The position numbers and the translations under genes were made by a program. Shown in pieces: positions 1 through 64,000 of a stretch of DNA of 64,000 nt. Location: assembly GCA_949752745.1 (NCBI GenBank), contig OX457027.1, forward strand, positions 88,991,720-89,055,719, given 5' to 3'. The stretch is from Protula sp. h YS-2021. Its lineage: Eukaryota; Annelida; Polychaeta; Sabellida; Serpulidae. How positions within the stretch are numbered: position 1 is the stretch's first letter; every line of letters begins with the position of its first letter. The notes under the pieces are model-generated. The model had not been told where the DNA came from and did not search any database. It saw only the letters and a program-made list of their open reading frames with translations.

Positions 1-1385
1 TCAACACTTGGCAAATGTTAAAAGTTAAAAAGCAAACTCATTTTGGCATGCGCTCCTCAATGATTCTAACCCCCTCCCTCAAGCGGAAACCACCTGGATG
101 CCCCCCGTTCTCAAATAATATTAATATATTAGACTTATTAATATGTCAATGTTTTATTTGGACAAGTTTTTTCTAATAACATTGGCATGCCATTGATATA
201 TTAGCAAACATTACAGCTTGAATTCCGTTTATAAACCGTGTACATCTATTTGGTTATGTTGGCTCAACGGCTTGATTGATTGAACGGACTAGCACTTTTT
301 CTCTATGCAGGCAGAGCTCGCGCAACGCCCATAAGCTGTGTTGTTTTGCACAAGCGTTACTTTGTTTTTAAATGCCCTGTATTTAACACTTGTTACTTAT
401 TCTAAAATTAGCTGTGTTCGCATGGCGTTTTAAGCATTAAAACAAAATCGTAGACGCAGACCCACAGATCAAGTTCTACATAAGTACAAATTTCTGTGGT
501 CCTAGGGCCTGCAGTGTCAGAGAAGAAGCCGAGACAAGAAAAAAGCACCAACGGCTGCCCGCACAAATTCACATAGGCCTTGACCAAGTCAAAGACTTGT
601 CAAGTGTTAAAAAAACCCCAAACGCTGCAGCCAACTTAAACTTGCACACGCATGCTGTGATGGCTTTCATTGAGAGATGGGCGATCAATACACCGAGGCT
701 GATGTCATGCCAGCTTAAACTACTGCTCTCAGCGTCTTGCCGCCTGTTTCGCAAATTTGTTTGGTCATTTTTTAATTGAAAAATTAAGCGAATTAAAAGA
801 GAAAATACAGGAGGATCAACTAGACATACTGAAGTTTATCATAACCAAATTTCATCTTTGTAGCCGTAACGGCCTCTGTCTAGTTCCACGGACAAACAAA
901 AAAAAAAACGAAAAAAACATGCCACAACTGCGGCTAAAATTTTCGTACAAATTCAATACAATAGGGAATTTTGGCAAATCCCAAGTGTAATGATCCCGTA
1001 CACTAATCACAGTAAACAATAAACAGTCTACACCGCTGGGGCAGTCACGTAAGACCATTCTTCAGTAGCTGGCTTGTTTTAATCTCTTTACACATTTTGA
1101 AGAGCTGGCTCTGCATCAGTGCAGTTGTGCGACGTTGGTAGCTGCGCAGTTTCGACTCGCTGACGGGTTGCTGCTGTAGGGGCACGAGTTTCACTTCCGT
1201 GTTCAGTAGCAGTATAAGTAGAACTGCAGGTTACCACGTTGAGCTTTCAGGTTCAGGCGATTGTGCCACCCTTCACAATCGTTGTTGCTCCTATCGGCTT
1301 TCTTGTAGAAACATCATGTGGCAGGAGGAGAGTGAGCATTAGTAACTCATGTATCCTTGCCCTACTTGACCAACGGCTTTAACTG
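1..1385. other. No gene recognised; dispersed repeat copy at 608-778
   Basis: I see no protein-coding homology here. The stretch 608-778 (it starts with a run of A then ccccaaacgctgcagcc) recurs in the same orientation at about 28,494-28,667, so it belongs to a dispersed repeat family. The short open frames on both strands of this block are not supported by any motif. Confidence 0.5.
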
Positions 1386-1975
1386 CTAATTTGCTCCCTC
1401 TGCGATCTGCTCAAAAGATGGTGCAATATGGACCTCCGGGACGTACGGTAGTGCAAACAGCAATTTGATATAGTCGTGAACTGGACCTGAAGTGCGATAA
1501 GCGGGTGCTAGCCCGAGCTCTTGGACCTTCCTCCAGAGGGCTTGTCCCCAGTGAAAGCTACAGTCACGAATATTCACATCCTCAAACATACTTTCAGCTG
1601 CCCACCAAATCGCTCTTTCGAAATCCATGATCAATTGCGCAATGTTCATAGTGAGAACTAGATTCTTCACTTCTTGAAACACAGATTAGTAGTCAGGCTT
1701 CCGGCGTCTGGACATGAGTGCGAACAGTAGTAGTACTTGTTTAGTGTTTTCGACGTTTTTGTCACCGGGTAAGCGTGTATACTGAATCAGTGTGAAAGGC
1801 TTGCTGACAACTTTGAAAGTGGCATCACAATAGTAGATCAAGCTGGCTTTGCGAAGCGAAAATCAAATGACGCCCACCTTCAAGTTCAATGTCCTTTCGT
1901 ATGAAGTTGTGTGGTATCCAGCTGTCGTCGACTGAAAATGACAAATCGCTAGGTTCAGCTGCACTTTACTTTTGG
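1386..1975 (-). pseudogene. MULE-type transposase fragment (broken)
   Basis: Reading the minus strand down from about 1,950 gives a typical MULE transposase core. First comes an 'IPxNFIRKDIE' and 'RHLIFAS' block, then a 'CDATFKVV' catalytic-Asp block, then 'LLFALMSRRRKPDY', and finally a 'DFERA...CSFHWGQALWRKVQELGL' type block ending at the TAG at 1,386-1,388. The frame is broken by a shift near 1,830 and by one in-frame TAA near 1,685-1,690. The FLYWCH-type zinc finger expected upstream in this transposon group lies just above it at 2,150-2,585 on the same strand, so both belong to one dead element. The family would mobilise by cut and paste; this copy cannot encode a full protein. Confidence 0.8.
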
Positions 1976-2149
1976 CGAAGGTAATTTGCACTTCTTTTCA
2001 CGTTTGCAGGTGTCGGTCTGGTACTAGAGGATTCACTCTGGTTGATATCGCTAGCAATTACATATTCGACGATATACATTGCTGGGCAAAAAATGTTGTT
2101 CTTGGCTGCTTCGTGAATTTTCTTGGTTACTTTAATCTTGGTTTAGTTG

Positions 2150-2585
2150 GCAGGAGCTGCAGGCTGGTCATGAACTTGAGATCCACGGTGAAAGTATTAC
2201 CATCTTGCATCACGGTAGCCTTGCAAACAACTTTCTTGTTGCGAACTGAGCAGCGCCATTATACGCGACCTTTCTTGCCAATTGACTTGACCGTGTAGGA
2301 GTATCCATAACTATCCACAAGACACTGTGTTGATCTGTGCAAGCCATTATCGATTATTTGGTACGTGACAGAATCACTGTTATCAGTCACAAAGTCCGGC
2401 ACTACATTAGGTCTAGCTGGTTGTGGCTCAAGCGCTGGTTCATCAAAAGCGGCGGAAATATGAAATGAACCTATATGGATCAGTTGTAACATCAAGGTTT
2501 GCATCACTGCATTGATGTCGACAATAATATTAACGTTTCTGACGTTGTCAGTATTGATATGATTAGCGCCTGCGATAACATCCAT
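2150..2585 (-). pseudogene. FLYWCH-type zinc-finger segment of the MULE relic
   Basis: The minus strand encodes a recognisable FLYWCH finger: 'YQIIDNGLHRS', 'LVDSYGYSYTVKS', then after an in-frame TAA at 2,259-2,261 the same frame continues with a WRCSVRNKK...CKATV block and 'QDGNTF'. The Cys and Trp residues of the finger are kept. FLYWCH domains bind DNA and often sit at the N-terminus of MULE transposases, and the transposase core follows downstream on the same strand. The upstream part of the frame (2,420-2,585) is of unknown kind. One nonsense codon breaks the finger. Confidence 0.78.
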
Positions 2586-2589
2586 GGTC

Positions 2590-3430
2590 GTGTCAAAGTT
2601 ATCCGAGCCATATAAGAAACAATTGACCAGGCCGTTGTTTGTGTCAGTGACAACCTTGTTTTCAACAACGTTTGCACGAGCACTTTCAGAACAGACATTT
2701 GCGTGGAGTTCACTTCCGTATTGTCCGAACTTGCAATGGACGAACTGTTTCTTACTAATTTACAACGAGTACAGTGGCAAGGGGTGGTTTTATCTAGATT
2801 TCTGTATTCAGCATGGCTCATTCCAGTGTTGCAAAGCCTATGCTGCCTCCCAAAACCGTCATCACAGCACAGCGCATGCTGTTGTTTTGAAATGTTGTTT
2901 GAACATACAACATAAATTTTCGAGTCCTGACTTGAAGAATCAGTGGGTCGAAGTTTGGTCAATTTCGGCTTTTTGTCGTTTTAGTTCCAACAGAACAGTT
3001 GTCCATATGAAGAAAATATGCCTCTTTTTATAGGAAATAGGACGCAGTGATTTATTCTGGAGTAAATATTTATTAGTTACAATTGGGTCGTTTGGGGGTC
3101 AATCGAATTTCTTATTACCTTCTTTGGGGTAAAATATGGTTTATTGCACTTATTTTTTAAAGGCACTCGTAAAAGTAAGTTCGGATAATTAATTAGACAA
3201 ATTGCAGATCATGCTCAAATCTGCCCTGATTATCGTTATTGCTGGTAATCCTCTCTTTAGCAAACACAATTCACAGCAAATACAATCACTAGAGCGTATG
3301 AAGTAATAGTGGTCTGTGAAGATCAAGCTTTGTTGTCAAATTAAAGTAATTAAAAAGTAATTGCACATTAAAGGGTAAATGTCTAAAATATGTAAGAAAT
3401 CTCAAATACAATACACGGCGAAACGTTTTT
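2590..3430. other. No gene recognised
   Basis: Overlapping open frames exist on both strands at 2,504-3,033 but carry no motif I recognise. The stretch could be the 5' part of the MULE relic. From 3,034 to 3,430 the sequence is AT-rich and I see nothing in it. Confidence 0.4.
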
Positions 3431-3439
3431 AAAAATTTA

Positions 3440-3640
3440 TTAATTTGGGCCGAGCTCTCCCATCATTTTAGGTCGACTTCGTTTTGAGCCGACTTCGTTT
3501 TAGGCCGACTTCATTTTGGGCCGACTTCTCCCGTAATCATAAATTTCCACTAAATTTCGTAGATACCACTTTCGGCTAAATGTCGCTTGGTTAAATGTTG
3601 CAAGGCTAAATGTCGCTTGGCTAAATGTCGCTCAGCTTGC
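3440..3640. repeat. Short tandem phrases (GCCGACTTC / CTAAATGTCGC)
   Basis: Four imperfect copies of a 'gccgacttcgttttag'-like phrase (3,469-3,535) are followed by four copies of a 'gctaaatgtcgcttg' phrase (3,571-3,635). Similar wordy arrays built on 'cctatcgacaat' occur at 4,655-4,705 and on 'attgtcgt' at 5,262-5,300. Such arrays often form the ends of non-autonomous DNA transposons, but I could not fix a matching inverted partner or target duplication. Confidence 0.5.
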
Positions 3641-4639
3641 TATCGGGATACAGTGCTTATACTGTAATATTCTAACCCTTTGAAAGTTTGTCCAAAATGA
3701 TCATTTTGAGTTGTGGCGAATTAACGTCTCTATCAAGAAGATATTCAAATGATCGTTTATAGAAATCACATGGTATTTTACTGGTTTTGAATTGAATGCT
3801 TCAATACAACAACCATATGAATGTTGTACAAATACCCCCTGCTGTTGTAAGAAGTTTTCGTTTTGAAATTTTGTTCTGATATTGTATGCAAAATCACGCT
3901 GTTTTATCACCTGCCATCAGTCTGTACTTTTTAGACACCAATGTTTCATGAAATGGAATTGTATATAACCTGATGCAACATAAACTTCAGATAAATTGTA
4001 TTTTGGACGACTTTCTGCATCTTGTGTCATATGTGGATTCATTTGAAAAGACTGGAAACAGCAGATGGTCAACTGAAACTTCATTTAATCTTCAATATAC
4101 TTTTCGTCAGAACAGAAAAAAAACGTACTGCTGAAAAGATGTATTATTTACAACCATAGTGAATTAACTTTATATAAAGGAATCGGTGTCCAATCAACGT
4201 ATTTCTTAGCAAGTTTTGAAAGCCGGAATATGCTTCAGTTTATGTGTTAACTTCTGCATTCTGAGATAACAGGAAAATGGTGTGTAAAATAAATGGTGTT
4301 GGCGAGTTTGTTTGGGAAAGAGGAGTTTCTGACGAGATCAAGATGAACTTGAAAGTTTAATTGATGACAGAGAATTTGCTGCTTTCATCAACAACTACAA
4401 TTTAACAACGTTTTTATTGTCAAATTGCAGTTTACAGGTTTTAAGGCCAAGCGATATATCCGTGCCCACTGTTCACTCTTCACTGTACATTGTAGTCTGA
4501 TTGGAAGTAAAAACCCAGTTCTCCGTACAAAAACATTGAAAGTTAAGCTCTTAGTGAGGCAGAAACCACAGGAACGCAGTTAGTTACAGATTGTTTCATT
4601 ATATCCGTTTCAGATGAATCAGCAATACACCTTGCAGAA

Positions 4640-5310
4640 ATTGGTTTATTGACAATGTGCCTATCGACAACACGCCTAGTGACAATTCGCCTATCGACGA
4701 TCCGTCTAATTGAAAAAGTGCGAGAATTCGCCTGAATATCAATCATACAAAAAGGGGAGGGGTGGCGAATTTTGTTTTGTTTGATAAAAGATTCAGACAT
4801 TTTGTGAGAGAAATTTCCACTCTCGTCAGTTTATAATAGCTTTGATTTTTTTAAATCACTTCTATTCATGAAATTCGGCGACATAGAAGGATCCTGTGAC
4901 TAAGCTCTGTTTGTAATTCCTACCGATTTTGACAGCGACATTTCTACAGCAAATAACAGTGATGTTACTTTATTCCTGCACTTGAATGAATACATGGAAC
5001 TCCGGAGTAGTTCTTTTATTTTGCTGAGCATTGATAGGAAATGATAGAACTTTATTTTCTTTTGGTAGCCTCACATAGATTTCAATTGATCATTTCTTGA
5101 AATGACAGAACTGTAGAGAAATGTTTTCCTTGAAAGAGTACAAACATGAATATTTCAAAATAGTTGAAATTCGAAATAACAAAAATCAGGCAAATCGTTC
5201 CACTTAGCAGTCCAGACCAATCGTCGCAAGTGTATTGTCGCATCATAAAAACATTAGACGCTAGGCCTATTGTCGTGAGGCATATTGTCGTTAGGGGTAT
5301 TGCTTGGATA
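4640..5310. repeat. Related 'tatcgacaat / tattgtcg' phrase arrays
   Basis: At 4,655-4,705 the phrase 'cgcctatcgac' recurs with small changes. At 5,220-5,300 phrases such as 'attgtcgtgagg' and 'attgtcgttagg' recur in a row. They look like two ends of one degraded element, but this is inference from word similarity only. Confidence 0.35.
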
Positions 5311-8300
5311 CCATTCCAGATAATTACCGTTTTTGATTTTATATCCAGGCCAGACAGACAGTCCACGAATGTCACATGAAATTGCACTTCCAGGTTTAAC
5401 TTTTTTGTGTTTTACTTGCCGCTTTGTGGTACTCGGTGCCAGTGAGTCCGTCCTCGAGAATTGGAAGATTCCACATACATAACAAGTTTACCTGCATAAA
5501 TTTATACTTTTTCCACGTTTTAAAGTCTTTAGTGTTCATTTATATATATAACATTTATTTAACTTTGACTTTTTAGGGATGAGAAACAATGATAGTTTGT
5601 CCCAGCCTAAAATACATAAATTACGTTACTCCTTTGATCGGAAGGACGGGATTCGGGCACGCATGGAACGCTTGTGAACGAACCGCCCTTGGTCTATCAC
5701 ACACAAGTACTCAGACTTAAATAGCGAAACAGTCAAATTTCGCGATCAGTTTTCTCTTGTACTATGATACGACTGTTCTTTATTACGGAAAACGAAAAGA
5801 GTTTCAACGAAATTCCTTACTCGGCGCCCGCGTACATGTAAAGATACAACAACGGCGTCCGCGTACATGTAAAGATATAATATAACATGTACATTTTGTT
5901 TGCGGTTAAATAAAGCAAAATACACCCGTCATTTCTTTATTCTGAGTAAATTGTCACCCATAGCAAGTTAAGGTATTAAATATTTCTTTTAAAATTTAAA
6001 TTTTTAACAGAATATGTAATGTAGACTAAAGCTACGCATGGCATAATCATTAAATAACCTGTTTTTTACGCTGGTGATATATCAGACAATTTACTTTTAA
6101 TGGAAACAAACTTCTGAGTATTTGTTGCTTCATTTTCTACAACAACAAAACTAGTGGATAAGTTCTTGTAATCACTTTTTAAGTCCAGGGAAAAAACAAA
6201 TTTCGATCGGTCATTCTATAGGCATCCGGTAAAATATAACAGCAACAGGCGCATTTTGCTGAAATGAATTGTAAACATCTATAGAATATGCATTTGCAAG
6301 AAAAAGATTCATTCAGTTTGACAATAGCTTTAAGGGTCTGCTAAAGCTTAATCAAGAACTAAACACCCTGACGCACTAATGGATTTGTCAGTACATATTA
6401 AATTGTGGCCATTTCCAGCGTAAAACACATTAAGATTTTACTCCAAATAAAACTGTGGGTCACATAAAAACAATGTATGAGAAATATTAGCCCATTCTGA
6501 AAAAATAAAAATATACCTTATTGTATAATACCTCAATAGCAGTTTCTTTTTTACTGATTTCTAAATAATAAGCGATAAAAGGATAATTACGTACTAATGT
6601 GCAATGTCATTTACACGAATATAATCCTAAAATTGTGTACTTTTCGGCCTAATAGTCTTTTCTATTAATATCTTGAAAGAAGTTATATCTTTTTATAAGA
6701 TGCAGGTCTAGATGAGTTTAATTATGTGTAATAAATATAATAATAAAACCATACGAGCTGGTGTCTTGATCCGACACAACCTCTAGCACTGGTAGCATGA
6801 GCCTAAAAGGCGAGTAGGAACAGTGCGAAAGGCTACGGGAGGGTTTGTCGGAAAAGTCCAAACGTAAGTGTACGCCTATCTGTGTTTTATGATTTTTAGT
6901 ACAAGCATATTCTGTTAAGGATTACATATTTGTGCCCCTTCCTCCTTCCTGCGACACTTTGTGGTGTAGCTACGTTTTTGTGACGATGCTCGCTACTCAC
7001 TTTCAGTAGCGCGAGCGTCGAGTAAGGCTGCGCGCACCTACCGTGCATATCTGTCAATCAAAATACCAGTTTCTTTTGTAGGCGTACTGGCAGTCGTGTA
7101 ATAACTTAATTAAGGAACGTTTGAAGCATATCGCTGTAGAAACTAAGCCTTTCTTTGGCAAGGCAGCAACATTACTACGGCGCAATGAACTTTGTTTTTG
7201 TGACGTCCCTATATGTAACTGTGTGGTAGCGTTATCTCTTCAGCAGATATTTTTTCTTCGGAAGAAATACCTTGCTTTGTATGTTGATTTCTACCTTTCA
7301 CTTTTTTCACTTGTAACCGTTATATCGTCATATTAGGTAACCGTTGTATCCTGGTATGTTATATATAGAGAATTTTCTACTGCTTGTTATTTTTGTGATA
7401 TTTAGATATTACCGGATATATGACGTAACTAACCACAATATAAAAGCTTTGAAAAATATTACGAGGGGTAACATGTCATTGTGCCCTCCGACTTTTTTTT
7501 CTACGACCACACTGTGAGACACATAACTCATGTTCTTTCACACATTTTATGTGCAATGGATGGAAACTCAAAAGGTTTTATGCCATAGAGCTTACCAGGA
7601 ATTGATCTCTGATGAAGTATTTCGCCCTGACCACTTCCGGATCTTCTCCCGCTTCCGGTGACACTGCAAAAAAACAACAACAAACTTTTATTAGTACATT
7701 ACCACACCACAGCTCAAAATCTGCCTAAGCTATTATATCTAATAGTCACTTATAGTACTGACTGAAAAGGCGATCTTGTATAAAAATTGGGCCCCACTTC
7801 AATTCAAAGGAGTATCGCGTTTTCCACCAATAGCAGTTATCGTCAATCGACAGCATTTGGTCCTTGTCATCTCACCTGGATATTGTCACCTCACCTAGCT
7901 TACCAATATTTACCAATCTAAAGCCCGTTATCAGACTGTAAATATATTTGACCAATTGATATAGCATATGGTATTGAACGGGTTACCACGTCATTAAAAC
8001 GCGGTAGACTTTGTTACTTCAGCAAATACGTTTGTTGCATGGTTAATTTCGGCTAAAACATGTGGAAATCACGGGCAATATATGTTTGATGTGTGGCAGC
8101 ATTATCAGAAATATTGTAAGCGCGACATGTTACTACACAACTGGCTATCACTCTTTAAAATTATGCTGATCGAAGTCAAAACAGCATGACATGCCATATT
8201 GGTTATCGGTCCATGTTTAAGAGATATATCGGAATCGCATGTTTGCAATGGTATACCACTTCGGACACAATTCATAGACAAATACAAATCCGCACATATA

Positions 8301-8450
8301 TTACGGTTCACTTCTTTGTATGCACATGGTTATGACTGAATTTGAAAAAAGACCAAACTAGACGTAGATATATGGAAGAATAATCCGATAATTTTTAGGC
8401 CTTTCAGGATTTATCATTTTAAACAATAGAAAATTATTAAAACTAGAGCC
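5311..8450. other. No gene recognised
   Basis: AT-rich single-copy-looking DNA. I see no coding homology, no tRNA and no inverted repeat. A short duplicated phrase (ggcgtccgcgtacatgtaaagata) lies at about 5,827-5,878. Confidence 0.4.
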
Positions 8451-8459
8451 AGTGCATAC

Positions 8460-8690
8460 AAAACATGAGAGTACAGGCTTATATTACATATTTTCAATCG
8501 ATACCTACTTAGTTTCTTGTTTTTGTAAACAAGAACAAATTTCTCCCCGACTAAACCCATAATTCCCCCCCAAACAAAAAAGAACATTTTCCTTTTAATT
8601 AGTGAACTGAAGTATTCATTTCTGCAAACATAATCATAATTCATTGCAAACAATTCAAAATAAACTAGATGCTAGAGAGACTTGAATCCG
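8460..8690. repeat. Dispersed repeat carrying the empty site of the 56.8-kb insertion
   Basis: This block is paralogous to 56,745-56,845 plus 57,687-57,790. Both contain a 'tttcaatcga' phrase, a 'tttttgtaaacaa' phrase and 'tctccccgacta', and both end with a 'catttctg.aaacataatc' phrase. Here CGACTA is present once and uninterrupted. At 56.8 kb it is duplicated on either side of an 841-bp insertion. Confidence 0.75.
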
Positions 8691-8739
8691 CCGGGTTTTG
8701 TGCAAAATTTGAAGGTGATTTTTTAACAATTTACATTTT

Positions 8740-9110
8740 GTTAATTTCTGTTGTACTTCCAAAATTCCTGATCACTGCACTGCACAAGGATTGGAAGTAC
8801 CTCTGGGTAAAATTTGTAACGAATCCATTCACTACTAAATGCTCTAGGCGCTTGAGACTGACTCCAGTATATTCTAATTCCAAAAACACACTTTACAAAT
8901 ATTTAAAAATCCACCATTTTGTCAATTTCTCTCGTATTTCAAAAACTGAACTGCACAAGGGTTGGAACCACCCCTGGGTAAAGTTTGAGACAAATCCATT
9001 CACTAATAAATGCTCTAGGCGCGTGAGACTGAAAGTGCACAAACAGACGGTTCGACAGACAGACGGACGGACAGAGAGACGGACAGAATAAAAACTGTAT
9101 CTGTCTCCCG
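8740..9110. repeat. About 160-bp tandem repeat, two copies, with gacagacgg tail
   Basis: Two diverged copies contain 'cactgcacaagg', 'ctgggtaaa.tttg', 'cgaatccattcac' and 'ctctaggcgc.tgagactga'. The second ends in a simple gacagacggacgg tail. The same family is better preserved at 51,960-52,700. The open frames that cross it reflect the repeat and are not genes. Confidence 0.75.
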
Positions 9111-9169
9111 GCGGATAACAAAACAGATGGTGGTCACCAAAACAGACATGACTGCACGTCTTTTTTCAC

Positions 9170-9395
9170 CCGAGTTTGGAAGGTGGTCGCTAAAACGGGT
9201 TTTACTGTTGGTTATTCTTATCCAGGTCTGAAGTTGGTTACTACAGTAATTTTCTGTACGTTACATTTTTATCCGGGTCTGGAAGTTGGTCAAGACAAAC
9301 AGGTTTTACCGTACGTTTTTCTACCCGAATCCGGAAGGGGTCACGACAAACGGGTCTTACTTCACATCTTTTTATCCAGGTCTTGAAACTGGTCT
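9170..9395. repeat. About 57-bp tandem repeat, four copies
   Basis: Phrases such as 'atccgggtctggaagttggtc' followed by '.acaaacgggttttac' recur four times with substitutions. No coding meaning is apparent. Confidence 0.65.
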
Positions 9396-9399
9396 GGAT

Positions 9400-10080
9400 T
9401 TTTTTTGCTAACCATCATCCTCCACATCCTGTCCCGAGCTATCTGATGTAGGTACGACTGTAAACGCAACTCCACCCCTTTTACCCAAGGTAACGGTAAC
9501 GGTCTGTACCCTAAGTGTAGTTATAGCTATAATATACTACCCTGTCTTCTTACATTCCCATCCGCCAAAAAGCACTAGAAAGGCATTCTTTATAACTGCA
9601 CATTTCAATGCCAAAATGGTGAGCTGCTTCTCATAACACAACATATCAAACGACCCGCTTTAAATGCAAAAAATGCTTCCAGGTATTACCATGGAACATC
9701 TTAGCAACTGAATCAAGTATGCGGCGAAAAAATCAATAGCTAGACATGCTGAGACCTATAAATACAACAATAGCATTCCATGACCTCGTAGATAACGACT
9801 TCATCATGCATCACAACTGACACTGACCCCTGACTGATAAGCATATTACGTAATAGCCGTAGATGAGAAACTCACAAAAAGCTCAATTTCTGGCAATAAC
9901 AAACATCAATGGACCGAAAATAATGTTGTTACTGTTTTGCAGTATTCTAAAGAATGTAGGAACACTCGAGAATCTTCTGGAAAACGCTGAAATCCCCAGC
10001 CTAGTTAACAACTATGCTTAGTTAACAAAGGAGCCAAAAATTGGGGAGGCGAAGGGGGAGGGGGGAGGGCAGGATGTTGA
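9400..10080. other. No gene; dispersed repeat shared with 58.1-58.6 and 59.8-60.0 kb
   Basis: The phrases 'atggtgagctgcttctcataacac' (9,615) and 'ctagacatgctgagacctataaat' (9,740) have close partners at 58,145-58,325. The section from 9,805 ('catcacaactgacac') resembles both sides of the 58,565-59,782 insertion, so this is its likely empty paralogous site. The related stretch at 9,955-10,050 resembles 59,890-59,960. Confidence 0.55.
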
Positions 10081-10780
10081 CGTTATGTACCTTTCTTGAT
10101 TTTCTATACCAGTTTAATAATGTTTAACCAGAACCGTGCTACTTATTCGAGGAATAACTACACCAAGTTTAAGTGCAACTTATCCGAGGAATAAGTACAC
10201 CAAGTTTAAAATTGATCCGACTTTCCGCTATAGAGATATTTTGCTTAACAACAGATAATTTTCGTTACGGTCAAAAGTTGAAACAGTCGTCTGGCTGAAC
10301 CAAGGAATACCCATATAAAATTTAAAGTCGATATGACTTTCCGCTATCGAGATATTGTGCATACAAGATCTGGTTCAAAATGTGTACATATTTTACGTGA
10401 TGACGTCATACGTCGCATTCGTTCGTTCTACTCGCGACAAACAGAATCTTTGGGACCTACCAAGCATCAATCTCACCAAGTTTCAATTTTCTTCGATGTT
10501 CAGCGGCTGAGAAATTTCACATACAAAAGTTTTACGCTATGACGTCATACGCCTGCCCTAATCACGTGACATGCGTTAAAAGTTGATAGAACCGTCCGAT
10601 CAAACCAAGAAATAAATCGATCAAGTTTGAAGTCGATCCAACCTTTTGTTCTTGTAGGCACACAACATTTTGTTCACAACAGACTGACACAAACACACAC
10701 ACACACACGTACACACATACAAACACACACAACTTACAATAACTATATGTCTCCCCATCAGGTTGATCGGTTGCTGTGAC
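10080..10780. repeat. Dispersed repeat family 'gatgacgtcatac ... gtctcccc', copy 1
   Basis: The block contains repeated phrases 'agtttaaa.t.gatccgactttcc', 'acgtgatgacgtcatac' and 'aagaataa', then a (CA)n tract and the end word 'tatgtctcccc'. The same order of phrases is found at 36,520-36,900 and 43,670-44,060. The order conservation and the common tail suggest a non-autonomous element. No coding region is seen. Confidence 0.6.
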
Positions 10781-10784
10781 AGCA

Positions 10785-10915
10785 CGTAAAAATGGACTGC
10801 CACAACACTACGCCATTGATCATTATACTTTGGACTGCCATAGCACCACGTCATTGGTCATTATACTTTGGACTGCCACAGCACTACGTCATCGGTCATT
10901 GGTCACACAATGCAC
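10785..10915. repeat. About 45-bp tandem repeat, three copies
   Basis: The unit 'ggactgccacagcactacg' followed by 'tcattggtcattatacttt' is repeated three times with small changes, just outside the left end of the large Polinton. Confidence 0.8.
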
Positions 10916-11188
10916 GTGATTACATGCGTCTGAGTGAGAACGTGGCTCTGTTGGAAAACACTGGTTTGGCTGAAGCACTGGAGCAAGTGTAGTTTAATTG
11001 AGAGAGGCTGATCAGTGAATACAATTGGTCGGGGAAATTTGGTGGCGCCAGATGGTAAATTTGAATAAAAGCAATGGAAACAAGCAAGAGAAAAGAGGGT
11101 ATAAGCAAAATGAATAGTCGGTGTGAATAAATGGGACAAGTATGTTCAGGGATATTGTGATTGGGTTACTCGGGGGCCCCGGGGGTCT

Positions 11189-11194
11189 AGGACA
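11189..11194. repeat. Left 6-bp target-site duplication of the large Polinton
   Basis: AGGACA directly precedes the AGTAGGGG terminus and is repeated exactly at 25,680-25,685. Six-bp duplications are the norm for Polintons. Confidence 0.95.
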
Positions 11195-11399
11195 AGTAGG
11201 GGAAAACGCCGTTTCTGCCACAGGAAGTGACGTCATTTTACCCCCCCCCCTCCCTCCCTCCCTATCCCCCTAGGCGAGCAACATTCTATCAAGTCGGCAT
11301 AAGTTACACACAACAATTTGATCACATGCAAAATCGGTGTGCCACAGGACAGGTGGCAAAAATAAACAAATGACAAAGTTCACAGCGTGAGAAACAATT
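11195..11399 (+). repeat. Left terminal inverted repeat of the large Polinton
   Basis: Matches the inverse complement of 25,472-25,679 with scattered substitutions and a length difference in the C-rich tract. Shared words include 'gacgtcattttt/a', 'taggcgagcaacattctatc', 'caatttgatcacatg' and 'cacagcgtgagaaacaatt'. Confidence 0.95.
11228..11235. promoter_or_regulatory. CRE-type palindrome TGACGTCA in the left TIR
   Basis: A perfect ATF/CREB-type palindrome 34 bp inside the terminus, kept in the right TIR at 25,639-25,646 and in the mini-Polinton ends (37,307-37,314 and 43,351-43,358). Function is inferred from the motif only. Confidence 0.5.
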
Positions 11400-11430
11400 G
11401 CAACATAGCTATGATACTCATGGCAATCCT

Positions 11431-11565
11431 AGTGAGGACCCCCCCCCCCCTAGCCGGCAGGCGGGACAGACCCCCCTAGTCGGCAGTCGGGACAGACCCC
11501 CCTAGTCGGCAGTCGAGACAGACCCCCCTAGCCGGCAGTCGGGACAGACCCCCCCCCCCCAGGCG
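11431..11565. repeat. About 28-bp minisatellite in the Polinton left arm
   Basis: The unit 'cccccctagtcggcagtcggg' plus 'acaga' is repeated about four times, followed by a poly-C tract. It is absent from the right arm, so it arose after or independently of the TIR. Confidence 0.85.
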
Positions 11566-11690
11566 AGCAACATTCTGTCAAATCAGGAACATTCTGTCAA
11601 GTCAACAACATTCTGTCAAGTCAGCATAAGTTGCACACCACAATTTGATCACATCAGAGTGGTATATAAGGGATGAGCTCAATCCAACAA
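11560..11690 (+). promoter_or_regulatory. Internal echo of the TIR ending in a TATA box (GGTATATAAGGG)
   Basis: After the minisatellite the TIR segment 'gcgagcaacattctgtcaa' to 'caatttgatcacat' is repeated, with a further threefold 'acattctgtcaa' unit. It ends at GGTATATAAGGG (about 11,659-11,670), a good TATA box pointing right toward the polymerase gene. Another echo lies at 11,955-12,010 ('taca..ccatattttgattacatg') followed by 'cataaaagg'. The minus-strand counterpart is at 24,720-24,770. Confidence 0.6.
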
Positions 11691-11754
11691 CAGTGACAGT
11701 CATATCGGTAAGTGGAACTCATTGAAACTTTGTAAATAAAAGTGAAAAACTTAG

Positions 11755-12030
11755 ATAACTTTCGTAATACTTAGTCGATTTGCATGAAAATTTCACTGTT
11801 TGATTCAGTTATTTCCTGTGTTATTTCGCGGATGAATACCATTTGGCGGATGAATACCATTTGACTTCACCGTTAGATGTCTCTGCTGTGCAGCTCTACA
11901 AGTGCTGGTGAGACATTCAAGAGAGTAAAATTCTGCTGAGTCAGCAATTTTGAACAAGTTTTTAAAGTTACACACCATATTTTGATTACATGTAAGTAGC
12001 ATAAAAGGAAGAGTGGAACATGCATATAAA
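11755..12030 (+). repeat. Left inner (subterminal) inverted repeat
   Basis: The segments 11,755-11,810 ('gcatgaaaatttcactgttt'), 11,934-11,960 ('ctgctgagtcagcaatttt') and 11,960-12,000 match the inverse complement of 24,725-24,860. The left copy has an insert of about 120 bp (11,811-11,930) not present on the right. The repeat ends at the start of the zinc-finger frame on each side. Confidence 0.8.
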
Positions 12031-15000
12031 TCAGTGATAAATTCTACTGTCATGATTGCAATGCAACATTTCCATCTCTGGAAGTGTTCGTGGCACATAC
12101 ATGCAAACCAGCTAGGATGAAACGTGCTCACGAAGAGCTTGTTGAACATATTGAAGCTAAGAGACGAAAGACGGCGCAAGATGCTATTGACAGACCTGAT
12201 CCGGTCCTCTGCTGTGGATGTGTTAAGATATTTCCATCTATGGATACGTTTGAGACACATGCATGCATACCAGATGAGATGGAAAATGTATCTCATGAAG
12301 AACAGGTTTCAAAGAAGCAAAAGACAGGACAAGTAGGCAGAGGCAGAAGAGTGAGTCTTGGTGAAAACGCACAGGAAAGACGGTTTGAGTCTGAAGATGG
12401 ATCGGATTTACTGCTTGAAATGCGACAACAAGAGAACCGGATCAAGAGACATTTGCTAGAAACGTTAAACCATGGCATGAAATGGTATATTGTGGTGCAT
12501 GCACGCTTCAAGAAACTGACGGCGAATGCAGAAGGTGTTATAGTAGAACAAGTGGATAATGCCTTCATCAGTAGTCCAACATATGTAGCATACAATCCAG
12601 CGGATATTAGAAGGACTTGCCAGAAGCCTATAAAGAATTGTTTACCAAGTTTGATGAACATGAGCGACAAGGTTCTGGCTGGGTGTTGGATAACATATTG
12701 TATATTGAAGTGCATACAGCTACGTCAGCGCCACTAGAAGCGAGTAGTTTTATTCCACTACCGAAGAAAGTAAAGAATACAAAGGCTGTGTTAAACATTC
12801 AGAATGACGACAACAAATGCTTCTTATGGTCCGTATTGGCTCACCTTCACCCTTCAACAAATAGAAACCCACAGCGTGTGAATAAATACACACCATTTGA
12901 GAACGAATTGAAGGTGGAAGGCATGACATTTCCCACACCGATTACAGACATTCCAAAATTTGAAAAGGAGAATGATGTGTCTATCAATGTGATATGAACA
13001 AGATGTAGTTGTTCCGATACAACTGAGTCGAAACACCAGCGCTAGAGAAATCAACTTGCTTTTGATTAGCAATGACAAGAAAAGGCATTACTGCATCATC
13101 AAGAATTTCAGCAGACTTATGGCTTATCGATCAAACCATAAGCATGTAGCATTTTATTGTTTCAACTGTCTTCACGGGTTTATGCGACAAGATCTTTTAG
13201 ACAAGCATCGTGAAGTGTGTGGCAAGCATGAAGCACAACGTTTATCATTTCCTAAGCAATCCTTCATCAAGTTTAAGAATGTGGCCAAGCACCGTTTGTC
13301 ATTTATGCAGACTTTGAATGTTTCACGAAAAAGCAGGAAGGAGACAAGTATCAACATCATCGTCCAAACAGCTTCGCCTATGTCGTTGTCAGCCAGTATG
13401 ACATACGTGCACCAGTTGTGCATCGAGGAGATAATGCCGTGAAAGTCTTTTTAGACCATATGGTGAATGAGCGTGATCGTATTGTGCATGGTTTACAGCA
13501 ACCAAAGGATATGGTGATGACTCGTGAAGACAAAGAGGATTTCAAGAACGCTGTTGATTGCTACATTTGTCATGAGCCTCTAGGAGCAGATCGTGTGAGA
13601 GATCATGGACACATCAATGGCAAATACCGTCGAGCTGCACATAATGAATGCAACTTACAATTCCGACTTAGAAAGGATCAGCAGGGGGATAAAGATTCTT
13701 TTATCATTCCTGTGTTTGTCCACAATTTACGAGGCTATGACAGCCATTTGATCATGGAGGAAATTGGAAAATTTAAAAATGAAACGATTACAGTTATTCC
13801 CAACATCATTGAGAAATATATTGCATTCACCATGGGCAATCTAAAATTTACAGACAGCTTTCAGTTCATGAGTACCTCTCTACAGAAGTTGATATCCAAC
13901 CTTGCGGCAGAAGGGAAAGATAACTTCTACAACATGACCTCTCACATTCACGATAGCAACCAACAAGATTTGCTGCTGAGAAAGGGAGTGTATCCCTACG
14001 ATTACGTGGACGAACCATCCAAGTTTGCTGAAACACAGCTACCATCAAAGGACAAGTTTTATAGCCAGCTTAGCGAAGAGGACATTAGCGATGAAGATTA
14101 TGCACATGCAAAGAAGGTGTGGGAGACATTCAACTGTACCACATTCGGTGAATACCACGACCTGTACCTGAAATCAGATGTGCTACTGCTAGCTGACGTG
14201 TTTGAAAATTTTCGTCAAGTGTGTCTCAACACGTATGAATTGGATTCTGCTCACTACTATACAGCACCAGGACTGTCGTGACCAGGACTGTCGGGGGATG
14301 CGATGTTAAAAGCGACAAAGGTAAAGTTGGAATTGATCAATGACATTGACATGTACCAAATGGTTGAGCAAGGCATACGTGGAGGAATATCTGTGATCAC
14401 GCACAAGTATGCGAAAGCAAATAATCCCTACGTAGTAGATTACAATTCTGAGTTACCAAACAACTACCTGATGTACCTCGACGCAAACAACTTGTATGGC
14501 TGGGCCATGTCACAAAGCATGCCACAAAGAGGATTTATGTGGGTGAGCGAGCCAGAATCCATCGAATTCATGGATGTGGATGAAGATGACGACATTGGAT
14601 TCATTTTGGAAGTGGATTTAGAATACCCAAATTCAATCCATGATCGTCATAATCACTATCCAGAACGGAAATGTGTCAAATTTGGAGAATTGTCAGAGTA
14701 CAGTCAGAAGCTACTGAAAGATCTGAACATGAAAGGCAAACCCAGTGAAAAGCTCATTCCTAACTTGTCTGACAAGAAGAAATATGTACTTCATTACAGG
14801 AATTTCCAACAGTACGTCTCACTGGGGTTGAAAGTCACCAAAGTACATCGCGCCATCATGTTTGAACAGAACAAATGGCTGGCAAAATGCATTACCTTGA
14901 ACACAGAAAAGAGAAAATTGGCTAAGAACCCATTTGAGAAAGACTTCTTCAAACTGATGAACAACTCATTGTTTGGCAAAACCATGGAAAATGTGAGAAA

Positions 15001-15690
15001 GCGAATCAATGTTGAACTTGTTCACAAGGAAAAGCGGTTCAAGAAACTTGTAGCCAAACCTTCTTTCCACAAATTCAAAATTTTCAACGAAGATTTGACC
15101 GCGGTACATTTGCGAAAAGTGGATTTGCTTCTGGATAAACCCATTCAAGTTGGCTTCACCATTCTCGACCTCAGCAAAGTGCATATGTTCAACTTTCATT
15201 ACAACTACATCATGGTCAAGTATCCCAATGCCAAGTTGTTGTTCAGCGACACCGACAATCCATGTTACGACATAGAAACGGAAGATATCTACAAGGATAT
15301 GCAGCAAGATGCTGACCTGTTTGACACAAGTAACTATCCGCCAGATCATTTCCTACATTCCAACGTGAACAAAAAAGTGCTTGGGAAAATGAAAGATGAG
15401 ACGGCGGGTATTCCCATTGAAGAGTTTGTTGGACTTAGACCGAAACTGTACAGTATGATGTATGGTGGGAAAGAAAAACGAACGGCCAAAGGCATCACTC
15501 GAGCTTGCCAAAGACGCATTAAACATGTGCAGTTTGTTTAACCAAAGACAGTTTGTTTAACCAAACTCAAACGATGGCTACAGGACACATTATTCGAAGT
15601 CATAGTCACCAGCTTTTCTCAGAGAAGATGAGGAAAGTAGCCCTCTCCCCATATGACGACAAGCGACCACCACTACCATCAAGAAATTGA
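12030..15690 (+). pseudogene. polB: Protein-primed family-B DNA polymerase of the Polinton, five breaks
   Basis: The encoded enzyme would replicate the element from a protein primer. In order there are two N-terminal C-x2-C...H-x-C fingers ('CHDCNATF', 'CCGCVKIF'), a basic linker, an N-terminal region with 'CFNCLHGF', exonuclease I motif 'YADFEC', an HNH/endonuclease VII-like zinc module ('CYICHEP', 'VRDHGHINGKYR', 'HNECN'), Exo II 'NLRGYDSHLI', Exo III 'YLKSDVLLLADVF', Pol A 'DANNLYGWAM', Pol B 'KLMNNSLFGKTMENV' and Pol C 'SDTDN'. Breaks: frameshifts near 12,610-12,640, 12,990 and 13,300; an in-frame TGA at 14,279 made by a 15-bp tandem duplication; a 19-bp tandem duplication near 15,530-15,555 that shifts the frame. 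The proper end is the TGA at 15,688-15,690. No ATG opens the frame; ATC at 12,030 stands where an ATG would be expected. Total length suits the family (about 1,200 codons). Confidence 0.93.
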
Positions 15691-15728
15691 AAGTGGAGAC
15701 GACACCAACACCACAGTCGTGGGATGGA

Positions 15729-15941
15729 ATGCTTTCTCTAGGAAATGGAAAGTATATCAAGATTATGAAACAAAGCAATGAAGGAGTGGTAAACATTCGC
15801 AAGTACCTCAGAGATGAGGGGACTGGAAGAAACCGTCCTACGAAAAAGGGTATTTTGCTGACAATACCTGAATGGAAAATGCTGAAGAAGCCAGTGAAAG
15901 AAGTGGATAAAAGGCTTCGAAGACAAGAAGACAGCGCATAA
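15729..15941 (+). CDS. PC4/SUB1-like ssDNA-binding domain protein
   Basis: A 70-residue protein from the first in-frame ATG. It fits the PC4 transcription-coactivator domain: a 'SLGNGKYIKI' first strand pair, the hallmark 'VNIRKYLRDE', then 'PTKKGILLTIPEWKML' with the Trp before the final helix. PC4 proteins bind single-stranded DNA and promoter complexes as dimers. The gene begins 38 bases after the polymerase stop, on the same strand, so it may be an early transcription or replication helper. A PC4-like frame with the same core ('VNIREYI', 'TKKGILLSVKDWQML') lies in the mini-Polinton at 40.7-41.2 kb. The function is inferred from the family. The reading frame extends upstream without ATG to 15,687. 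Confidence 0.75.
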   Translation: MLSLGNGKYIKIMKQSNEGVVNIRKYLRDEGTGRNRPTKKGILLTIPEWKMLKKPVKEVDKRLRRQEDSA

Positions 15942-16013
15942 CAAGGTAAAAAACATGAATGCGCACTTATGTTTAACGATGGTGCTTACCTTATTGTAAA
16001 TTAGAGGAATGAA

Positions 16014-16331
16014 GTGATAATAAGTTCTCGGATAATTTCTGATTATCGGTTTAAACCTGAAGTGTGGAAAGACTTTAAAAACATACCGCTTAAACATGGG
16101 TTTAAACGCAGACTTGAAAATAAAGTTGAAGTGGTGGTGACTGAACATGATTCTAACATACGTGTGACATTCTGGAGAAATCTTTTACAGGATTATCCAG
16201 AGGATTATAAGGGAGTTGTGCCAGATACTTCTCATATAGATATGATTCACTTTGATATGAAGAAGTGGTGCGCAGTCTTACGATTCTTAGAAGCTATACA
16301 ACATCCGCTGTTCGCCATCATCCGAGCATAA
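16014..16331 (+). CDS. Small unknown protein, PC4-like layout
   Basis: The open frame encodes about 105 residues but has no ATG at its start. An ATG at 16,009 is one base out of frame, so the start may be damaged. The protein is built like its neighbours: strands with 'VEVVVTEHDSNIRVTFW', then 'IDMIHFDMKKWCAVLRFLEAI', i.e. a hydrophobic strand followed by a Trp-led helix, which is the closing pattern of PC4 domains. No catalytic motif is seen. It is one of a row of small proteins between the polymerase and the poly(A) region. Confidence 0.5.
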   Translation: MIISSRIISDYRFKPEVWKDFKNIPLKHGFKRRLENKVEVVVTEHDSNIRVTFWRNLLQDYPEDYKGVVPDTSHIDMIHFDMKKWCAVLRFLEAIQHPLFAIIRA

Positions 16332-16435
16332 AAACGTCTTTGCAGAGAAGGAGACAGCTCATAGTTGATCTGACTGTTGAACGAGATGGAAGACTATTTG
16401 TTGGATTATAAACCATTACACATGGATTCTCATAT

Positions 16436-16726
16436 ATGACAAACTTATGTGATGACATTGTGCTAAAACATTTTGGAAAGTATATCATTCTATCGCCTGA
16501 CGAACAATATGTGTTGAAAGAACATCTAGAGAAGTTGAGGATACCTGGCTTTCTCCTAATACTCTCAAATGAATTAGAAGTGCGTGTGACTGAGAACTGT
16601 CTAGACGTGTTTGTACAGCTTCGCCAATATGACGAGCTTACAGAAAGCTACGACTACATCACCCTCAAAACAGTTGAATGGTACGCTCTGTTACAAGCAT
16701 TGGATTGGAAAGAACCTGACGCTTGA
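16436..16726 (+). CDS. Small unknown protein with 'QYDEL...YITL...W' motif
   Basis: Ninety-six residues from an ATG. The C-terminal half reads 'LEVRVTENCLDVFVQL', 'RQYDELTESYDYITL' and 'VEWYALLQALDW'. The mini-Polinton core encodes an obvious relative at about 40,540-40,650 (minus) with 'QYDELSGCYDFITL' and a Trp-led helix, so this is a gene shared by both elements. The strand-strand-helix pattern resembles a PC4 half. It ends at TGA 16,724-16,726; the next frame begins 25 bases later. Confidence 0.65.
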   Translation: MTNLCDDIVLKHFGKYIILSPDEQYVLKEHLEKLRIPGFLLILSNELEVRVTENCLDVFVQLRQYDELTESYDYITLKTVEWYALLQALDWKEPDA

Positions 16727-16751
16727 ATTCAAAGAGGAAGGAGTGCAACTC

Positions 16752-17009
16752 ATGCAGGGCACCAAGTCCATTGAGCTGACACATCCCATGTGTGTTATGG
16801 TGATGGACATTGACATAAATGAAGATGGATATGAACTGAAACTGTCTGAACACGAAGATGTTAAAATAATAAAGTTTGGTAATGGACAGTGTTATGTGAG
16901 CTTTCATAGCATTTACAAACGTGAATGTAATGTCTATGATACATATATTAATTTAGATTGGTATGAATGGCATGCATTTATCGATGTATTGAATGTATTT
17001 GTAAAATAA
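16752..17009 (+). CDS. Small unknown protein, third in the row
   Basis: Eighty-five residues from ATG 16,752. Acidic strands ('MVMDIDINEDGYELKL') are followed by 'NLDWYEWHAFIDVLNVF', again a strand plus Trp-led closing helix as in its two upstream neighbours. The open frame continues upstream to 16,611, overlapping the previous gene, so a frameshift-fused longer protein is possible. The stop codon overlaps the poly(A) signal at 17,005-17,010. Confidence 0.55.
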   Translation: MQGTKSIELTHPMCVMVMDIDINEDGYELKLSEHEDVKIIKFGNGQCYVSFHSIYKRECNVYDTYINLDWYEWHAFIDVLNVFVK

Positions 17010-17101
17010 AAGTTTATTGCAAAAAAAATAATAATTGTAAAAATGTAAATAATGTATAACACAATAAACAAAGAATGTCGTATAAAACTGTCTTGTTTAT
17101 T
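17005..17101. terminator. Convergent poly(A) signals
   Basis: AATAAA lies at 17,005-17,010 and 17,063-17,068 on the plus strand. On the minus strand it lies at 17,096-17,101 and 17,013-17,018 (seen as TTTATT). They sit exactly between the last rightward gene (stop 17,007-17,009) and the last leftward gene (stop 17,135), as expected for the end of both transcripts. Confidence 0.7.
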
Positions 17102-17134
17102 TACAATATCCATAATACAATTCACAATTACCAA

Positions 17135-17623
17135 CTACTTCACTAATAAAACATCAATAAAATAATGGCTTATAATGCCTATATAAAAATCCTTTACAAC
17201 AAAATCACCATCACTTCTTCTTAATACATCAATGATTTCAAAAGGACTATGTCCTCGAGCTCTTTGAATTATATAATACACACAATAAAATCTGCATGTA
17301 GATGATATCGGTGTTTGTAATGGAACTGAATTATAAATGAAATTAAACTTTAAAAACTTATTCAAACGACTGTCTATAGGTAAAAGTCCATAAGAGTCCA
17401 AATATTCTGCAGGGTCTTTGTCATAATATACTACCACCCAATGCTCTCCTGTCTCATCATGATCGTCTGTGTTGATGACATAGGCACCACGTTGTAAAGA
17501 TGGTAACTGATCCATAGAAAACACACCTTGAAACAAGTCTTTTGTCGCGGCATCATGGATAGGGTGGCTTCTATCTGCTTCGTATTCATGACTGGTAGTC
17601 GAATTGAATGCTACGATTTGCAT
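17135..17623 (-). CDS. PRO: Adenain-like cysteine protease (Polinton PRO)
   Basis: The 162-residue protein carries the adenovirus-type protease triad: His61 in 'GEHWVVVYYD', Asp76 in 'EYLDSYGLLP', Gln103 for the oxyanion hole and Cys110 in 'SSTCRFYCVYYI'. In the family it cuts capsid and core precursors at (M/L/I)xGG-type sites during maturation; a VGG/E site lies in the pX-like peptide of this element. It is the last gene of the leftward row and overlaps the 3' end of the capsid gene by 38 bases. Oddity: the residue after the nucleophile is Arg where Gly is usual, which may weaken activity. It is the only large minus-strand gene with a clean frame. Confidence 0.9.
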   Translation of the reverse strand: MQIVAFNSTTSHEYEADRSHPIHDAATKDLFQGVFSMDQLPSLQRGAYVINTDDHDETGEHWVVVYYDKDPAEYLDSYGLLPIDSRLNKFLKFNFIYNSVPLQTPISSTCRFYCVYYIIQRARGHSPFEIIDVLRRSDGDFVVKDFYIGIISHYFIDVLLVK

Positions 17624-18965
17624 TTATTTCAATAATGTTATCAAATTCAGCATACACTATAACATTGACTGTATTTTGCAAGGCACCAGCAAAATTCATT
17701 TCTAGTCGCAAATTCCCATGCTTGATAAGGGCATAATGATCATCACCATCATAATCAGGTGTTAAGTCAAACGAAAATAAAGTATAACCTTTAGGCCAAT
17801 CTTCCCGTTTTATAATGGAACTTTTCTCACCATTCAATCTATCAAAAGATTTGTAAAGCGTTTCAAAAGCATCAAGATATTTGCCTCGATTTATGTCAAG
17901 TTTGAGAGGTTTAGATAGGACTGGTTCACCATCTGTGTAAAGTTGCATAAAGTTAAGAAGAAAATGCTCAAAATTGTATGGATTTCTTAATGCTGTTCCA
18001 GCAAAGGCTTCATTATGAACCAGTCCAATGACAATACGTTTCGGTAATTGGCCTAAAAAGATGTTATCTTTCACAAGAGATTGAAATCCAGCTGGAATAG
18101 CTAAAACTTTACACTCTTTTCTAGTAATAATAAACTTAGCAGGACTTTTCATCAATGCATCTGCATGTCCTAACTGAATACCTGGACTAACCCTCACTTT
18201 GCGAATGGTTAAAAACGCATCTCTCACTTCTACTTTATAACCATTATTTGCAGCCATTAATACATATTCATCTTTTTGTCTATGTAAACGTAATTTCATA
18301 CTAATACCATTTGGAAGATAGCGATCTTGCTCAAACAAATCTACTCTTAAACCACCTGTTAGCGTGAACTCACGGCTTAGACGTGTATACAAATACGATT
18401 ATGTAAACCATTATTTCCCTGTAGAGCTACATCACCACCCTCAACATTTACATGAAAACCTGCTACATATCTTTCATGATTAGCTCTCTTCACCTCATGA
18501 CTATTCATTGACCCGGCAGTATCTTTATAGATGAGTATCTTTATAGATAGAGCGCTCAGAATGGAGGCTTTCTTCCGAGTCATGAATGAGATGAGATATG
18601 ATGCTGGTATAACCATGGGTATTGTTACTATGTGATACCAAACGATCATTTAGAGACAATTCAGTATTGGACCATAACCCATTAAACAAATCATTGATAC
18701 ATGGTACATTATCATCTACATCACATGGTGTTCCATCAGCCTTTACAATAGCGCATACAATATGAAGTCTACTGTTCTTTAAATCTAGATATTCTTGTGT
18801 ACTCGCAGGAATGTAGAATTCTATTGGAGCGCCCTCTCTAATGGTAGTTAGTGGTTGATAGTCAACATTAAAACTTTTTTCCACAGCAGTTTGCGTTGGT
18901 GGTATGTGAAACCATTCTAATGGAGAAAGACTACATTCACAAGAATGATTATGAATTAAAGACAT
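17586..18965 (-). pseudogene. MCP: Major capsid protein, double jelly roll, two frameshifts
   Basis: The product would form the hexons of a Polinton virion. The N-terminal half has the family's typical 'LFNGLWSNTELSLNDRLVS' block and the 'DTAGSMN' block. The C-terminal half has 'TLTGGLRVDLF', 'GQLPKRIVIGLVHNEAFAG', 'NPYNFEHF', 'YTLFSFDLTPD' and a closing strand rich in 'VNVIVYAEFDN'. The start is the ATG at 18,965, two bases after the pX-like stop. A 16-bp tandem duplication at about 18,518-18,550 shifts the frame, and a second shift near 18,380-18,395 returns it. Total length (460 codons) agrees with the family. It overlaps the protease start. Confidence 0.9.
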
Positions 18966-18967
18966 GA

Positions 18968-19323
18968 TTAAAAAATATCTTTCTTATGTTTTGTTGATGT
19001 TATCCGTTTAGCTGCTTTTCGCCTTCTGGCAGGTGTGCAGGTTGTGCTCTCTTTTGTGATCCTCACACATCACCAATGACACGTTGTGCTACTCGGCCTG
19101 TAACATCTTTCGCGACATCTTTTGCAGCCTTTTTAAGATGTGGTGAAACGATTTTAGCCCCTGCCTTAAGCAGTGGAATAGCTTTGCGAGCCAATGATCC
19201 CAATATTGAACCAATGCCATCTCCATACTGTATTCGTGCTCCTTTAAATCCTGGTAATTCCCCACCCACTTGACGAAGAAAATGGTTGCGATATGCAGAC
19301 GGATCGTGTACATATGCTTTCAT
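18968..19323 (-). pseudogene. pX/pVI-like core or membrane-active peptide
   Basis: The small precursor has 'FLRQVGGE', a probable protease cleavage site, then 'YGDGIGSILGSLARKAIPLL' followed by a Lys/Ala-rich amphipathic stretch. This is the standard pattern of adenovirus pX/pVI-like peptides in Polintons and adintoviruses. After a frameshift near 19,065 a strongly basic tail follows ('ARRRKAAKR') and ends at TAA 18,968-18,970. Its ATG overlaps the penton stop (ATGA). The family packs DNA or disrupts membranes during entry; here this is inferred. Confidence 0.8.
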
Positions 19324-19972
19324 AATGCTTTTTGTCGAAAATGAAGTTTACATATCACTTTCCCAGTGTGAAATGAAACATTCTGACCTGTGTCATCCTT
19401 AATATTCATTTCTATTGTGTCAAATTTGGATGTGTTTACAGTGACGTAATGAGGTTCTTCATAAGTTTTCATAATAATATCACCATCATACCGTTCAATG
19501 GGAACAGAACGTAGTAAAGGAACATAATAATCTCCAACTATTTGTGGCTCACAAATACTACAGTACACATAAAGTGTATAAAATCCATGTTTCACATCGG
19601 ATTGATGTTCAGCAGGACCGGATTCTTTATACCATTTATCTGGTTTAAATCCTAAAATCTCAGCTAATCCAGTAGAAAAGACAATATCATAATCATCTCT
19701 TAAAATAAGAGAAACTTTTCGACAAAAATAGATTTTTGTAATTCTGCATTTACTGCAGTACATATTTCAGGTATGGATCTGTAGTAACCATATGGAATGG
19801 AAACTGCCGTCCATGTGTGTGGGTATTGAATTTCAGCTAAGGCTTCTTCATATTTTCCTTTCAAATATATTGTACGAGGTAAACGAATTTGATAAGTAGA
19901 AGCCTTATTAGTAGGATAATAGTTCAAACTAGCATTGCTAGGTAAAGTTATATAAAAACTTGTTGACTTCAT
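19320..19972 (-). pseudogene. Penton (minor capsid protein), one frameshift
   Basis: The N-terminus 'FYITLPSNASLNYYPTN' and 'IYLKGKYEEALAEIQYPHTW' is the conserved opening of Polinton/adintovirus penton proteins, a single jelly roll at capsid vertices. The rest ('STGLAEILGFKPD', 'HGFYTLYVYCSICEPQIVGD', 'LLRSVPI') follows in another frame, so one shift lies near 19,715-19,730 next to short A and T runs. Length about 217 codons, as usual. Located between the lipid-anchor-like protein and the pX-like peptide. Confidence 0.85.
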
Positions 19973-20026
19973 GATGACTAAATCGTTTGTGTGATGTAGA
20001 TTAACTAGATGTGTCTATACATTACT

Positions 20027-20227
20027 TCATGTTTGACACTCGTCATCTCCACTGCTGTCTACATTGTCGTCTAAATTGCTATCTACATGATCCACATTGG
20101 TATCTACTACTTCTCCTTGACAACAAGCACTGACACACCTAATTTTTACAGGAATAGTATTTTTATTTCCATTTTCTTTACAACAACAACACCATAACTC
20201 TTTAATCCGTGTTAAAACGTTTCCCAT
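20027..20227 (-). CDS. Small putative lipid-anchored Cys-rich protein
   Basis: From the ATG at 20,227 the protein begins MGNVLTRIKELWCCCC. Gly2 with a small polar context fits N-myristoylation and the four adjacent cysteines fit palmitoylation. A second CC pair (SACC) lies mid-protein and the C-terminal third is acidic (repeated VD.N/VDS phrases). An in-frame ATG at 20,245 would give six extra residues and lose the N-terminal Gly. The frame overlaps the end of the upstream gene by 16 bases. About 66 residues, no known family. By analogy with lipid-anchored virion proteins it may act at membranes, but that is inference. Confidence 0.55.
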   Translation of the reverse strand: MGNVLTRIKELWCCCCKENGNKNTIPVKIRCVSACCQGEVVDTNVDHVDSNLDDNVDSSGDDECQT

Positions 20228-20793
20228 CCTTCCGGAAACAACCATTGTTGACGTTGTTGTATCTCTTTTGTAATATCTTCACGAGTTGTCTTTTTGTCAA
20301 AAACAGTTTTTGGAATATTAGCGTCTACAATTTCCTCAATAAACTGCTTCCAACCATGTGGTGGTTCTCGTCGTTCTTTTCTTCTTGTAGAAACCAATGC
20401 TTCTTTCAACAAATCAATAATGTTGGAATTTGTAATGACAGTACCCGTTTATAAAACAAGTTCATTTTTATCTGTCCATCTTGTACCATATTTCTTCAGT
20501 TATTCCAGAAGTTGTGTTAGTTTTACATGATAAATTGGTTGAAAATGGGTTAGAAACTGTTGGGACTTTTCTGATTTTTCTGCTTTGGATGATGTAACAG
20601 ACTTTTGTTGCGATTGAATTTTTCGTAAATGACGTCCAAGAACTTGAGACATTTCTATTGCCTTTTCACGAATTCGTTTCCCACGTAAAAGTTTATTCAC
20701 TTTCGTTTTGATTTAACCATCTTTTCCCTTCTTTTCTAACAACAATTTATATTTATATTCAGGAATGAGGACCATTTTCATAGTATGTTTCAT
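20212..20793 (-). pseudogene. Conserved Polinton protein of unknown role, three in-frame stops
   Basis: The frame opens at ATG 20,793, which overlaps the upstream stop (ATGA), and reads 'MVLIPEYKYKLL', a basic stretch 'RGKRIREKA', a Ser/Lys-rich middle, 'TGTVITNSNIIDLLKEAL', 'PPHGWKQFIEEIVDANIP' and ends at TAA 20,212. I know this arrangement from other invertebrate Polintons but not its function. Three TAA codons interrupt an otherwise single frame of 194 codons. The position between packaging ATPase and penton suggests a virion or assembly role. Confidence 0.65.
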
Positions 20794-21115
20794 TTTAACA
20801 GCAACTGAGCTAGCAAAGGTAATGCAAATTTAGCAATAGCTCCAATGAATCCTACTTTCTGATTAACCAACTTCTTTTTTCTTTGAAGTGATATCTTCTT
20901 ACTGCCAGTGTGCGTAGGGTATGACGTTCACGCTTGAATTCCTTATACCTTTTTGAGCTTAAGGGTAAATGTCCTCACAATATATTCAAACAAATTTCAA
21001 ACAAGCTAGTTAATTCCTCCTTAGTAGCTTGTTGTAACAAGGATTTACGTCGTTTAGGCCCGCTGCGTGCGAGCAAGTGAAGAAAAGGTTGATTCGCTTG
21101 AATACGTGTAGACAT
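20790..21115 (-). pseudogene. Conserved small Polinton protein, basic N-terminus and hydrophobic C-terminus
   Basis: From ATG 21,115 the product has 'LLARSGPKRRKSLLQ' (NLS-like), 'TKEELTSLFEICLNIL', 'LPLSSKRYKEFKRERH', and after a frameshift 'SLQRKKKLVNQK' and a hydrophobic end 'GFIGAIAKFALPLLAQLLL'. This helical basic protein with a hydrophobic tail recurs in Polintons and adintoviruses; its exact role is unknown to me. One TGA after 'CLNIL' and one frameshift near 20,895 break it. It overlaps the ATPase 3' end by 62 bases and its stop overlaps the next ATG. Confidence 0.65.
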
Positions 21116-21767
21116 CTTGGCTGCGAATGGTCAAGTGACTTGGTTCTTGTTCATACGCTACTTTATCAACATATACGTAATGTGTATCTTTTGGTAAAAT
21201 GCCTGTACGAATACGTAGTTGATCATTCGTCTTCGGCTTCAAATCAATGAATAAATAGCCATGAGGTTTGCTCGTAGCATCTTGATAGGCTTCTATGAGA
21301 AATTTAGATTTTCCAGGATACATTTGTCGCGCTAATGTACTTATTTGTTGACTGTCTCTAGGATTTTTAAACAGAATGATGTAATGTGTATTCAAACTAA
21401 TATTTCGCATTTCTCTACCATGAAGGAACAAATTATGCACAATAAAAATAAAGCTTAGATTTTGATGACTGCTGCCAACACTAAGGAGACGTGTCATACG
21501 CTCATCACTATGACATTTGGTCATTAAGTCATCAATGATGAGTAAGTTTGGTTTTTTCGGGTTAAAACGCTCTTCAATGTCATATGGAATGCCTTGGTGA
21601 AATTCCACACCCTTCATTCCCTTGTATAAAGGCTGATCTGCTGCATAGAGCCATAAAATGGATTTTGGAGAGGGTTTAATTAACTTTTGTTCTAGAATTT
21701 CTCTAACTAGAGACGTTTTACCACTGCCTGTAGGTCCAGAGACCAAACATGTGAATGGATGCTTCAT
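21054..21767 (-). CDS. ATP: FtsK/HerA-type DNA-packaging ATPase
   Basis: The 237-residue ATPase has Walker A 'GPTGSGKT' at residues 11-18 and Walker B 'LLIIDDL' at 75-81, followed by 'SFIFIVHNLF' and 'IILFKNPRD', the usual blocks of A32-like packaging ATPases in Polintons, adintoviruses and virophages. It would pump the genome into capsids. The frame is intact. Its ATG overlaps the integrase stop (ATGA at 21,764-21,767), and its 3' end overlaps the next gene. Confidence 0.93.
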   Translation of the reverse strand: MKHPFTCLVSGPTGSGKTSLVREILEQKLIKPSPKSILWLYAADQPLYKGMKGVEFHQGIPYDIEERFNPKKPNLLIIDDLMTKCHSDERMTRLLSVGSSHQNLSFIFIVHNLFLHGREMRNISLNTHYIILFKNPRDSQQISTLARQMYPGKSKFLIEAYQDATSKPHGYLFIDLKPKTNDQLRIRTGILPKDTHYVYVDKVAYEQEPSHLTIRSQDVYTYSSESTFSSLARTQRA

Positions 21768-22835
21768 TTTCGAATATCAGTTTCTTTCACCCAACTGCTA
21801 AACTTCTTTGGCCAACCTAACCACTTCACAAATAATTCTTTAACACCTCGTCTTCTTCGTGTTTTCAACACCTTTTCAATTCTGTAGACAGATGCAATAT
21901 CTTTTTTTACTTTCTGCAGTTTCATCCAAAAAGCCTTTCACACGATACAAGTGTATTCCTTGCTTCTTACAACGATGTGTGATAATAAGGACTTCTTACG
22001 TCCACTTTATATGGTAATCCCGTTGAAATACATATTTCGTGTGGGAAATGCGAACCTGATCACCAATTTTAAATTTGTAGGATTTTTTCTTCTTTGATTT
22101 CAATTTCAATTTGTCTACATACATATACTTCCACACTTTTGATTCGATGTCCTTACGAATATCTGCAGGAGCATACCTATTAGGGAGGGAGCCATGAGGT
22201 CTATGGTTGTAATTATACACTAAGTCTGGAAGGATGTCCATATAGCGATAAGTTTGATTATGTAGGAAATATCGATACATCATTCCCTTTAGAGTACGAA
22301 TGACTCTCTCAGCAAAGTTGACTTTGGTTTCATTCTTTGTTGTATAGGCATGTATTCCCTCCTTCTTCAAAAATGCTTTTACCCATCTGTTTTTAAATTC
22401 AGTTCCTTTATCTGACCTTAGAGTTCGTGGTCTTCGTTGTGTTTCATGAAAAATCTTTTGAAAGGCTTCTATGACACTGGTATGTGATTTATTAGGTATT
22501 GGCTGCACCCATAAATATTTGGAAAACACATCAATGACAACCAATAAAAAGCGGGTGTCATCATTATAGGGAGCTATGTTTCCCATGTCAGCTAAATCAA
22601 TATCCCACATGTCATCAATTCCACGTGCAATGACACGTTGCCTTTTAAACCTGTATTTTACAGGTTGTAGTAAACTGAAGGCATCTTGATCCTGTAACCA
22701 TTTCTTCACTTGTGAATGAGTGACTGGTTGATCATGTTTTTTTAATATGTGATAAACTTTATAAGGACCAGCAAATGCCCCGGGTTGACCAGGTTTAAAG
22801 TAAATATTGGTTAAGTAGTCTTTCCACGTCGACAT
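21764..22835 (-). pseudogene. INT: DDE integrase with C-terminal chromodomain, one stop and one frameshift
   Basis: The enzyme would integrate element ends and make the 6-bp duplication. The catalytic core shows Asp80 in 'WDIDLADM', Asp142 in 'RSDKGTEF' and Glu176 in 'FAERVIRTLK' (33 residues between the last two by my count), then 'YNYNHRPHGSL'. After 'HIKWT' an in-frame TAA (21,996) interrupts; the same frame continues with 'THRCKKQGIHLYRVKGFLD', and after a shift at an A7 run near 21,903-21,909 a chromodomain follows ('YRIEKVL', 'ELFVKWLGWPKKFSSW'). Chromodomains bind methylated histone H3 and may steer insertion. The stop overlaps the ATPase start. Confidence 0.92.
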
Positions 22836-22871
22836 GTTAACACTAAATGATTAACACTTGTCAGCATATCT

Positions 22872-22910
22872 TTTTATTTTGTCTTACAACTCATTCAACA
22901 TGTTTTTATA
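22872..22910 (-). promoter_or_regulatory. TATA-like box upstream of integrase; AATAAA nearby
   Basis: On the minus strand TATAAAAA lies at 22,903-22,910, about 70 bases before the integrase ATG at 22,835. AATAAA at about 22,872-22,877 (minus) could end the transcript of the two genes upstream. Together they suggest that the leftward genes are split into at least two transcription units. Confidence 0.45.
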
Positions 22911-22968
22911 ACTCAATCAACATATCTTACAAATCAAGTATTGATACAATGGAGTGAATAATTGGAGT

Positions 22969-23259
22969 TCATTGATCTTCAATGAACATTAACCAACTAC
23001 TTAATTCATCTAATGTGATAGCATCTACACCATATTTTTCACAACGTTGATTTGCATTATCTAACACTTTATCTAAATGAATATAATATTTAGCTTCATT
23101 CCAGTATGTATAGGCACCCGCAGAATGACAAGTATGTTCTGAACACTCTTCATTTTAACAAGCAGGACATACTAAACATGCAAACTTTTTTACAGCTAAT
23201 AACATTTCTTCACAATAAGTTTTTTGCACAATATATTGTCTCAATGTAATGTCTGCCAT
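22969..23259 (-). pseudogene. Small Cys-rich protein of unknown role, one in-frame stop
   Basis: The frame of 96 codons begins at ATG 23,259, overlapping the previous stop (TAATG), and ends at TGA 22,969. It contains 'CLVCPAC', then an in-frame TAA, then 'NEECSEHTCH', so six cysteines and two histidines would make a zinc module. The C-terminal part ('LDELSSWLMFIEDQ') is helical. I do not recognise the family. Confidence 0.55.
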
Positions 23260-24225
23260 TATACTGCAATATAGATTAACCACCCTCTCACTTCATCAAA
23301 CAGTCTTGGATCAAATCGAGCAAAGTGATATGCTGCTTCCACATCAAACTCCTCAGCTCCGTCAATGTTTGACTCTTCGATGAAATCCTCGCATAATTTT
23401 CAGCGTGGAATGAGCCAGCTCCCAATAGATGTCAAAGTGTTCCAGTAGTTGTTGAATAGATCCAAAACGCACCAGTTCACTTATCATGTAGTCCACATAC
23501 CCTTGAAAAAGGTTTCTACATCCATCTTTCACATATCCATATGACACGTCTGCACACTTTGACGGCTGGCAAGCAAATGACTTGTAGTCTTACTCGACAG
23601 ATACTGTTAGTGAGCCGCACTTGTTGCAGAAGTTGTCAGGTTCACACAACTTGCAATTGTACTTATGGCAGTGACAATCATAATCCTCAGCATATCCGTA
23701 AGCACCGCAATATTCATAGTTAAGTCCAAGTTGATTTTGCACGTTCATATTCTCCAATCGAACTTTAGCCAGTCTGTCCTTGGATAACTTTGACACTTTC
23801 CTTCGCTTATCCTTTTGCAGCTTGATAGGAGTTTTCTTCCCATGACATTCCGTACATGGTTCAGGTTTGGCGAATAAGACTGAGTTGATGTTCTCCATTT
23901 CCTGAAGCAATGTCTCCCATTCACCATCATTCATGTTGATGTAACGCGTATATTCTTTCCCTTCAGACAGTGATGTTTGTACAAAACTCACATAGCGCAT
24001 ATCCAAGTATGAAATGACTTCAAGCCACTTCGTTTGCGTTAAGTACAGTTTGAAGCCAATGTTGCGTAAATTTTTCAATCTCTCACACACAATCCGCCAC
24101 AAGGATGGTGATAAAGCAAGCCATCTCTCTCCACGTTTGATTCGAAGAAATGGTCCAAATTGACCATGCTCTACAGTAATGGTTAAGTTTGCACTAATTT
24201 TAAAGCTGCTTGTCTTGTTCTCCAT
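23259..24225 (-). pseudogene. Unknown protein with PC4-like halves and a Cys-rich zinc region
   Basis: From ATG 24,225: two strand-strand-helix units ('FLRIKRGERWLALSPSLW', and later 'YTRYINMNDGEWETLLQ') that resemble the small rightward proteins of the same element; then 'CTECHGKK', a basic stretch, and a dense Cys/His block ('YEYCGAYGYAEDYDCHCH', 'CKLCEPDNFCNKC'). A TAA at 23,590 interrupts; the same frame continues ('ACQPSKCADVSYGYV', 'YVDYMISELVRFGS') and after a shift near 23,390 ends in an acidic part 'DGAEEFDVEAAYHF' and TAA 23,259-23,261. Probably DNA-binding, from composition only. Confidence 0.6.
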
Positions 24226-24261
24226 GACTGCACAATGTACTAATGCCTTTGAGTCCACTCC

Positions 24262-24274
24262 CTTTTATACCCAG
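24262..24274 (-). promoter_or_regulatory. TATA box GGTATAAAAGGG before the 24,225 gene
   Basis: The minus strand reads GGGTATAAAAGGGAG about 40 bases before the ATG at 24,225. It overlaps the last codons of the upstream open frame (stop at 24,265). It has the same GGTATA(A/T)AA shape as the boxes at 11,659 and 24,720. Confidence 0.6.
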
Positions 24275-24693
24275 CTATACCCAGCAAACATCTTGCAAAG
24301 TTTTGAATTAACTTCAACTCGTCCATGGTTGAATCGAACAAGTTCTGATACATTCGTCGTCAATGGAATGTCATCATCATAATGTAAAATGATTCTTGGA
24401 GCCACAACTAACATGAGCTTAACTGCCCAAATTGTATTCGCGTTGATAAATGCTAACTCAATGTCGTAAGTTAATGGTAAATGCAGTTCTTCACATTCAC
24501 GTAGAAATGAGTGGATGAAACGATCTCTTGGAATGGTCTTTCCAACCGCTCCCCAATGCTGATGCAAATTCTTCACTTGCAACATCCAATCCGATTCAAA
24601 AGCAGGAAGCTTTGAAAACACCCAGTCAGCATAATTCACTTTGAAGACGTCATCCATGGTTTCTACACATCGATGAAGAAGCAATGTTGACAT
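24265..24693 (-). CDS. Unknown protein, first gene of the leftward row
   Basis: The open frame encodes up to 142 residues from ATG 24,693, or 130 from a second Met at the 'METMDD'-like phrase (residue 13). The sequence is globular with several Trp and hydrophobic blocks ('DWVFSKLPAFESDWMLQ', 'AVKLMLVVAPRIILHY'). No motif or family is recognised. A TATA box at 24,720-24,731 lies about 30 bases upstream. It is the gene nearest the right end, the mirror position of the polymerase gene's zinc-finger start. Confidence 0.6.
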   Translation of the reverse strand: MSTLLLHRCVETMDDVFKVNYADWVFSKLPAFESDWMLQVKNLHQHWGAVGKTIPRDRFIHSFLRECEELHLPLTYDIELAFINANTIWAVKLMLVVAPRIILHYDDDIPLTTNVSELVRFNHGRVEVNSKLCKMFAGYSWV

Positions 24694-24719
24694 TGTGAAT
24701 GATTTTTCTCGTCAGACAT
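24663..24719 (-). other. Mini-frame MSDEKN...CQHC, mirror of the polymerase N-terminus
   Basis: Directly below the TATA box, ATG 24,719 opens an 18-residue frame, MSDEKNHSQCQHCFFIDV, then TAG. At the left end the matching position reads ISDKF...CHDC into the polymerase fingers. It therefore looks like the inverted copy of the start codon region plus the first Cys pair. It overlaps the ATG at 24,693 in another frame, so it may act as an upstream open frame. Confidence 0.45.
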
Positions 24720-24731
24720 GTATTTATACCA
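24720..24731 (-). promoter_or_regulatory. TATA box GGTATAAATACATG (leftward promoter)
   Basis: Minus-strand TATAAATA about 30 bases upstream of the first leftward ATG, inside the inner inverted repeat. Mirror of the rightward box at 12,021-12,030 (GCATATAAATC). Confidence 0.65.
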
Positions 24732-24860
24732 CTTTGATGTAATCAAAATATGATGTGTAACTTGTTCAAACTTATTAAAATTGCTGACTCAGCAGAATTT
24801 AAACTAAACTGAATCAAACAGTGAAATTTTCATACAAATTGGTTAAGTATAACGAAAGTT
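24725..24860 (-). repeat. Right inner (subterminal) inverted repeat
   Basis: Inverse complement of segments in 11,755-12,010: shared words (given in minus-strand sense) include 'ctgctgagtcagcaatttt', 'tttgattaca' and 'gaaaatttcactgtttgatt'. Confidence 0.8.
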
Positions 24861-25170
24861 AGGTCACTTTTAAGTTAAAATGGCGGCATGTGACAAAAAA
24901 TGCATACAGCCGTCGGTGCAATTAGCCCATGACTATGTTAAAACTAGATATAAAACTGAATCAAACAGCGAAATTTTCATACAAATCGGTCAACTATAAC
25001 GAAAGTCATCGCAATTTTAATTTAAAATGGCGGCTTGTCGCAAAAATGCATACAGCCGTCGGTGCAAGTAGTCTATGACTAAGTTTAAACTTTACATAAA
25101 ACTGAATCAAACAGTGAAAGTTCAATACAAATCGGTCAACTATAACGAAAGTTATCGCAATTTGAAGTAA
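24806..25170. repeat. About 145-bp tandem repeat, nearly three copies
   Basis: Units begin at about 24,806, 24,951 and 25,096 with 'aaactgaatcaaacag', followed by 'catacaaat.ggt.aa.tata' and 'aaaatggcgg.'. The third is cut short. The left end has a single copy of the first part. It is followed by a 'ccaaaaaaccaaaaatg' unit at 25,191 and 25,293 and a (CT)n tract at 25,361-25,393. Confidence 0.85.
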
Positions 25171-25357
25171 AGGGGGGAGGAGGGGGATAGGTAGACCCAA
25201 AAAACCAAAAATGTTCAGAATTGTCTGAAACGGATAAATATGCAAAAATCACAAATTCGACCCCGGGGGGGGAAGGGGGGGAGGAGGTCGACCCAAAAAA
25301 CCAAAAATGTTCAGAATTGTCTGAAAGGTGGGGGAGGTCGACTTACTCTATTCCTGC

Positions 25358-25395
<38 letters not shown>

Positions 25396-25471
25396 GGTTT
25401 GCCTCTTACTTTAATTCTTTCTCACGCTGTGAGCTCTTTCATCTCTTGATTTTTGCCACCTGTTTTAGTGT

Positions 25472-25679
25472 AATTGTTTCTCACGCTGTGAACATTGTCA
25501 TTTCTTGATTTTTACCACTTGTCCTGTGGCACACCGATTTTTCATGTGATCAAATTGTTGTGTGTAACTTATGCCGACTTGATAGAATGTTGCTCGCCTA
25601 GGGGAGGGGGGAGGGAGGGAGGGAGGGGAGGGGAAAAATGACGTCACTTCCTGTGGCAGAACCGGCGTTTTCCCCTACT
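25472..25679 (-). repeat. Right terminal inverted repeat of the large Polinton
   Basis: Inverse complement of 11,195-11,399, ending ...CCCCTACT. Inside it a 70-bp unit ('ctcacgctgtga', 'tcttgatttttgccac') is repeated once (25,420-25,520). Confidence 0.95.
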
Positions 25680-25685
25680 AGGACA
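25680..25685. repeat. Right 6-bp target-site duplication of the large Polinton
   Basis: AGGACA, identical to 11,189-11,194. Confidence 0.95.
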
Positions 25686-27080
25686 AAAATCTCCAGATGA
25701 TACCCAACCCGGATGATACCGCCCGATCATACACCCCTAGGACCATACCCCCCGTGCCAATACTCTGCCATCATTTTTTACAATTTTCACTAACGAACAA
25801 CAAACCAATACAGTTGATCTGCAGTTAAAAGCTAAGAGATTTCGATATGATCTAGTTGAAAGGGGTATAGTTGCAGTTATGTAATCTGTAGTAAAAACGC
25901 TAAACCATTTCGTTATGATCTAGTTGAAATGGGTATAATTGCAGTTCCACAACGCTTACAGCTCATGTCATGTGATTCATTGATAAAAGCTATTGTATAT
26001 AAAAATCCTCTATGATCTAGTTAAAAGGTTTATAAATGCAATTTAATGCATGCATTCAATAATTGCAATTATCAATTAGCGCACCAGTTTATTGCAATTA
26101 ATTCTGCTGCCCAACGGAGTTGTTGCAGTTTGTGCTAAGCCTGACTGTGAATGAGACGCAGACTCGATATATCGATTTAAAGATTAAACATAGTGTTGGA
26201 GAGAAATAAAACATGACGCTGTAAATAAAACATGTCGCTGTACGTTTTCTTTTGATTTTGTTGTAACGTTGAAAATTGGAAATACTCTGGCTGGGGGGGG
26301 GGGGAATGGCCCGGGGGGAATGGTGTGGGGGTATTGTCGGGGGGTATCATCCGGGGGGGTATTGTCTGGGAGGTATGGTCCGGAACCCGACCCGTACCCA
26401 AGGGGACAGGCTCAACCCTGTGGTTGAAAATAATTCCGTGTATTTGCATGTATAAAAATTAAGGTTTAACACAGACAAGAACCCACAAGCATTGTACTAA
26501 CCATGAGAATTGCTGCATAAAATATGGAATTCTGTAGCATTTTCACCGCAATGGGACCTGATATTGCTTGGTAAGATATATAGTCTGCAGATATTAAACA
26601 ATGTGGGCGGAGAGGGGGGTCGAGGGGGTGGGGTGTGGCGACGAGAAGTCGTAGGTCAATGGCAGAGAACAGAACTGAAAACCCCAACTGCTGAATGTCA
26701 AGCTTACTTTCTTCAACTGAAATAACGTTTATGTTAATGTCGTTGCTTGCAACTGCCTAAACTATGGGCAAAGGGATGCTGAGGCACTAACTTAACTGCA
26801 TCAGACGCTCACTGAAGTATTTATTTACTCAATTACTTATTTCTAACATTGAATATTTTGCTCGTCTTTGTCATATAAGTGATTATTGAGTGCCTGATTC
26901 AACTGTGAAACTGCAAAGCATTAAATATAACAATATTTAACGTTATTTTCTTTAACGTGTTTTCTCAGTTACACATCCACTCTAATTTTTTATCAGTTAT
27001 CCAAATGTAGAATTGAATTTCCTGGCTATGTATTATGTTATTGAAAGGGTTAGTTAGCATTTTATTAGTAGGCTCCTGTG
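25686..27080. other. No gene; G-rich inverted phrases
   Basis: At 25,695-25,770 phrases such as 'gatgatacccaacccgg' and 'ccataccccccgtgcc' occur. Inverted relatives ('gggggtatcatccgggg', 'ggtatggtccgg') lie at 26,290-26,395. They look like the ends of an older element of about 0.7 kb into whose left part the Polinton inserted (the sequence just left of 11,189 is similarly G-rich). A duplicated phrase 'atgatctagttgaaa' lies at 25,850 and 25,916. Nothing else is seen. Confidence 0.4.
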
Positions 27081-27082
27081 AA

Positions 27083-27155
27083 ATACGGCCAGCCGGATTC
27101 GAACTGGGGCTCCTTTGTTTGCCAAGCAAGCGTCTTCACCACCATAGCACACACA
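27083..27155 (-). other. tRNA-like sequence (tRNA pseudogene or SINE head)
   Basis: The minus strand has a perfect Pol III B box, AGTTCGAATCC (27,091-27,105 region), preceded at the expected distance by an A-box-like 'ATGGTGGTGAAGACG' (27,134-27,150). The cloverleaf is poor, so I do not call a functional tRNA. Confidence 0.4.
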
Positions 27156-27589
27156 TATGAACGGAACGAATGAAATTTTTTATAAATCTTATACACATTT
27201 CAAATAGTCAATATCATGCACGAAGCAGCCCTGACGACCTTGCCAAAGGGAAATTGCCCAAAGATCTACAGCATTGAATGATATCTTGCTTGTTGCTGTC
27301 ATTCCGAACTAGAATGCCTCAAGAATGGTGGCGTGATCGATAATGTTCTGAAAAATGCTGTAAGCACAAGCGTATTGATAAATAACATATTTATTCACTA
27401 TATATAGCTTACAAAAGAGCCTACAGAGGGGGTGTTGGATCAGCGATAGAAAAATATATCACGTAATATTTTTAAGTAATGGCGTCATATGCCGTCCAAT
27501 TATTTCCCGTACGCATTTCAAGTTGTGCAAAACTTTGATTTTTCCATGCGAAATAACCAGTTTATGAGGAATAACCCACCTGCCTAGGG

Positions 27590-28090
27590 ACACTGTAACA
27601 AGCCGAGATCTAGTAAATCACCTATCAATAGGCTTGTATGATCGCCAAAAAGTGGCTGTCATATTGTTAAATCTGCTTGTAGAAAATTCGTACAAATTTA
27701 TAAAGGAATCCGGTCAAAACTGAGGGAGAATTTTGAAAATTGGCAACTAAATATTTTAAATGACCTTCATTTGGCCATTTTTTTTGGCGGATCGCCAGAA
27801 AAGAAATATTTAGAAAAAAACCGCCTAATGAACTTCTATGCAAAATCTGAAAGCATTCCGATTAAACTTTCGGCAGAAAAAACTTTGAAAAATGGTTACG
27901 AAATTTTTTTAAAATGTCCTCATTAAGCCAATTGTGGGCGGATCGCCACAAAAGCAGCTTTTCAAGAGAGTGCAGCCTAGTGAACATTTATGCAAAATTT
28001 ATACCGATCAAATCAATCCGATCAAAATTTTGGGAGAAAAACCTTTGGCAAATTGGCTACCAATAGGTAAACATAATCTGATAGACAACT
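27590..28090. repeat. About 135-bp satellite family 'gcggatcgccaaaa', first block
   Basis: Degenerate units contain 'tttggcggatcgcc', 'tgcaaaatttga.a..aatc.gatcaaaa' and 'ttgaaaattggcaacc'. The family continues at 30,080-30,871 and on the other side of the LINE at 35,638-35,700. Confidence 0.75.
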
Positions 28091-29125
28091 AGACCGTTTT
28101 CGCTACCGAATAGCAAAAATTACACTTGAGGGTCACAAAAAAAATACGATCCATAACTCTTGACCCCTCACATATCGTCCCTAAAGGAGCGAAAATAAGC
28201 TCAAAATCGCTCTATCTCTAACCTTATACGAGATAATGGTCAACTTCTGGTTTTTGACTTTGGCCATGGCCGAGGAGGTCAAGACCACCGAGGTACCTCT
28301 TACATATCGATTTTTAGGCTCAACGGGTCGAGAATTCGCTCTATCTCTGACCGTTTTCGAGATAATGGCCCGGTTTTGATATTGACCGTGGCCGAGCATG
28401 TCAATCGTTCTCTAAGGTTGTGGTTAAAAAATGTGGCTTGCCTGGCGTCTAATCACACTGTCAGTGAGCCAAATTTCATCACTCTTTAATTGGAAAAAAA
28501 CCAAACGCTGCAGCCAACTTATACCTGCACACGCATGCTGTGATTGCTTTCATTGCGAGTTGGGCGATCAATACACCGAGGATGATATCATGCCAGTTTA
28601 AACTACTGCACTCAGCTTCGTCTCGCCTGTTTCGCAAACTTGTTTTGTTGTTTTTTAGTTTTTTAAAACAAGAATGTCTAGGGACAGTGTGACCAGCCGA
28701 GATCTAGTGAATCTATGAATAAGCTTGTCTGTCTTGAAAAAAGTAGTAGTCACACTGTGTAAGTTTGTCAAAGGACAAAGCCCCACCTTACGAAAAGCGA
28801 TAACACCAAAATCCAGCGTGCATGAACAAGGGAATTTCCCTGAAAAATTGGGCTTCAAAAGACGAGTTGGCAATGAGCTAGCTAAATAATGAATTTAGCA
28901 ACGGACCCCAACATAGACCGATAAATACATACAAAGATTTGTTTCCCAGAAAAATACGAACAACGTATCGAAATTGTATAGACACACATGTACTGTTAGC
29001 ATACACAGTTAGTTCAAGCAGCAAAAACGACCAGAAACGATCAACACATGTGCCTTTTTAAAAGAAGAAAACGCCGCGTCTAAAACATCAGTACTTTAGT
29101 TTTAATGTTTTGGTATGTATTATTT
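28091..29125. other. No gene; about 130-bp duplicated phrase and dispersed repeat copies
   Basis: At 28,185-28,400 a phrase around 'cgctctatctctaacc' and 'gagataatgg' is present twice. Region 28,494-28,667 is the partner of 608-778. 'ttgtccaaggacaaag'-like text near 28,770 recurs at 55,405. No coding signal. Confidence 0.45.
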
Positions 29126-29129
29126 TGCG

Positions 29130-29990
29130 GGGTTTGCATTTCCGACCAGTGCGCATGTTTATTTAACTTGCGTTGATGTGCGATTTGCATTTCGAAAAAA
29201 GCGCATGTTTATTTAACTTGCCGTTATGCTCTGTTCGCATTTCGGACCAGTGTGTATGTTTATTTAGCTGGCGTTCATGTGCGCATGTTTATTTAATATG
29301 CATTGCTGCGCATGTATACTTAACTTGCGTTGATGCGTGGCTCGCATTTCAGGCCAGTGAGCATGTTTATTCAAGTTACGTCGATAAGTCGTTCGCATTT
29401 CGGACCAGTGCGCATGTTTGCTTAGTTTGTGTTGATGCGCGTTTGACTTTTCAGAAAAGTGCGCATGTTCATTTAATTTGCATTGATGCACAGTTCTTAT
29501 TTTAGATCAGTGCGCATGTTTATTTAACTGGCATCGATGCGCAGTTCGGACCAATGCGTATGTATATTCAACTTCCGTTGATGAATGGTTCGCAATTCGG
29601 ACCGTTGCGCATATTTATTTAGCTTGCGTTGATGCGTTGTTCACATTTCGGACCACTGCGCATATTTATTTAACTGGTGTTGATCAGCGTTTCTTATTTT
29701 ATACCAGTGCTTATGTTTATTTAACTTGCGTTGATTTGCGGTTCGCGTTTCGGACCAGTGCGCAAGTTTATTTAACTTAAGTTGATAAGCGGTTCGCATT
29801 TCGGACCATTGCGCATATTTTTTTAAATTGCATTGATGCGCGGTTATTATTTCGGACCACTACGCATGTTTATTTAATTTGCATTGACGCGCGGTTTGTA
29901 TTTTGGACCAGTGCGCATATTTATTTAACTTGCGTCGATGCGCGATTCGATTTCGAACCAGTGGCATGTTTACCGAACTCGCCTCGATGT
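29130..29990. repeat. About 51-bp satellite, roughly 17 copies
   Basis: The unit runs 'gcgcatgtttatttaactt' then 'gcgttgatgcgcggttcgc' then 'atttcggaccagt'. Copies differ by substitutions and small indels. A smaller block lies at 55,525-55,710. The long open frames across it on both strands are repeat artefacts. Confidence 0.9.
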
Positions 29991-30079
29991 TACAAGTTAT
30001 GACAAAAACTGGAGAAAAATCGTACAAAAAATTGGAAAAGAATTCAATCAAAATTGTGGAAGAAGAAGCATTTTCAACA

Positions 30080-30871
30080 TTAAACACCAATAAATTGAAA
30101 AATTCCCCTAGTTAGCCAATTTTTGCCGGATCGCCAGAAGATTCATGAGAAAGTTAAAGATTATCTGATCAAATTAGTTCGAGAAGTATTTTGAAAATTA
30201 TTCACCAAAAAATTTAAAAAAATGCCCCCTATTTGGCTAATTTTTGGCGGATCGCCCAAAAAAGTAAATTTTCAAGGGAGGACTATATTGAGAACATCCG
30301 TACTAAATTTGAAGAAAATCTGATCAAAATTGTTCGAGAAGAAGCATTTTGAAAATTGCAAACAAAAATTTTGGGCAGATCGCCAGAATAAGTAATTTAT
30401 CGCGTGAGGCCTACCTAGAGAACAACTGTCAAATTTCGAAAAGAATCGGATCACAATTGTGGGAGATGAAGCATTTTGAAAATTAGACACCAAAATATTT
30501 AAAAAAATGCTCCTCATATGGCCAATTTTTGGTGGATCGCCACAATGAGTAATTTTTCAAAAGAGGACTACCTAGGGAATAATTGTACGTAATTTGAAGA
30601 AAATTTGATCAACAGTATGCGAAAAGAAGCATTTTGAAAATTGGCAACCATAAAATTACAAATGCTCCCATTTGGCCAAGTTTTGGCAGATCGCTAAACA
30701 GAGTAATTTTAAGATAGGCCTACCTAGAGAACAATCGTACAAAATTTGAAAGGAATCCTACGAAACTTGTGGGGAAAAGCACTTTGAAAATTAGGCACCA
30801 AAAAATTGAAAAATGTATCCAGTTGTCCAATCTTTGGCGGATCGCCAAAAAAAGCTTTTTCTCGGGAGGAC
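30080..30871. repeat. About 135-bp satellite, second block
   Basis: About six units, each with 'attttgaaaatt.g.caccaaa', 'tttggcggatcgcca' and 'aggactacctagagaacaa'. The last unit is cut by the LINE insertion at 30,881 and resumes at 35,638. Confidence 0.85.
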
Positions 30872-30880
30872 TACGTTGAG
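30872..30880. repeat. Target-site duplication of the LINE, 3' side
   Basis: TACGTTGAG, repeated at 35,629-35,637 on the other side of the retrotransposon. Confidence 0.85.
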
Positions 30881-31064
30881 TTAGTTAGTTATTTGATTGG
30901 TTTAACGACACCGCCAACCTGTTGCAGGTCATATTGTGTCATTCCTGGTAACTTTGTCGAATTTATACTTTATTGATTAAAAATGATTATAAAATAAAAT
31001 CTTAAATATACTAAAAAATATACTAAAAATAGACTTAATGGTGGTCTACACATAGGAATACATG

Positions 31065-31940
31065 TTAATCTCTTAAAAATTCTAGGACCTTGTTGGAATT
31101 TACCTTCTCAAAGAGCTCTCTCATGGAATCAACTCTATAATAACGGGGACGAATGTGATTGAAGTCTATACAATCTATCAAGATGTGTTTCACTGTATAC
31201 CGTTCCTGACAACTTATACATTCGGGTTGTGGTTCACCTCTTAAGAGGTGTTTGTAAGTAGTGTAAGAATGTCCTATTCTTAATCTGTGAATTACCATAT
31301 CGTCGCGAAGGCCATTTATGGAGGGCAATTTGCGCCCTACCACAGGGTTAATTTGGTATAGCTTATTGTTGGTTTGTTCATCCCAATATTGTTGCCATAG
31401 ATTTTTGACATATCTAGAAACATGGCACTTAAAATCTGATGGCGGTATAAGGAAATCTGAGTAGTCTTGGTTTAACGCTTCTTTGGCGCCTTTGTCGGCT
31501 GCCTCGTTGCCCGGGATTCCAACGTGGCTCGGTACCCAACAAAATATTATCTCTTTGCCAGCTTTTACCACTTCGTCGTGTTTTTCTATCAAGTCCAAAA
31601 TTATTGGGTTGGATACCTGTAAGTTTTCTAGTGACTCAAGCACTGACACGGAGTCCACGCACAATATGAATTTTTTGTAGCGGCTAATCTTGACAATTTG
31701 AATAGCTAGCTGCAGGGCTCTAACTTCTGCAGAGAAAATAGAAGACCCATCAGAGAGCCTGGTTCTGAATGTATTATTTTCTGTGACAATAGCTGCTGCA
31801 GCCTTGTTCTCAAGTTTGGAACCATCGGTATATATGAAATGGTAGTCATTATAATTATCCTTTAATTCTGCAAATTTTGACTGAAATACACACGGGTTAG
31901 TTCGTTCTTTTGTGGATTCAGAAAGAGTCTTCAAGACCAC
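31065..31940 (-). pseudogene. LINE ORF2, RNase H and C-terminal part
   Basis: A 291-codon open piece begins with an RNase H domain: 'YTDGSK', 'FSAEVRALQLA', 'CVDSVSVLESL' and 'FCWVPSHVGIPGNEAADKGA' carry the Asp, Glu, Asp, Asp residues. A C-terminal part with 'CISCQERYTVKHILIDC', a typical CCHC tail motif of these LINEs, follows. The gap to the RT piece (31,941-32,002) contains a break. It removes the RNA strand during element copying. Confidence 0.9.
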
Positions 31941-32002
31941 AGGTTTCGTTAACTTCCAAGGGGGTTGGTTAGGTATTTTGTAATTTGCAACAGATTCAAC
32001 GA

Positions 32003-33404
32003 TTATACCTGCTTCTTGCAGATGTGGTATAATCCTAGTTCCAAAGGGGGGATAGCATTGGTACCTCTATCCGCATAATGTAATCCGAAAACAATCTGAT
32101 GAGTAGGGTTATTTCTATTGGCGTAAAGTTTTATACAATACTGCATGGAAAGTTTTAACCGCCGTATATTGAGAGGTTGTTCATTTGCCTCAACGTGTAA
32201 ACTGTCGGCTTGGGATGTTCTAAAGACATTTAAACATATTCTTAAGCCTTGATTCTGTATCGGTTCTAGCATCTTGAGATATGATGATCTAGTTGAGCCA
32301 TTAACTATACTGCCATAGTCCAGTCGCGATCTGATTAGAGCTCTATACAACATGAGTTTAGTATCACGATCTGCTCCCCAATCGTGGGAGATGACTCTCA
32401 GTAAATTTAAGGCCTTCTGACACTTTCTTCGCAGGTGTTTGATATGTCGGATAAAACTAAGTTGGTTATCAAAAATTAAACCTAAAAATTTGTTTTTCGT
32501 GACAACAGGGATTTGCACGTTAGAGATGTATAAAACTGGATCGTCGTGTTGTTTTCGTTTTTTTACAAAAGTGTATACAAACCGTTTTGGTTTGTGAGAA
32601 CTTAAAACCATTCTTATTCGCCCAAACTTGGAGAGAATAAATACTCTGCTGAAGACGACGCTGTATTAAATTCATACTTTTGCCTCTACACGACATGGCA
32701 AAATCATCCACGAAGAGTGAGCTATCTATCCCCTGTCTCAGTGTATCTTTTATATTGTTGATTTTTATCAGGAAAAGTAGAATTGAAAGGATGCATCCTT
32801 GGGGAAAGCCTTCCTCTTGTTCAAAGTATTCTGAGAATATTGCACCAAGGCGAACCCTGAATCGACGGTCGTCCAGGAATCCTTTTATAAACTGGGGCAG
32901 ACGGCCTCGGAGGCCGAAATCAAAAAGATCCTTTAGTACTTCGTGTTTCCATGCTGTGTCATAAGCTTTTTCCAAGTCGAAGAAAACGGTAACAACATGT
33001 TCCTTGTTTTTGAAAGCTTCTTTCACAAATGATTCTAGTCTTACAAGATGGTCCAGAGTGCTCCTTTGTTTCCTAAAGCCACTCTGTATGTCGGCAAGCA
33101 AGTTGTTTCTTTCCAGGTACCATTTTAATCTTTCAGCTACCATTCGCTCAAATGTTTTGCACAGGACACTTGTCAAGGAAATTGGTCTGTAATTCTGAGG
33201 ATTTCGTGGATCTTTGTTTGGCTTTGGTATTGGTATTATTGTGGCTTCCTTCCATATTTCTGGAAAAGTGTCGGAATTCCAGGTATGATTTAACAATTCT
33301 AAGAGGATCTTTAGGGTATGGTCTGGCAAATGTCTAAGCATCTGATAATGTATGTCATCTGGTCCTGCTGCTGAATCATGGGAACTATCTATGGCCTTTC
33401 TCAA
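32003..33404 (-). pseudogene. LINE ORF2, reverse transcriptase part (frameshifted)
   Basis: The upstream piece (33,404-32,520) has the RT blocks 'PDDIHYQMLRHLP', 'WKEATIIPIPKPNKDP', 'NYRPISLTSVLCKTFERM', 'QSGFRKQRSTLDHL', 'FFDLEKAYDTAW', 'EGFPQGCILSILLF' and the catalytic 'SLFVDDFAM'. The downstream piece (32,611-32,003) has the thumb ('FLGLIFDNQLSF', 'YRALIRSRLDYG'). They overlap in different frames, so a shift lies between 32,520 and 32,611. Confidence 0.92.
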
Positions 33405-34031
33405 TTCATTAAGAGAAAAGTGCTCATTATACGCTTCGCTGTTGTCAGAATAGAAATTAAGAGGATTAGTTTCTTCTGTTTCTTTATAGTGTCTTAACTC
33501 GTGGCTATAATTTTAGGAAGATGAATTATGTTCAAATGTTTCGCCTATGGTATCTAAAATGTCCTTTGGGTCGGTGATCACATTATTGTTAACTTCTAGA
33601 TGGCATACTGTGTTAAAAGTGTTCTTGCCAGATATTTTTCTAACCATGTCCCAGGTCTTTTTTAGAGAATTATTTGTGTTGAGTTGAGAAACATATTCAT
33701 GCCAGGACTCTTGTTTGCTTTTTTTGACTGTTTTACGCGCAACTGCCTTGGCCCTTTGATATTCTATTTTTCTTGTAATGTCTGGGTAGTCTTAAAATTT
33801 TTTGAGAGCTTGTTTACGAAGCGCTATGGATTCTTTACAAGCGTCATTAAACCACGGTTTATGTGGTTTCTTGCGGGATCCTGATGTCCTTGGGATAGAT
33901 TTTTCACACACTCCATGGAGAAGAAAGGTAAATAATGAGATATGTTCGTCTTCATCATCAGTAAAATGTTTCCTTTTGATACTCTGATGACATAATTCTT
34001 GGAATTCTGACCAGTCTGCTTTCTGAAACTT
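33405..34031 (-). pseudogene. LINE ORF2, linker between endonuclease and RT, degraded
   Basis: No long open frame remains on the minus strand, but the distance and position are those of the region between endonuclease and RT. Broken coding text is visible in several frames. This stretch holds no other feature. Confidence 0.6.
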
Positions 34032-34709
34032 TCATTTTGGGGATCTTTTTTCGTGGTATGGCTTAGACTCAGACAATAAAATAGGAAAGTGGTCACTGCC
34101 GTGGAGATCACCCAGCACTTTCCAATTAAAATCAAGATATAAATTAGCAGATGCAATAGAAAGGTCAATAGAGGTTTTTGAACCAGTACCAGGGTGAAGA
34201 TATGTGTATGACTTGTCGTTGAAAATGGTTAAATTATGATGGTTAAGGAGATTTTCTACCAATTATCCCTTCAAATCTACGTAACTATTGCCCCACAATG
34301 TACTGTGAGCATTAAAGTCGCCCACGAATAGGACTGGCTTAGGTAACTGATCTATTAGGTCATTCAACTCTTCTGGTTGAGGTCTCAAATGTGGTGGCAA
34401 ATAAATATTACAAATTGTGAAAGTTTTGCCAAGCGTGATACGAATCGCCTGGGTCTGAAAAGGCGTATTTAGTTTAATTTCGCTTTGTAAACGATCACTT
34501 CGAACAAACATAGCGATTCCACCAGTTGCTCTGTCATCCGATGAGGGTTTGTTGTATGACGTATATCCTCTAAGTTTTGGTGGATTGTCGTTTTTGCTGA
34601 ATGTTTCCTGAAGACAAAATACTGCCGGATCATTTAAGTGCATAAATGTTAATAATTGATGGTAGTTGGTCCAAAAACCTCTGATATTCCAATGAATTAT
34701 TGTCATCAT
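34032..34709 (-). pseudogene. LINE ORF2, apurinic-type endonuclease
   Basis: From the ATG at 34,709 ('IIHWNIRGF' opening) the domain shows 'FCLQETF', 'GGIAMFVRS', 'CNIYLPPHL', 'VGDFNAHSTLWG' and, after an in-frame TAA at 34,263, 'SKTSIDLSIAS' and 'HGSDHFPILL'. These are the metal-binding and catalytic blocks of LINE endonucleases that nick the target. The ATG overlaps the ORF1 stop (TAATG), the usual stop-restart arrangement. Confidence 0.9.
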
Positions 34710-35628
34710 TACTTGCTAAGAGCTCGATTTCTGTTAATCGTTACTTTTGGAGGCTTTTCATTTGAGCGGGATGGCTTAGGGGAGGTTCTGCCTGCAGGTC
34801 TCCCATCGCCAGCATCCATAAGAGGGGAGTATCTATTCCCACTCATTTCCTCCGTAAGGTTTGTGCGCAGAGTCTGTTTGGCAAGTTGAGCTCTTTGTTT
34901 GAGTCTTGCCTTTGTTTCGTGGCCCAGCTGAGAGGATTGGGGGCTTGGAGTACAAGACCCGTCTCTCTTCCCTGACAGCTCCGGAGATGTGCTTGGTAAA
35001 GACTCACAAAGACTGGAGTCTGTTTCAGTTTTAGTTTCTTTTGTTTTTCTAGAAGGCCGTTGTTGCTTTGGTGGCGAAAAAATCTTTTGTTCCGTAATCC
35101 ATGTGATGTCAGTTTGACAGGCCGAATCCTGAAACTGGGGTCTTACTGAGCTAGCATATGTTTTCGCATTTGATGGGAGGAGGGTAGCAGCCAGTTTTCG
35201 GGCTTCGGGATAAGACACCGATTTTTCAAATTTAATCTGTTGCACTTTCTTTTCAGCATGCCACCACGGACAATCCTTGGATGAAGCCGGGTGGCTGCCC
35301 ATGCAGTTTATGCATTTGGAGTTGTGAGAGGTACATGGACTATATTCATGCCCTTCCTCCCCGCATTTTGCGCAGGTGGGTTTTTGATTTCTGCATTTGT
35401 CTTTGTTATGCCCATATTTCTGGCAGTGGAAACAACGAATAGGGTTCGGAATATATATTTTCACTGGTAGGCTTAAATATCCAACTTTTATATTGCCTGA
35501 TAAACTAGGCTTGCAGAAGGTAAGGACAAATGTTCCTCGTTGGTCCAAAGGTCGCGCTGCTGTCACACCCTGGTCCTGTAGTTCGTCGACTAGTTCTTTA
35601 TCTGTGCAAAATCTTAGTTCAGGGTGGG
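34709..35628 (-). pseudogene. LINE ORF1 (gag-like) with three CCHC knuckles, 5'-truncated
   Basis: The frame enters directly from the insertion border without a start codon. It includes 'CFHCQKYGHNKDKC', 'CAKCGEEGHEYSPC' and 'CINCMGSHPASSKDC', three nucleic-acid binding knuckles, then a Ser/Thr/Pro-rich tail. It ends at TAA 34,707-34,709 region overlapping the ORF2 start. The protein would coat the element RNA. Confidence 0.9.
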
Positions 35629-35637
35629 TACGTTGAG
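35629..35637. repeat. Target-site duplication of the LINE, 5' side
   Basis: TACGTTGAG, identical to 30,872-30,880; satellite text ('aaaatttgaagaaaatctg') resumes right after it. Confidence 0.85.
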
Positions 35638-35749
35638 ATCATTGGTACAAAATTTGAAGAAAATCTGATCAAAATTTTTTATTTTACTTTGCATACATCC
35701 AGTCTGAAAAACTAGAAATGGCCAACTCAGGATTTCGGACAGCCGACAG

Positions 35750-36150
35750 CTATTCATCGGGAGAATAAATGCTTGCAAAGTTATGAAGCTGGCTATCATC
35801 ATCATCATCATCATCACAAAAATGGCGCCGTACGATTTCGAGGATCACTTGACCAAGGGGTTTAGTGTAGCGTTTGTAAAATTGGGGTCCTATCTTGGAT
35901 CCTTGTGGGAAACCACAAATTAAAGGCACGGAGTCAGAGAATACGCCAGAAATTGTAACTCGTTGCGAGAGATCGGTAAGATAAGATCTGATCCATTTCA
36001 CTGCGTTACCTGATATACCATGACTCATCCACAGACAATCTAACAGAACATTAATGCCACACGTATCAAACGCTGTCGATGAATCCAGCAATACGAGGAA
36101 CATACACTTGTGACTATCAACATCGATGAGTAGATCGTTCGTGATTTTGA
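35750..36150 (-). pseudogene. Second LINE fragment, CR1/L2-like reverse transcriptase
   Basis: The minus strand encodes 'LLDSSTAFDT', 'KWIRSYLTDLSQRVTISG', and 'CGFPQGSKIGPQFY' with the 'RHFCDDDDDD' position where YADD is expected (expanded by a CAT/ATG repeat). This is the palm of a CR1/L2-type RT, different from the LINE next to it. The fragment is about 0.4 kb and damaged. Confidence 0.8.
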
Positions 36151-36179
36151 TTAATGCTCTGTACTATGGTCCCCTGTGG

Positions 36180-36365
36180 GGTTGGGTGGAATTTTAAGAA
36201 TACACCCACCGCGTTCTGTTCCGTGCATGACGAGCCAAAAAAAATCGCCCGATCGACTAAAAAAGCACAAGCCATATGCACGACCCCCTAGGGATGTCTC
36301 ATACCAAAAATAAATGACATCGGATCAAAATTGTAGGAGATGCATTTTGAAACAAAAATTTACTA
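36180..36365. repeat. Single copy of the 125-bp satellite of 55.7-56.4 kb
   Basis: Contains 'aaaagcacaagccatatgc', 'ccccctagggatgtctcat' and 'aataaatgacatcggatca', the unit seen in tandem at 55,720-56,420. Confidence 0.7.
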
Positions 36366-36519
36366 AATAAACAAGTAACGGACGCCGTCTGCAAACCAAT
36401 GGGTATACCCTAGCTTACGTAAGCTGGGCTGAAAGTGCACCCCAATTCCCGGTTAATTCGAACACCCGGTTTACTCAAACTTATTTCGAAATACCCAGCA
36501 GTTCTATTAAACGAGGTTC

Positions 36520-36905
36520 TACTATGTATACATATTTTACATAATGACGTCATATGCTGTAGTCTTTCGTTCTACGCACGAAAAATACCGACAGAATCTT
36601 TCGGACGCCCCTCCACAAAGGAACAATCTACTACGTTTGAACTTTCCCCTATGCTCACTTGCTGAGAAGTTTTGCACACAAGATTTTCACGTGATGACGT
36701 CATACGCCTTCCTTCATACAGTAACAAGTTAATAAAACCGCCAAACCTCCCTAAGGAATAAACAGACCAAATTTGAATTCAGTCCAACTTTTCGTTTCCG
36801 AGATATGATGCACACGTTTTTTTCTCACACACTAACACACACACGTACATACACACAGAACGCACAAACTCTTATGTCTCCCCTCGGTCGGGGAGGCATA
36901 ATAAT
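36520..36905. repeat. Dispersed repeat family 'gatgacgtcatac ... gtctcccc', copy 2
   Basis: Same order of phrases as 10,080-10,780, ending in a (CA)n tract and 'tatgtctcccctcggtc'. It lies just outside the left end of the mini-Polinton; a third copy lies outside the right end at 43,670-44,060. Confidence 0.65.
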
Positions 36906-36966
36906 ACTAATTATAAATATAGTCTGTAAAACCTTGCAAGCGAGACGCTGCAAAAAAAAAACAGGT

Positions 36967-37035
36967 TTTGGTAGGGGCTAAAACTCGGGACCTTTCGTTT
37001 TTCAAGTGAACATTCTACCCTACACCAAAGTGGTT
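36967..37035 (-). other. tRNA-like relic
   Basis: The minus strand reads an A-box-like 'TGGTGTAGGGTAGAATG', a 7-base loop TTGAAAA, and 'GGTCCCGAGTTTTAGCCCC' in place of the T arm. The B box is degenerate. Possibly a tRNA-derived repeat head. Confidence 0.3.
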
Positions 37036-37256
37036 CACACAACTTAATCTTGACGAGAGAGCTTCTAATGGTGGCACTTTATTATTTTTTCTTAAATCTG
37101 TATGTTCCCGGTCAATATTTTGGCCAATGGGCTGGGTCTGTAGAATGAGTACATCGGTTGGATGTTTTTCTCATATTTTTGGGCAAATCCTCGCACAAAA
37201 TATAACCCAGTTGGATCATCTCTTGGGTAACATTCCAGAAAATTTCAAAGCGATCG
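37036..37256. other. No gene recognised
   Basis: Short AT-rich flank before the mini-Polinton. Nothing seen. Confidence 0.4.
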
Positions 37257-37262
37257 CATCGA
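37257..37262. repeat. Left 6-bp target-site duplication of the mini-Polinton
   Basis: CATCGA, identical to 43,392-43,397. Confidence 0.9.
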
Positions 37263-37460
37263 AGTGGTGGGAAAGTGGGGGTTCTGAGTCACCTGTGACT
37301 TCATAATGACGTCAGACACACCAGGAGGCATACCCCTAACCCTACCAAGAGTTCTAAGCCTATCCATCATCGTGACGTCATCAATCACGTGACCTGTCAA
37401 TCATCTGTCATGTGACCCTAACCCTATATGAGGAATGTTTTGCAGAGCATTGTCCTTCCG

Positions 37461-37546
37461 TCCTGATTAACTCAGTCGGTAAAGCATAGGACTCGTGGTC
37501 GGACCCATGGTCGGAAGATTGGTGGTTCGAGCCAACCCATGGGCGG
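37461..37546 (+). other. tRNA-like unit A, left arm only
   Basis: A box 'TAACTCAGTCGGTAAAGC' and B box GGTTCGAGCC (37,524-37,533) are correctly spaced. The anticodon arm reads 'GGACTCGTG', then about 12 extra bases, then 'GGTC'. The extra bases sit where eukaryotic tRNA introns sit. The right arm lacks about 325 bp that include this unit. Confidence 0.5.
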
Positions 37547-37865
37547 CATATAGGACTTCTGAGTCACCCTGTGACGTCATTAAGTCACGTGAACCCCTCC
37601 CCCCTAGGTGACGTCCCTTCTACCATCTGCCATACCATCACTCAGTCACTCATTCTTGAGACCCCCTCCTCGCTAGCACGTGATTCATCAGCCTTTCCCT
37701 TTATAAGCACATTGTGTGTGCACAAGTGCCATTGTTGCTGTTTCTGTTGTTGGAGGCACATGGAGAAGGAGGAAAGGGCTAAAAGATTCGTGGTAAGTAA
37801 CATTCTTTTTCTGCGCTATAAAAAAAAGACCTATAGCCTTATGTTTTCCACATCATTCACCAGAA

Positions 37866-37948
37866 CTGCTATGTAGTTCACCCGGTAGAACGGAGGACTC
37901 ATGGCTAAACCCATAGTCAGAAGGTGGTTCGAGCCCTCCTATGGACCA
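37866..37948 (+). other. tRNA-like unit B, left arm
   Basis: A box 'TAGTTCACCCGGTAGAAC', anticodon arm 'GGACTCATG' with an insert ending 'CATAGTC', B box GGTTCGAGCC (37,926-37,935). The CAT in the anticodon position and the 'AGAAGG' after the arm resemble elongator tRNA-Met. Its partner in the right arm is the unit at 42,984-43,078. Confidence 0.5.
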
Positions 37949-39024
37949 ACATAACTTTTTCTTTTTTATGTGACTGGGGTGAAGAGCACACGCCATTGAC
38001 AAGAACGTATTTGAATGGCACATTCGCACAAGAACGTTAAACAAGCCTCTCGCATTCACAAGATGTGTTCGAATGGGAGGACCAACTCACCTCTATTCAA
38101 AGACGTGATCAGCTCACATACCATGTGACTATGTGACGTCATGTGACTATATGACATCATATGACTATGTGACACTATGTGACATCATGTGACTATGTGA
38201 CACCATGTGACTGTGAAATCATGTGACTATGTAACGTCATGTGACTATGTGAGGACTATGTAAGGACTATGGTAGCAGAATTAGTCTAACTATGTATGTA
38301 GTATGTAATAATCAGAGCGTAATATGTAATATGTGACTATTTTCACTGGTAATGTTTAATTGATCATATTTCAGTGGTCCTATTACAGTAATCATATTAT
38401 TAGCCTCACACACATACATACACACACATACACACACGCAGAGACTAGGAATAAGTACACGAAAGAGCTCAGAGCATGGGAACGATCAATACATTTGAGA
38501 GTGAAAGACCTCAGAGCGTGGGAACAATCAATAAATTTGAGAATGAACAAGATTTTCCCCACACTAAGTCTGATGTTATGTGTTATGCTATAGTAGTGGG
38601 AAAACGGGGCCTCTAAAGCACATTTAACAAATTTAGTTTTTAAAAACATACGATGTATAAAATAGGTTTTAGCATTTTACCATGTTACTTATTCGAATAT
38701 TCTGAAGTCATAGTAGTGGGAAAATGAGGGTTCTAAAGCACATTTAACAAAATTAGTTTTTGACAACATGTTACGTCTAAAATAGGTTTTAGCATTTTAC
38801 CATGCTACTTATCCGAATAATCAGGTTATAGTGGGAAATGTGGGTTCTAAAGTAACTTTAACAAATTTAGTTTTTGAAAACATATTATGCCATGGTACGG
38901 GGAAAAGATTGAGATTTTTGCATATTTACACGTTTCAGACGATTCTACCACTTGGTTGCTGGTTGGTTGGTTGTTGGAAAATGGGAAGTGAAAATGTGGT
39001 TAGTTATGTAGGAAGACCGCGCCC

Positions 39025-39110
39025 ATTCAAACATGTGTTCGAATGGCAAGCCTATTCAAAGATGTGTTCGAATGGCAAGCCCATTCAGAAGACGTGTTCG
39101 AATTATTTCA
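39025..39110. repeat. Short tandem 'tgttcgaatggcaagcc', three copies
   Basis: Units of about 27 bp in the left arm; the inverted copies lie at 41,700-41,815. Confidence 0.85.
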
Positions 39111-39131
39111 GAACATATTACGTCATGGTAT

Positions 39132-39325
39132 TGTTCAACAATTTTTTTAACAAGTTCAACAATTGTTCAACAAATTGTTTAACATGTTCAACATGTTGAA
39201 CATGTTGTTCAACAAATTCAACATGTACAACATATTCAACATGCTGTTCAACATGTTCAACAAGTTGTTGGACAAGTTGAACATGTTCAACATGTTCAAC
39301 AAGTTGTTATTCAACAAGTTGTTGT
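39132..39325. repeat. Palindromic TTGAACA / TGTTCAA array, left arm
   Basis: About 20 copies of the 8-10 base words 'ttcaacaag' and 'ttgaacatg' in both orientations over 190 bp, giving repeated palindromes such as CAACATGTTG and ACAAGTTGT. The open frames rich in Asn, Met and Leu through it on both strands are repeat artefacts. Mirrored at 41,493-41,674. Confidence 0.9.
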
Positions 39326-39336
39326 ATATAAAGCTA
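39326..39336 (+). promoter_or_regulatory. TATA box TGTATATAAAGC of the zinc-finger gene
   Basis: Lies about 55 bases upstream of the ATG at 39,387, right after the palindrome array. The right arm has the same box on the other strand (about 41,481-41,492), pointing away toward the core. Confidence 0.6.
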
Positions 39337-39386
39337 TGTTTAAAGACTTTTTCAGACTTTTGAAAAGTGTATGTTGAACAGAAAGG

Positions 39387-40136
39387 ATGTATAAATGCAA
39401 CATTTGTTCGAAATCTTACAATGGGCCACAAAATCTTAAAAGGCACTTAAAGGATGCTCACACTTCAGAAGTGGATGAAGAATCGGATATCACTGAAACT
39501 GTAGATGAGTCTTCTATGGAAAGTCAAAGCGTCAACATGACTGAAAAGAATGCACATGCTTTTACAAAATGTGGTGCATTATACAACAGCGAAGAAGTTT
39601 GTTCAAACATGTAGAGCAGTGTGGTGAGGATGTCGATGAAAGGAGCTCTGAAAGTGAGTCAGAAACAGACTCTGAAAGTGAGTCAGAAATAAACTGTTTG
39701 GCATGATATGGTTCAAGAAGTCTACGATGACTATGATGACAAATTTCAAGAAAAGCTTTCAGAATATGAAGAACAAGGACTTGAAGATGCGCGTGAAATA
39801 GCTAGTGATGAACTTCGACCCATTTATAAGCATGGACTAAAACAACTGTTTATTAGACTATTCGAATATACCCAACGTCTAAAACAAAGCCAACATTATC
39901 AAGATTTTAGAGGACTTTGTTGATGAAAAACATTATGAGTATTCATAGGCACTAAAGGCGGCTATCAGGAAAAACAATGCATTCTTTGAAGAGCTACTAG
40001 ATGAGATAATGATACGGATGACAGCAGTGATGAAGATAGTGGCATGGACAGTGAACAGAGTGAAACAGATGAAAAATGGACTTATTTGACTAAACTTTTT
40101 AATAAAGACTTCATAAATGTTGTAAGATTTTATTAA
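39387..40136 (+). pseudogene. Zinc-finger and acidic protein of the mini-Polinton, several breaks
   Basis: From ATG 39,387 the product has a C2H2 finger 'CNICSKSYNGPQNLKRHLKDAH', a Ser/Glu-rich stretch, a second finger ('CGALYNS'; His and Cys follow after a frameshift as 'FKHVEQC'), an acidic 'SESESETDSESESE' tract, a helical domain beginning 'MVQEVYDDYDDKFQEKL', with 'EEQGLEDAREIASDELRPIY', and after further breaks an acidic end and 'DFINVVRFY' before TAA 40,134-40,136. Lesions: a shift near 39,590, a TGA near 39,705, a shift near 39,900, a TAG near 39,956, a shift near 40,010. The first 15 codons lie inside the inverted repeat. Probably a regulator or DNA-binding protein, by composition. 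Confidence 0.7.
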
Positions 40137-40500
40137 CTTAAGCGTTGTGTATGAATATATGTCTTGCTTTGCAACATATGAAGTCGCAAGAGGCTAAGAT
40201 CCCTGGCGCGGTGTGAATTCACCCGTAAACCATATATCATATATTATAATTAAGTATTGTATTATGTATTATATTCAAGTATTGTATTATTATGAATTAT
40301 ATCCAAGTATTGTATGAGAAAAATAAAAAGTTTACAAATATGCGCAATTATGACAAAAACAAAAATATTTCAAATTCATATTATGTTAATACATGTGCCC
40401 ACTCACAAGAACTTAATAAGTCTGTAAATGTTATAAAAACTGACTTCACATTAACATAGATAATGTTAATTTATTTCATAATCTACGTATGAAGCATAAA
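40137..40500. other. Core spacer, AT-rich, convergent ends
   Basis: AATAAA at about 40,101 and 40,323 (plus) and TTTATT at about 40,470 (minus AATAAA) suggest the two convergent core genes end here. Contains a 'tattatgtattatattcaag' repeat. No coding signal. Confidence 0.5.
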
Positions 40501-40504
40501 GACA

Positions 40505-41247
40505 ATTTTAGTTGAACTACATATCAAATTGTCTATTAGGGTCAAAGCTAAGTTTCAAGTTCTTGTCAAGCTTCAAGAACTTCGCCCCAATCTTCTGCAC
40601 TGAGGGTGATGAAATCATAGCATCCACTAAGCTCGTCATACTGTTAAAACTGCATACAGTCGTCTCGGTCAATGACTTTCTACTCAACCATCTTCTGACA
40701 GTCACTGCATTTATACACATTCATTTTCTGAAGCATGAGATTCACTGACGTCATTTGCTTCTTCAGCATTTGCCAATCTTTCACTGACAACAAAATTCCC
40801 TTCTTGGTATGATATAACCTCCAAGGTGTATGATCCGTAATATATTCACGTATGTTAACCATCACTTTCTGTTGATATTTTGCCAGTTTAATATATATTT
40901 CTTCATAAGTGGGTATCACAACCGGTAAATTGTCTACACTCATCTTCTTCATGGACTTTGTAGTGGCAGCTTTACGCTCCGGTTCTCGCTTCATTTTAGG
41001 CTCTGTCTTAATTTTTCGCTTTTTACACGGCGACGTTGTAGGTGGTAACATCTCTTTTCATCTTTCTAAGATGTGGTCGCTTTTGACGCTGCTGACGTGA
41101 CTTCACCTTAGACTTTACATGGGCATCCTTAAACTTTGCTGTAAGTATTGTCTCAGGTTTTACTATAAAATTTTCGGCAGGCATTGTCTCAGACTTTTCT
41201 ACAGGCATTGCCATAGATGGTAGTTGTTGTTCACTCACTGCAGACAT
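40505..41247 (-). pseudogene. PC4-like protein of the mini-Polinton, with a second 'QYDEL' domain
   Basis: From ATG 41,247: a Met/Lys-rich tail with basic 'SRQQRQKRPHLRKMKRD', a frameshift near 41,045, a basic NLS-like stretch 'CKKRKIKTEPKMKREPERK', then a PC4 domain ('IYIKLAKYQQKVMVNIREYI', 'TKKGILLSVKDWQML'), a CSDC knuckle-like pair, and after TAG 40,680 the same frame continues to 'QYDELSGCYDFITLSAEDWG'. That last part matches the separate small gene at 16,436-16,726 of the large element. The two proteins that are separate there are therefore joined, or were adjacent, here. Two or three stops break it. Expected to bind ssDNA. Confidence 0.7.
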
Positions 41248-41299
41248 GTTCACTCTTCAGTATCTTGATACAGAATGTGTGTTGCGTCTGAGGGCGGAT

Positions 41300-41312
41300 G
41301 CCTTTTATGCTC
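41300..41312 (-). promoter_or_regulatory. TATA-like box CATAAAAGGC of the PC4-like gene
   Basis: Minus strand 'GAGCATAAAAGGCATCC', about 55 bases before ATG 41,247. Similar to 'GCATAAAAGG' at 12,000 of the large element. Confidence 0.5.
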
Positions 41313-41492
41313 TATAGGGAGTTGTCACACTCGAGGTTGAACACACTATATCCCAATGTGTTTAGAAATAACTTTACCACGTGTGACTTTGTGGCCCATT
41401 GTAAGATTTCGAACAAATGTTGCATTTATACATCTTTTCGGTTCAACATACACTTTTCAAATGATGAAAAAGTCTTTAAACATAGCTTTATA

Positions 41493-41674
41493 TACAACTT
41501 GTTGAATAACAACTTGTTGAACATGTTCAACTTGTTGAAAATGTTGAACATGTTGAACAGGTTGAGCATGTTGAACATGTTCAGCATGTTGAACAACATG
41601 TTGAACAACATGTTCAACATGTTGAACAATTTGTTGAACAATTGTTGAACTTGTTAAAAAATTGTTGAACAATA
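41493..41674. repeat. Palindromic TTGAACA / TGTTCAA array, right arm
   Basis: Mirror of 39,132-39,325, with the same word type but a slightly different order and number of words. Confidence 0.9.
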
Positions 41675-42389
41675 CCATGACGTAATATGTTCTAAAAAAT
41701 AATTCGAACACGTCTTCTGAATGGGCTTGCCATTCGAACACATGTCTGAATGGGCTTGCCATTCGAACACATCTTTGAATAGGCTTGCCATTCGAACACA
41801 TGTTTGAATGGGCGCGGTCTTCCTACATAACTAACCACATTTTCACTTCCCATTTTCCAACAACCCACCAACCAGCCACCAAGTGGTAGAATCGTCTGAA
41901 ACGTGTAAATATGCAAAAATCTCAAATTTTTCCCCGTACCATGGCATATGTTTTCAAAAACTAACTTTGTTAAAGTTGCTTTAGACCCCACATTTTCCAA
42001 CTACTATAACCTCAGAGTATTCGGATAAGTAGCATGGTAAAATGCTAAAACCTATTTTAGACGTAATATGTTTTCAAAAACTAAATTTGTTAAATGTGCT
42101 TTAGAACCCTCATTTTCCCACTACTATAACTTCAGAATATTTGAATAAGTAACATGGTAAAATGCTAAAACCTATTTTATACATCACATGTTTTCAAAAA
42201 ACTAAGTTTGTTAAATGTGTTTAGAGCCCCCGTTTTACCACTACTATAACGTAACACATAACATCAGACTTAGTGTGGGGAAAATCTCATTCCTTCTCAA
42301 ATTTATTGATTGTTCCCACGCTCTGAGGTCTTTCACTCTCAAATGTATTGATCGTTCCCATGCTCTGAGGTCTTTCATGCACTGTGTGT

Positions 42390-42420
<31 letters not shown>

Positions 42421-42537
42421 AGGCTAATAATATGATTACTGTAATAGGACCACTGAAATATGATCAATTAAACATTAAAAAGTGAAAACAGTCACAAATA
42501 TGGTCACTAAAATACGTTTAAAGAAAAAAGTTATGTT

Positions 42538-42622
42538 GGCCAATAGGTGGGCTCGAACCACCTTCTGACTATGGGTTTGAGCCGTGAGTCCTCCGTTCTA
42601 CCGGGTGAGGTACATAGCAGCT
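42538..42622 (-). other. tRNA-like unit C, right arm only
   Basis: Minus strand A box 'TACCTCACCCGGTAGAAC', anticodon arm 'GGACTCACGG', an insert ending 'CCATAGTC', B box GGTTCGAGCC (42,550-42,559). CAC is in the anticodon position. The left arm runs straight from 'ataatcagag' to the next shared text without it. Confidence 0.5.
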
Positions 42623-42983
42623 CTGGTGAACGATCTGATAATTACATATTACATACATAGTTAGACTAATTGTCCTCACATAGTCCTTACATAGTCCTCA
42701 CAGGCACATAACGTTACATAGTCACATGGTGTCACAGTCACAGATTGTCAAATAGTCACATTGTGTCACAGTCACATGACGTCACATGGTATTTGGGCTC
42801 ATCACGTCTTTGAATGGAGGTGAGCTGGTCCTCCCATTCGAGCACATCTTGTGAATGGGAGAAGCTTGTTTAACGTTCTTGTGCAAATGGCGTGTGCCAT
42901 TCAAATACGTTCTTGTCAAAGGCGTATGCTCTTCACCCCTGCCCCCCCCCAAAAAAAAAAATAATAATAATAATAAAAGTTAT

Positions 42984-43078
42984 GTTGGTCCATAAGCGGG
43001 CTCGAACCACCTTTGACTACGGGTTTTAGCCACGAGTCCTCCGTTCTGCCGGGTGAGCTACATAGCAGTTCTGGTGAA
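42984..43078 (-). other. tRNA-like unit D, right arm (partner of unit B)
   Basis: Minus strand A box 'TAGCTCACCCGGCAGAAC', anticodon arm 'GGACTCGTGG', an insert ending 'CCGTAGTC', B box GGTTCGAGCC. CGT is in the anticodon position, where partner unit B has CAT. Confidence 0.5.
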
Positions 43079-43391
43079 TGATGTGGGAAACATAAGGTTA
43101 TAGCGCAAAAAAAAAAAAAAAAAACAAAAACAAAAAAAAATCAAATAAAAAAAAAAAGAATGTTACTTACCACGAATCTAATCAGGACGGAAGGATAATG
43201 CTCTGCAAAACATTCCTCATATAGGGCTAGGGTCACATGACCGATGATTGACAGGTCACGTGACTGATGACGTCCCGATGATTGATAGGTGACTTAGAAC
43301 TCTTGTTAGGGTTATGCCTCCTAGGGGGGGGGGGGGGTCTGACATCATTATGACGTCACAGGTGACTCAGAACCCCCACTTTCCCCCTACT

Positions 43392-43397
43392 CATCGA
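43392..43397. repeat. Right 6-bp target-site duplication of the mini-Polinton
   Basis: CATCGA, identical to 37,257-37,262. Confidence 0.9.
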
Positions 43398-43669
43398 ATA
43401 TGTACAAAGAGCTGAATTTTTCTAGCCCTTTTACAGTAAATAATTACATACCCAATTTTACGGGCACTTCAGAAATTTTGCTAACACTTAGTAATTAAAA
43501 TAAGAATATATCAAACAAATCAGAATTCACATGTTTTCCTTATTTGCGAAACAAGGCACTATAGCCAACGTTTAGTTTATTCCGGAATGGACTAACTTGT
43601 ATGAAAGGCAATTCAGCAACTCAGAAATATTTTACACCTATTTTTGCCTACATCAAGTAGGGGAGAAAT

Positions 43670-44060
43670 GGGGGGTCTACTCATTCCGTTACTCTGATAA
43701 TTTGCACACAAGATCTTGTTCACAACCTATACATATTCCACGTAATGACGTCATACACCGTGCTTATTTGTTCTACCTGCGGCAAAATTGACAATCTTTT
43801 CCGATCGACCAAACAGCAATGACAGCAACTCTCCACGTTTCTCTGGCGTTCAGTGGTGTGATGTCATACGCCATCCTTAGTGACGTACCAAGCATCAAAA
43901 ATTGAAAGAACCGTCCAACCACTCCAAGGAATAACCAGACCAAGTGTGATGTCGATACGACTTTTCGTTCTAGCGATATCTTACACATAACATTTTGTTC
44001 ACATTACACAAACACAGAACGTACAAAGCGTAGGTCTCTCCTCGGTCAGGGAGTCATCAT
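43670..44060. repeat. Dispersed repeat family 'gatgacgtcatac ... gtctc', copy 3
   Basis: Same phrases as copies 1 and 2 ('cgtaatgacgtcatacacc', 'aaccagaccaagtgtgatgtcgat', 'ggtctctcctcggtcaggga'). Confidence 0.6.
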
Positions 44061-47000
44061 TGATGGGGTGGGGGGAGGGGTCATGGTGACACAGAGTCGG
44101 GAATCATAAATCTAGTGTCATTAACCACTGAAATCACGTAATTCACACTATGAGGCAATTAAAATGAAACGACCTCTTCTATCGGTCTGTTTCTTATAAA
44201 CGACTTCTTCATACCATCAACTCCAGAATTATAGGGCTCGTATCACAAAGTTGAAGAAAACACGGGTGTAAATATGCACATGTCATTTTATTGAAATATA
44301 AATCTAAAGAATGTAAGTTTCATCAACATATCAACTATGACAATAATAGATACGAGTAGCGCAAAACATACTAGCACGGAAACACCCGACAGCCACCGTA
44401 CCGGAAACAGCCGACCGCGCAAAGTCTCTAAAAATACCGCCATAGCTCGTGGATTTACATCACGGGATACGCCCATGTACACACACGCCCCCCCCTTCCC
44501 CCACCCCCAAACGACGAAGAAATCGGAGGCGGAAAAGTGTCACGGAAAAAGACGAAGTATGTACCTAATCCACATGCGAAGAACGTGCCGCAGGTGTCGA
44601 CCAGTCTGACACGTGCTACCGTATTTGGCTTTCTAACGCCCCAGTATACGTTTGCGAGAACACTACAACAGCAGATCGCATCTAGCATGATCCAAGCGAT
44701 TTCTCATCATTTTTATTCCACATTAGTACTTCAATACTTAAAACTGATTCCTTTAACGCTGAATTTCAAATTCAACTTGCATAGTTCGCTCACCCTAAAA
44801 AGCAATAACAGTTCCTTTCTTTGTCCCGGGCTATACGAAAAACAAATGCGGTGTCGGTTAAAAAAATCAGACTGGCCCTTAAACCTTAGCATCACAATAC
44901 TAACAGCTTTGTCCTGCACACTTACTTCCAACTCTCAATTTTCAAATAAATTTGGGGGCAAAACAGTACAAAAAAATTCTATCTTTTGTACAGCAGTAGT
45001 TTTCTACATGTAAAAACAGCCGACAACCTTTCTATATTAATAACTTGTTTCCAAAAAAAAAAAAAAAAAATGTACACAGCTCGTTAGTGGACGAGTTCAT
45101 AAATAGCAATAGCAGACAGTCTGGGAATAATCATTTCCAACATTTACTCACTAAAAGGCGGTGCGGATATGCTTGCGTGCGTGACGTCATTTTGGCGCTT
45201 AGCACATTTTGCGTCTAACGTGGTTAAGGTCGCTTAGCACATGAAGTTAGCAGAAATACTAAGCACTAGTCGCTCACAACAAAGACAATCAAACATTTTC
45301 ATGATTTTTATCAGAACTTTTTTTGTTGTTTTAAAACAGTACTACGTTCTTACTTCCGGTGCTACATCCAATCGTAAACATCTGGATACAGATCGCCAGA
45401 TCCATGCAGTGGTTGCCCCAATGCCTCTCACTAATGTTTTATACAACCATTTTCCATTCATGTTACTAAGTATCTGAACCACCGCCCACCCCGCTGACAC
45501 ACCCATACGTCGGGGGGAGGGGGGCGCGGGGGGGAGGGGGAATCATTCACAGCTTCCTGCAGCCCCAACAACCCAGCTATAGATTTCGTTCCATGCGCAT
45601 TCTTCCAAATATTACCGAAGAATTGCCCGGGAGATTTATATTCTCTTCGCCCTGCTAAACGACAACCGGTGACATAACTTATGACCAGCAATGTTCAGCG
45701 TGGCCTATTTTTACTATTATTCTTTATTACAGTTATTTTATAATTATTTCCTAGCTGTTACTAGTTCTTCAGAATGTGATAGCCAAGGTTTGGTCGACTG
45801 CGGGCTGTGCAAAAATATCTTGAATAAATTACATGGATAATTTTGTACAACTATAAAGTACACATGTACTTTCCGTTCAAAGATGCTGAATGGAGAAGCC
45901 ACGTCAGCAAAGACTAAAAACGACTGTTAAAACCGCGGAGATTAGAGATCAAAAAATACCAGAACCCATCCCCACTCACACGCACTGACTCACTTACACA
46001 CGGAGGGGGGGGGGGGGGGGGTTGGAAGGAGGGAGGGGAGGGGGAGGGGCAATTTCCTCGCTATGGCTGGAGAGTGTGCGTTGGGTCACTAGCAGAGTAT
46101 CGGGTTACTTCCTGCGTGATGTATTCAACTGAGCTGTGACGGTGTGGATTTTTTTATAAGTGCTTGAGCCGAAGTATTGCAGGACTCTATTTAAAGCTTT
46201 CAGTCCAGGCATTCCGAATCTCTCCCAGCCATACTTCCCGGACAATTGTATCCAATTCTACTGCTAAATATGTCTTTTTTTAGGCGTTAAAAACTCTAAC
46301 GGAAGTTGGTTGAGAAAAACATCTTGAATTATTTTAAGCAATCGACTGATGTGTATATCAGCCGGGGACGGAACTTTTTATTTACATTTTTTCCATAATA
46401 TCTTTCTACATCCTTTTACATTCTTGGATAACTGTCAGATATACAGAGCTCCACGATTGGCCCTTTTTGGCGGCAAAAGCCGCCGCGAATTTAGCGCTAC
46501 ATAGTCTTTGCAGTATCAGTATTTCTGAAGGGGGTTCGAAATTGGATATAAAGGATATGAAATCTTGTTTGCAGGGAAGAATGCAATTATTTGTCCGGTT
46601 ATGTGGATTCAAAAGCTGCAGTATAATCAACATAATTACAGTCCGTTAGGTCATAGACTGGACAGATACAATAACGTCAGCTTTTATGCGGTTTTATGAA
46701 TACTGGGTTTTAAAACTTGACGATTATTGCAGCCATGTTTTCTCTTCCTGACGATAAACCAAGCAAAGAACAGCGACATCTGGTTGTCGATTTATATGGG
46801 ATTTGAGTGCGAACTTCCGTCACACAACTTCACCCTTAATAATTGAAATAATTTTCAGCCTTTTTGTTTTTTCACAGTTGTGTGCAAATTCACGAAATTA
46901 CGCGAGAGCATATTCTCAACAGCCTTGTATATGGATCACAATGTGGCGACTTAAGGCGGAATGGACATAAAGTCACATGTAAACACAAACATGTAACTCA

Positions 47001-47230
47001 CGATCTGAACATTGAAATTCGACCAGAGAAAGGCACACAGACCGGAAGTCCCCAAGTATATGCAGCACTGTGTATACTTTTACTTAGTCCTCTTCCACCT
47101 TAACGTGCACAATGTAAAGCTATTTGAGCCGCCTGTTTGCAGTGGTCAGTTCCATGAATATGAACGGAAGCTAGCTGGCTGAAAAAGCTAGCATAAATGG
47201 AACAATTTCTCAGCGCTTCAAATCAAACAC
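44061..47230. other. No gene recognised; CpG-containing single-copy-like DNA
   Basis: Open frames at 44,337-45,013 overlap on both strands and carry no motif. Purine/pyrimidine runs occur at 45,510-45,540 and 46,005-46,050 (G-rich) and poly-A at 45,051-45,070. It lies on the 3' side of the G-alpha-s exon and could be intergenic DNA. I see nothing else. Confidence 0.35.
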
Positions 47231-47236
47231 GCTCCA

Positions 47237-47263
47237 AAAAAAAAAAAAAAAAAAAAAAAAAAA
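47237..47263. repeat. Poly-A tract
   Basis: Uninterrupted run of about 27 A. Confidence 0.9.
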
Positions 47264-47559
47264 CATCACATTTCCTCTCTAATTAATAAAGATAGAAAAA
47301 GTCGCTACGTGTACTTCTACATCACAACCATTGGTTAACAAAAACCCTTCGACATAACGCTTCACTCTAGTGGCTGTACGCCCCCCCCCCCCCAAAATCC
47401 CGAACCCGCGACCCCGCCCCAATTCCCTCCTCCTCAAAATTAACACTTTTGGTTATTTGCTTAAGAATTCTTATTTTAAACAACAGTGTGTTACATGTTC
47501 TCCGCTTCAAGTCAAAAGAAGCGTATTCAGAAAATGAGAACGGTTTGATTTCAGTTAGT

Positions 47560-47760
47560 TAGTGTTAAGGTTTGCATGAAATCCACCCGGATTCCGCATC
47601 ACCAAGGTGTGTACATAGAAACCCGCGAGGATGTCATAACAACAAGGTGATTACATGGAAACCCACGCGGATTTCATAACAAGATGTTTACGTGGAAACC
47701 TACGGGGATTGAGCGTCACCAAGGAAGTTTACATGGAAACCCATAGGGAGTTTTATTTTC
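47560..47760. repeat. About 50-bp tandem repeat, four copies
   Basis: Units contain 'tacatggaaacccacgcgga' and 'tcaccaaggtg' with substitutions. Confidence 0.8.
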
Positions 47761-47814
47761 AACAACGACAGGCTTGCCCGGTTTAGATAAATACCTAGCC
47801 ACCTCAAAACAACG

Positions 47815-47965
47815 ACCGGCGAAGCGCACAAATCCACTTTCGTTTTCTTCACATTCACTTTATCAGTTTCTGCTCCACAATACATATAGCGCGACCGGCG
47901 AAGCGCACAAATCCACTTTCGTTTTCTTCACTTCCGCTTTATGCTCCACAATACATATAGCGCGT
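47815..47965. repeat. About 70-bp tandem duplication
   Basis: 'gaccggcgaagcgcacaaat' to 'ctccacaatacatatagcgc' is present twice, with a short deletion in the second. Confidence 0.9.
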
Positions 47966-47999
47966 TTCACAACTTCAGCTTTCCATTAAACACGAAGAC

Positions 48000-50210
48000 G
48001 AAGAAACGGCCGAACAAGCTACTACATTTAACGGATCCCTTTCATACACCACTGAAGTGCGATGTTTTCAATGGATTTTTTTAATTAGATTTATTTTATC
48101 ATTAAATTAGTTTCACATTTCCGGGAAACAGTTTCAAATACTATTTTTTTTCTAAAAGAACCACATTAAAATTGAATACAATAATCACATGTGCAATTTA
48201 AAACGTGCGTTTAAGGAACAATATGTGAACAGCAAAAACAAAAACAAACGATCTACGGTATTTTCGGCACTTGTTTCTTTTAATTTTTGAATAAAATTGA
48301 TATTTTGGAAGTAAACTGACTGTGCACGAAATTACCATGACGGTGTCTCGTTTTCACCAATTCTACCTCAAGAAATTTGGTGTTTCTTTCTATTTAACAA
48401 TGCGAGACGTGAGCTTGCCGGCACGAGGCTGAACAGCCCGTTTGCTTACGTCATACGTATCATTTGTGACGTACACGCAGACAGACACACATATACACGC
48501 GCACACATACGAAGTTGACATAGGCGTGCAAGATCCCTCTTGTACACTAGTTCGCTTTGCACATCGCATCAACCATGTGAACGACGTGCCATCATGAGGG
48601 GCGGCTCATTAATGACGTCACAGCCCGTCAGAATGCCGAGAATGGGTCAGGGTCACCCACATTAGTTCACAGTATCTAACTTTTGTAGGGTGTGGAGCTG
48701 AAATAGCAGTAGCCCCCCGGCCCCCCCCCCCCTCCAGCCTCCCAACCCCCACCCGTTCTCGCGGATCCTCTACGCTACCACGTTTAATGACTCCGCCCTA
48801 ACGACGACCTGGTCTAATAATTAAATATAATTTATAAAAATGGCGACAGCTTAAATTAGTTTCAAGCTTGTTTATATCAATAAATAGAACATGTACACAT
48901 TGTTGTCTGGTGCGCCAAGCCTCATCCTTCAGTGTCACGTGCCGCTTGAGTCACGTGCTCACGTGCGTTTGTTTACCATTCTGTATATTTTTCTGCAATG
49001 CAATAACGGCAAGCAGAACAAAAACAAGCTGGATTTGGCTCCAATATTCAAAATCCATCCTGAATAACCATACTTCTCCGAATTTGGTGACAATCTTAAT
49101 TAGAAAACGATCAACAGATTAACCCTTCGAGAAAAGGGCTACACAATCTTCTGTTCAAATTTACATTATCATCCTACTTCTAAAAGTAGTGGAATAATTT
49201 AAATATTTGATTTGAAAACAGACAACAAAATTCACGCTTTCTCTCATGTTTCACATACCCCAGACTTGTGAGAATTAATATCTAAAGTTAGTTTGTAAGC
49301 AGCATATCAAACAGGAGACTAGTTATACATGTGTTAAGTTATGGGCTACTCGATACGAACAAAATTACTGAATTCAAGTTGATTGGTAGCTTGAAAACAG
49401 AATGATATGATTAACGTGTCTGTTATTCACTCTGGTTACACTGCTTCTTGAAAAACAGTAATTGTGCGAGTTGGATTCGCTTTCAATGATCTCTTTTTAT
49501 TGAAGTTAGCAGAACCGCTTTTCCAAAAGTATTACAAGTGCTTTTTTCTTCAAATGCAGTAGACTCGAAACAAACTCACACAGGAATCATTTTTCGTGAA
49601 ACAAGTGTTACCCCCCGTAGTATTGTCATAACAACTAACATACACAGCACACAGGCATCGACTTAATACTAATCCGAGTCCCTTCCAATCGAGACTCCCA
49701 TGTGCTTTTTATATTGCCTAAGAACTAGAGCGCCCCCTCGCGGAAGCAAACCATAATCAACACGATTACATACATTACTAATTCGGCTTTCCGTAAAATC
49801 TAACTTATGTATACAAAAAAATGTGGCTTTTTTCACATATTTCTAAGATCTATGATAATTTCCCACCACCCGTCACAATCCCTGTGCCAATACCCCCCTC
49901 GCAGTAAGACGAAGAACCACATTCAGCGACGTCGTAGTAAAACACAGGACTTCCATCTGCCGACACTATTTCGGTAAAACGAAGACCAGCATTTATATCC
50001 GCTGCTGAAAAACATCGGCACAATTTTCCATGACGACATCAATCGTTGTGTTCTAATCCCGATGACGCTAGGGCATTACTCCTCTGAATATCAACGGACG
50101 CACTCGTCATCAATTCCCGACGCCGCACTGAAGTCAAGAAGAAAAAAACTGAAGGGGGGCAAAGCACACGTTGTGCATTGTTTTCTCCACTCGAGGCAGC
50201 AGGGAGGGTT
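48000..50210. other. No gene recognised; 3' flank of the G-alpha-s gene
   Basis: No coding homology on either strand. Contains a C-rich tract (48,716-48,732) and the E-box cluster listed separately. Confidence 0.35.
48937..48966. promoter_or_regulatory. Three CACGTG E-boxes within 30 bp
   Basis: CACGTG at 48,937-48,942, 48,953-48,958 and 48,961-48,966. Palindromic bHLH (Myc/USF/CLOCK-type) sites; clustering suggests a possible regulatory site, not proven. Confidence 0.4.
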
Positions 50211-50215
50211 TAGCT

Positions 50216-50221
50216 TTTATT
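50216..50221 (-). terminator. Poly(A) signal AATAAA for G-alpha-s
   Basis: The first minus-strand AATAAA after the stop codon at 50,274, about 50 bases downstream. Other signals farther on are possible. Confidence 0.5.
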
Positions 50222-50273
50222 TATAATTTTTCCATTGTAACAACTGTACGGGAGTGATGGCTATTTTACGGGG

Positions 50274-50420
<147 letters not shown>

Positions 50421-50849
50421 CTAAAAAAAAAAATAAAAATAAAAATAATAATAATAATAAAATAAAAAACACAGTTACGTATATATTAACAAATAAATAA
50501 ACTCGAACACGGATGCCCCGAACGAACTGCCATATGGTTTGGGGAATAAGGGATGCCTAGAAGAGCAATGCCTAGATATGTTGTTCAACCACAAAAATGA
50601 AAGTCAACGAACGTATAAGGCCTCCCACATGTGGGCTTAATAATAACTGAAAGAAAAGCGGACACGTATATTTCTATATGTATGACGCAAGGTCATTCAA
50701 AACCCAATCAGCTTGAGAACATTACATAGAGAAGCGACATATCCGATTGCCACAACTTGAGATATGGTGTTCACAATCACAGCGTGACGGACAGACGGAC
50801 CAGTGAAAAGCAGAACAACCCTCCTAACCTTAGTTAGGTTGGGGGCATA

Positions 50850-50931
<82 letters not shown>

Positions 50932-51960
50932 CACACCTGTTACCTATCCACGCCAATGAAACCGGTATGGCACACTAGTCCTTCAGCTTCGCATATACCA
51001 TTCCATTTGTTTATTTTCCACAATTACTCTTTCTTGCATTTCACACACAGATACCCTTACAATCGACAATTTCGAGATCAATCCATTCGCTATTTCAGCC
51101 ATACGCAAAAATTAATTTGCTTCATTTTTTTCTGAACATTGAAACAAAAATATACCCATTAAAAATTTCAATCGCCTCCATTCGCCAAATCCTAACTTAC
51201 TAGCCTGGCCCAAGCCAACTGCCAAACGTTCGACAAGCGAAACTAAGTTTCACAGCACGAGTCCGAGTGATACATTATTCTATTACTCGGACTCGTACTG
51301 TGTACTCGTACATTATTACAAACATTATTATATATTTTATTTAATAACAATTTTGCTTTTGAAACATAGCCTGAAATTTATTGTGAGCCAATACCAAAAG
51401 TTGTTTTTATTCTTTGATTTCTTTTTAAAAATTAAATTGGATATCACATTTACCACTTGGTTCATTTAAATGTTGTTTAAAATCCAGGCACATGAATAAA
51501 CTTTGTTCCCCAAAGAAAACAAATTAGAGAACAAACTAGAGGTGCGTTTAATCGCAGCACGAATGCCCCGCCTGGCGGATAGTCAGTGACATAATCTTAG
51601 TTTGAGGGATGTGATTCTTCTTGAAGAAAGAATGAATAAGCACTGACTTAGTACCGAGCACCTAACTGCAGTAAAATTGCCTAAGTTCAAATGCCAATTT
51701 CGACCGGATGAACGCCGCGTCAGACAAACGGACGGCGTCCTGCACAACTTCAATATATTAGAAACAATACTCTATAAACAAATAAATCACCAAACAAATA
51801 TGTAGAGTGAGGTGTGATCCACAAAACTTAGTACACTTGACTGCGTCTCGAGGAGTCTATCCCCCGTGGGCGATATGGTTTGTGTAAGGCTGTTGCGTGT
51901 TGACTACGCAAAATTTAAAAGTGGAAGGACAGGTAGACGTAGTGTCTAACATTTAGACGA
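50421..51960. other. Probable G-alpha-s intron; (TA)n and dispersed repeat
   Basis: Intron by position. Contains a long (TA)n tract at 50,848-50,926. The text 'gtgatccacaaaacttagta' with 'cacctaactgcagtaaaattgcc' recurs at 51,640-51,840, 52,745-52,870 and 55,190-55,290, part of one dispersed repeat. No exon seen. Confidence 0.5.
50848..50926. repeat. (TA)n microsatellite
   Basis: About 40 TA units with one interruption. Confidence 0.95.
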
Positions 51961-51964
51961 ATCA

Positions 51965-52705
51965 ATCCATTAACCAGTAGGCGCGTGAGACTGTCGTAGG
52001 TACGCTAAGTACAGTGCCGATTTTGAAAAATCCGCCATTTTGTCAAGTCCCATCCGGAAAATTCTTGATCACTGCCCTGCGGAAGGTCCAAGGGAACCCG
52101 TGTGCAGAATTTGAAACGAATCCATCCATTTTTGTGGCCTGTAGGCGCGTGAGACTGCCGTATATACGCTAAGTCCAGTGCCAATTTTCAAAAGTCCGCC
52201 ATTTTGTCAATTTTTGCCCGATCCGGAAAATTCTTGATCACTGCACTGCGGAAGGTTCCAGCGAAGCCGTGTACAAAATATGAAACGAATTCATCTTTTA
52301 GTGTGGTCTGTAGGCGGGTGAGACTGCCGTATATACGCTATGTCCAGTGCCAATTTTCAAAAGTCCGCCATTTTGTCAATTTTTGCCCAATCCGGAAAAT
52401 TCTTGATCACTGCACTGCGGAAGGGTCCCGAGAAGCCGTGTGTAAAATATGAAACGAATCTACCTATTAATGTGGCCTGTAGGCGCGTGAGACTGCCGTA
52501 TATACGCTAAGTCCAGTGCCGATTTTCAAAAGTCCACCATTCTGTCAATTTTGCCCCATCCGGAAAATTCTTGGTCACTGCACTGCGGAAGGGTGCAGAC
52601 AAGCCGTGTACAAAATTTGAAACGAATCCATGTATTAATGTGGCTTATAGGCGCGTGAGACTGAAGCGTGACAGACGGGCAGACAGACAGACGGACAGAC
52701 CGAAA
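51965..52705. repeat. About 160-bp satellite, over four copies, with gacagacgg tail
   Basis: Units contain 'taggcgcgtgagactgccgt', 'tcaaaagtccgccattttgt', 'atccggaaaattcttgatca', 'ctgcactgcggaagg' and 'aatatgaaacgaatcca'. Same family as 8,740-9,110. It ends in 'cagacagacagacggac'. Confidence 0.92.
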
Positions 52706-53502
52706 ATTTGAAAACTATATCCCTCCGTTCCACGGGGGATAATAAAACATCTAACTACAGTAAAATTGCCTAAGTTCAAACCGTCATTCTGACCAAATAA
52801 ACGTCTCGTCTTACAAAAGGACGACGTCTTGCACAACTTCAATATATTAGGAACAATATCCCAAAAACAAAAAAAGTTGCCGGTGTGAGATCAAATTTTC
52901 ACCCCCAGAGAATATTCACCCCCCCGGTGAAAATCAGATTATCGAATGCTCACCCCCCCCCCATCAAATTTTCACCCCCTCCCCTTGTAAATGTGTATGG
53001 AAAACGGGTTTTATATACTGTTATTCTTCAACTGGTTAATTGGTTGCATAAATGAAATTTCGTCAAACTCTTTATTATTTATTTCAGAAAGATTTCCACG
53101 AACTCTACAGTACACGCAAATCTACCATAAAAGTAATGATTTTAAATATGAATGCTCACAAAATTGGATAAATTGGTGGTTGCTGTGTGGTAATGTAAAT
53201 TAGGGTCTTTAGTGTAAAGAACTGCATGGATGAAAGGGTCTTTGGTATCCGAAAGATATTGCAATTGAATCAGTCAAAAGCCTTTTGGTAAAAAGAAAGG
53301 TATTGTAATCTTGCATATTTCATTGATTGCAATTTAAGAATGCCGATGAGTAATTTGGATGATGTGTGTTAATACTATTTGAGGATGTAAAGGTCTTTGG
53401 TGTAAAGAACTGCACATATGAAAGGGAATTTGGCATAAAAAGCAACTGCAATTAAAACACTTAAAAGGCTCTTTGATATAAAGAATGTGAAATATGTCAT
53501 AT

Positions 53503-54958
53503 ATCGATAGTAGAGGTGTGACGGTTCACCTCCGGCTCGGTTCGATTCGGTTCCGTTCGGTTCAACAAAAATTTTCGGTTCGGTTCGGTTTTTTTCGGTT
53601 CGGTTCAGCAAAACCAACCGGTAGTTTTCATGATTTTTTACTTTTTTTATTTAAATTGACTTTATTTAAATCACCCAAAAAGTCACAGAACATTTAAAAA
53701 CATACAGAACTGATTTTTCACTATTTATTAGTCTAATGCCACTGCAGTTCTCAGCAATATCACATCGAATAACTGAACATTTGCAAATAGCTTTTACGTT
53801 TCAACTATTTGTCGCATCTCTGTCGAAATATCTTTATATACGGGAGCTAGACGTCTACCAGTCATTTTTTTTTCAGATATAGTGAACCACAAATTTGCTG
53901 GGTTAATTGCTCTTTGACTTTAAAATCAACAATGATAGTGACTCATAACGGGAGTACTTCTACTGACAGGGCTTATTTTGTATAAGACAATAGTCTTGGC
54001 GCTGTTATTTATTAAGCAGTCTTGCTATCAGCAAGCAGCTCTTTGGAAATTAGTACGGGCACCACAATGGAGAAATACCGTTAACCCAGTGTGTACATAA
54101 GGCACAGAAGGTGTGGGGATGTGGGTGACTGCGTCGCATGAGCAGCTTAAGTCGTTAATAACCTAACAATGCATCTTCACTTTGTACACTCAAGGGGCTT
54201 GTTCTAGCATTTTATTGACAAATATTACTCTGGAACAAAAAAAGTCAAAATCGTGACTTTTTTTACTTTTTTATAGTGATTTAAATCGCGAATTAAATCA
54301 CTGATTTAAATCACTGATTTAAATCATACCAGCCCTGATATATATATGCGTGTTTATTTTTTTATTTATTTGTAATTGCCTGCACTTAATCCGATAATTC
54401 TTTTTACCTTAGAACAGATACAAAACCTAACATATAATGGTAATCAGAGTTCGAATTGGCGGGGTTTTTGTCCATTTTGTGGGCATTTTTTACGAAATGA
54501 CTCACTTTTTCGGAATCCACCGAGTTTTTCTGGACCCAACTGAGTCACACTTTCCTTTATTGACTCACTTTCCTGAGAACCCAGAGCGAACCCTGACGGT
54601 AATGTTTTATACTTATTACCTCAAAGTTTACTTACACAAGAATTTACATTGTTATTGACTGACAGACTCAAATGTAGCCATAATAAACGCCTGGAACTCC
54701 TCATAGGTTCCAAAAAAAAGTGTGTGAAATATATTTGTTGATTTGTACGATGTGATATATATATATTAAAACTAAAGTATACCAAAAGAACTAAAATAAC
54801 ATTACCAAATTAATGCATTATCTTGTTATAAATAGCAAAAAAAAAAAAAAAACCGAACCGAAATCGTGATTGGGCTTTTCGGTTTTCGGTTCGAACCGAC
54901 CGAAGTCTTTTCTCGGTTCTCGGTTTTCGGTACGAACCGTCACACCTCTAATCGATAG
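53503..54958. mobile_element. hAT-type element, 1.44 kb, with 8-bp target duplication
   Basis: ATCGATAG at 53,503-53,510 and 54,951-54,958 flanks an element (53,511-54,950) that starts TAGAGGTGTGACGGTTC and ends with its inverse. Subterminal 'ggttcggtt' repeats fill both ends (53,520-53,625 and 54,850-54,940). An 8-bp duplication and these termini are typical of hAT. No transposase is left inside. Confidence 0.92.
54445..54595. mobile_element. 151-bp hAT-like MITE nested in the hAT element
   Basis: Starts CAGAGTTCGAATTGGCGGG, ends ...CCAGAGCGAACCCTG, with 8-bp flanks ATGGTAAT and ACGGTAAT (7 of 8 match). Internal 'tgactcacttt' repeats. Confidence 0.75.
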
Positions 54959-55524
54959 TGCAGTTCAAAACGAATAAATTGTGAAAATGTATAGGGGGTG
55001 AAGAACTGATATCGAATCTTCACCGGGGTAGGGGTGAAAATTTGATAAGGGGGGTGAATATTCGATGGACAAAAATCTATCATATTTACACCCCCCGGTG
55101 AAAATTTAATATCAAATATTCACCGGGGGGTGAGGTATCGGTGGGGGTGAAAATTCGATGCTACACCGGCCAAATAGCTTACAGTGCGATCCACAAAACT
55201 TGGTACCGAGCACCTAACTGCAGTAAAATTGCCTAAGTTCAAACCGCCAATTTCGACCGAATAAACGCGGTGCGATCCACATAACTTGGTACCTAAAGCG
55301 TAACATACACACAGACAGACGGACAGAGTCACACAGACGGACGGACGCACAAGTCAAACACTAATGCCCCGCTGACATTTGTAAGGCATAAAAATTAGTT
55401 GGCAAGTTTGTCCAAGGACAAAGTCCCAACTTACGAAAAGCGATAAGACCAATTCAAGCGTGCAATTGGTTTTTCCTGAAAAAATTGGGCTTCAAAAGAC
55501 GAGATGACAAAGAGCGGATATTAA

Positions 55525-55715
55525 CTTGCTTTGATGCGGGGTTCGCATTTCGGAAAGTGCGCATGTCTATACAACTTGCGTCTATGTGTGGTTCATTTTT
55601 TCGGACCAGTGCGCATGTTATTTAACTTGCGTTGGTATGCGGTACTTATTTTGGACCAGTGCGCATGTTTATTTAACTTGCGTCGATGCGCGATTTGCAT
55701 TTCAAACCTGTAGGA
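55525..55715. repeat. 51-bp satellite, second locus, about four copies
   Basis: Same unit as 29,130-29,990 ('gcgcatgtttatttaactt', 'ttggaccagt'). Confidence 0.88.
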
Positions 55716-55719
55716 GGAG

Positions 55720-56425
55720 ATGCATTCTGGGGTTTTTTTCTTCAAGAATCCCCCCAAATTTCAAAAATTCTCTGATCCACTAAGACAGCACAAGCCGTCC
55801 ACACAACCCTCTAGGAATGTCGCACACCGAAAGCAAATGACATCGGATCAAAACTGTAGGAGATTCATTTTAATTTTTTTCAAAAATTCCGAAAAATTCA
55901 AAAATTTTCCAATTTTCTCAAAAAGGACAAGCCGAATGCATAACCCCCTAGAGACGGTTCATACCAAAAATAAATGACATCTTATAAAAACTGTAGGTGG
56001 AAATCCATTTTTTCTTCAGAAATCCCCCAAAATTTCCTGATCGACTCAAAAAGCACAAGCTGTATTCACAAACCCCTAAGCATGCCTCCAACCCAAAACT
56101 AATGATATCGGATCAAAACTGTAAAAGATGCATTTTTAGGTATTTTCTTCAAAAATTTCCTTAAAAATAAAAAAAATCCAAATCCACTCATAAAGCACAA
56201 GCCGTATGCTCCACTGACCTAGCGATGCCTCGTACCAGAAATAAACATTGGATCAAAAATGTAGGAGAAGATACATTTTGAAATTTTTTCTTCAAAAATT
56301 CCCCAAAAATTTTAAAAAACTCACCCGATCGACTCAAAAAGCACAAGTCATATGTACGACACCCCTAGAGATGCCTCACCAAAAATAAATGACATTGGAT
56401 CAAAATTGAAAGAGATGCACTTTGA
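55720..56425. repeat. About 125-bp satellite, five to six copies
   Basis: Units contain 'tttcttcaaaaattccccca', 'gatcgactcaaaaagcacaa', 'ccctagagatgcctcatacc' and 'aataaatgacatcggatca'. A single copy lies at 36,180-36,365. Confidence 0.9.
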
Positions 56426-56839
56426 AACAGAAGTTTACTAAATAAACAACTAATTAACGGACGCCGTCTGCAAACCGATATACTACAGCTTATGTATAAC
56501 GTAAGCTGGGCCAAAAAATGAAATCTGTCAAAAAAATTCCGTAAGTATTAAGGGCTAGGTTTAGTTTCAGTTATCTTAAGAATATTTTAAACACGTTCAT
56601 CTGCTTTCACGAAAATGTCTTCTATTCTCTGATATAATGATAAGCAAATTGCGAATTCGCACAGCTTTTGTTAGTTACGATTAAAAATGTAGAAATATAG
56701 ATAAAGGTCTTCTATGATTTTCTGTATATTTCACCTAGAGTGGCCAGCGCACACAAAACGCAAGAATACAATCTTATATCTCACTTTCAATCGACCCCTA
56801 TTAATTTCGTTTTTTGTAAACAAAAAACAAATGTCTCCC
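56426..56839. other. No gene; dispersed repeat sharing text with 8.46-8.69 kb
   Basis: The phrase 'ggacgccgtctgcaaacc' at 56,459 recurs at 36,379. The end (56,745-56,845) is the paralogue of 8,460-8,553. Confidence 0.5.
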
Positions 56840-57692
56840 CGACTATATGGAATGCCATTTTCACATTTATTACGGAATTATTGATATCAAGAATTAATTT
56901 TTGATCTCAATAAATCCATATTTTGATATCAAGAATTCATTTTTGCTATCTGTAATTGTATTTTTGATATCTCTAAATGTATTCTTGATCTCAAAAAATA
57001 ATTTTTGATATCAATAAATATTTAGAGATATCAAGAAATATTTATTGATATCAAAAATGATTTAATGATATCTAAAATTGATTTTTTAAGATCAAAAATT
57101 CAATTCTTGATAGCAAAAATGAAATATTTGAGAGCAAAATATTAATTTTGAGCTCACTAATTGATTTTCTATATATTGATATCAAGAATTTATTTCAGAT
57201 ATCATTATTTCAGACTGATACATTTTTAATTTGTATTTTGAAATCTGAAAACGATTTTTTGATCTCAAAAACTGATTCTTGATATCAAAATATCAGTCTA
57301 TTTTTTTAAATAAAAAAATCGGAAACGCACATCTGTAAATAAATAATGGCTGTCCTTGTATACAGAATCTTTAATTTTTTACTGTACAAAAAAGAAGCAA
57401 TTCTTGAGATCAAAAATTATGTTGTTATTATTGATCTCAATAATTGAAATTTTCATCTTCAAAATTTAATTGACGATTCGTTATATTTTAAGTGAATGTG
57501 TGTCTCTCGTAAGATTTTTTAGGTTTGTAAATTTGATTTTTTGATCTCAAAAATAAATTTTTGCCATCTAAAATTCAATTATTGATAGCAAAATATAAAT
57601 TAATGAGATCTAAATTTATTTATTGATATCTCTAAATATATTTTCATATGAAAAATAAGCATTAAATGTTAAAATGGCATTCCATACGACTA
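56840..57692. mobile_element. 841-bp non-autonomous element with 6-bp target duplication CGACTA
   Basis: CGACTA at 56,840-56,845 and 57,687-57,692 flanks 56,846-57,686. Terminal inverted repeats of about 22 bp begin TATGGAATGCCATTTT. The interior is a dense field of 'ttgatatcaa', 'ttgatctcaa' and 'tttttgatatc' words, many palindromic. No coding region. The empty site is visible in the paralogous copy at about 8,548-8,553. Confidence 0.85.
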
Positions 57693-58555
57693 AGCCAATC
57701 ATTCGACCACTCGTTTTTTTTCTTCTTTTGACTGAAATAAGAAATTCATTTCTGTAAACATAATCATAATTCACTGCCAAAAATAAAAAAAAACCTAGCG
57801 CGGCCAGTGCTCACCAACTGCAGTGTAGCGAACATGTCAAACACTTTTATTAGCCAGCCGTTGCCTTTTTGTTTTTGTAAACAAACAAAATATGCTTTCC
57901 CCAAAAGCGCTTTCACGAAGTTTTATTTGAATCAATTTCTACCGTTTTCAAAACGTAAGATCTTTTATAAAATATATCCCAATTAAACCATATCATCTGC
58001 GCAGAAGTCGGACTGAATATCATTTTTCTTCCATTTTTAAGGGGGTTGGAGGGGGGGGGGGAAGGGGCTACATGACTTGATTGTTGGTATTTAAATCCTC
58101 TTTTTCCATAAAAATCAAGGTACAGGTGTTTTGGTTCTGGTGCGAAAATGATGAGCTGCTTGTCATAACACAACATATCAGATGAGCCACTAAGTCGAAA
58201 ATAGTTGTAAACAACGCTAACCGTTACATAATCATTCCCATACATGAAACAGCTTGGCAACCAAATGAAAACAAGTTTGTGGCGAAAAAAAATCAATAGC
58301 TAGACCTGCTGAGGCCTGTAAATGCGACCGCACTATTCCGTGGTTAGTGGTATTTATTTCTGAATTGTGGATAAGCCCATAAGGGGATTCTTATACCCCC
58401 TTATATCCCCACCGACACGCCCATGACTAAATCGTAAGTGGGGCGAGTGGATCGGAGGAGGGGGGGGGGGGGAGATTCCTCAAGACCATCACTGATTCAA
58501 ATGCATCATATATCTTGGCATATAGCAGATAAAGACCACATAATGCACCGCAACT
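57693..58555. other. No gene; dispersed repeat shared with 9.6 kb
   Basis: Text at 58,130-58,330 ('gatgagctgcttgtcataac', 'tagacctgctgaggcctgta') is paralogous to 9,610-9,770. G-rich runs at 58,051 and 58,460. Confidence 0.5.
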
Positions 58556-59791
58556 GACATAGTGGGTATCCGGACATAACGGCGACTGCCAAAACGGCGA
58601 CGGCCATAACGGAGAAGACCAAAACGGCGACGGCCAAAACGGCGATGGCCAAAACGGCGACAAGTGCAACCCCGGACAAAACGGCAACGGAGTTTTTTAA
58701 GTTTATGCTTTAAAACGCTTATTTAAAAAAAAACAAAAAGTAACAACGTTGCTAACACAGTTTATTTAACCATCAGAGATAAATAAATTTGAACACAGTG
58801 CAGTATTTCTCCCAACGCGCCATTCCTGCCCTCCCTAACCACCTCCTTCCTGTCACCGGCCACTGTCTCAATAATCTGCTCATGGAATGATTTACTCACT
58901 TTTTCTCAGGTAGAACTGAAAATTATTTTCTCATGTAAAATAAAATTTAATCTTCTCTTTCATTGGTGTGGATTTGTATATAATAACAGCATAACCTTAT
59001 AAATCTAGGAGTTTGAGGTTTCGTAAGAAAAAGTAATTTCAAAGAAGTGCTCAATCGCCTCAAAGAGATGTGATAATCCTCTCTGTCAACGAGTGTCATA
59101 AGGTTGAGTTCCACGTGCCCCGTTAATCTTCGTAATCTGGCGTTATACAAGGCGTTATACAAACAAATCCAGACCTGGTGGAAGCTTTAGTGTCATCTCA
59201 GGTACGTGTTTTATGTGAAGTTTTGAGAGGATATGAGATTACTACCATCCCGGTACATTTGGACAGTACTTTTACTTGTAGTGTTATAACTGTTTAAATG
59301 TTGCTTTTGTCGGAACATTTGTGATTGCTAATGTTTTACTGATAAGTGGTGCGAAAAACAATAAATTATGAAGTTGGTCAAATGTCCGTTTTTTTTTTCA
59401 TTAAGAGGTTGGTCAAATTGCGGTTGGTCAAATTTCAGTTGGTCAAATGCCCTACACCCCACACACACACACGATGGATTATCGTATAATTGCAATTAGG
59501 AATATATGGGAAAATAAGTGTTAAATTAGCCATTTTATTTTGCCCTTAAAATTTAAGTATTGGTTAAAATTATACTTATCTTCAAGTGGAAATGAATTGA
59601 TTTATCTGGCAACACTATTCTTTGTATTTTGATTTTCAACATTAAATTATTAATCTTCGTCGCCGTTTTGTCCCGGGTTGCACTTGTCGCCGTTTTGGCC
59701 ATCGTCGCTTTGGCCGTCGCCGTTTTGGTCCTCTCCGTTTTGGCCGTCGCCGTTTTGGCCGTTGCCGTTTTGTCCGGGATTAGACATAGTG
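58556..59791. mobile_element. 1.2-kb element with AACGGCGAC-rich ends and 9-bp target duplication
   Basis: GACATAGTG at 58,556-58,564 and 59,783-59,791 flanks 58,565-59,782. The ends are about 125-bp inverted repeats built from 'ccaaaacggcgacgg' units in the same order on both sides, ending 'acaagtgcaaccc.ggacaa'. The open frames of Pro-Phe-Trp-Pro type through them are repeat artefacts. A 9-bp duplication fits the Mutator/MULE group. A small open frame inside (58,947-59,162, minus) might be a transposase scrap but has no clear motif. Confidence 0.82.
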
Positions 59792-60250
59792 ACATGTTAC
59801 GCAATAGCTACAGGTGAGCAGGGCACAAAAAGGTCACCTACACACGATGTACGAAGTAGCCGTCCGTTGCCATTGTTTTCAAGTATGTCTAAAGAATGCA
59901 AGTACATTCGAGACTCTTCAGGAAATCCATAGCGCAGTTAAATAGCTATGCTTGGTTAAAAAAATAGCAAAAAAAAAAAAAAAAAAAAAAAAAAACAGGG
60001 AAGGTTCGGGGTGAAATGAGTGACTGCAAAATGTATATGTAATATTTTTTGTGCAATGACGTGAAGCACCTTTCTTAACTTTCCATACAAGTTTACCCCC
60101 AGGAACAAGATTGTCCATGAACAATGCCCAAGCTCATGAATGCTGATTTCAAGATATTTCAAGACAGAAAGGGTGGCGTTAGTCAAGATGTTAATGGAAA
60201 ATGGTTTATTGCCAATATATCCGCCAATTTTTGACGAATCGCCAAAAAAG
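59792..60250. other. No gene; dispersed repeat and poly-A
   Basis: Text near 59,885-59,960 is paralogous to 9,955-10,020. Poly-A at 59,969-59,995. Confidence 0.5.
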
Positions 60251-62660
60251 TACAGCCGGACCTCGTTAATTCGACATCGGGCGGACCTCCGAATTTATGT
60301 CGAGATAGCGGGGTGTCGAGATAAGCGAGTTTTTGAAATAAAACGACAAATATTTTAAAAGTATTGATTTTTTTCTTTTTGTTTTCATAGGCTTCATAGG
60401 CTGTCCTTGTTCTTTATTCACATCGAAATAGTGTTGTGAGGGAGACCTATTTCCGTCGTAATTTTAGCTTGTGTTACTCTTCTTTCAATGTTTTCTAATG
60501 CTCGGTATCTCACATCCAAGGACATGTGCGAAAGGTAACTTTTTTTAAAAAATTTTTCGTCGAATCCATCTTTGTTTTACAAACTCAAATTTGAAACAAC
60601 GTTTAGTCGACTCATAATTAGCAAACACTGGTTAGCGTTTTTTTTTTAATTTTTCGTCGAATCCATCTTTGTTTTACAAACTCAAATTTGAAACAACGTT
60701 TAGCCCACTCATAATTAGCAAACACTGGTTAGCGTTTTTTTTTAATTTTTAGTCGTATCCATCTTTGTTTTACAAACTCAAATTTGAAACAACGTTTAGC
60801 CCACTCATAATTAGCAAACACTGGTTAGCGTGAATAAAAGGGCTTATCTGCTATACAGAGGCATGTACTGGGCTACTTAATTGTTTACACAAGGAGGGTG
60901 TGTTTACAGTCATTTAGGGAGTTCATACTGCACTACAGCCTATGCAGATAAAGTCTGCTATAGGATATGGAGAGATGAAGAATTAGCAAACGCTGGCTAG
61001 GGTGAACAAAAGGGCCTATCTGCTGGCATGCACTGGGCTACTTGTTTACACACGGAGGGGTGTGTCGTTTACTGTGTGTACATACAGCTGACTGTAACAA
61101 GTAAAATTTGGATACTACACAAATGCATTTTTATGATATCCTATACGAAATTCGTGTATCAGTACGCTATTTTATACGAAAAGTTCTATATGAGGGCATT
61201 ATAGCTAGGTTAATTTATGTCGAGACAACAAATGTCGACATATCCGAGCTTTTTATCATACAAATAGACGAGACTGAAAAAAACGAATTAACCGAAATGT
61301 CGAGATATCCGATGTCGACACAAGTGGGTCCGACTGTAATAGTCACGTGGTTCGGCCATTTTTTTTCGAATCGCCAAACATAAAAATATAAGAGCTAAAT
61401 GAATATATACCACTACCTACCATAAAAATTTTAGGACGTTTCCATTTAAATCGTAGGACGAGATACGTTTTCATGAATATTGTTTTTGGCCAATATTTCC
61501 ATTAATTTTATTCATATCACGAAAGAAAAAAAACGTAATAGCCAGGTGGGTATCAAAGCTTGCCACCTTTTGTCAGAATTTCAAGAGAATAAGGCCAAAT
61601 ACCTAAAGCAAGTCAATAATGGTTTTGGCGAATCAACAAAAAAAAGTTACAGCCAGATGGGCACTAATTTCCGCTTCCAAAATTCAAAATTTCAAGAAGG
61701 TAACATTATATTCCTAGCGTTAGTAACAACGTTAGTAAGAACTGGTTTTTCCGATAATAATTCCGCCATTTTTTCCTAATTACGCAAAACCGCCATAACC
61801 ACGTAAGTACCAATGACCACTATCTGTAATCACAATTTCAAGACAGTAAGGCCAGATCTGTGGTGTGAGTTAAGATTTTACTGATTTTCTTTTTCGCTTT
61901 TCGCCAATATTTTCGCCAATTCTTGACCAATCTCCAAAAATTTAATGTACAGGTACCCAATAAATCCTGCTACATGTACGTAAATTTCAAGACAATAAGG
62001 CTATTATTTTGGAGTTGGCTGAGACCTTACGAAAAAAAAAAACGTTCTATCGCCAATATTTCGACCAATTTTGGCGAACAGCAAAAAAAAAAAATAAATA
62101 AATAATAATAATAATAATAATAATAGCCAGGTGGACGCTTGTGTGCACGTTTTCATTGAAATTACAGGAGGATATACGTTTAAATTACGTTTTGACCAAT
62201 ACTTCCGACAATTTTTAGCGAATTACCAAAAAAAGTAATAGCCAGGTAGGTAATAATATGTGCCACTACTACATAAAATCACAAGGCAATTTTTTTCGAA
62301 TTATGAATAACTGTCACAGCAAGGTAAGTACCAATGATGGCTATTTTTATCTAAAATTAGAAGAGAGCAATAGCCAATTAGGTAGTAGTGTCTGCTACTT
62401 TTACTTAAAATTACAATGCAATAATCTTATTTTCGCCGATTTTTTTTTTGCCAATCACCAAAAAAGTAATAGACAGTAAGATGATATTGCCTGCTATTTT
62501 TCCTTAAAATTTCAAAACAGTAAGACTATTTTCCTGGAGTTAATATTTTACTTCTTTTATTTTTTATAGTTCTTATAGTTTTTTATAATATTTTTTTTTC
62601 AGTTTTTCGCCAAAATTTTCACCAATTTTTTGCCAATCAAAACATATTGCAACAGTCGGC
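60110..62660. repeat. Degenerate satellite 'cgccaaaaaagtaatagccagg' around the pogo-like element
   Basis: Units of about 110-165 bp contain 'gccaattttt..cgaat..ccaaaaaa', 'gtaatagccaggt.ggta' and 'atttcaagacaataaggc'. At least eight units before and after the pogo-like insertion; the family resumes at 63,720-64,000. Confidence 0.8.
60251..61338. mobile_element. pogo/Tigger-like element, 1,084 bp, TA target
   Basis: TA at 60,251-60,252 and 61,337-61,338 flanks an element (60,253-61,336) beginning CAGCCGGACCTCGTTAATTC and ending with inverse CAGTCGGACC. Subterminal 'gtcgagata' and 'atgtcgaca' words occur at both ends. These termini are typical of pogo/Tigger Tc1-mariner elements. Inside there is no transposase; a unit of about 103 bp ('cgtcgaatccatctttgttt', 'gcaaacactggttagcg') is present three times (60,545-60,832). 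The empty-site phrase 'aaaaaagtaatagccagg' occurs in the surrounding satellite (for example 62,228-62,245). Confidence 0.85.
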
Positions 62661-63235
62661 TAGATAGGCAGTGTCTGTTACTGTTACTTAAAACAAGACA
62701 CTTGTAGATTGTACATCCCCCGCCGCGCTCATCTACACTATATATATTTTCTTCCCTTAAGGTATAGTAAACAATGAATGGTTCCAAAGATATATAGCCT
62801 GGATAAAGACAGTTCCAACAAGTATTTTCTTCGTTTGCATGATTACGCCTTGCTTTGTTCGCAACAAACTTGTTACTTTGAGTAAGAAGGGTATTTTAAC
62901 AGAAATGGAAATTAATAATACGAAGTGTTCCCTACCATGGCAAAGTCACAGCTTGTAGGCTAGTTTATATCCACATGTAAAGGTACTGACGGTCTGTATA
63001 ACATACAGGGAAGATAGCAATATCGACCACAGGACGTGAACTGAACATTAAATCAAGACAGCCGCCGTGCCCTTGAGTCGGACCAAAGTCTGGCTGCTTT
63101 AGATTTAAACTGACATCATTTGAGACAGTTTTTCCCGTTGCACTGTATCTAGGTTGAAGTCACCACAACTGACAGAAGGGAATGTAATGAGTGATAATGA
63201 ATTCAGGAGCTCTCGAACATTATCCCAGAATAGAG
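62661..63235. other. No gene recognised
   Basis: AT-rich stretch, probably intron of the G-alpha-s gene or flanking DNA. Nothing seen. Confidence 0.35.
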
Positions 63236-63239
63236 ATGT

Positions 63240-63675
63240 ATAACCTGACGTTGCACAACTACATTTTATATACTTTCCAGCTGTAGAGTTTTATTTGTCT
63301 ACGGTGAATAGGAACAAAGATAAGCCTTGACAAATTTGTCTGAAAAACAACAAAGTCCAAATTGTGAAAAATCGCCAAAATTACATTTTTTTAAAGGAAT
63401 CGAAAAATAACCCGACGTTGCACACCTACACGTTATATACTTTCTACCTGTCGGGTTTTATTTGTCTACGACGAATAGTAACAAAGATACAACCTGGACA
63501 AATTTGTTCTGAAAAACGACAAAGTCCAAATTTTCAAAAAATCGCCAAAATTACACGTTTTGAAAACATCGACAAATAACCTGACATTGCAAAACTACAC
63601 GTTATATACTTTCAACCTGTAAGGTTTCATTGGTCTACGGTGAGTAGTAACAAAGATACAGCCTGGACAAAGAGG
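63240..63675. repeat. About 167-bp tandem repeat, two and a half copies
   Basis: Units contain 'gacgttgcacaactacat', 'ttttatttgtctacggtgaa', 'acaaagata.agcctggacaa' and 'aaatcgccaaaattaca'. Confidence 0.9.
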
Positions 63676-63719
63676 ATTGCGGACGGGCGTTTCTATATCC
63701 CCCGCCCCAGGCTATGGCG

Positions 63720-64000
63720 GCGGGAGATAATTACAATGCAATGGTCTTATTTTCCTGAAATTTGTTAAGATTTTTTTTACTGAAATTTTTTGGCTTTTCG
63801 CCAAAATTTTCGCCGATTTCGCCGCCACTAAGTAATAGTCAGTAAAGTGATATTGCCTGCTACCTTTCTTCAAAATTTCGAGACACTAAGACTATTTTCC
63901 CGAAGCTCGTTATGATTTTACTAATTTTTTATTTATTTTCATCTTTTTTCGCCAAAATTTTCGCCAATCCCCAAAAATTGTAATAACAGGAAGGTATGAA
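63720..64000. repeat. 'cgccaaaattttcgccaa' satellite, resumed
   Basis: Two further units of the 60.1-62.7 kb family; the array runs out of the window. Confidence 0.75.

What the first reader, a model, noticed from the sequence alone, without database searches (positions are those of the whole stretch)
37257..43397. A 6.1-kb 'mini-Polinton': two 2-kb inverted arms around two regulatory-type genes
The sequence shows AGT(A/G)G(G/T)GGGAAAGTGG ends, a perfect 6-bp duplication CATCGA, inverted arms of 2,170 and 2,004 bp, and a core encoding only a zinc-finger/acidic protein and a PC4-like protein. Terminal sequence, duplication length and shared genes tie it to the 14.5-kb Polinton in the same window. 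Known Polintons carry polymerase, integrase and virion genes and have shorter terminal repeats. An element reduced to long hairpin-like arms plus possible transcription/replication regulators looks like a satellite of Polintons. I do not know a described family with this layout.
Basis: partly seen in the sequence, partly recalled or inferred. Interest (0 to 1): 0.9.

Follow-up and report, generated by a model that had tools for sequence, protein, structure and literature searches.

The report
Abundant Polinton satellite with own genes
The 6.1-kb element is one old, damaged copy of a large family of small mobile elements that carry the ends of giant virus-like Polinton transposons but only two small genes of their own, so they probably spread by borrowing the Polintons' enzymes.

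Summary
In detail: 37263-43391 has AGT-type ends, a 6-bp duplication (CATCGA), arms of 2,170 and 2,004 bp, and a core with a C2H2 zinc-finger gene and a PC4-like gene. Both genes are broken in this copy.

It is not unique. Ten copies with both genes between inverted arms were read in the host genome, the window's included; none has a match to the neighbouring Polinton's polymerase, integrase or other proteins (PC4 apart) between the arms. Of 21 copies tested, 6 show exact 6-bp duplications, 4 show one mismatch, 11 none. One copy sits inside another's PC4 gene; one sits in a Polinton end. Each gene matched in all 150 scored candidates, many with open frames.

The window copy's arms resemble the ends of another Polinton subfamily in the genome; a different mini has ends like the neighbour's. 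The neighbour's integrase matched in all 139 scored candidates, not near the mini genes.

Best reading: a non-autonomous Polinton satellite family moved in trans. The right arm is a copied left end. The zinc-finger gene shows purifying selection in unbroken copies; PC4 does not clearly. Mobilisation in trans is inferred. My paper searches found no description of such elements.

The parts
37257..37262 (.). left target-site duplication CATCGA
43392..43397 (.). right target-site duplication CATCGA
37263..39432 (+). left inverted arm (2,170 bp); contains the subterminal repeats, the zinc-finger promoter region and the first ~16 codons of the zinc-finger gene
41388..43391 (-). right inverted arm (2,004 bp); holds a truncated copy of the zinc-finger gene start (15 residues, MYKCNICSKSYNGPQ)
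38589..38887 (+). about 2.6 copies of a 120-bp tandem unit; units carry a terminus-like motif (AGTAGTGGGAAAATGAGGGTTCT)
41946..42250 (-). about 2.5 matching 120-bp tandem units in the right arm
38913..38946 (+). 34-bp subterminal motif shared with the 14.5-kb Polinton (25217-25250, 3 mismatches)
41888..41921 (-). same 34-bp motif in the right arm
39130..39323 (+). array of TGTT(C/G)AACA palindromes just upstream of the TATA box of the zinc-finger gene; frequent in most minis read, 0-1 per stretch in full Polintons
41508..41672 (-). matching palindrome array in the right arm
39325..39386 (+). TATA-like box (39325) and leader before the zinc-finger ATG
39387..40134 (+). zinc-finger/acidic gene, broken (ORF pieces 39387-39614, 39708-39923); an unbroken 244-aa relative stands at L039:2328-3062
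40517..41253 (-). PC4-like gene, broken (ORF pieces 41023-41253, 40680-41051, 40517-40720); an unbroken 197-aa relative stands at L039:3794-4387
11195..25679 (+). neighbouring 14.5-kb Polinton (TSD AGGACA, TIR ~210 bp); its integrase belongs to a high-copy family with many open frames; candidate helper type

Best explanation
The element is an old copy of a non-autonomous Polinton family, a Polinton satellite. It keeps the cis parts of a Polinton: AGT-type ends, subterminal repeats and long inverted arms. It lacks polymerase, integrase and the other Polinton genes tested and carries two genes of its own. Shown: unit insertion with 6-bp duplications in part of the copies, a shared architecture in ten copies, arms shared with full Polintons of the same genome, and many open integrase frames in the genome. 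Inferred: a Polinton integrase inserts the element and a Polinton protein-primed polymerase copies it, using the shared ends. Inferred from anatomy: the founder arose when the left end of a linear replicating molecule, with the promoter and first codons of the zinc-finger gene, was copied onto the other end, giving 2-kb arms; pairing of the arms during replication then kept the two arms of one copy similar. Inferred: the zinc-finger protein acts on the element itself, perhaps on the palindrome array before its own promoter, to control expression or replication.
For: Arm query in the host genome: 113 matches, with only 40 of 2,328 first-look candidates scored; by my grouping 31 clusters besides the window's own and a duplicate of one. 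In 22 of those 31 that I read, nine two-gene copies, and with the window ten, have no match between the arms to the ten neighbour-Polinton queries other than its PC4. TSDs among 21 copies tested: exact 6 (window, L010, L013, L024, L033, inner C5), one mismatch 4 (L014, L022, outer C5, L038), none 11; shifted control 0-0.03 exact hits per shift and locus for the 16 loci. Nested insertion: 7,769-bp mini, TSD GTAGTG, ends 16/16 identical, inside the PC4 gene of another mini. A mini inside a Polinton terminal region. Full Polintons with homologous arms at C4:10847667-10866666 and C3:43726162-43742300. Left/right arm divergence within copies is below that between copies by median.101 vs .163.070 vs .139.038 vs .121 (11, 11 and 5 within-copy comparisons). 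Zinc-finger gene start also in the PC4-side arm in 9 of 10 two-gene copies. Scored zinc-finger and PC4 lists: 29 convergent neighbours within 5 kb; 0.26 neighbours of any kind expected by chance. No excess near scored integrase hits. Unbroken zinc-finger ORFs: 19 of 21 pairs have dN/dS .20-.39; a homologue elsewhere at 36% over 99% of the length.
Against: No transposition, replication or packaging was observed. The genome search for the polymerase did not complete, so the helper evidence rests on integrase and on two read full copies, whose own frames look broken into pieces. 11 of 21 copies gave no TSD, and the full C4 Polinton gave none either. Coding and intergenic core DNA are equally conserved between old copies. 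Codon models did not separate from a ratio of one for two of four pieces (2 x lnL difference about 2.6 and 0.2), and the printed output did not let me verify that the fixed-ratio runs held the ratio at one. PC4 dN/dS is .43-2.46. Arms of one copy are not always closer: L009 (.186) and L022 (.259) in one segment and L024 (.144) in another exceed the between-copy medians. L021 has a zinc-finger fragment near a distant integrase; the minis at L017 and L028 lie beside Polinton genes, outside the arms. Mini PC4 is only about 36-48% identical to that of full Polintons over 27-89 aa and the zinc-finger pieces have no match in the three full copies read, so the minis are not simple recent deletions of those.
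Confidence: 0.82

Rival explanations
1. Simple internal deletion: each mini is an independent defective copy of a full Polinton.
For: Arms are shared with full Polintons; PC4 is present in both.
Against: Ten copies share one core and one gene order, nine of them also the zinc-finger start in the PC4-side arm. The zinc-finger pieces have no match in the three full Polintons read, and PC4 differs by more than half of its residues.
Confidence: 0.1
2. True virus satellite: the minis are also packaged in Polinton (polintovirus) particles and travel between cells or hosts, like virophage or transpoviron satellites.
For: Ends and arms shared with elements that carry an ATPase, a protease-like ORF and ORFs that I label capsid by position and recall; own selected gene; homologues of the zinc-finger protein in other, unnamed sources; a transpoviron of similar size also carries a zinc-finger gene (PMC8877843 passages).
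Against: No particle, episome or packaging signal was tested; ordinary trans-mobilisation inside the nucleus explains all data.
Confidence: 0.25
3. Self-mobile element: the two proteins, with host enzymes, suffice for movement.
For: Only these two genes are seen and many copies have open frames.
Against: The Pfam domains found (C2H2, PC4) are not recombinases or polymerases; the ends and 6-bp duplications match Polinton integration.
Confidence: 0.04
4. Assembly artefact or chance inverted repeat.
For: Long inverted repeats can be misassembled (general knowledge).
Against: Many independent loci with TSDs and divergent arms; nested copies.
Confidence: 0.01

Closest known systems
Polintons/Mavericks
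   Same: AGT-type ends, 6-bp target duplication, inverted terminal repeats (intact vertebrate Mavericks: 12.7-24.6 kb, TIRs 46-1,447 bp; PMC8097293, passages seen); arms homologous to full copies in this genome
   Different: 3.9-7.8 kb in the un-nested copies with found ends; no match to polymerase, integrase, ATPase or protease; arms up to 2 kb; own zinc-finger gene
MITEs and other non-autonomous DNA transposons
   Same: depend on enzymes of a relative that shares their ends (general knowledge)
   Different: far longer, with very long arms and two protein genes, one with a signal of purifying selection
Transpovirons of mimiviruses
   Same: linear element of ~6-7 kb with terminal inverted repeats, few genes including a zinc-finger one, suggested dependence on a larger virus (PMC8877843, passages seen)
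   Different: different helper, host and genes (helicase and transposase annotated there); integrated in a eukaryotic nuclear genome here; no sequence relation tested
Foldback/Galileo elements
   Same: very long, internally repetitive inverted arms (abstract of PMC3573991 seen in the listing)
   Different: Polinton-type ends and 6-bp duplications here; no P-type transposase seen
Adenovirus incomplete-particle genomes with duplicated left end (recalled, no call)
   Same: one end of a protein-primed linear genome copied to the other end, giving long inverted repeats
   Different: those are transient defective genomes; this is a high-copy chromosomal family

Membership tests
Polinton/Maverick | 6-bp target-site duplication | tested here: met
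   window CATCGA exact; of 21 copies tested, 6 exact, 4 with one mismatch, 11 none
Polinton/Maverick | AG(T)-type ends with inverted repeats | tested here: met
Polinton/Maverick | protein-primed PolB and retroviral-type integrase encoded | tested here: not met
   no match between the arms in ten two-gene copies; the queries are the neighbour's own (Pfam rve E=1.4e-11; DNA_pol_B_2 E=5.5e-8 on 13418-14281)
Polinton/Maverick | ATPase, protease and capsid genes encoded | tested here: not met
   same calls; matches present in the full copies at C3 and C4. Capsid labels of the queries are by position and recall, without a Pfam or NCBIfam match
Non-autonomous derivative of Polintons | cis ends shared with a full copy in the same genome | tested here: met
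   arms homologous to C4:10847667-10866666 and C3:43726162-43742300; L038 arms match the window Polinton end (90% over 363 bp)
Non-autonomous derivative of Polintons | moved in trans by Polinton enzymes | not testable with these tools
   inferred only
Virus satellite (transpoviron/virophage-like) | packaged in helper particles or replicated in its factory | not testable with these tools
   no particle data
Virus satellite (transpoviron/virophage-like) | own genes maintained by selection | tested here: inconclusive
   zinc-finger yes in unbroken ORFs; PC4 unclear; coding equals intergenic conservation in old copies
MITE | short (<~1 kb), no coding capacity (recalled) | tested here: not met
   6.1 kb, two genes; open frames in other copies

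The most novel reading that the evidence does not exclude
A high-copy satellite of polintoviruses with its own selected DNA-binding gene, which has taken on the ends of at least two Polinton subfamilies in one genome and may travel in Polinton particles: a satellite-helper system of double jelly-roll DNA viruses preserved, and perhaps still active, in a eukaryotic nuclear genome.
Probability: 0.3. Interest if true: 0.92.

Novelty: new variant of a known kind. Interest (0 to 1): 0.76.

Why it matters
Mavericks/Polintons encode capsid-type proteins, yet their particles have not been observed (abstract of PMC8097293, seen in the listing). A satellite that shares their ends and keeps a selected gene of its own would suggest that Polinton proteins act in trans, and would give a natural reporter for when and where they are active. 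The many open, high-scoring copies of both the satellite genes and the Polinton integrase in one genome make this testable in a living host.

Tried and rejected
Rfam and ARAGORN on the window: no gathering-level or tRNA match; low-threshold Rfam hits are mostly miRNA models on the palindrome arrays, set aside. IMG/VR scans for the PC4 protein, the terminal motif, the polymerase ORF and a two-row PC4 alignment: nothing confirmed. Protein searches with PC4: nothing at E 0.001. The idea that the mini zinc-finger protein is the ORF before the neighbour's polymerase: no similarity. The idea that the palindrome array is enriched in p53-type half-sites: 1 and 2 sites only. Internal palindromes CCTAGG and GACGTC that scored as target duplications were discarded. 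One coding-selection test gave mixed results and was followed by one with unbroken ORFs only. Labels: polymerase is borne out for 13418-14281 but the next ORF, 14303-15541, used as polymerase query, has no match of its own and is named by position and recall; so are the capsid ORFs. Paper searches for such elements: (Polinton with PC4: 0 papers); only listings with abstract starts seen, except passages of PMC5753468, PMC6431247, PMC4028283, PMC2871265, PMC8097293, PMC4642659, PMC8877843. Kapitonov and Jurka 2006 is not held, so its statements on non-autonomous Polintons, and Repbase entries, could not be checked.
Full report
WHAT IS THERE. The element runs from 37263 to 43391, flanked by CATCGA on both sides. 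Its ends read AGTGGTGGGAAAGTGG and AGTAGGGGGAAAGTGG inward. The arms (37263-39432, 41388-43391) align over 1,827 sites at 91% identity, with large gaps; one of about 310 bp (by eye) is sequence present only on the left. On four tandem-free stretches K2P is .040-.076, against .071 for the 210-bp repeats of the Polinton at 11195-25679 in the same window, so the two insertions are of similar, considerable age if both pairs of arms started identical. Each arm holds about 2.5 copies of a 120-bp unit with a terminus-like motif, a 34-bp motif also found in the neighbouring Polinton, and, next to the core, an array of TGTT(C/G)AACA palindromes followed by a TATA-like box.

THE CORE. Two genes face each other. 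The left one starts at 39387 with a C2H2 finger and continues as an acidic protein; the right one, on the minus strand, has a PC4 domain. Both are spread over more than one frame in this copy, so this copy is not expected to make either protein. Of the 15 query proteins, only the zinc-finger and PC4 ones match the element. The boundary of the arms falls inside the zinc-finger gene: the right arm ends with the promoter region and the first ~16 codons of that gene, and then the PC4 side begins. The gene runs on only at the left, so the right arm is most simply a copy of the left end.

THE FAMILY. The host genome, unnamed here, has 863 Mb in 218 contigs. A 1-kb arm query gave 113 matches, with 40 of 2,328 first-look candidates scored; I group them in 31 clusters besides the window's own and a duplicate of one. 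I read 22 of the 31 (20, two). Nine copies there, and with the window ten, hold both genes between inverted arms: window, L009, L010, L012, L014, L015, L026, L033, an inner copy in L034 and one in L036/L028. None has a match to the neighbour's polymerase, integrase, ATPase, protease or capsid-labelled ORFs between the arms. Others keep one gene (L013, L024, L017, outer L034/L035) or little more than arms (for example L011, L022, L027). Nine of the ten two-gene copies show the zinc-finger gene start again in the PC4-side arm; L026 shows only a weak trace (10 residues, E 0.25). L021 has a zinc-finger fragment and, about 1.1 kb on, a distant integrase match (26-32%), with no right arm in the 10 kb read; I cannot place it. 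At L017 and L028 a mini lies beside Polinton genes, which are outside its arms.

INSERTION AS A UNIT. Of 21 copies tested, six have an exact 6-bp duplication with AG...CT ends (window, L010 ACAAAC, L013 AGTAAA, L024 GCCATT, L033 CACTTT, inner C5 copy GTAGTG), four have one mismatch (L014, L022, outer C5, L038), and 11 gave none (L009, L011, L012, L015, L016, L017, L018, L020, L021, L026, L027). For the 16 loci the shifted control gave 0-0.03 exact hits per shift. The inner C5 copy, 7,769 bp, lies inside the PC4 gene of another mini, and L038 lies inside a Polinton terminal region.

THE HELPERS. Two full-length Polintons in the genome carry arms homologous to the window mini's arms. C4:10847667-10866666 has inverted arms of about 1.75 kb and matches to integrase, ATPase, capsid-labelled ORFs, protease, PC4 and polymerase; I found no TSD for it. 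C3:43726162-43742300 has the long arm at its polymerase end and a TSD with one mismatch. Neither has a match to the mini zinc-finger pieces, nor has the window's Polinton. Mini PC4 is 44% identical to the window Polinton's PC4-like ORF over 57 aa (36% over 89 aa of the wider DNA match), and 48% over 27 aa and 45% over 53 aa to those of the C4 and C3 copies. By contrast the mini L038 has outer arms like the end of the window's own 14.5-kb Polinton (90% over 363 bp), includes most of the zinc-finger gene in both arms and has one central 175-aa PC4 frame. So minis with the same core genes carry the ends of at least two Polinton subfamilies. Labels: integrase, ATPase and part of the polymerase have Pfam matches; the protease match is weak (E=0.075); the capsid labels and the second polymerase ORF are by position and recall.

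ABUNDANCE. A 71-aa piece of the zinc-finger protein matched in 150 of 150 scored candidates (3,650 first-look), 83-91% identical apart from the window itself; by hand count 144 have no stop in the matched stretch, and many have open frames of 246-254 aa. The PC4 piece matched in 150 of 150 scored (6,085 first-look), 77-89% identical apart from the window; by hand count about 70 have a 191-aa frame without a stop, many with identical scores. In the two lists, 35 pairs lie within 5 kb (0.26 expected), 29 of them convergent, 28 at 0.93-1.19 kb; 13 of 15 close zinc-finger pairs are inverted. The neighbour's integrase matched in 139 of 139 scored (8,588 first-look), 137 without a stop, many with identical scores. 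Zinc-finger hits near integrase hits: 0 within 5 kb, 1 within 10 kb, 2 within 20 kb (0.97 expected; one is the window's own pair of separate elements); PC4: 0, 0 and 1. These lists hold only the best-scored matches, so they are lower bounds and not a census.

SELECTION. Results are mixed and I give all. Across old copies, core coding and intergenic DNA are equally conserved (medians 90.5-93.5% and 92.8%, window against up to ten copies), and trees are star-like, with 7-10% of their length in internal branches. Codon models on pieces give 2 x lnL differences of about 10.8 (zinc-finger middle), 8.0 (PC4 N-part), 2.6 (PC4 domain) and 0.2 (finger part) against a fixed ratio of one; the printed output did not show the ratio, so the constraint is unverified. 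Unbroken ORFs alone give dN/dS .20-.70 for seven zinc-finger ORFs (21 non-independent pairs, 19 of them .20-.39; L039 against the inner C5 copy: 18 nonsynonymous and 17 synonymous differences, dN .031, dS .144) and .43-2.46 for five PC4 ORFs (10 pairs). The 244-aa zinc-finger protein has two relatives of 237 and 216 aa at 36% and 34% identity in unnamed ENA contigs, the only two of 288 candidates at E 0.001. I conclude that the zinc-finger gene was probably kept by selection while the family spread; for PC4 this is open. The PC4 domain matches solved PC4 structures (E about 1e-6).

HOW IT PROBABLY WORKS. The ends, the duplication length and the shared arms point to Polinton integrase for insertion, and by general knowledge of Polintons to protein-primed copying from AGT-repeat ends (jumping-back is discussed in PMC8097293, passage seen). 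Arms of one copy are by median closer to each other than to other copies, though not in every copy (L009 and L022 in one segment, L024 in another), as expected if the ends pair or template each other during copying. The palindrome array is a feature of most minis read (20 matches in the window mini; L027 has none; 0 in three stretches of the C4 Polinton; 0 and 1 in two stretches of the C3 one; 1 in the window Polinton) and sits right before the zinc-finger promoter, so self-regulation is a natural guess. None of these steps has been observed.

NOVELTY. Non-autonomous relatives are known for most DNA transposons (general knowledge), and Polintons are known, so this is a new variant of a known kind. 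I found no paper describing a small Polinton relative with long arms and its own conserved genes in the listings of the open library; subscription papers and Repbase were not searchable. Confidence in the best explanation was lowered from .83 to .82 on rechecking, because of L021 and the unverified codon-model constraint.

Noticed in passing
window ~37463-37540, ~37872-37952, ~42530-42610, ~42975-43054: Four tRNA-like stretches with B-box GGTTCGAGCC and A-box-like sequence by eye, some followed by T-runs, inside the arms; ARAGORN and Rfam do not call them. Possible Pol III units or old SINE pieces.
   Followed up: partly
window 37701-37798 and 11663-11713: Mini left arm and the neighbouring Polinton both have a TATA-like box followed within about 100 bp by GGTAAGT, like a short leader exon with a 5' splice site.
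   Followed up: partly
window 15687-15941: PC4-like ORF right after the polymerase region of the 14.5-kb Polinton (Pfam PC4 E=5.6e-9); no paper in the open library holds both words Polinton and PC4.
   Followed up: partly
G000:C4:10865164-10865574 (L030): In the full C4 Polinton the 120-bp repeat block of the right arm is inverted relative to the rest of the arm.
   Followed up: no
G000:C7:17754273-17757530: Palindromic order of hits: zinc-finger, PC4, PC4, zinc-finger, suggesting a mini whose arms include both genes.
   Followed up: no
L021:6880-8613: Zinc-finger fragment followed by a distant integrase match (26-32% identity); may be another transposon inserted in an old mini.
   Followed up: no
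G000:C7:66550903-66556213 (L038): Mini inserted inside a Polinton terminal region and carrying most of the zinc-finger gene in both arms.
   Followed up: partly
host genome: Integrase of the neighbour's Polinton type: 139 of 139 scored matches, 137 without a stop, many identical scores: a very high-copy Polinton family that looks recently spread.
   Followed up: partly
window 31065-35566 (-): ORFs that look like a LINE (reverse transcriptase, RNase H and a CCHC-type ORF by eye; not scanned).
   Followed up: no
window 29126-30880 and 55521-57680: Arrays of diverged tandem repeats, some shared between the two places.
   Followed up: no
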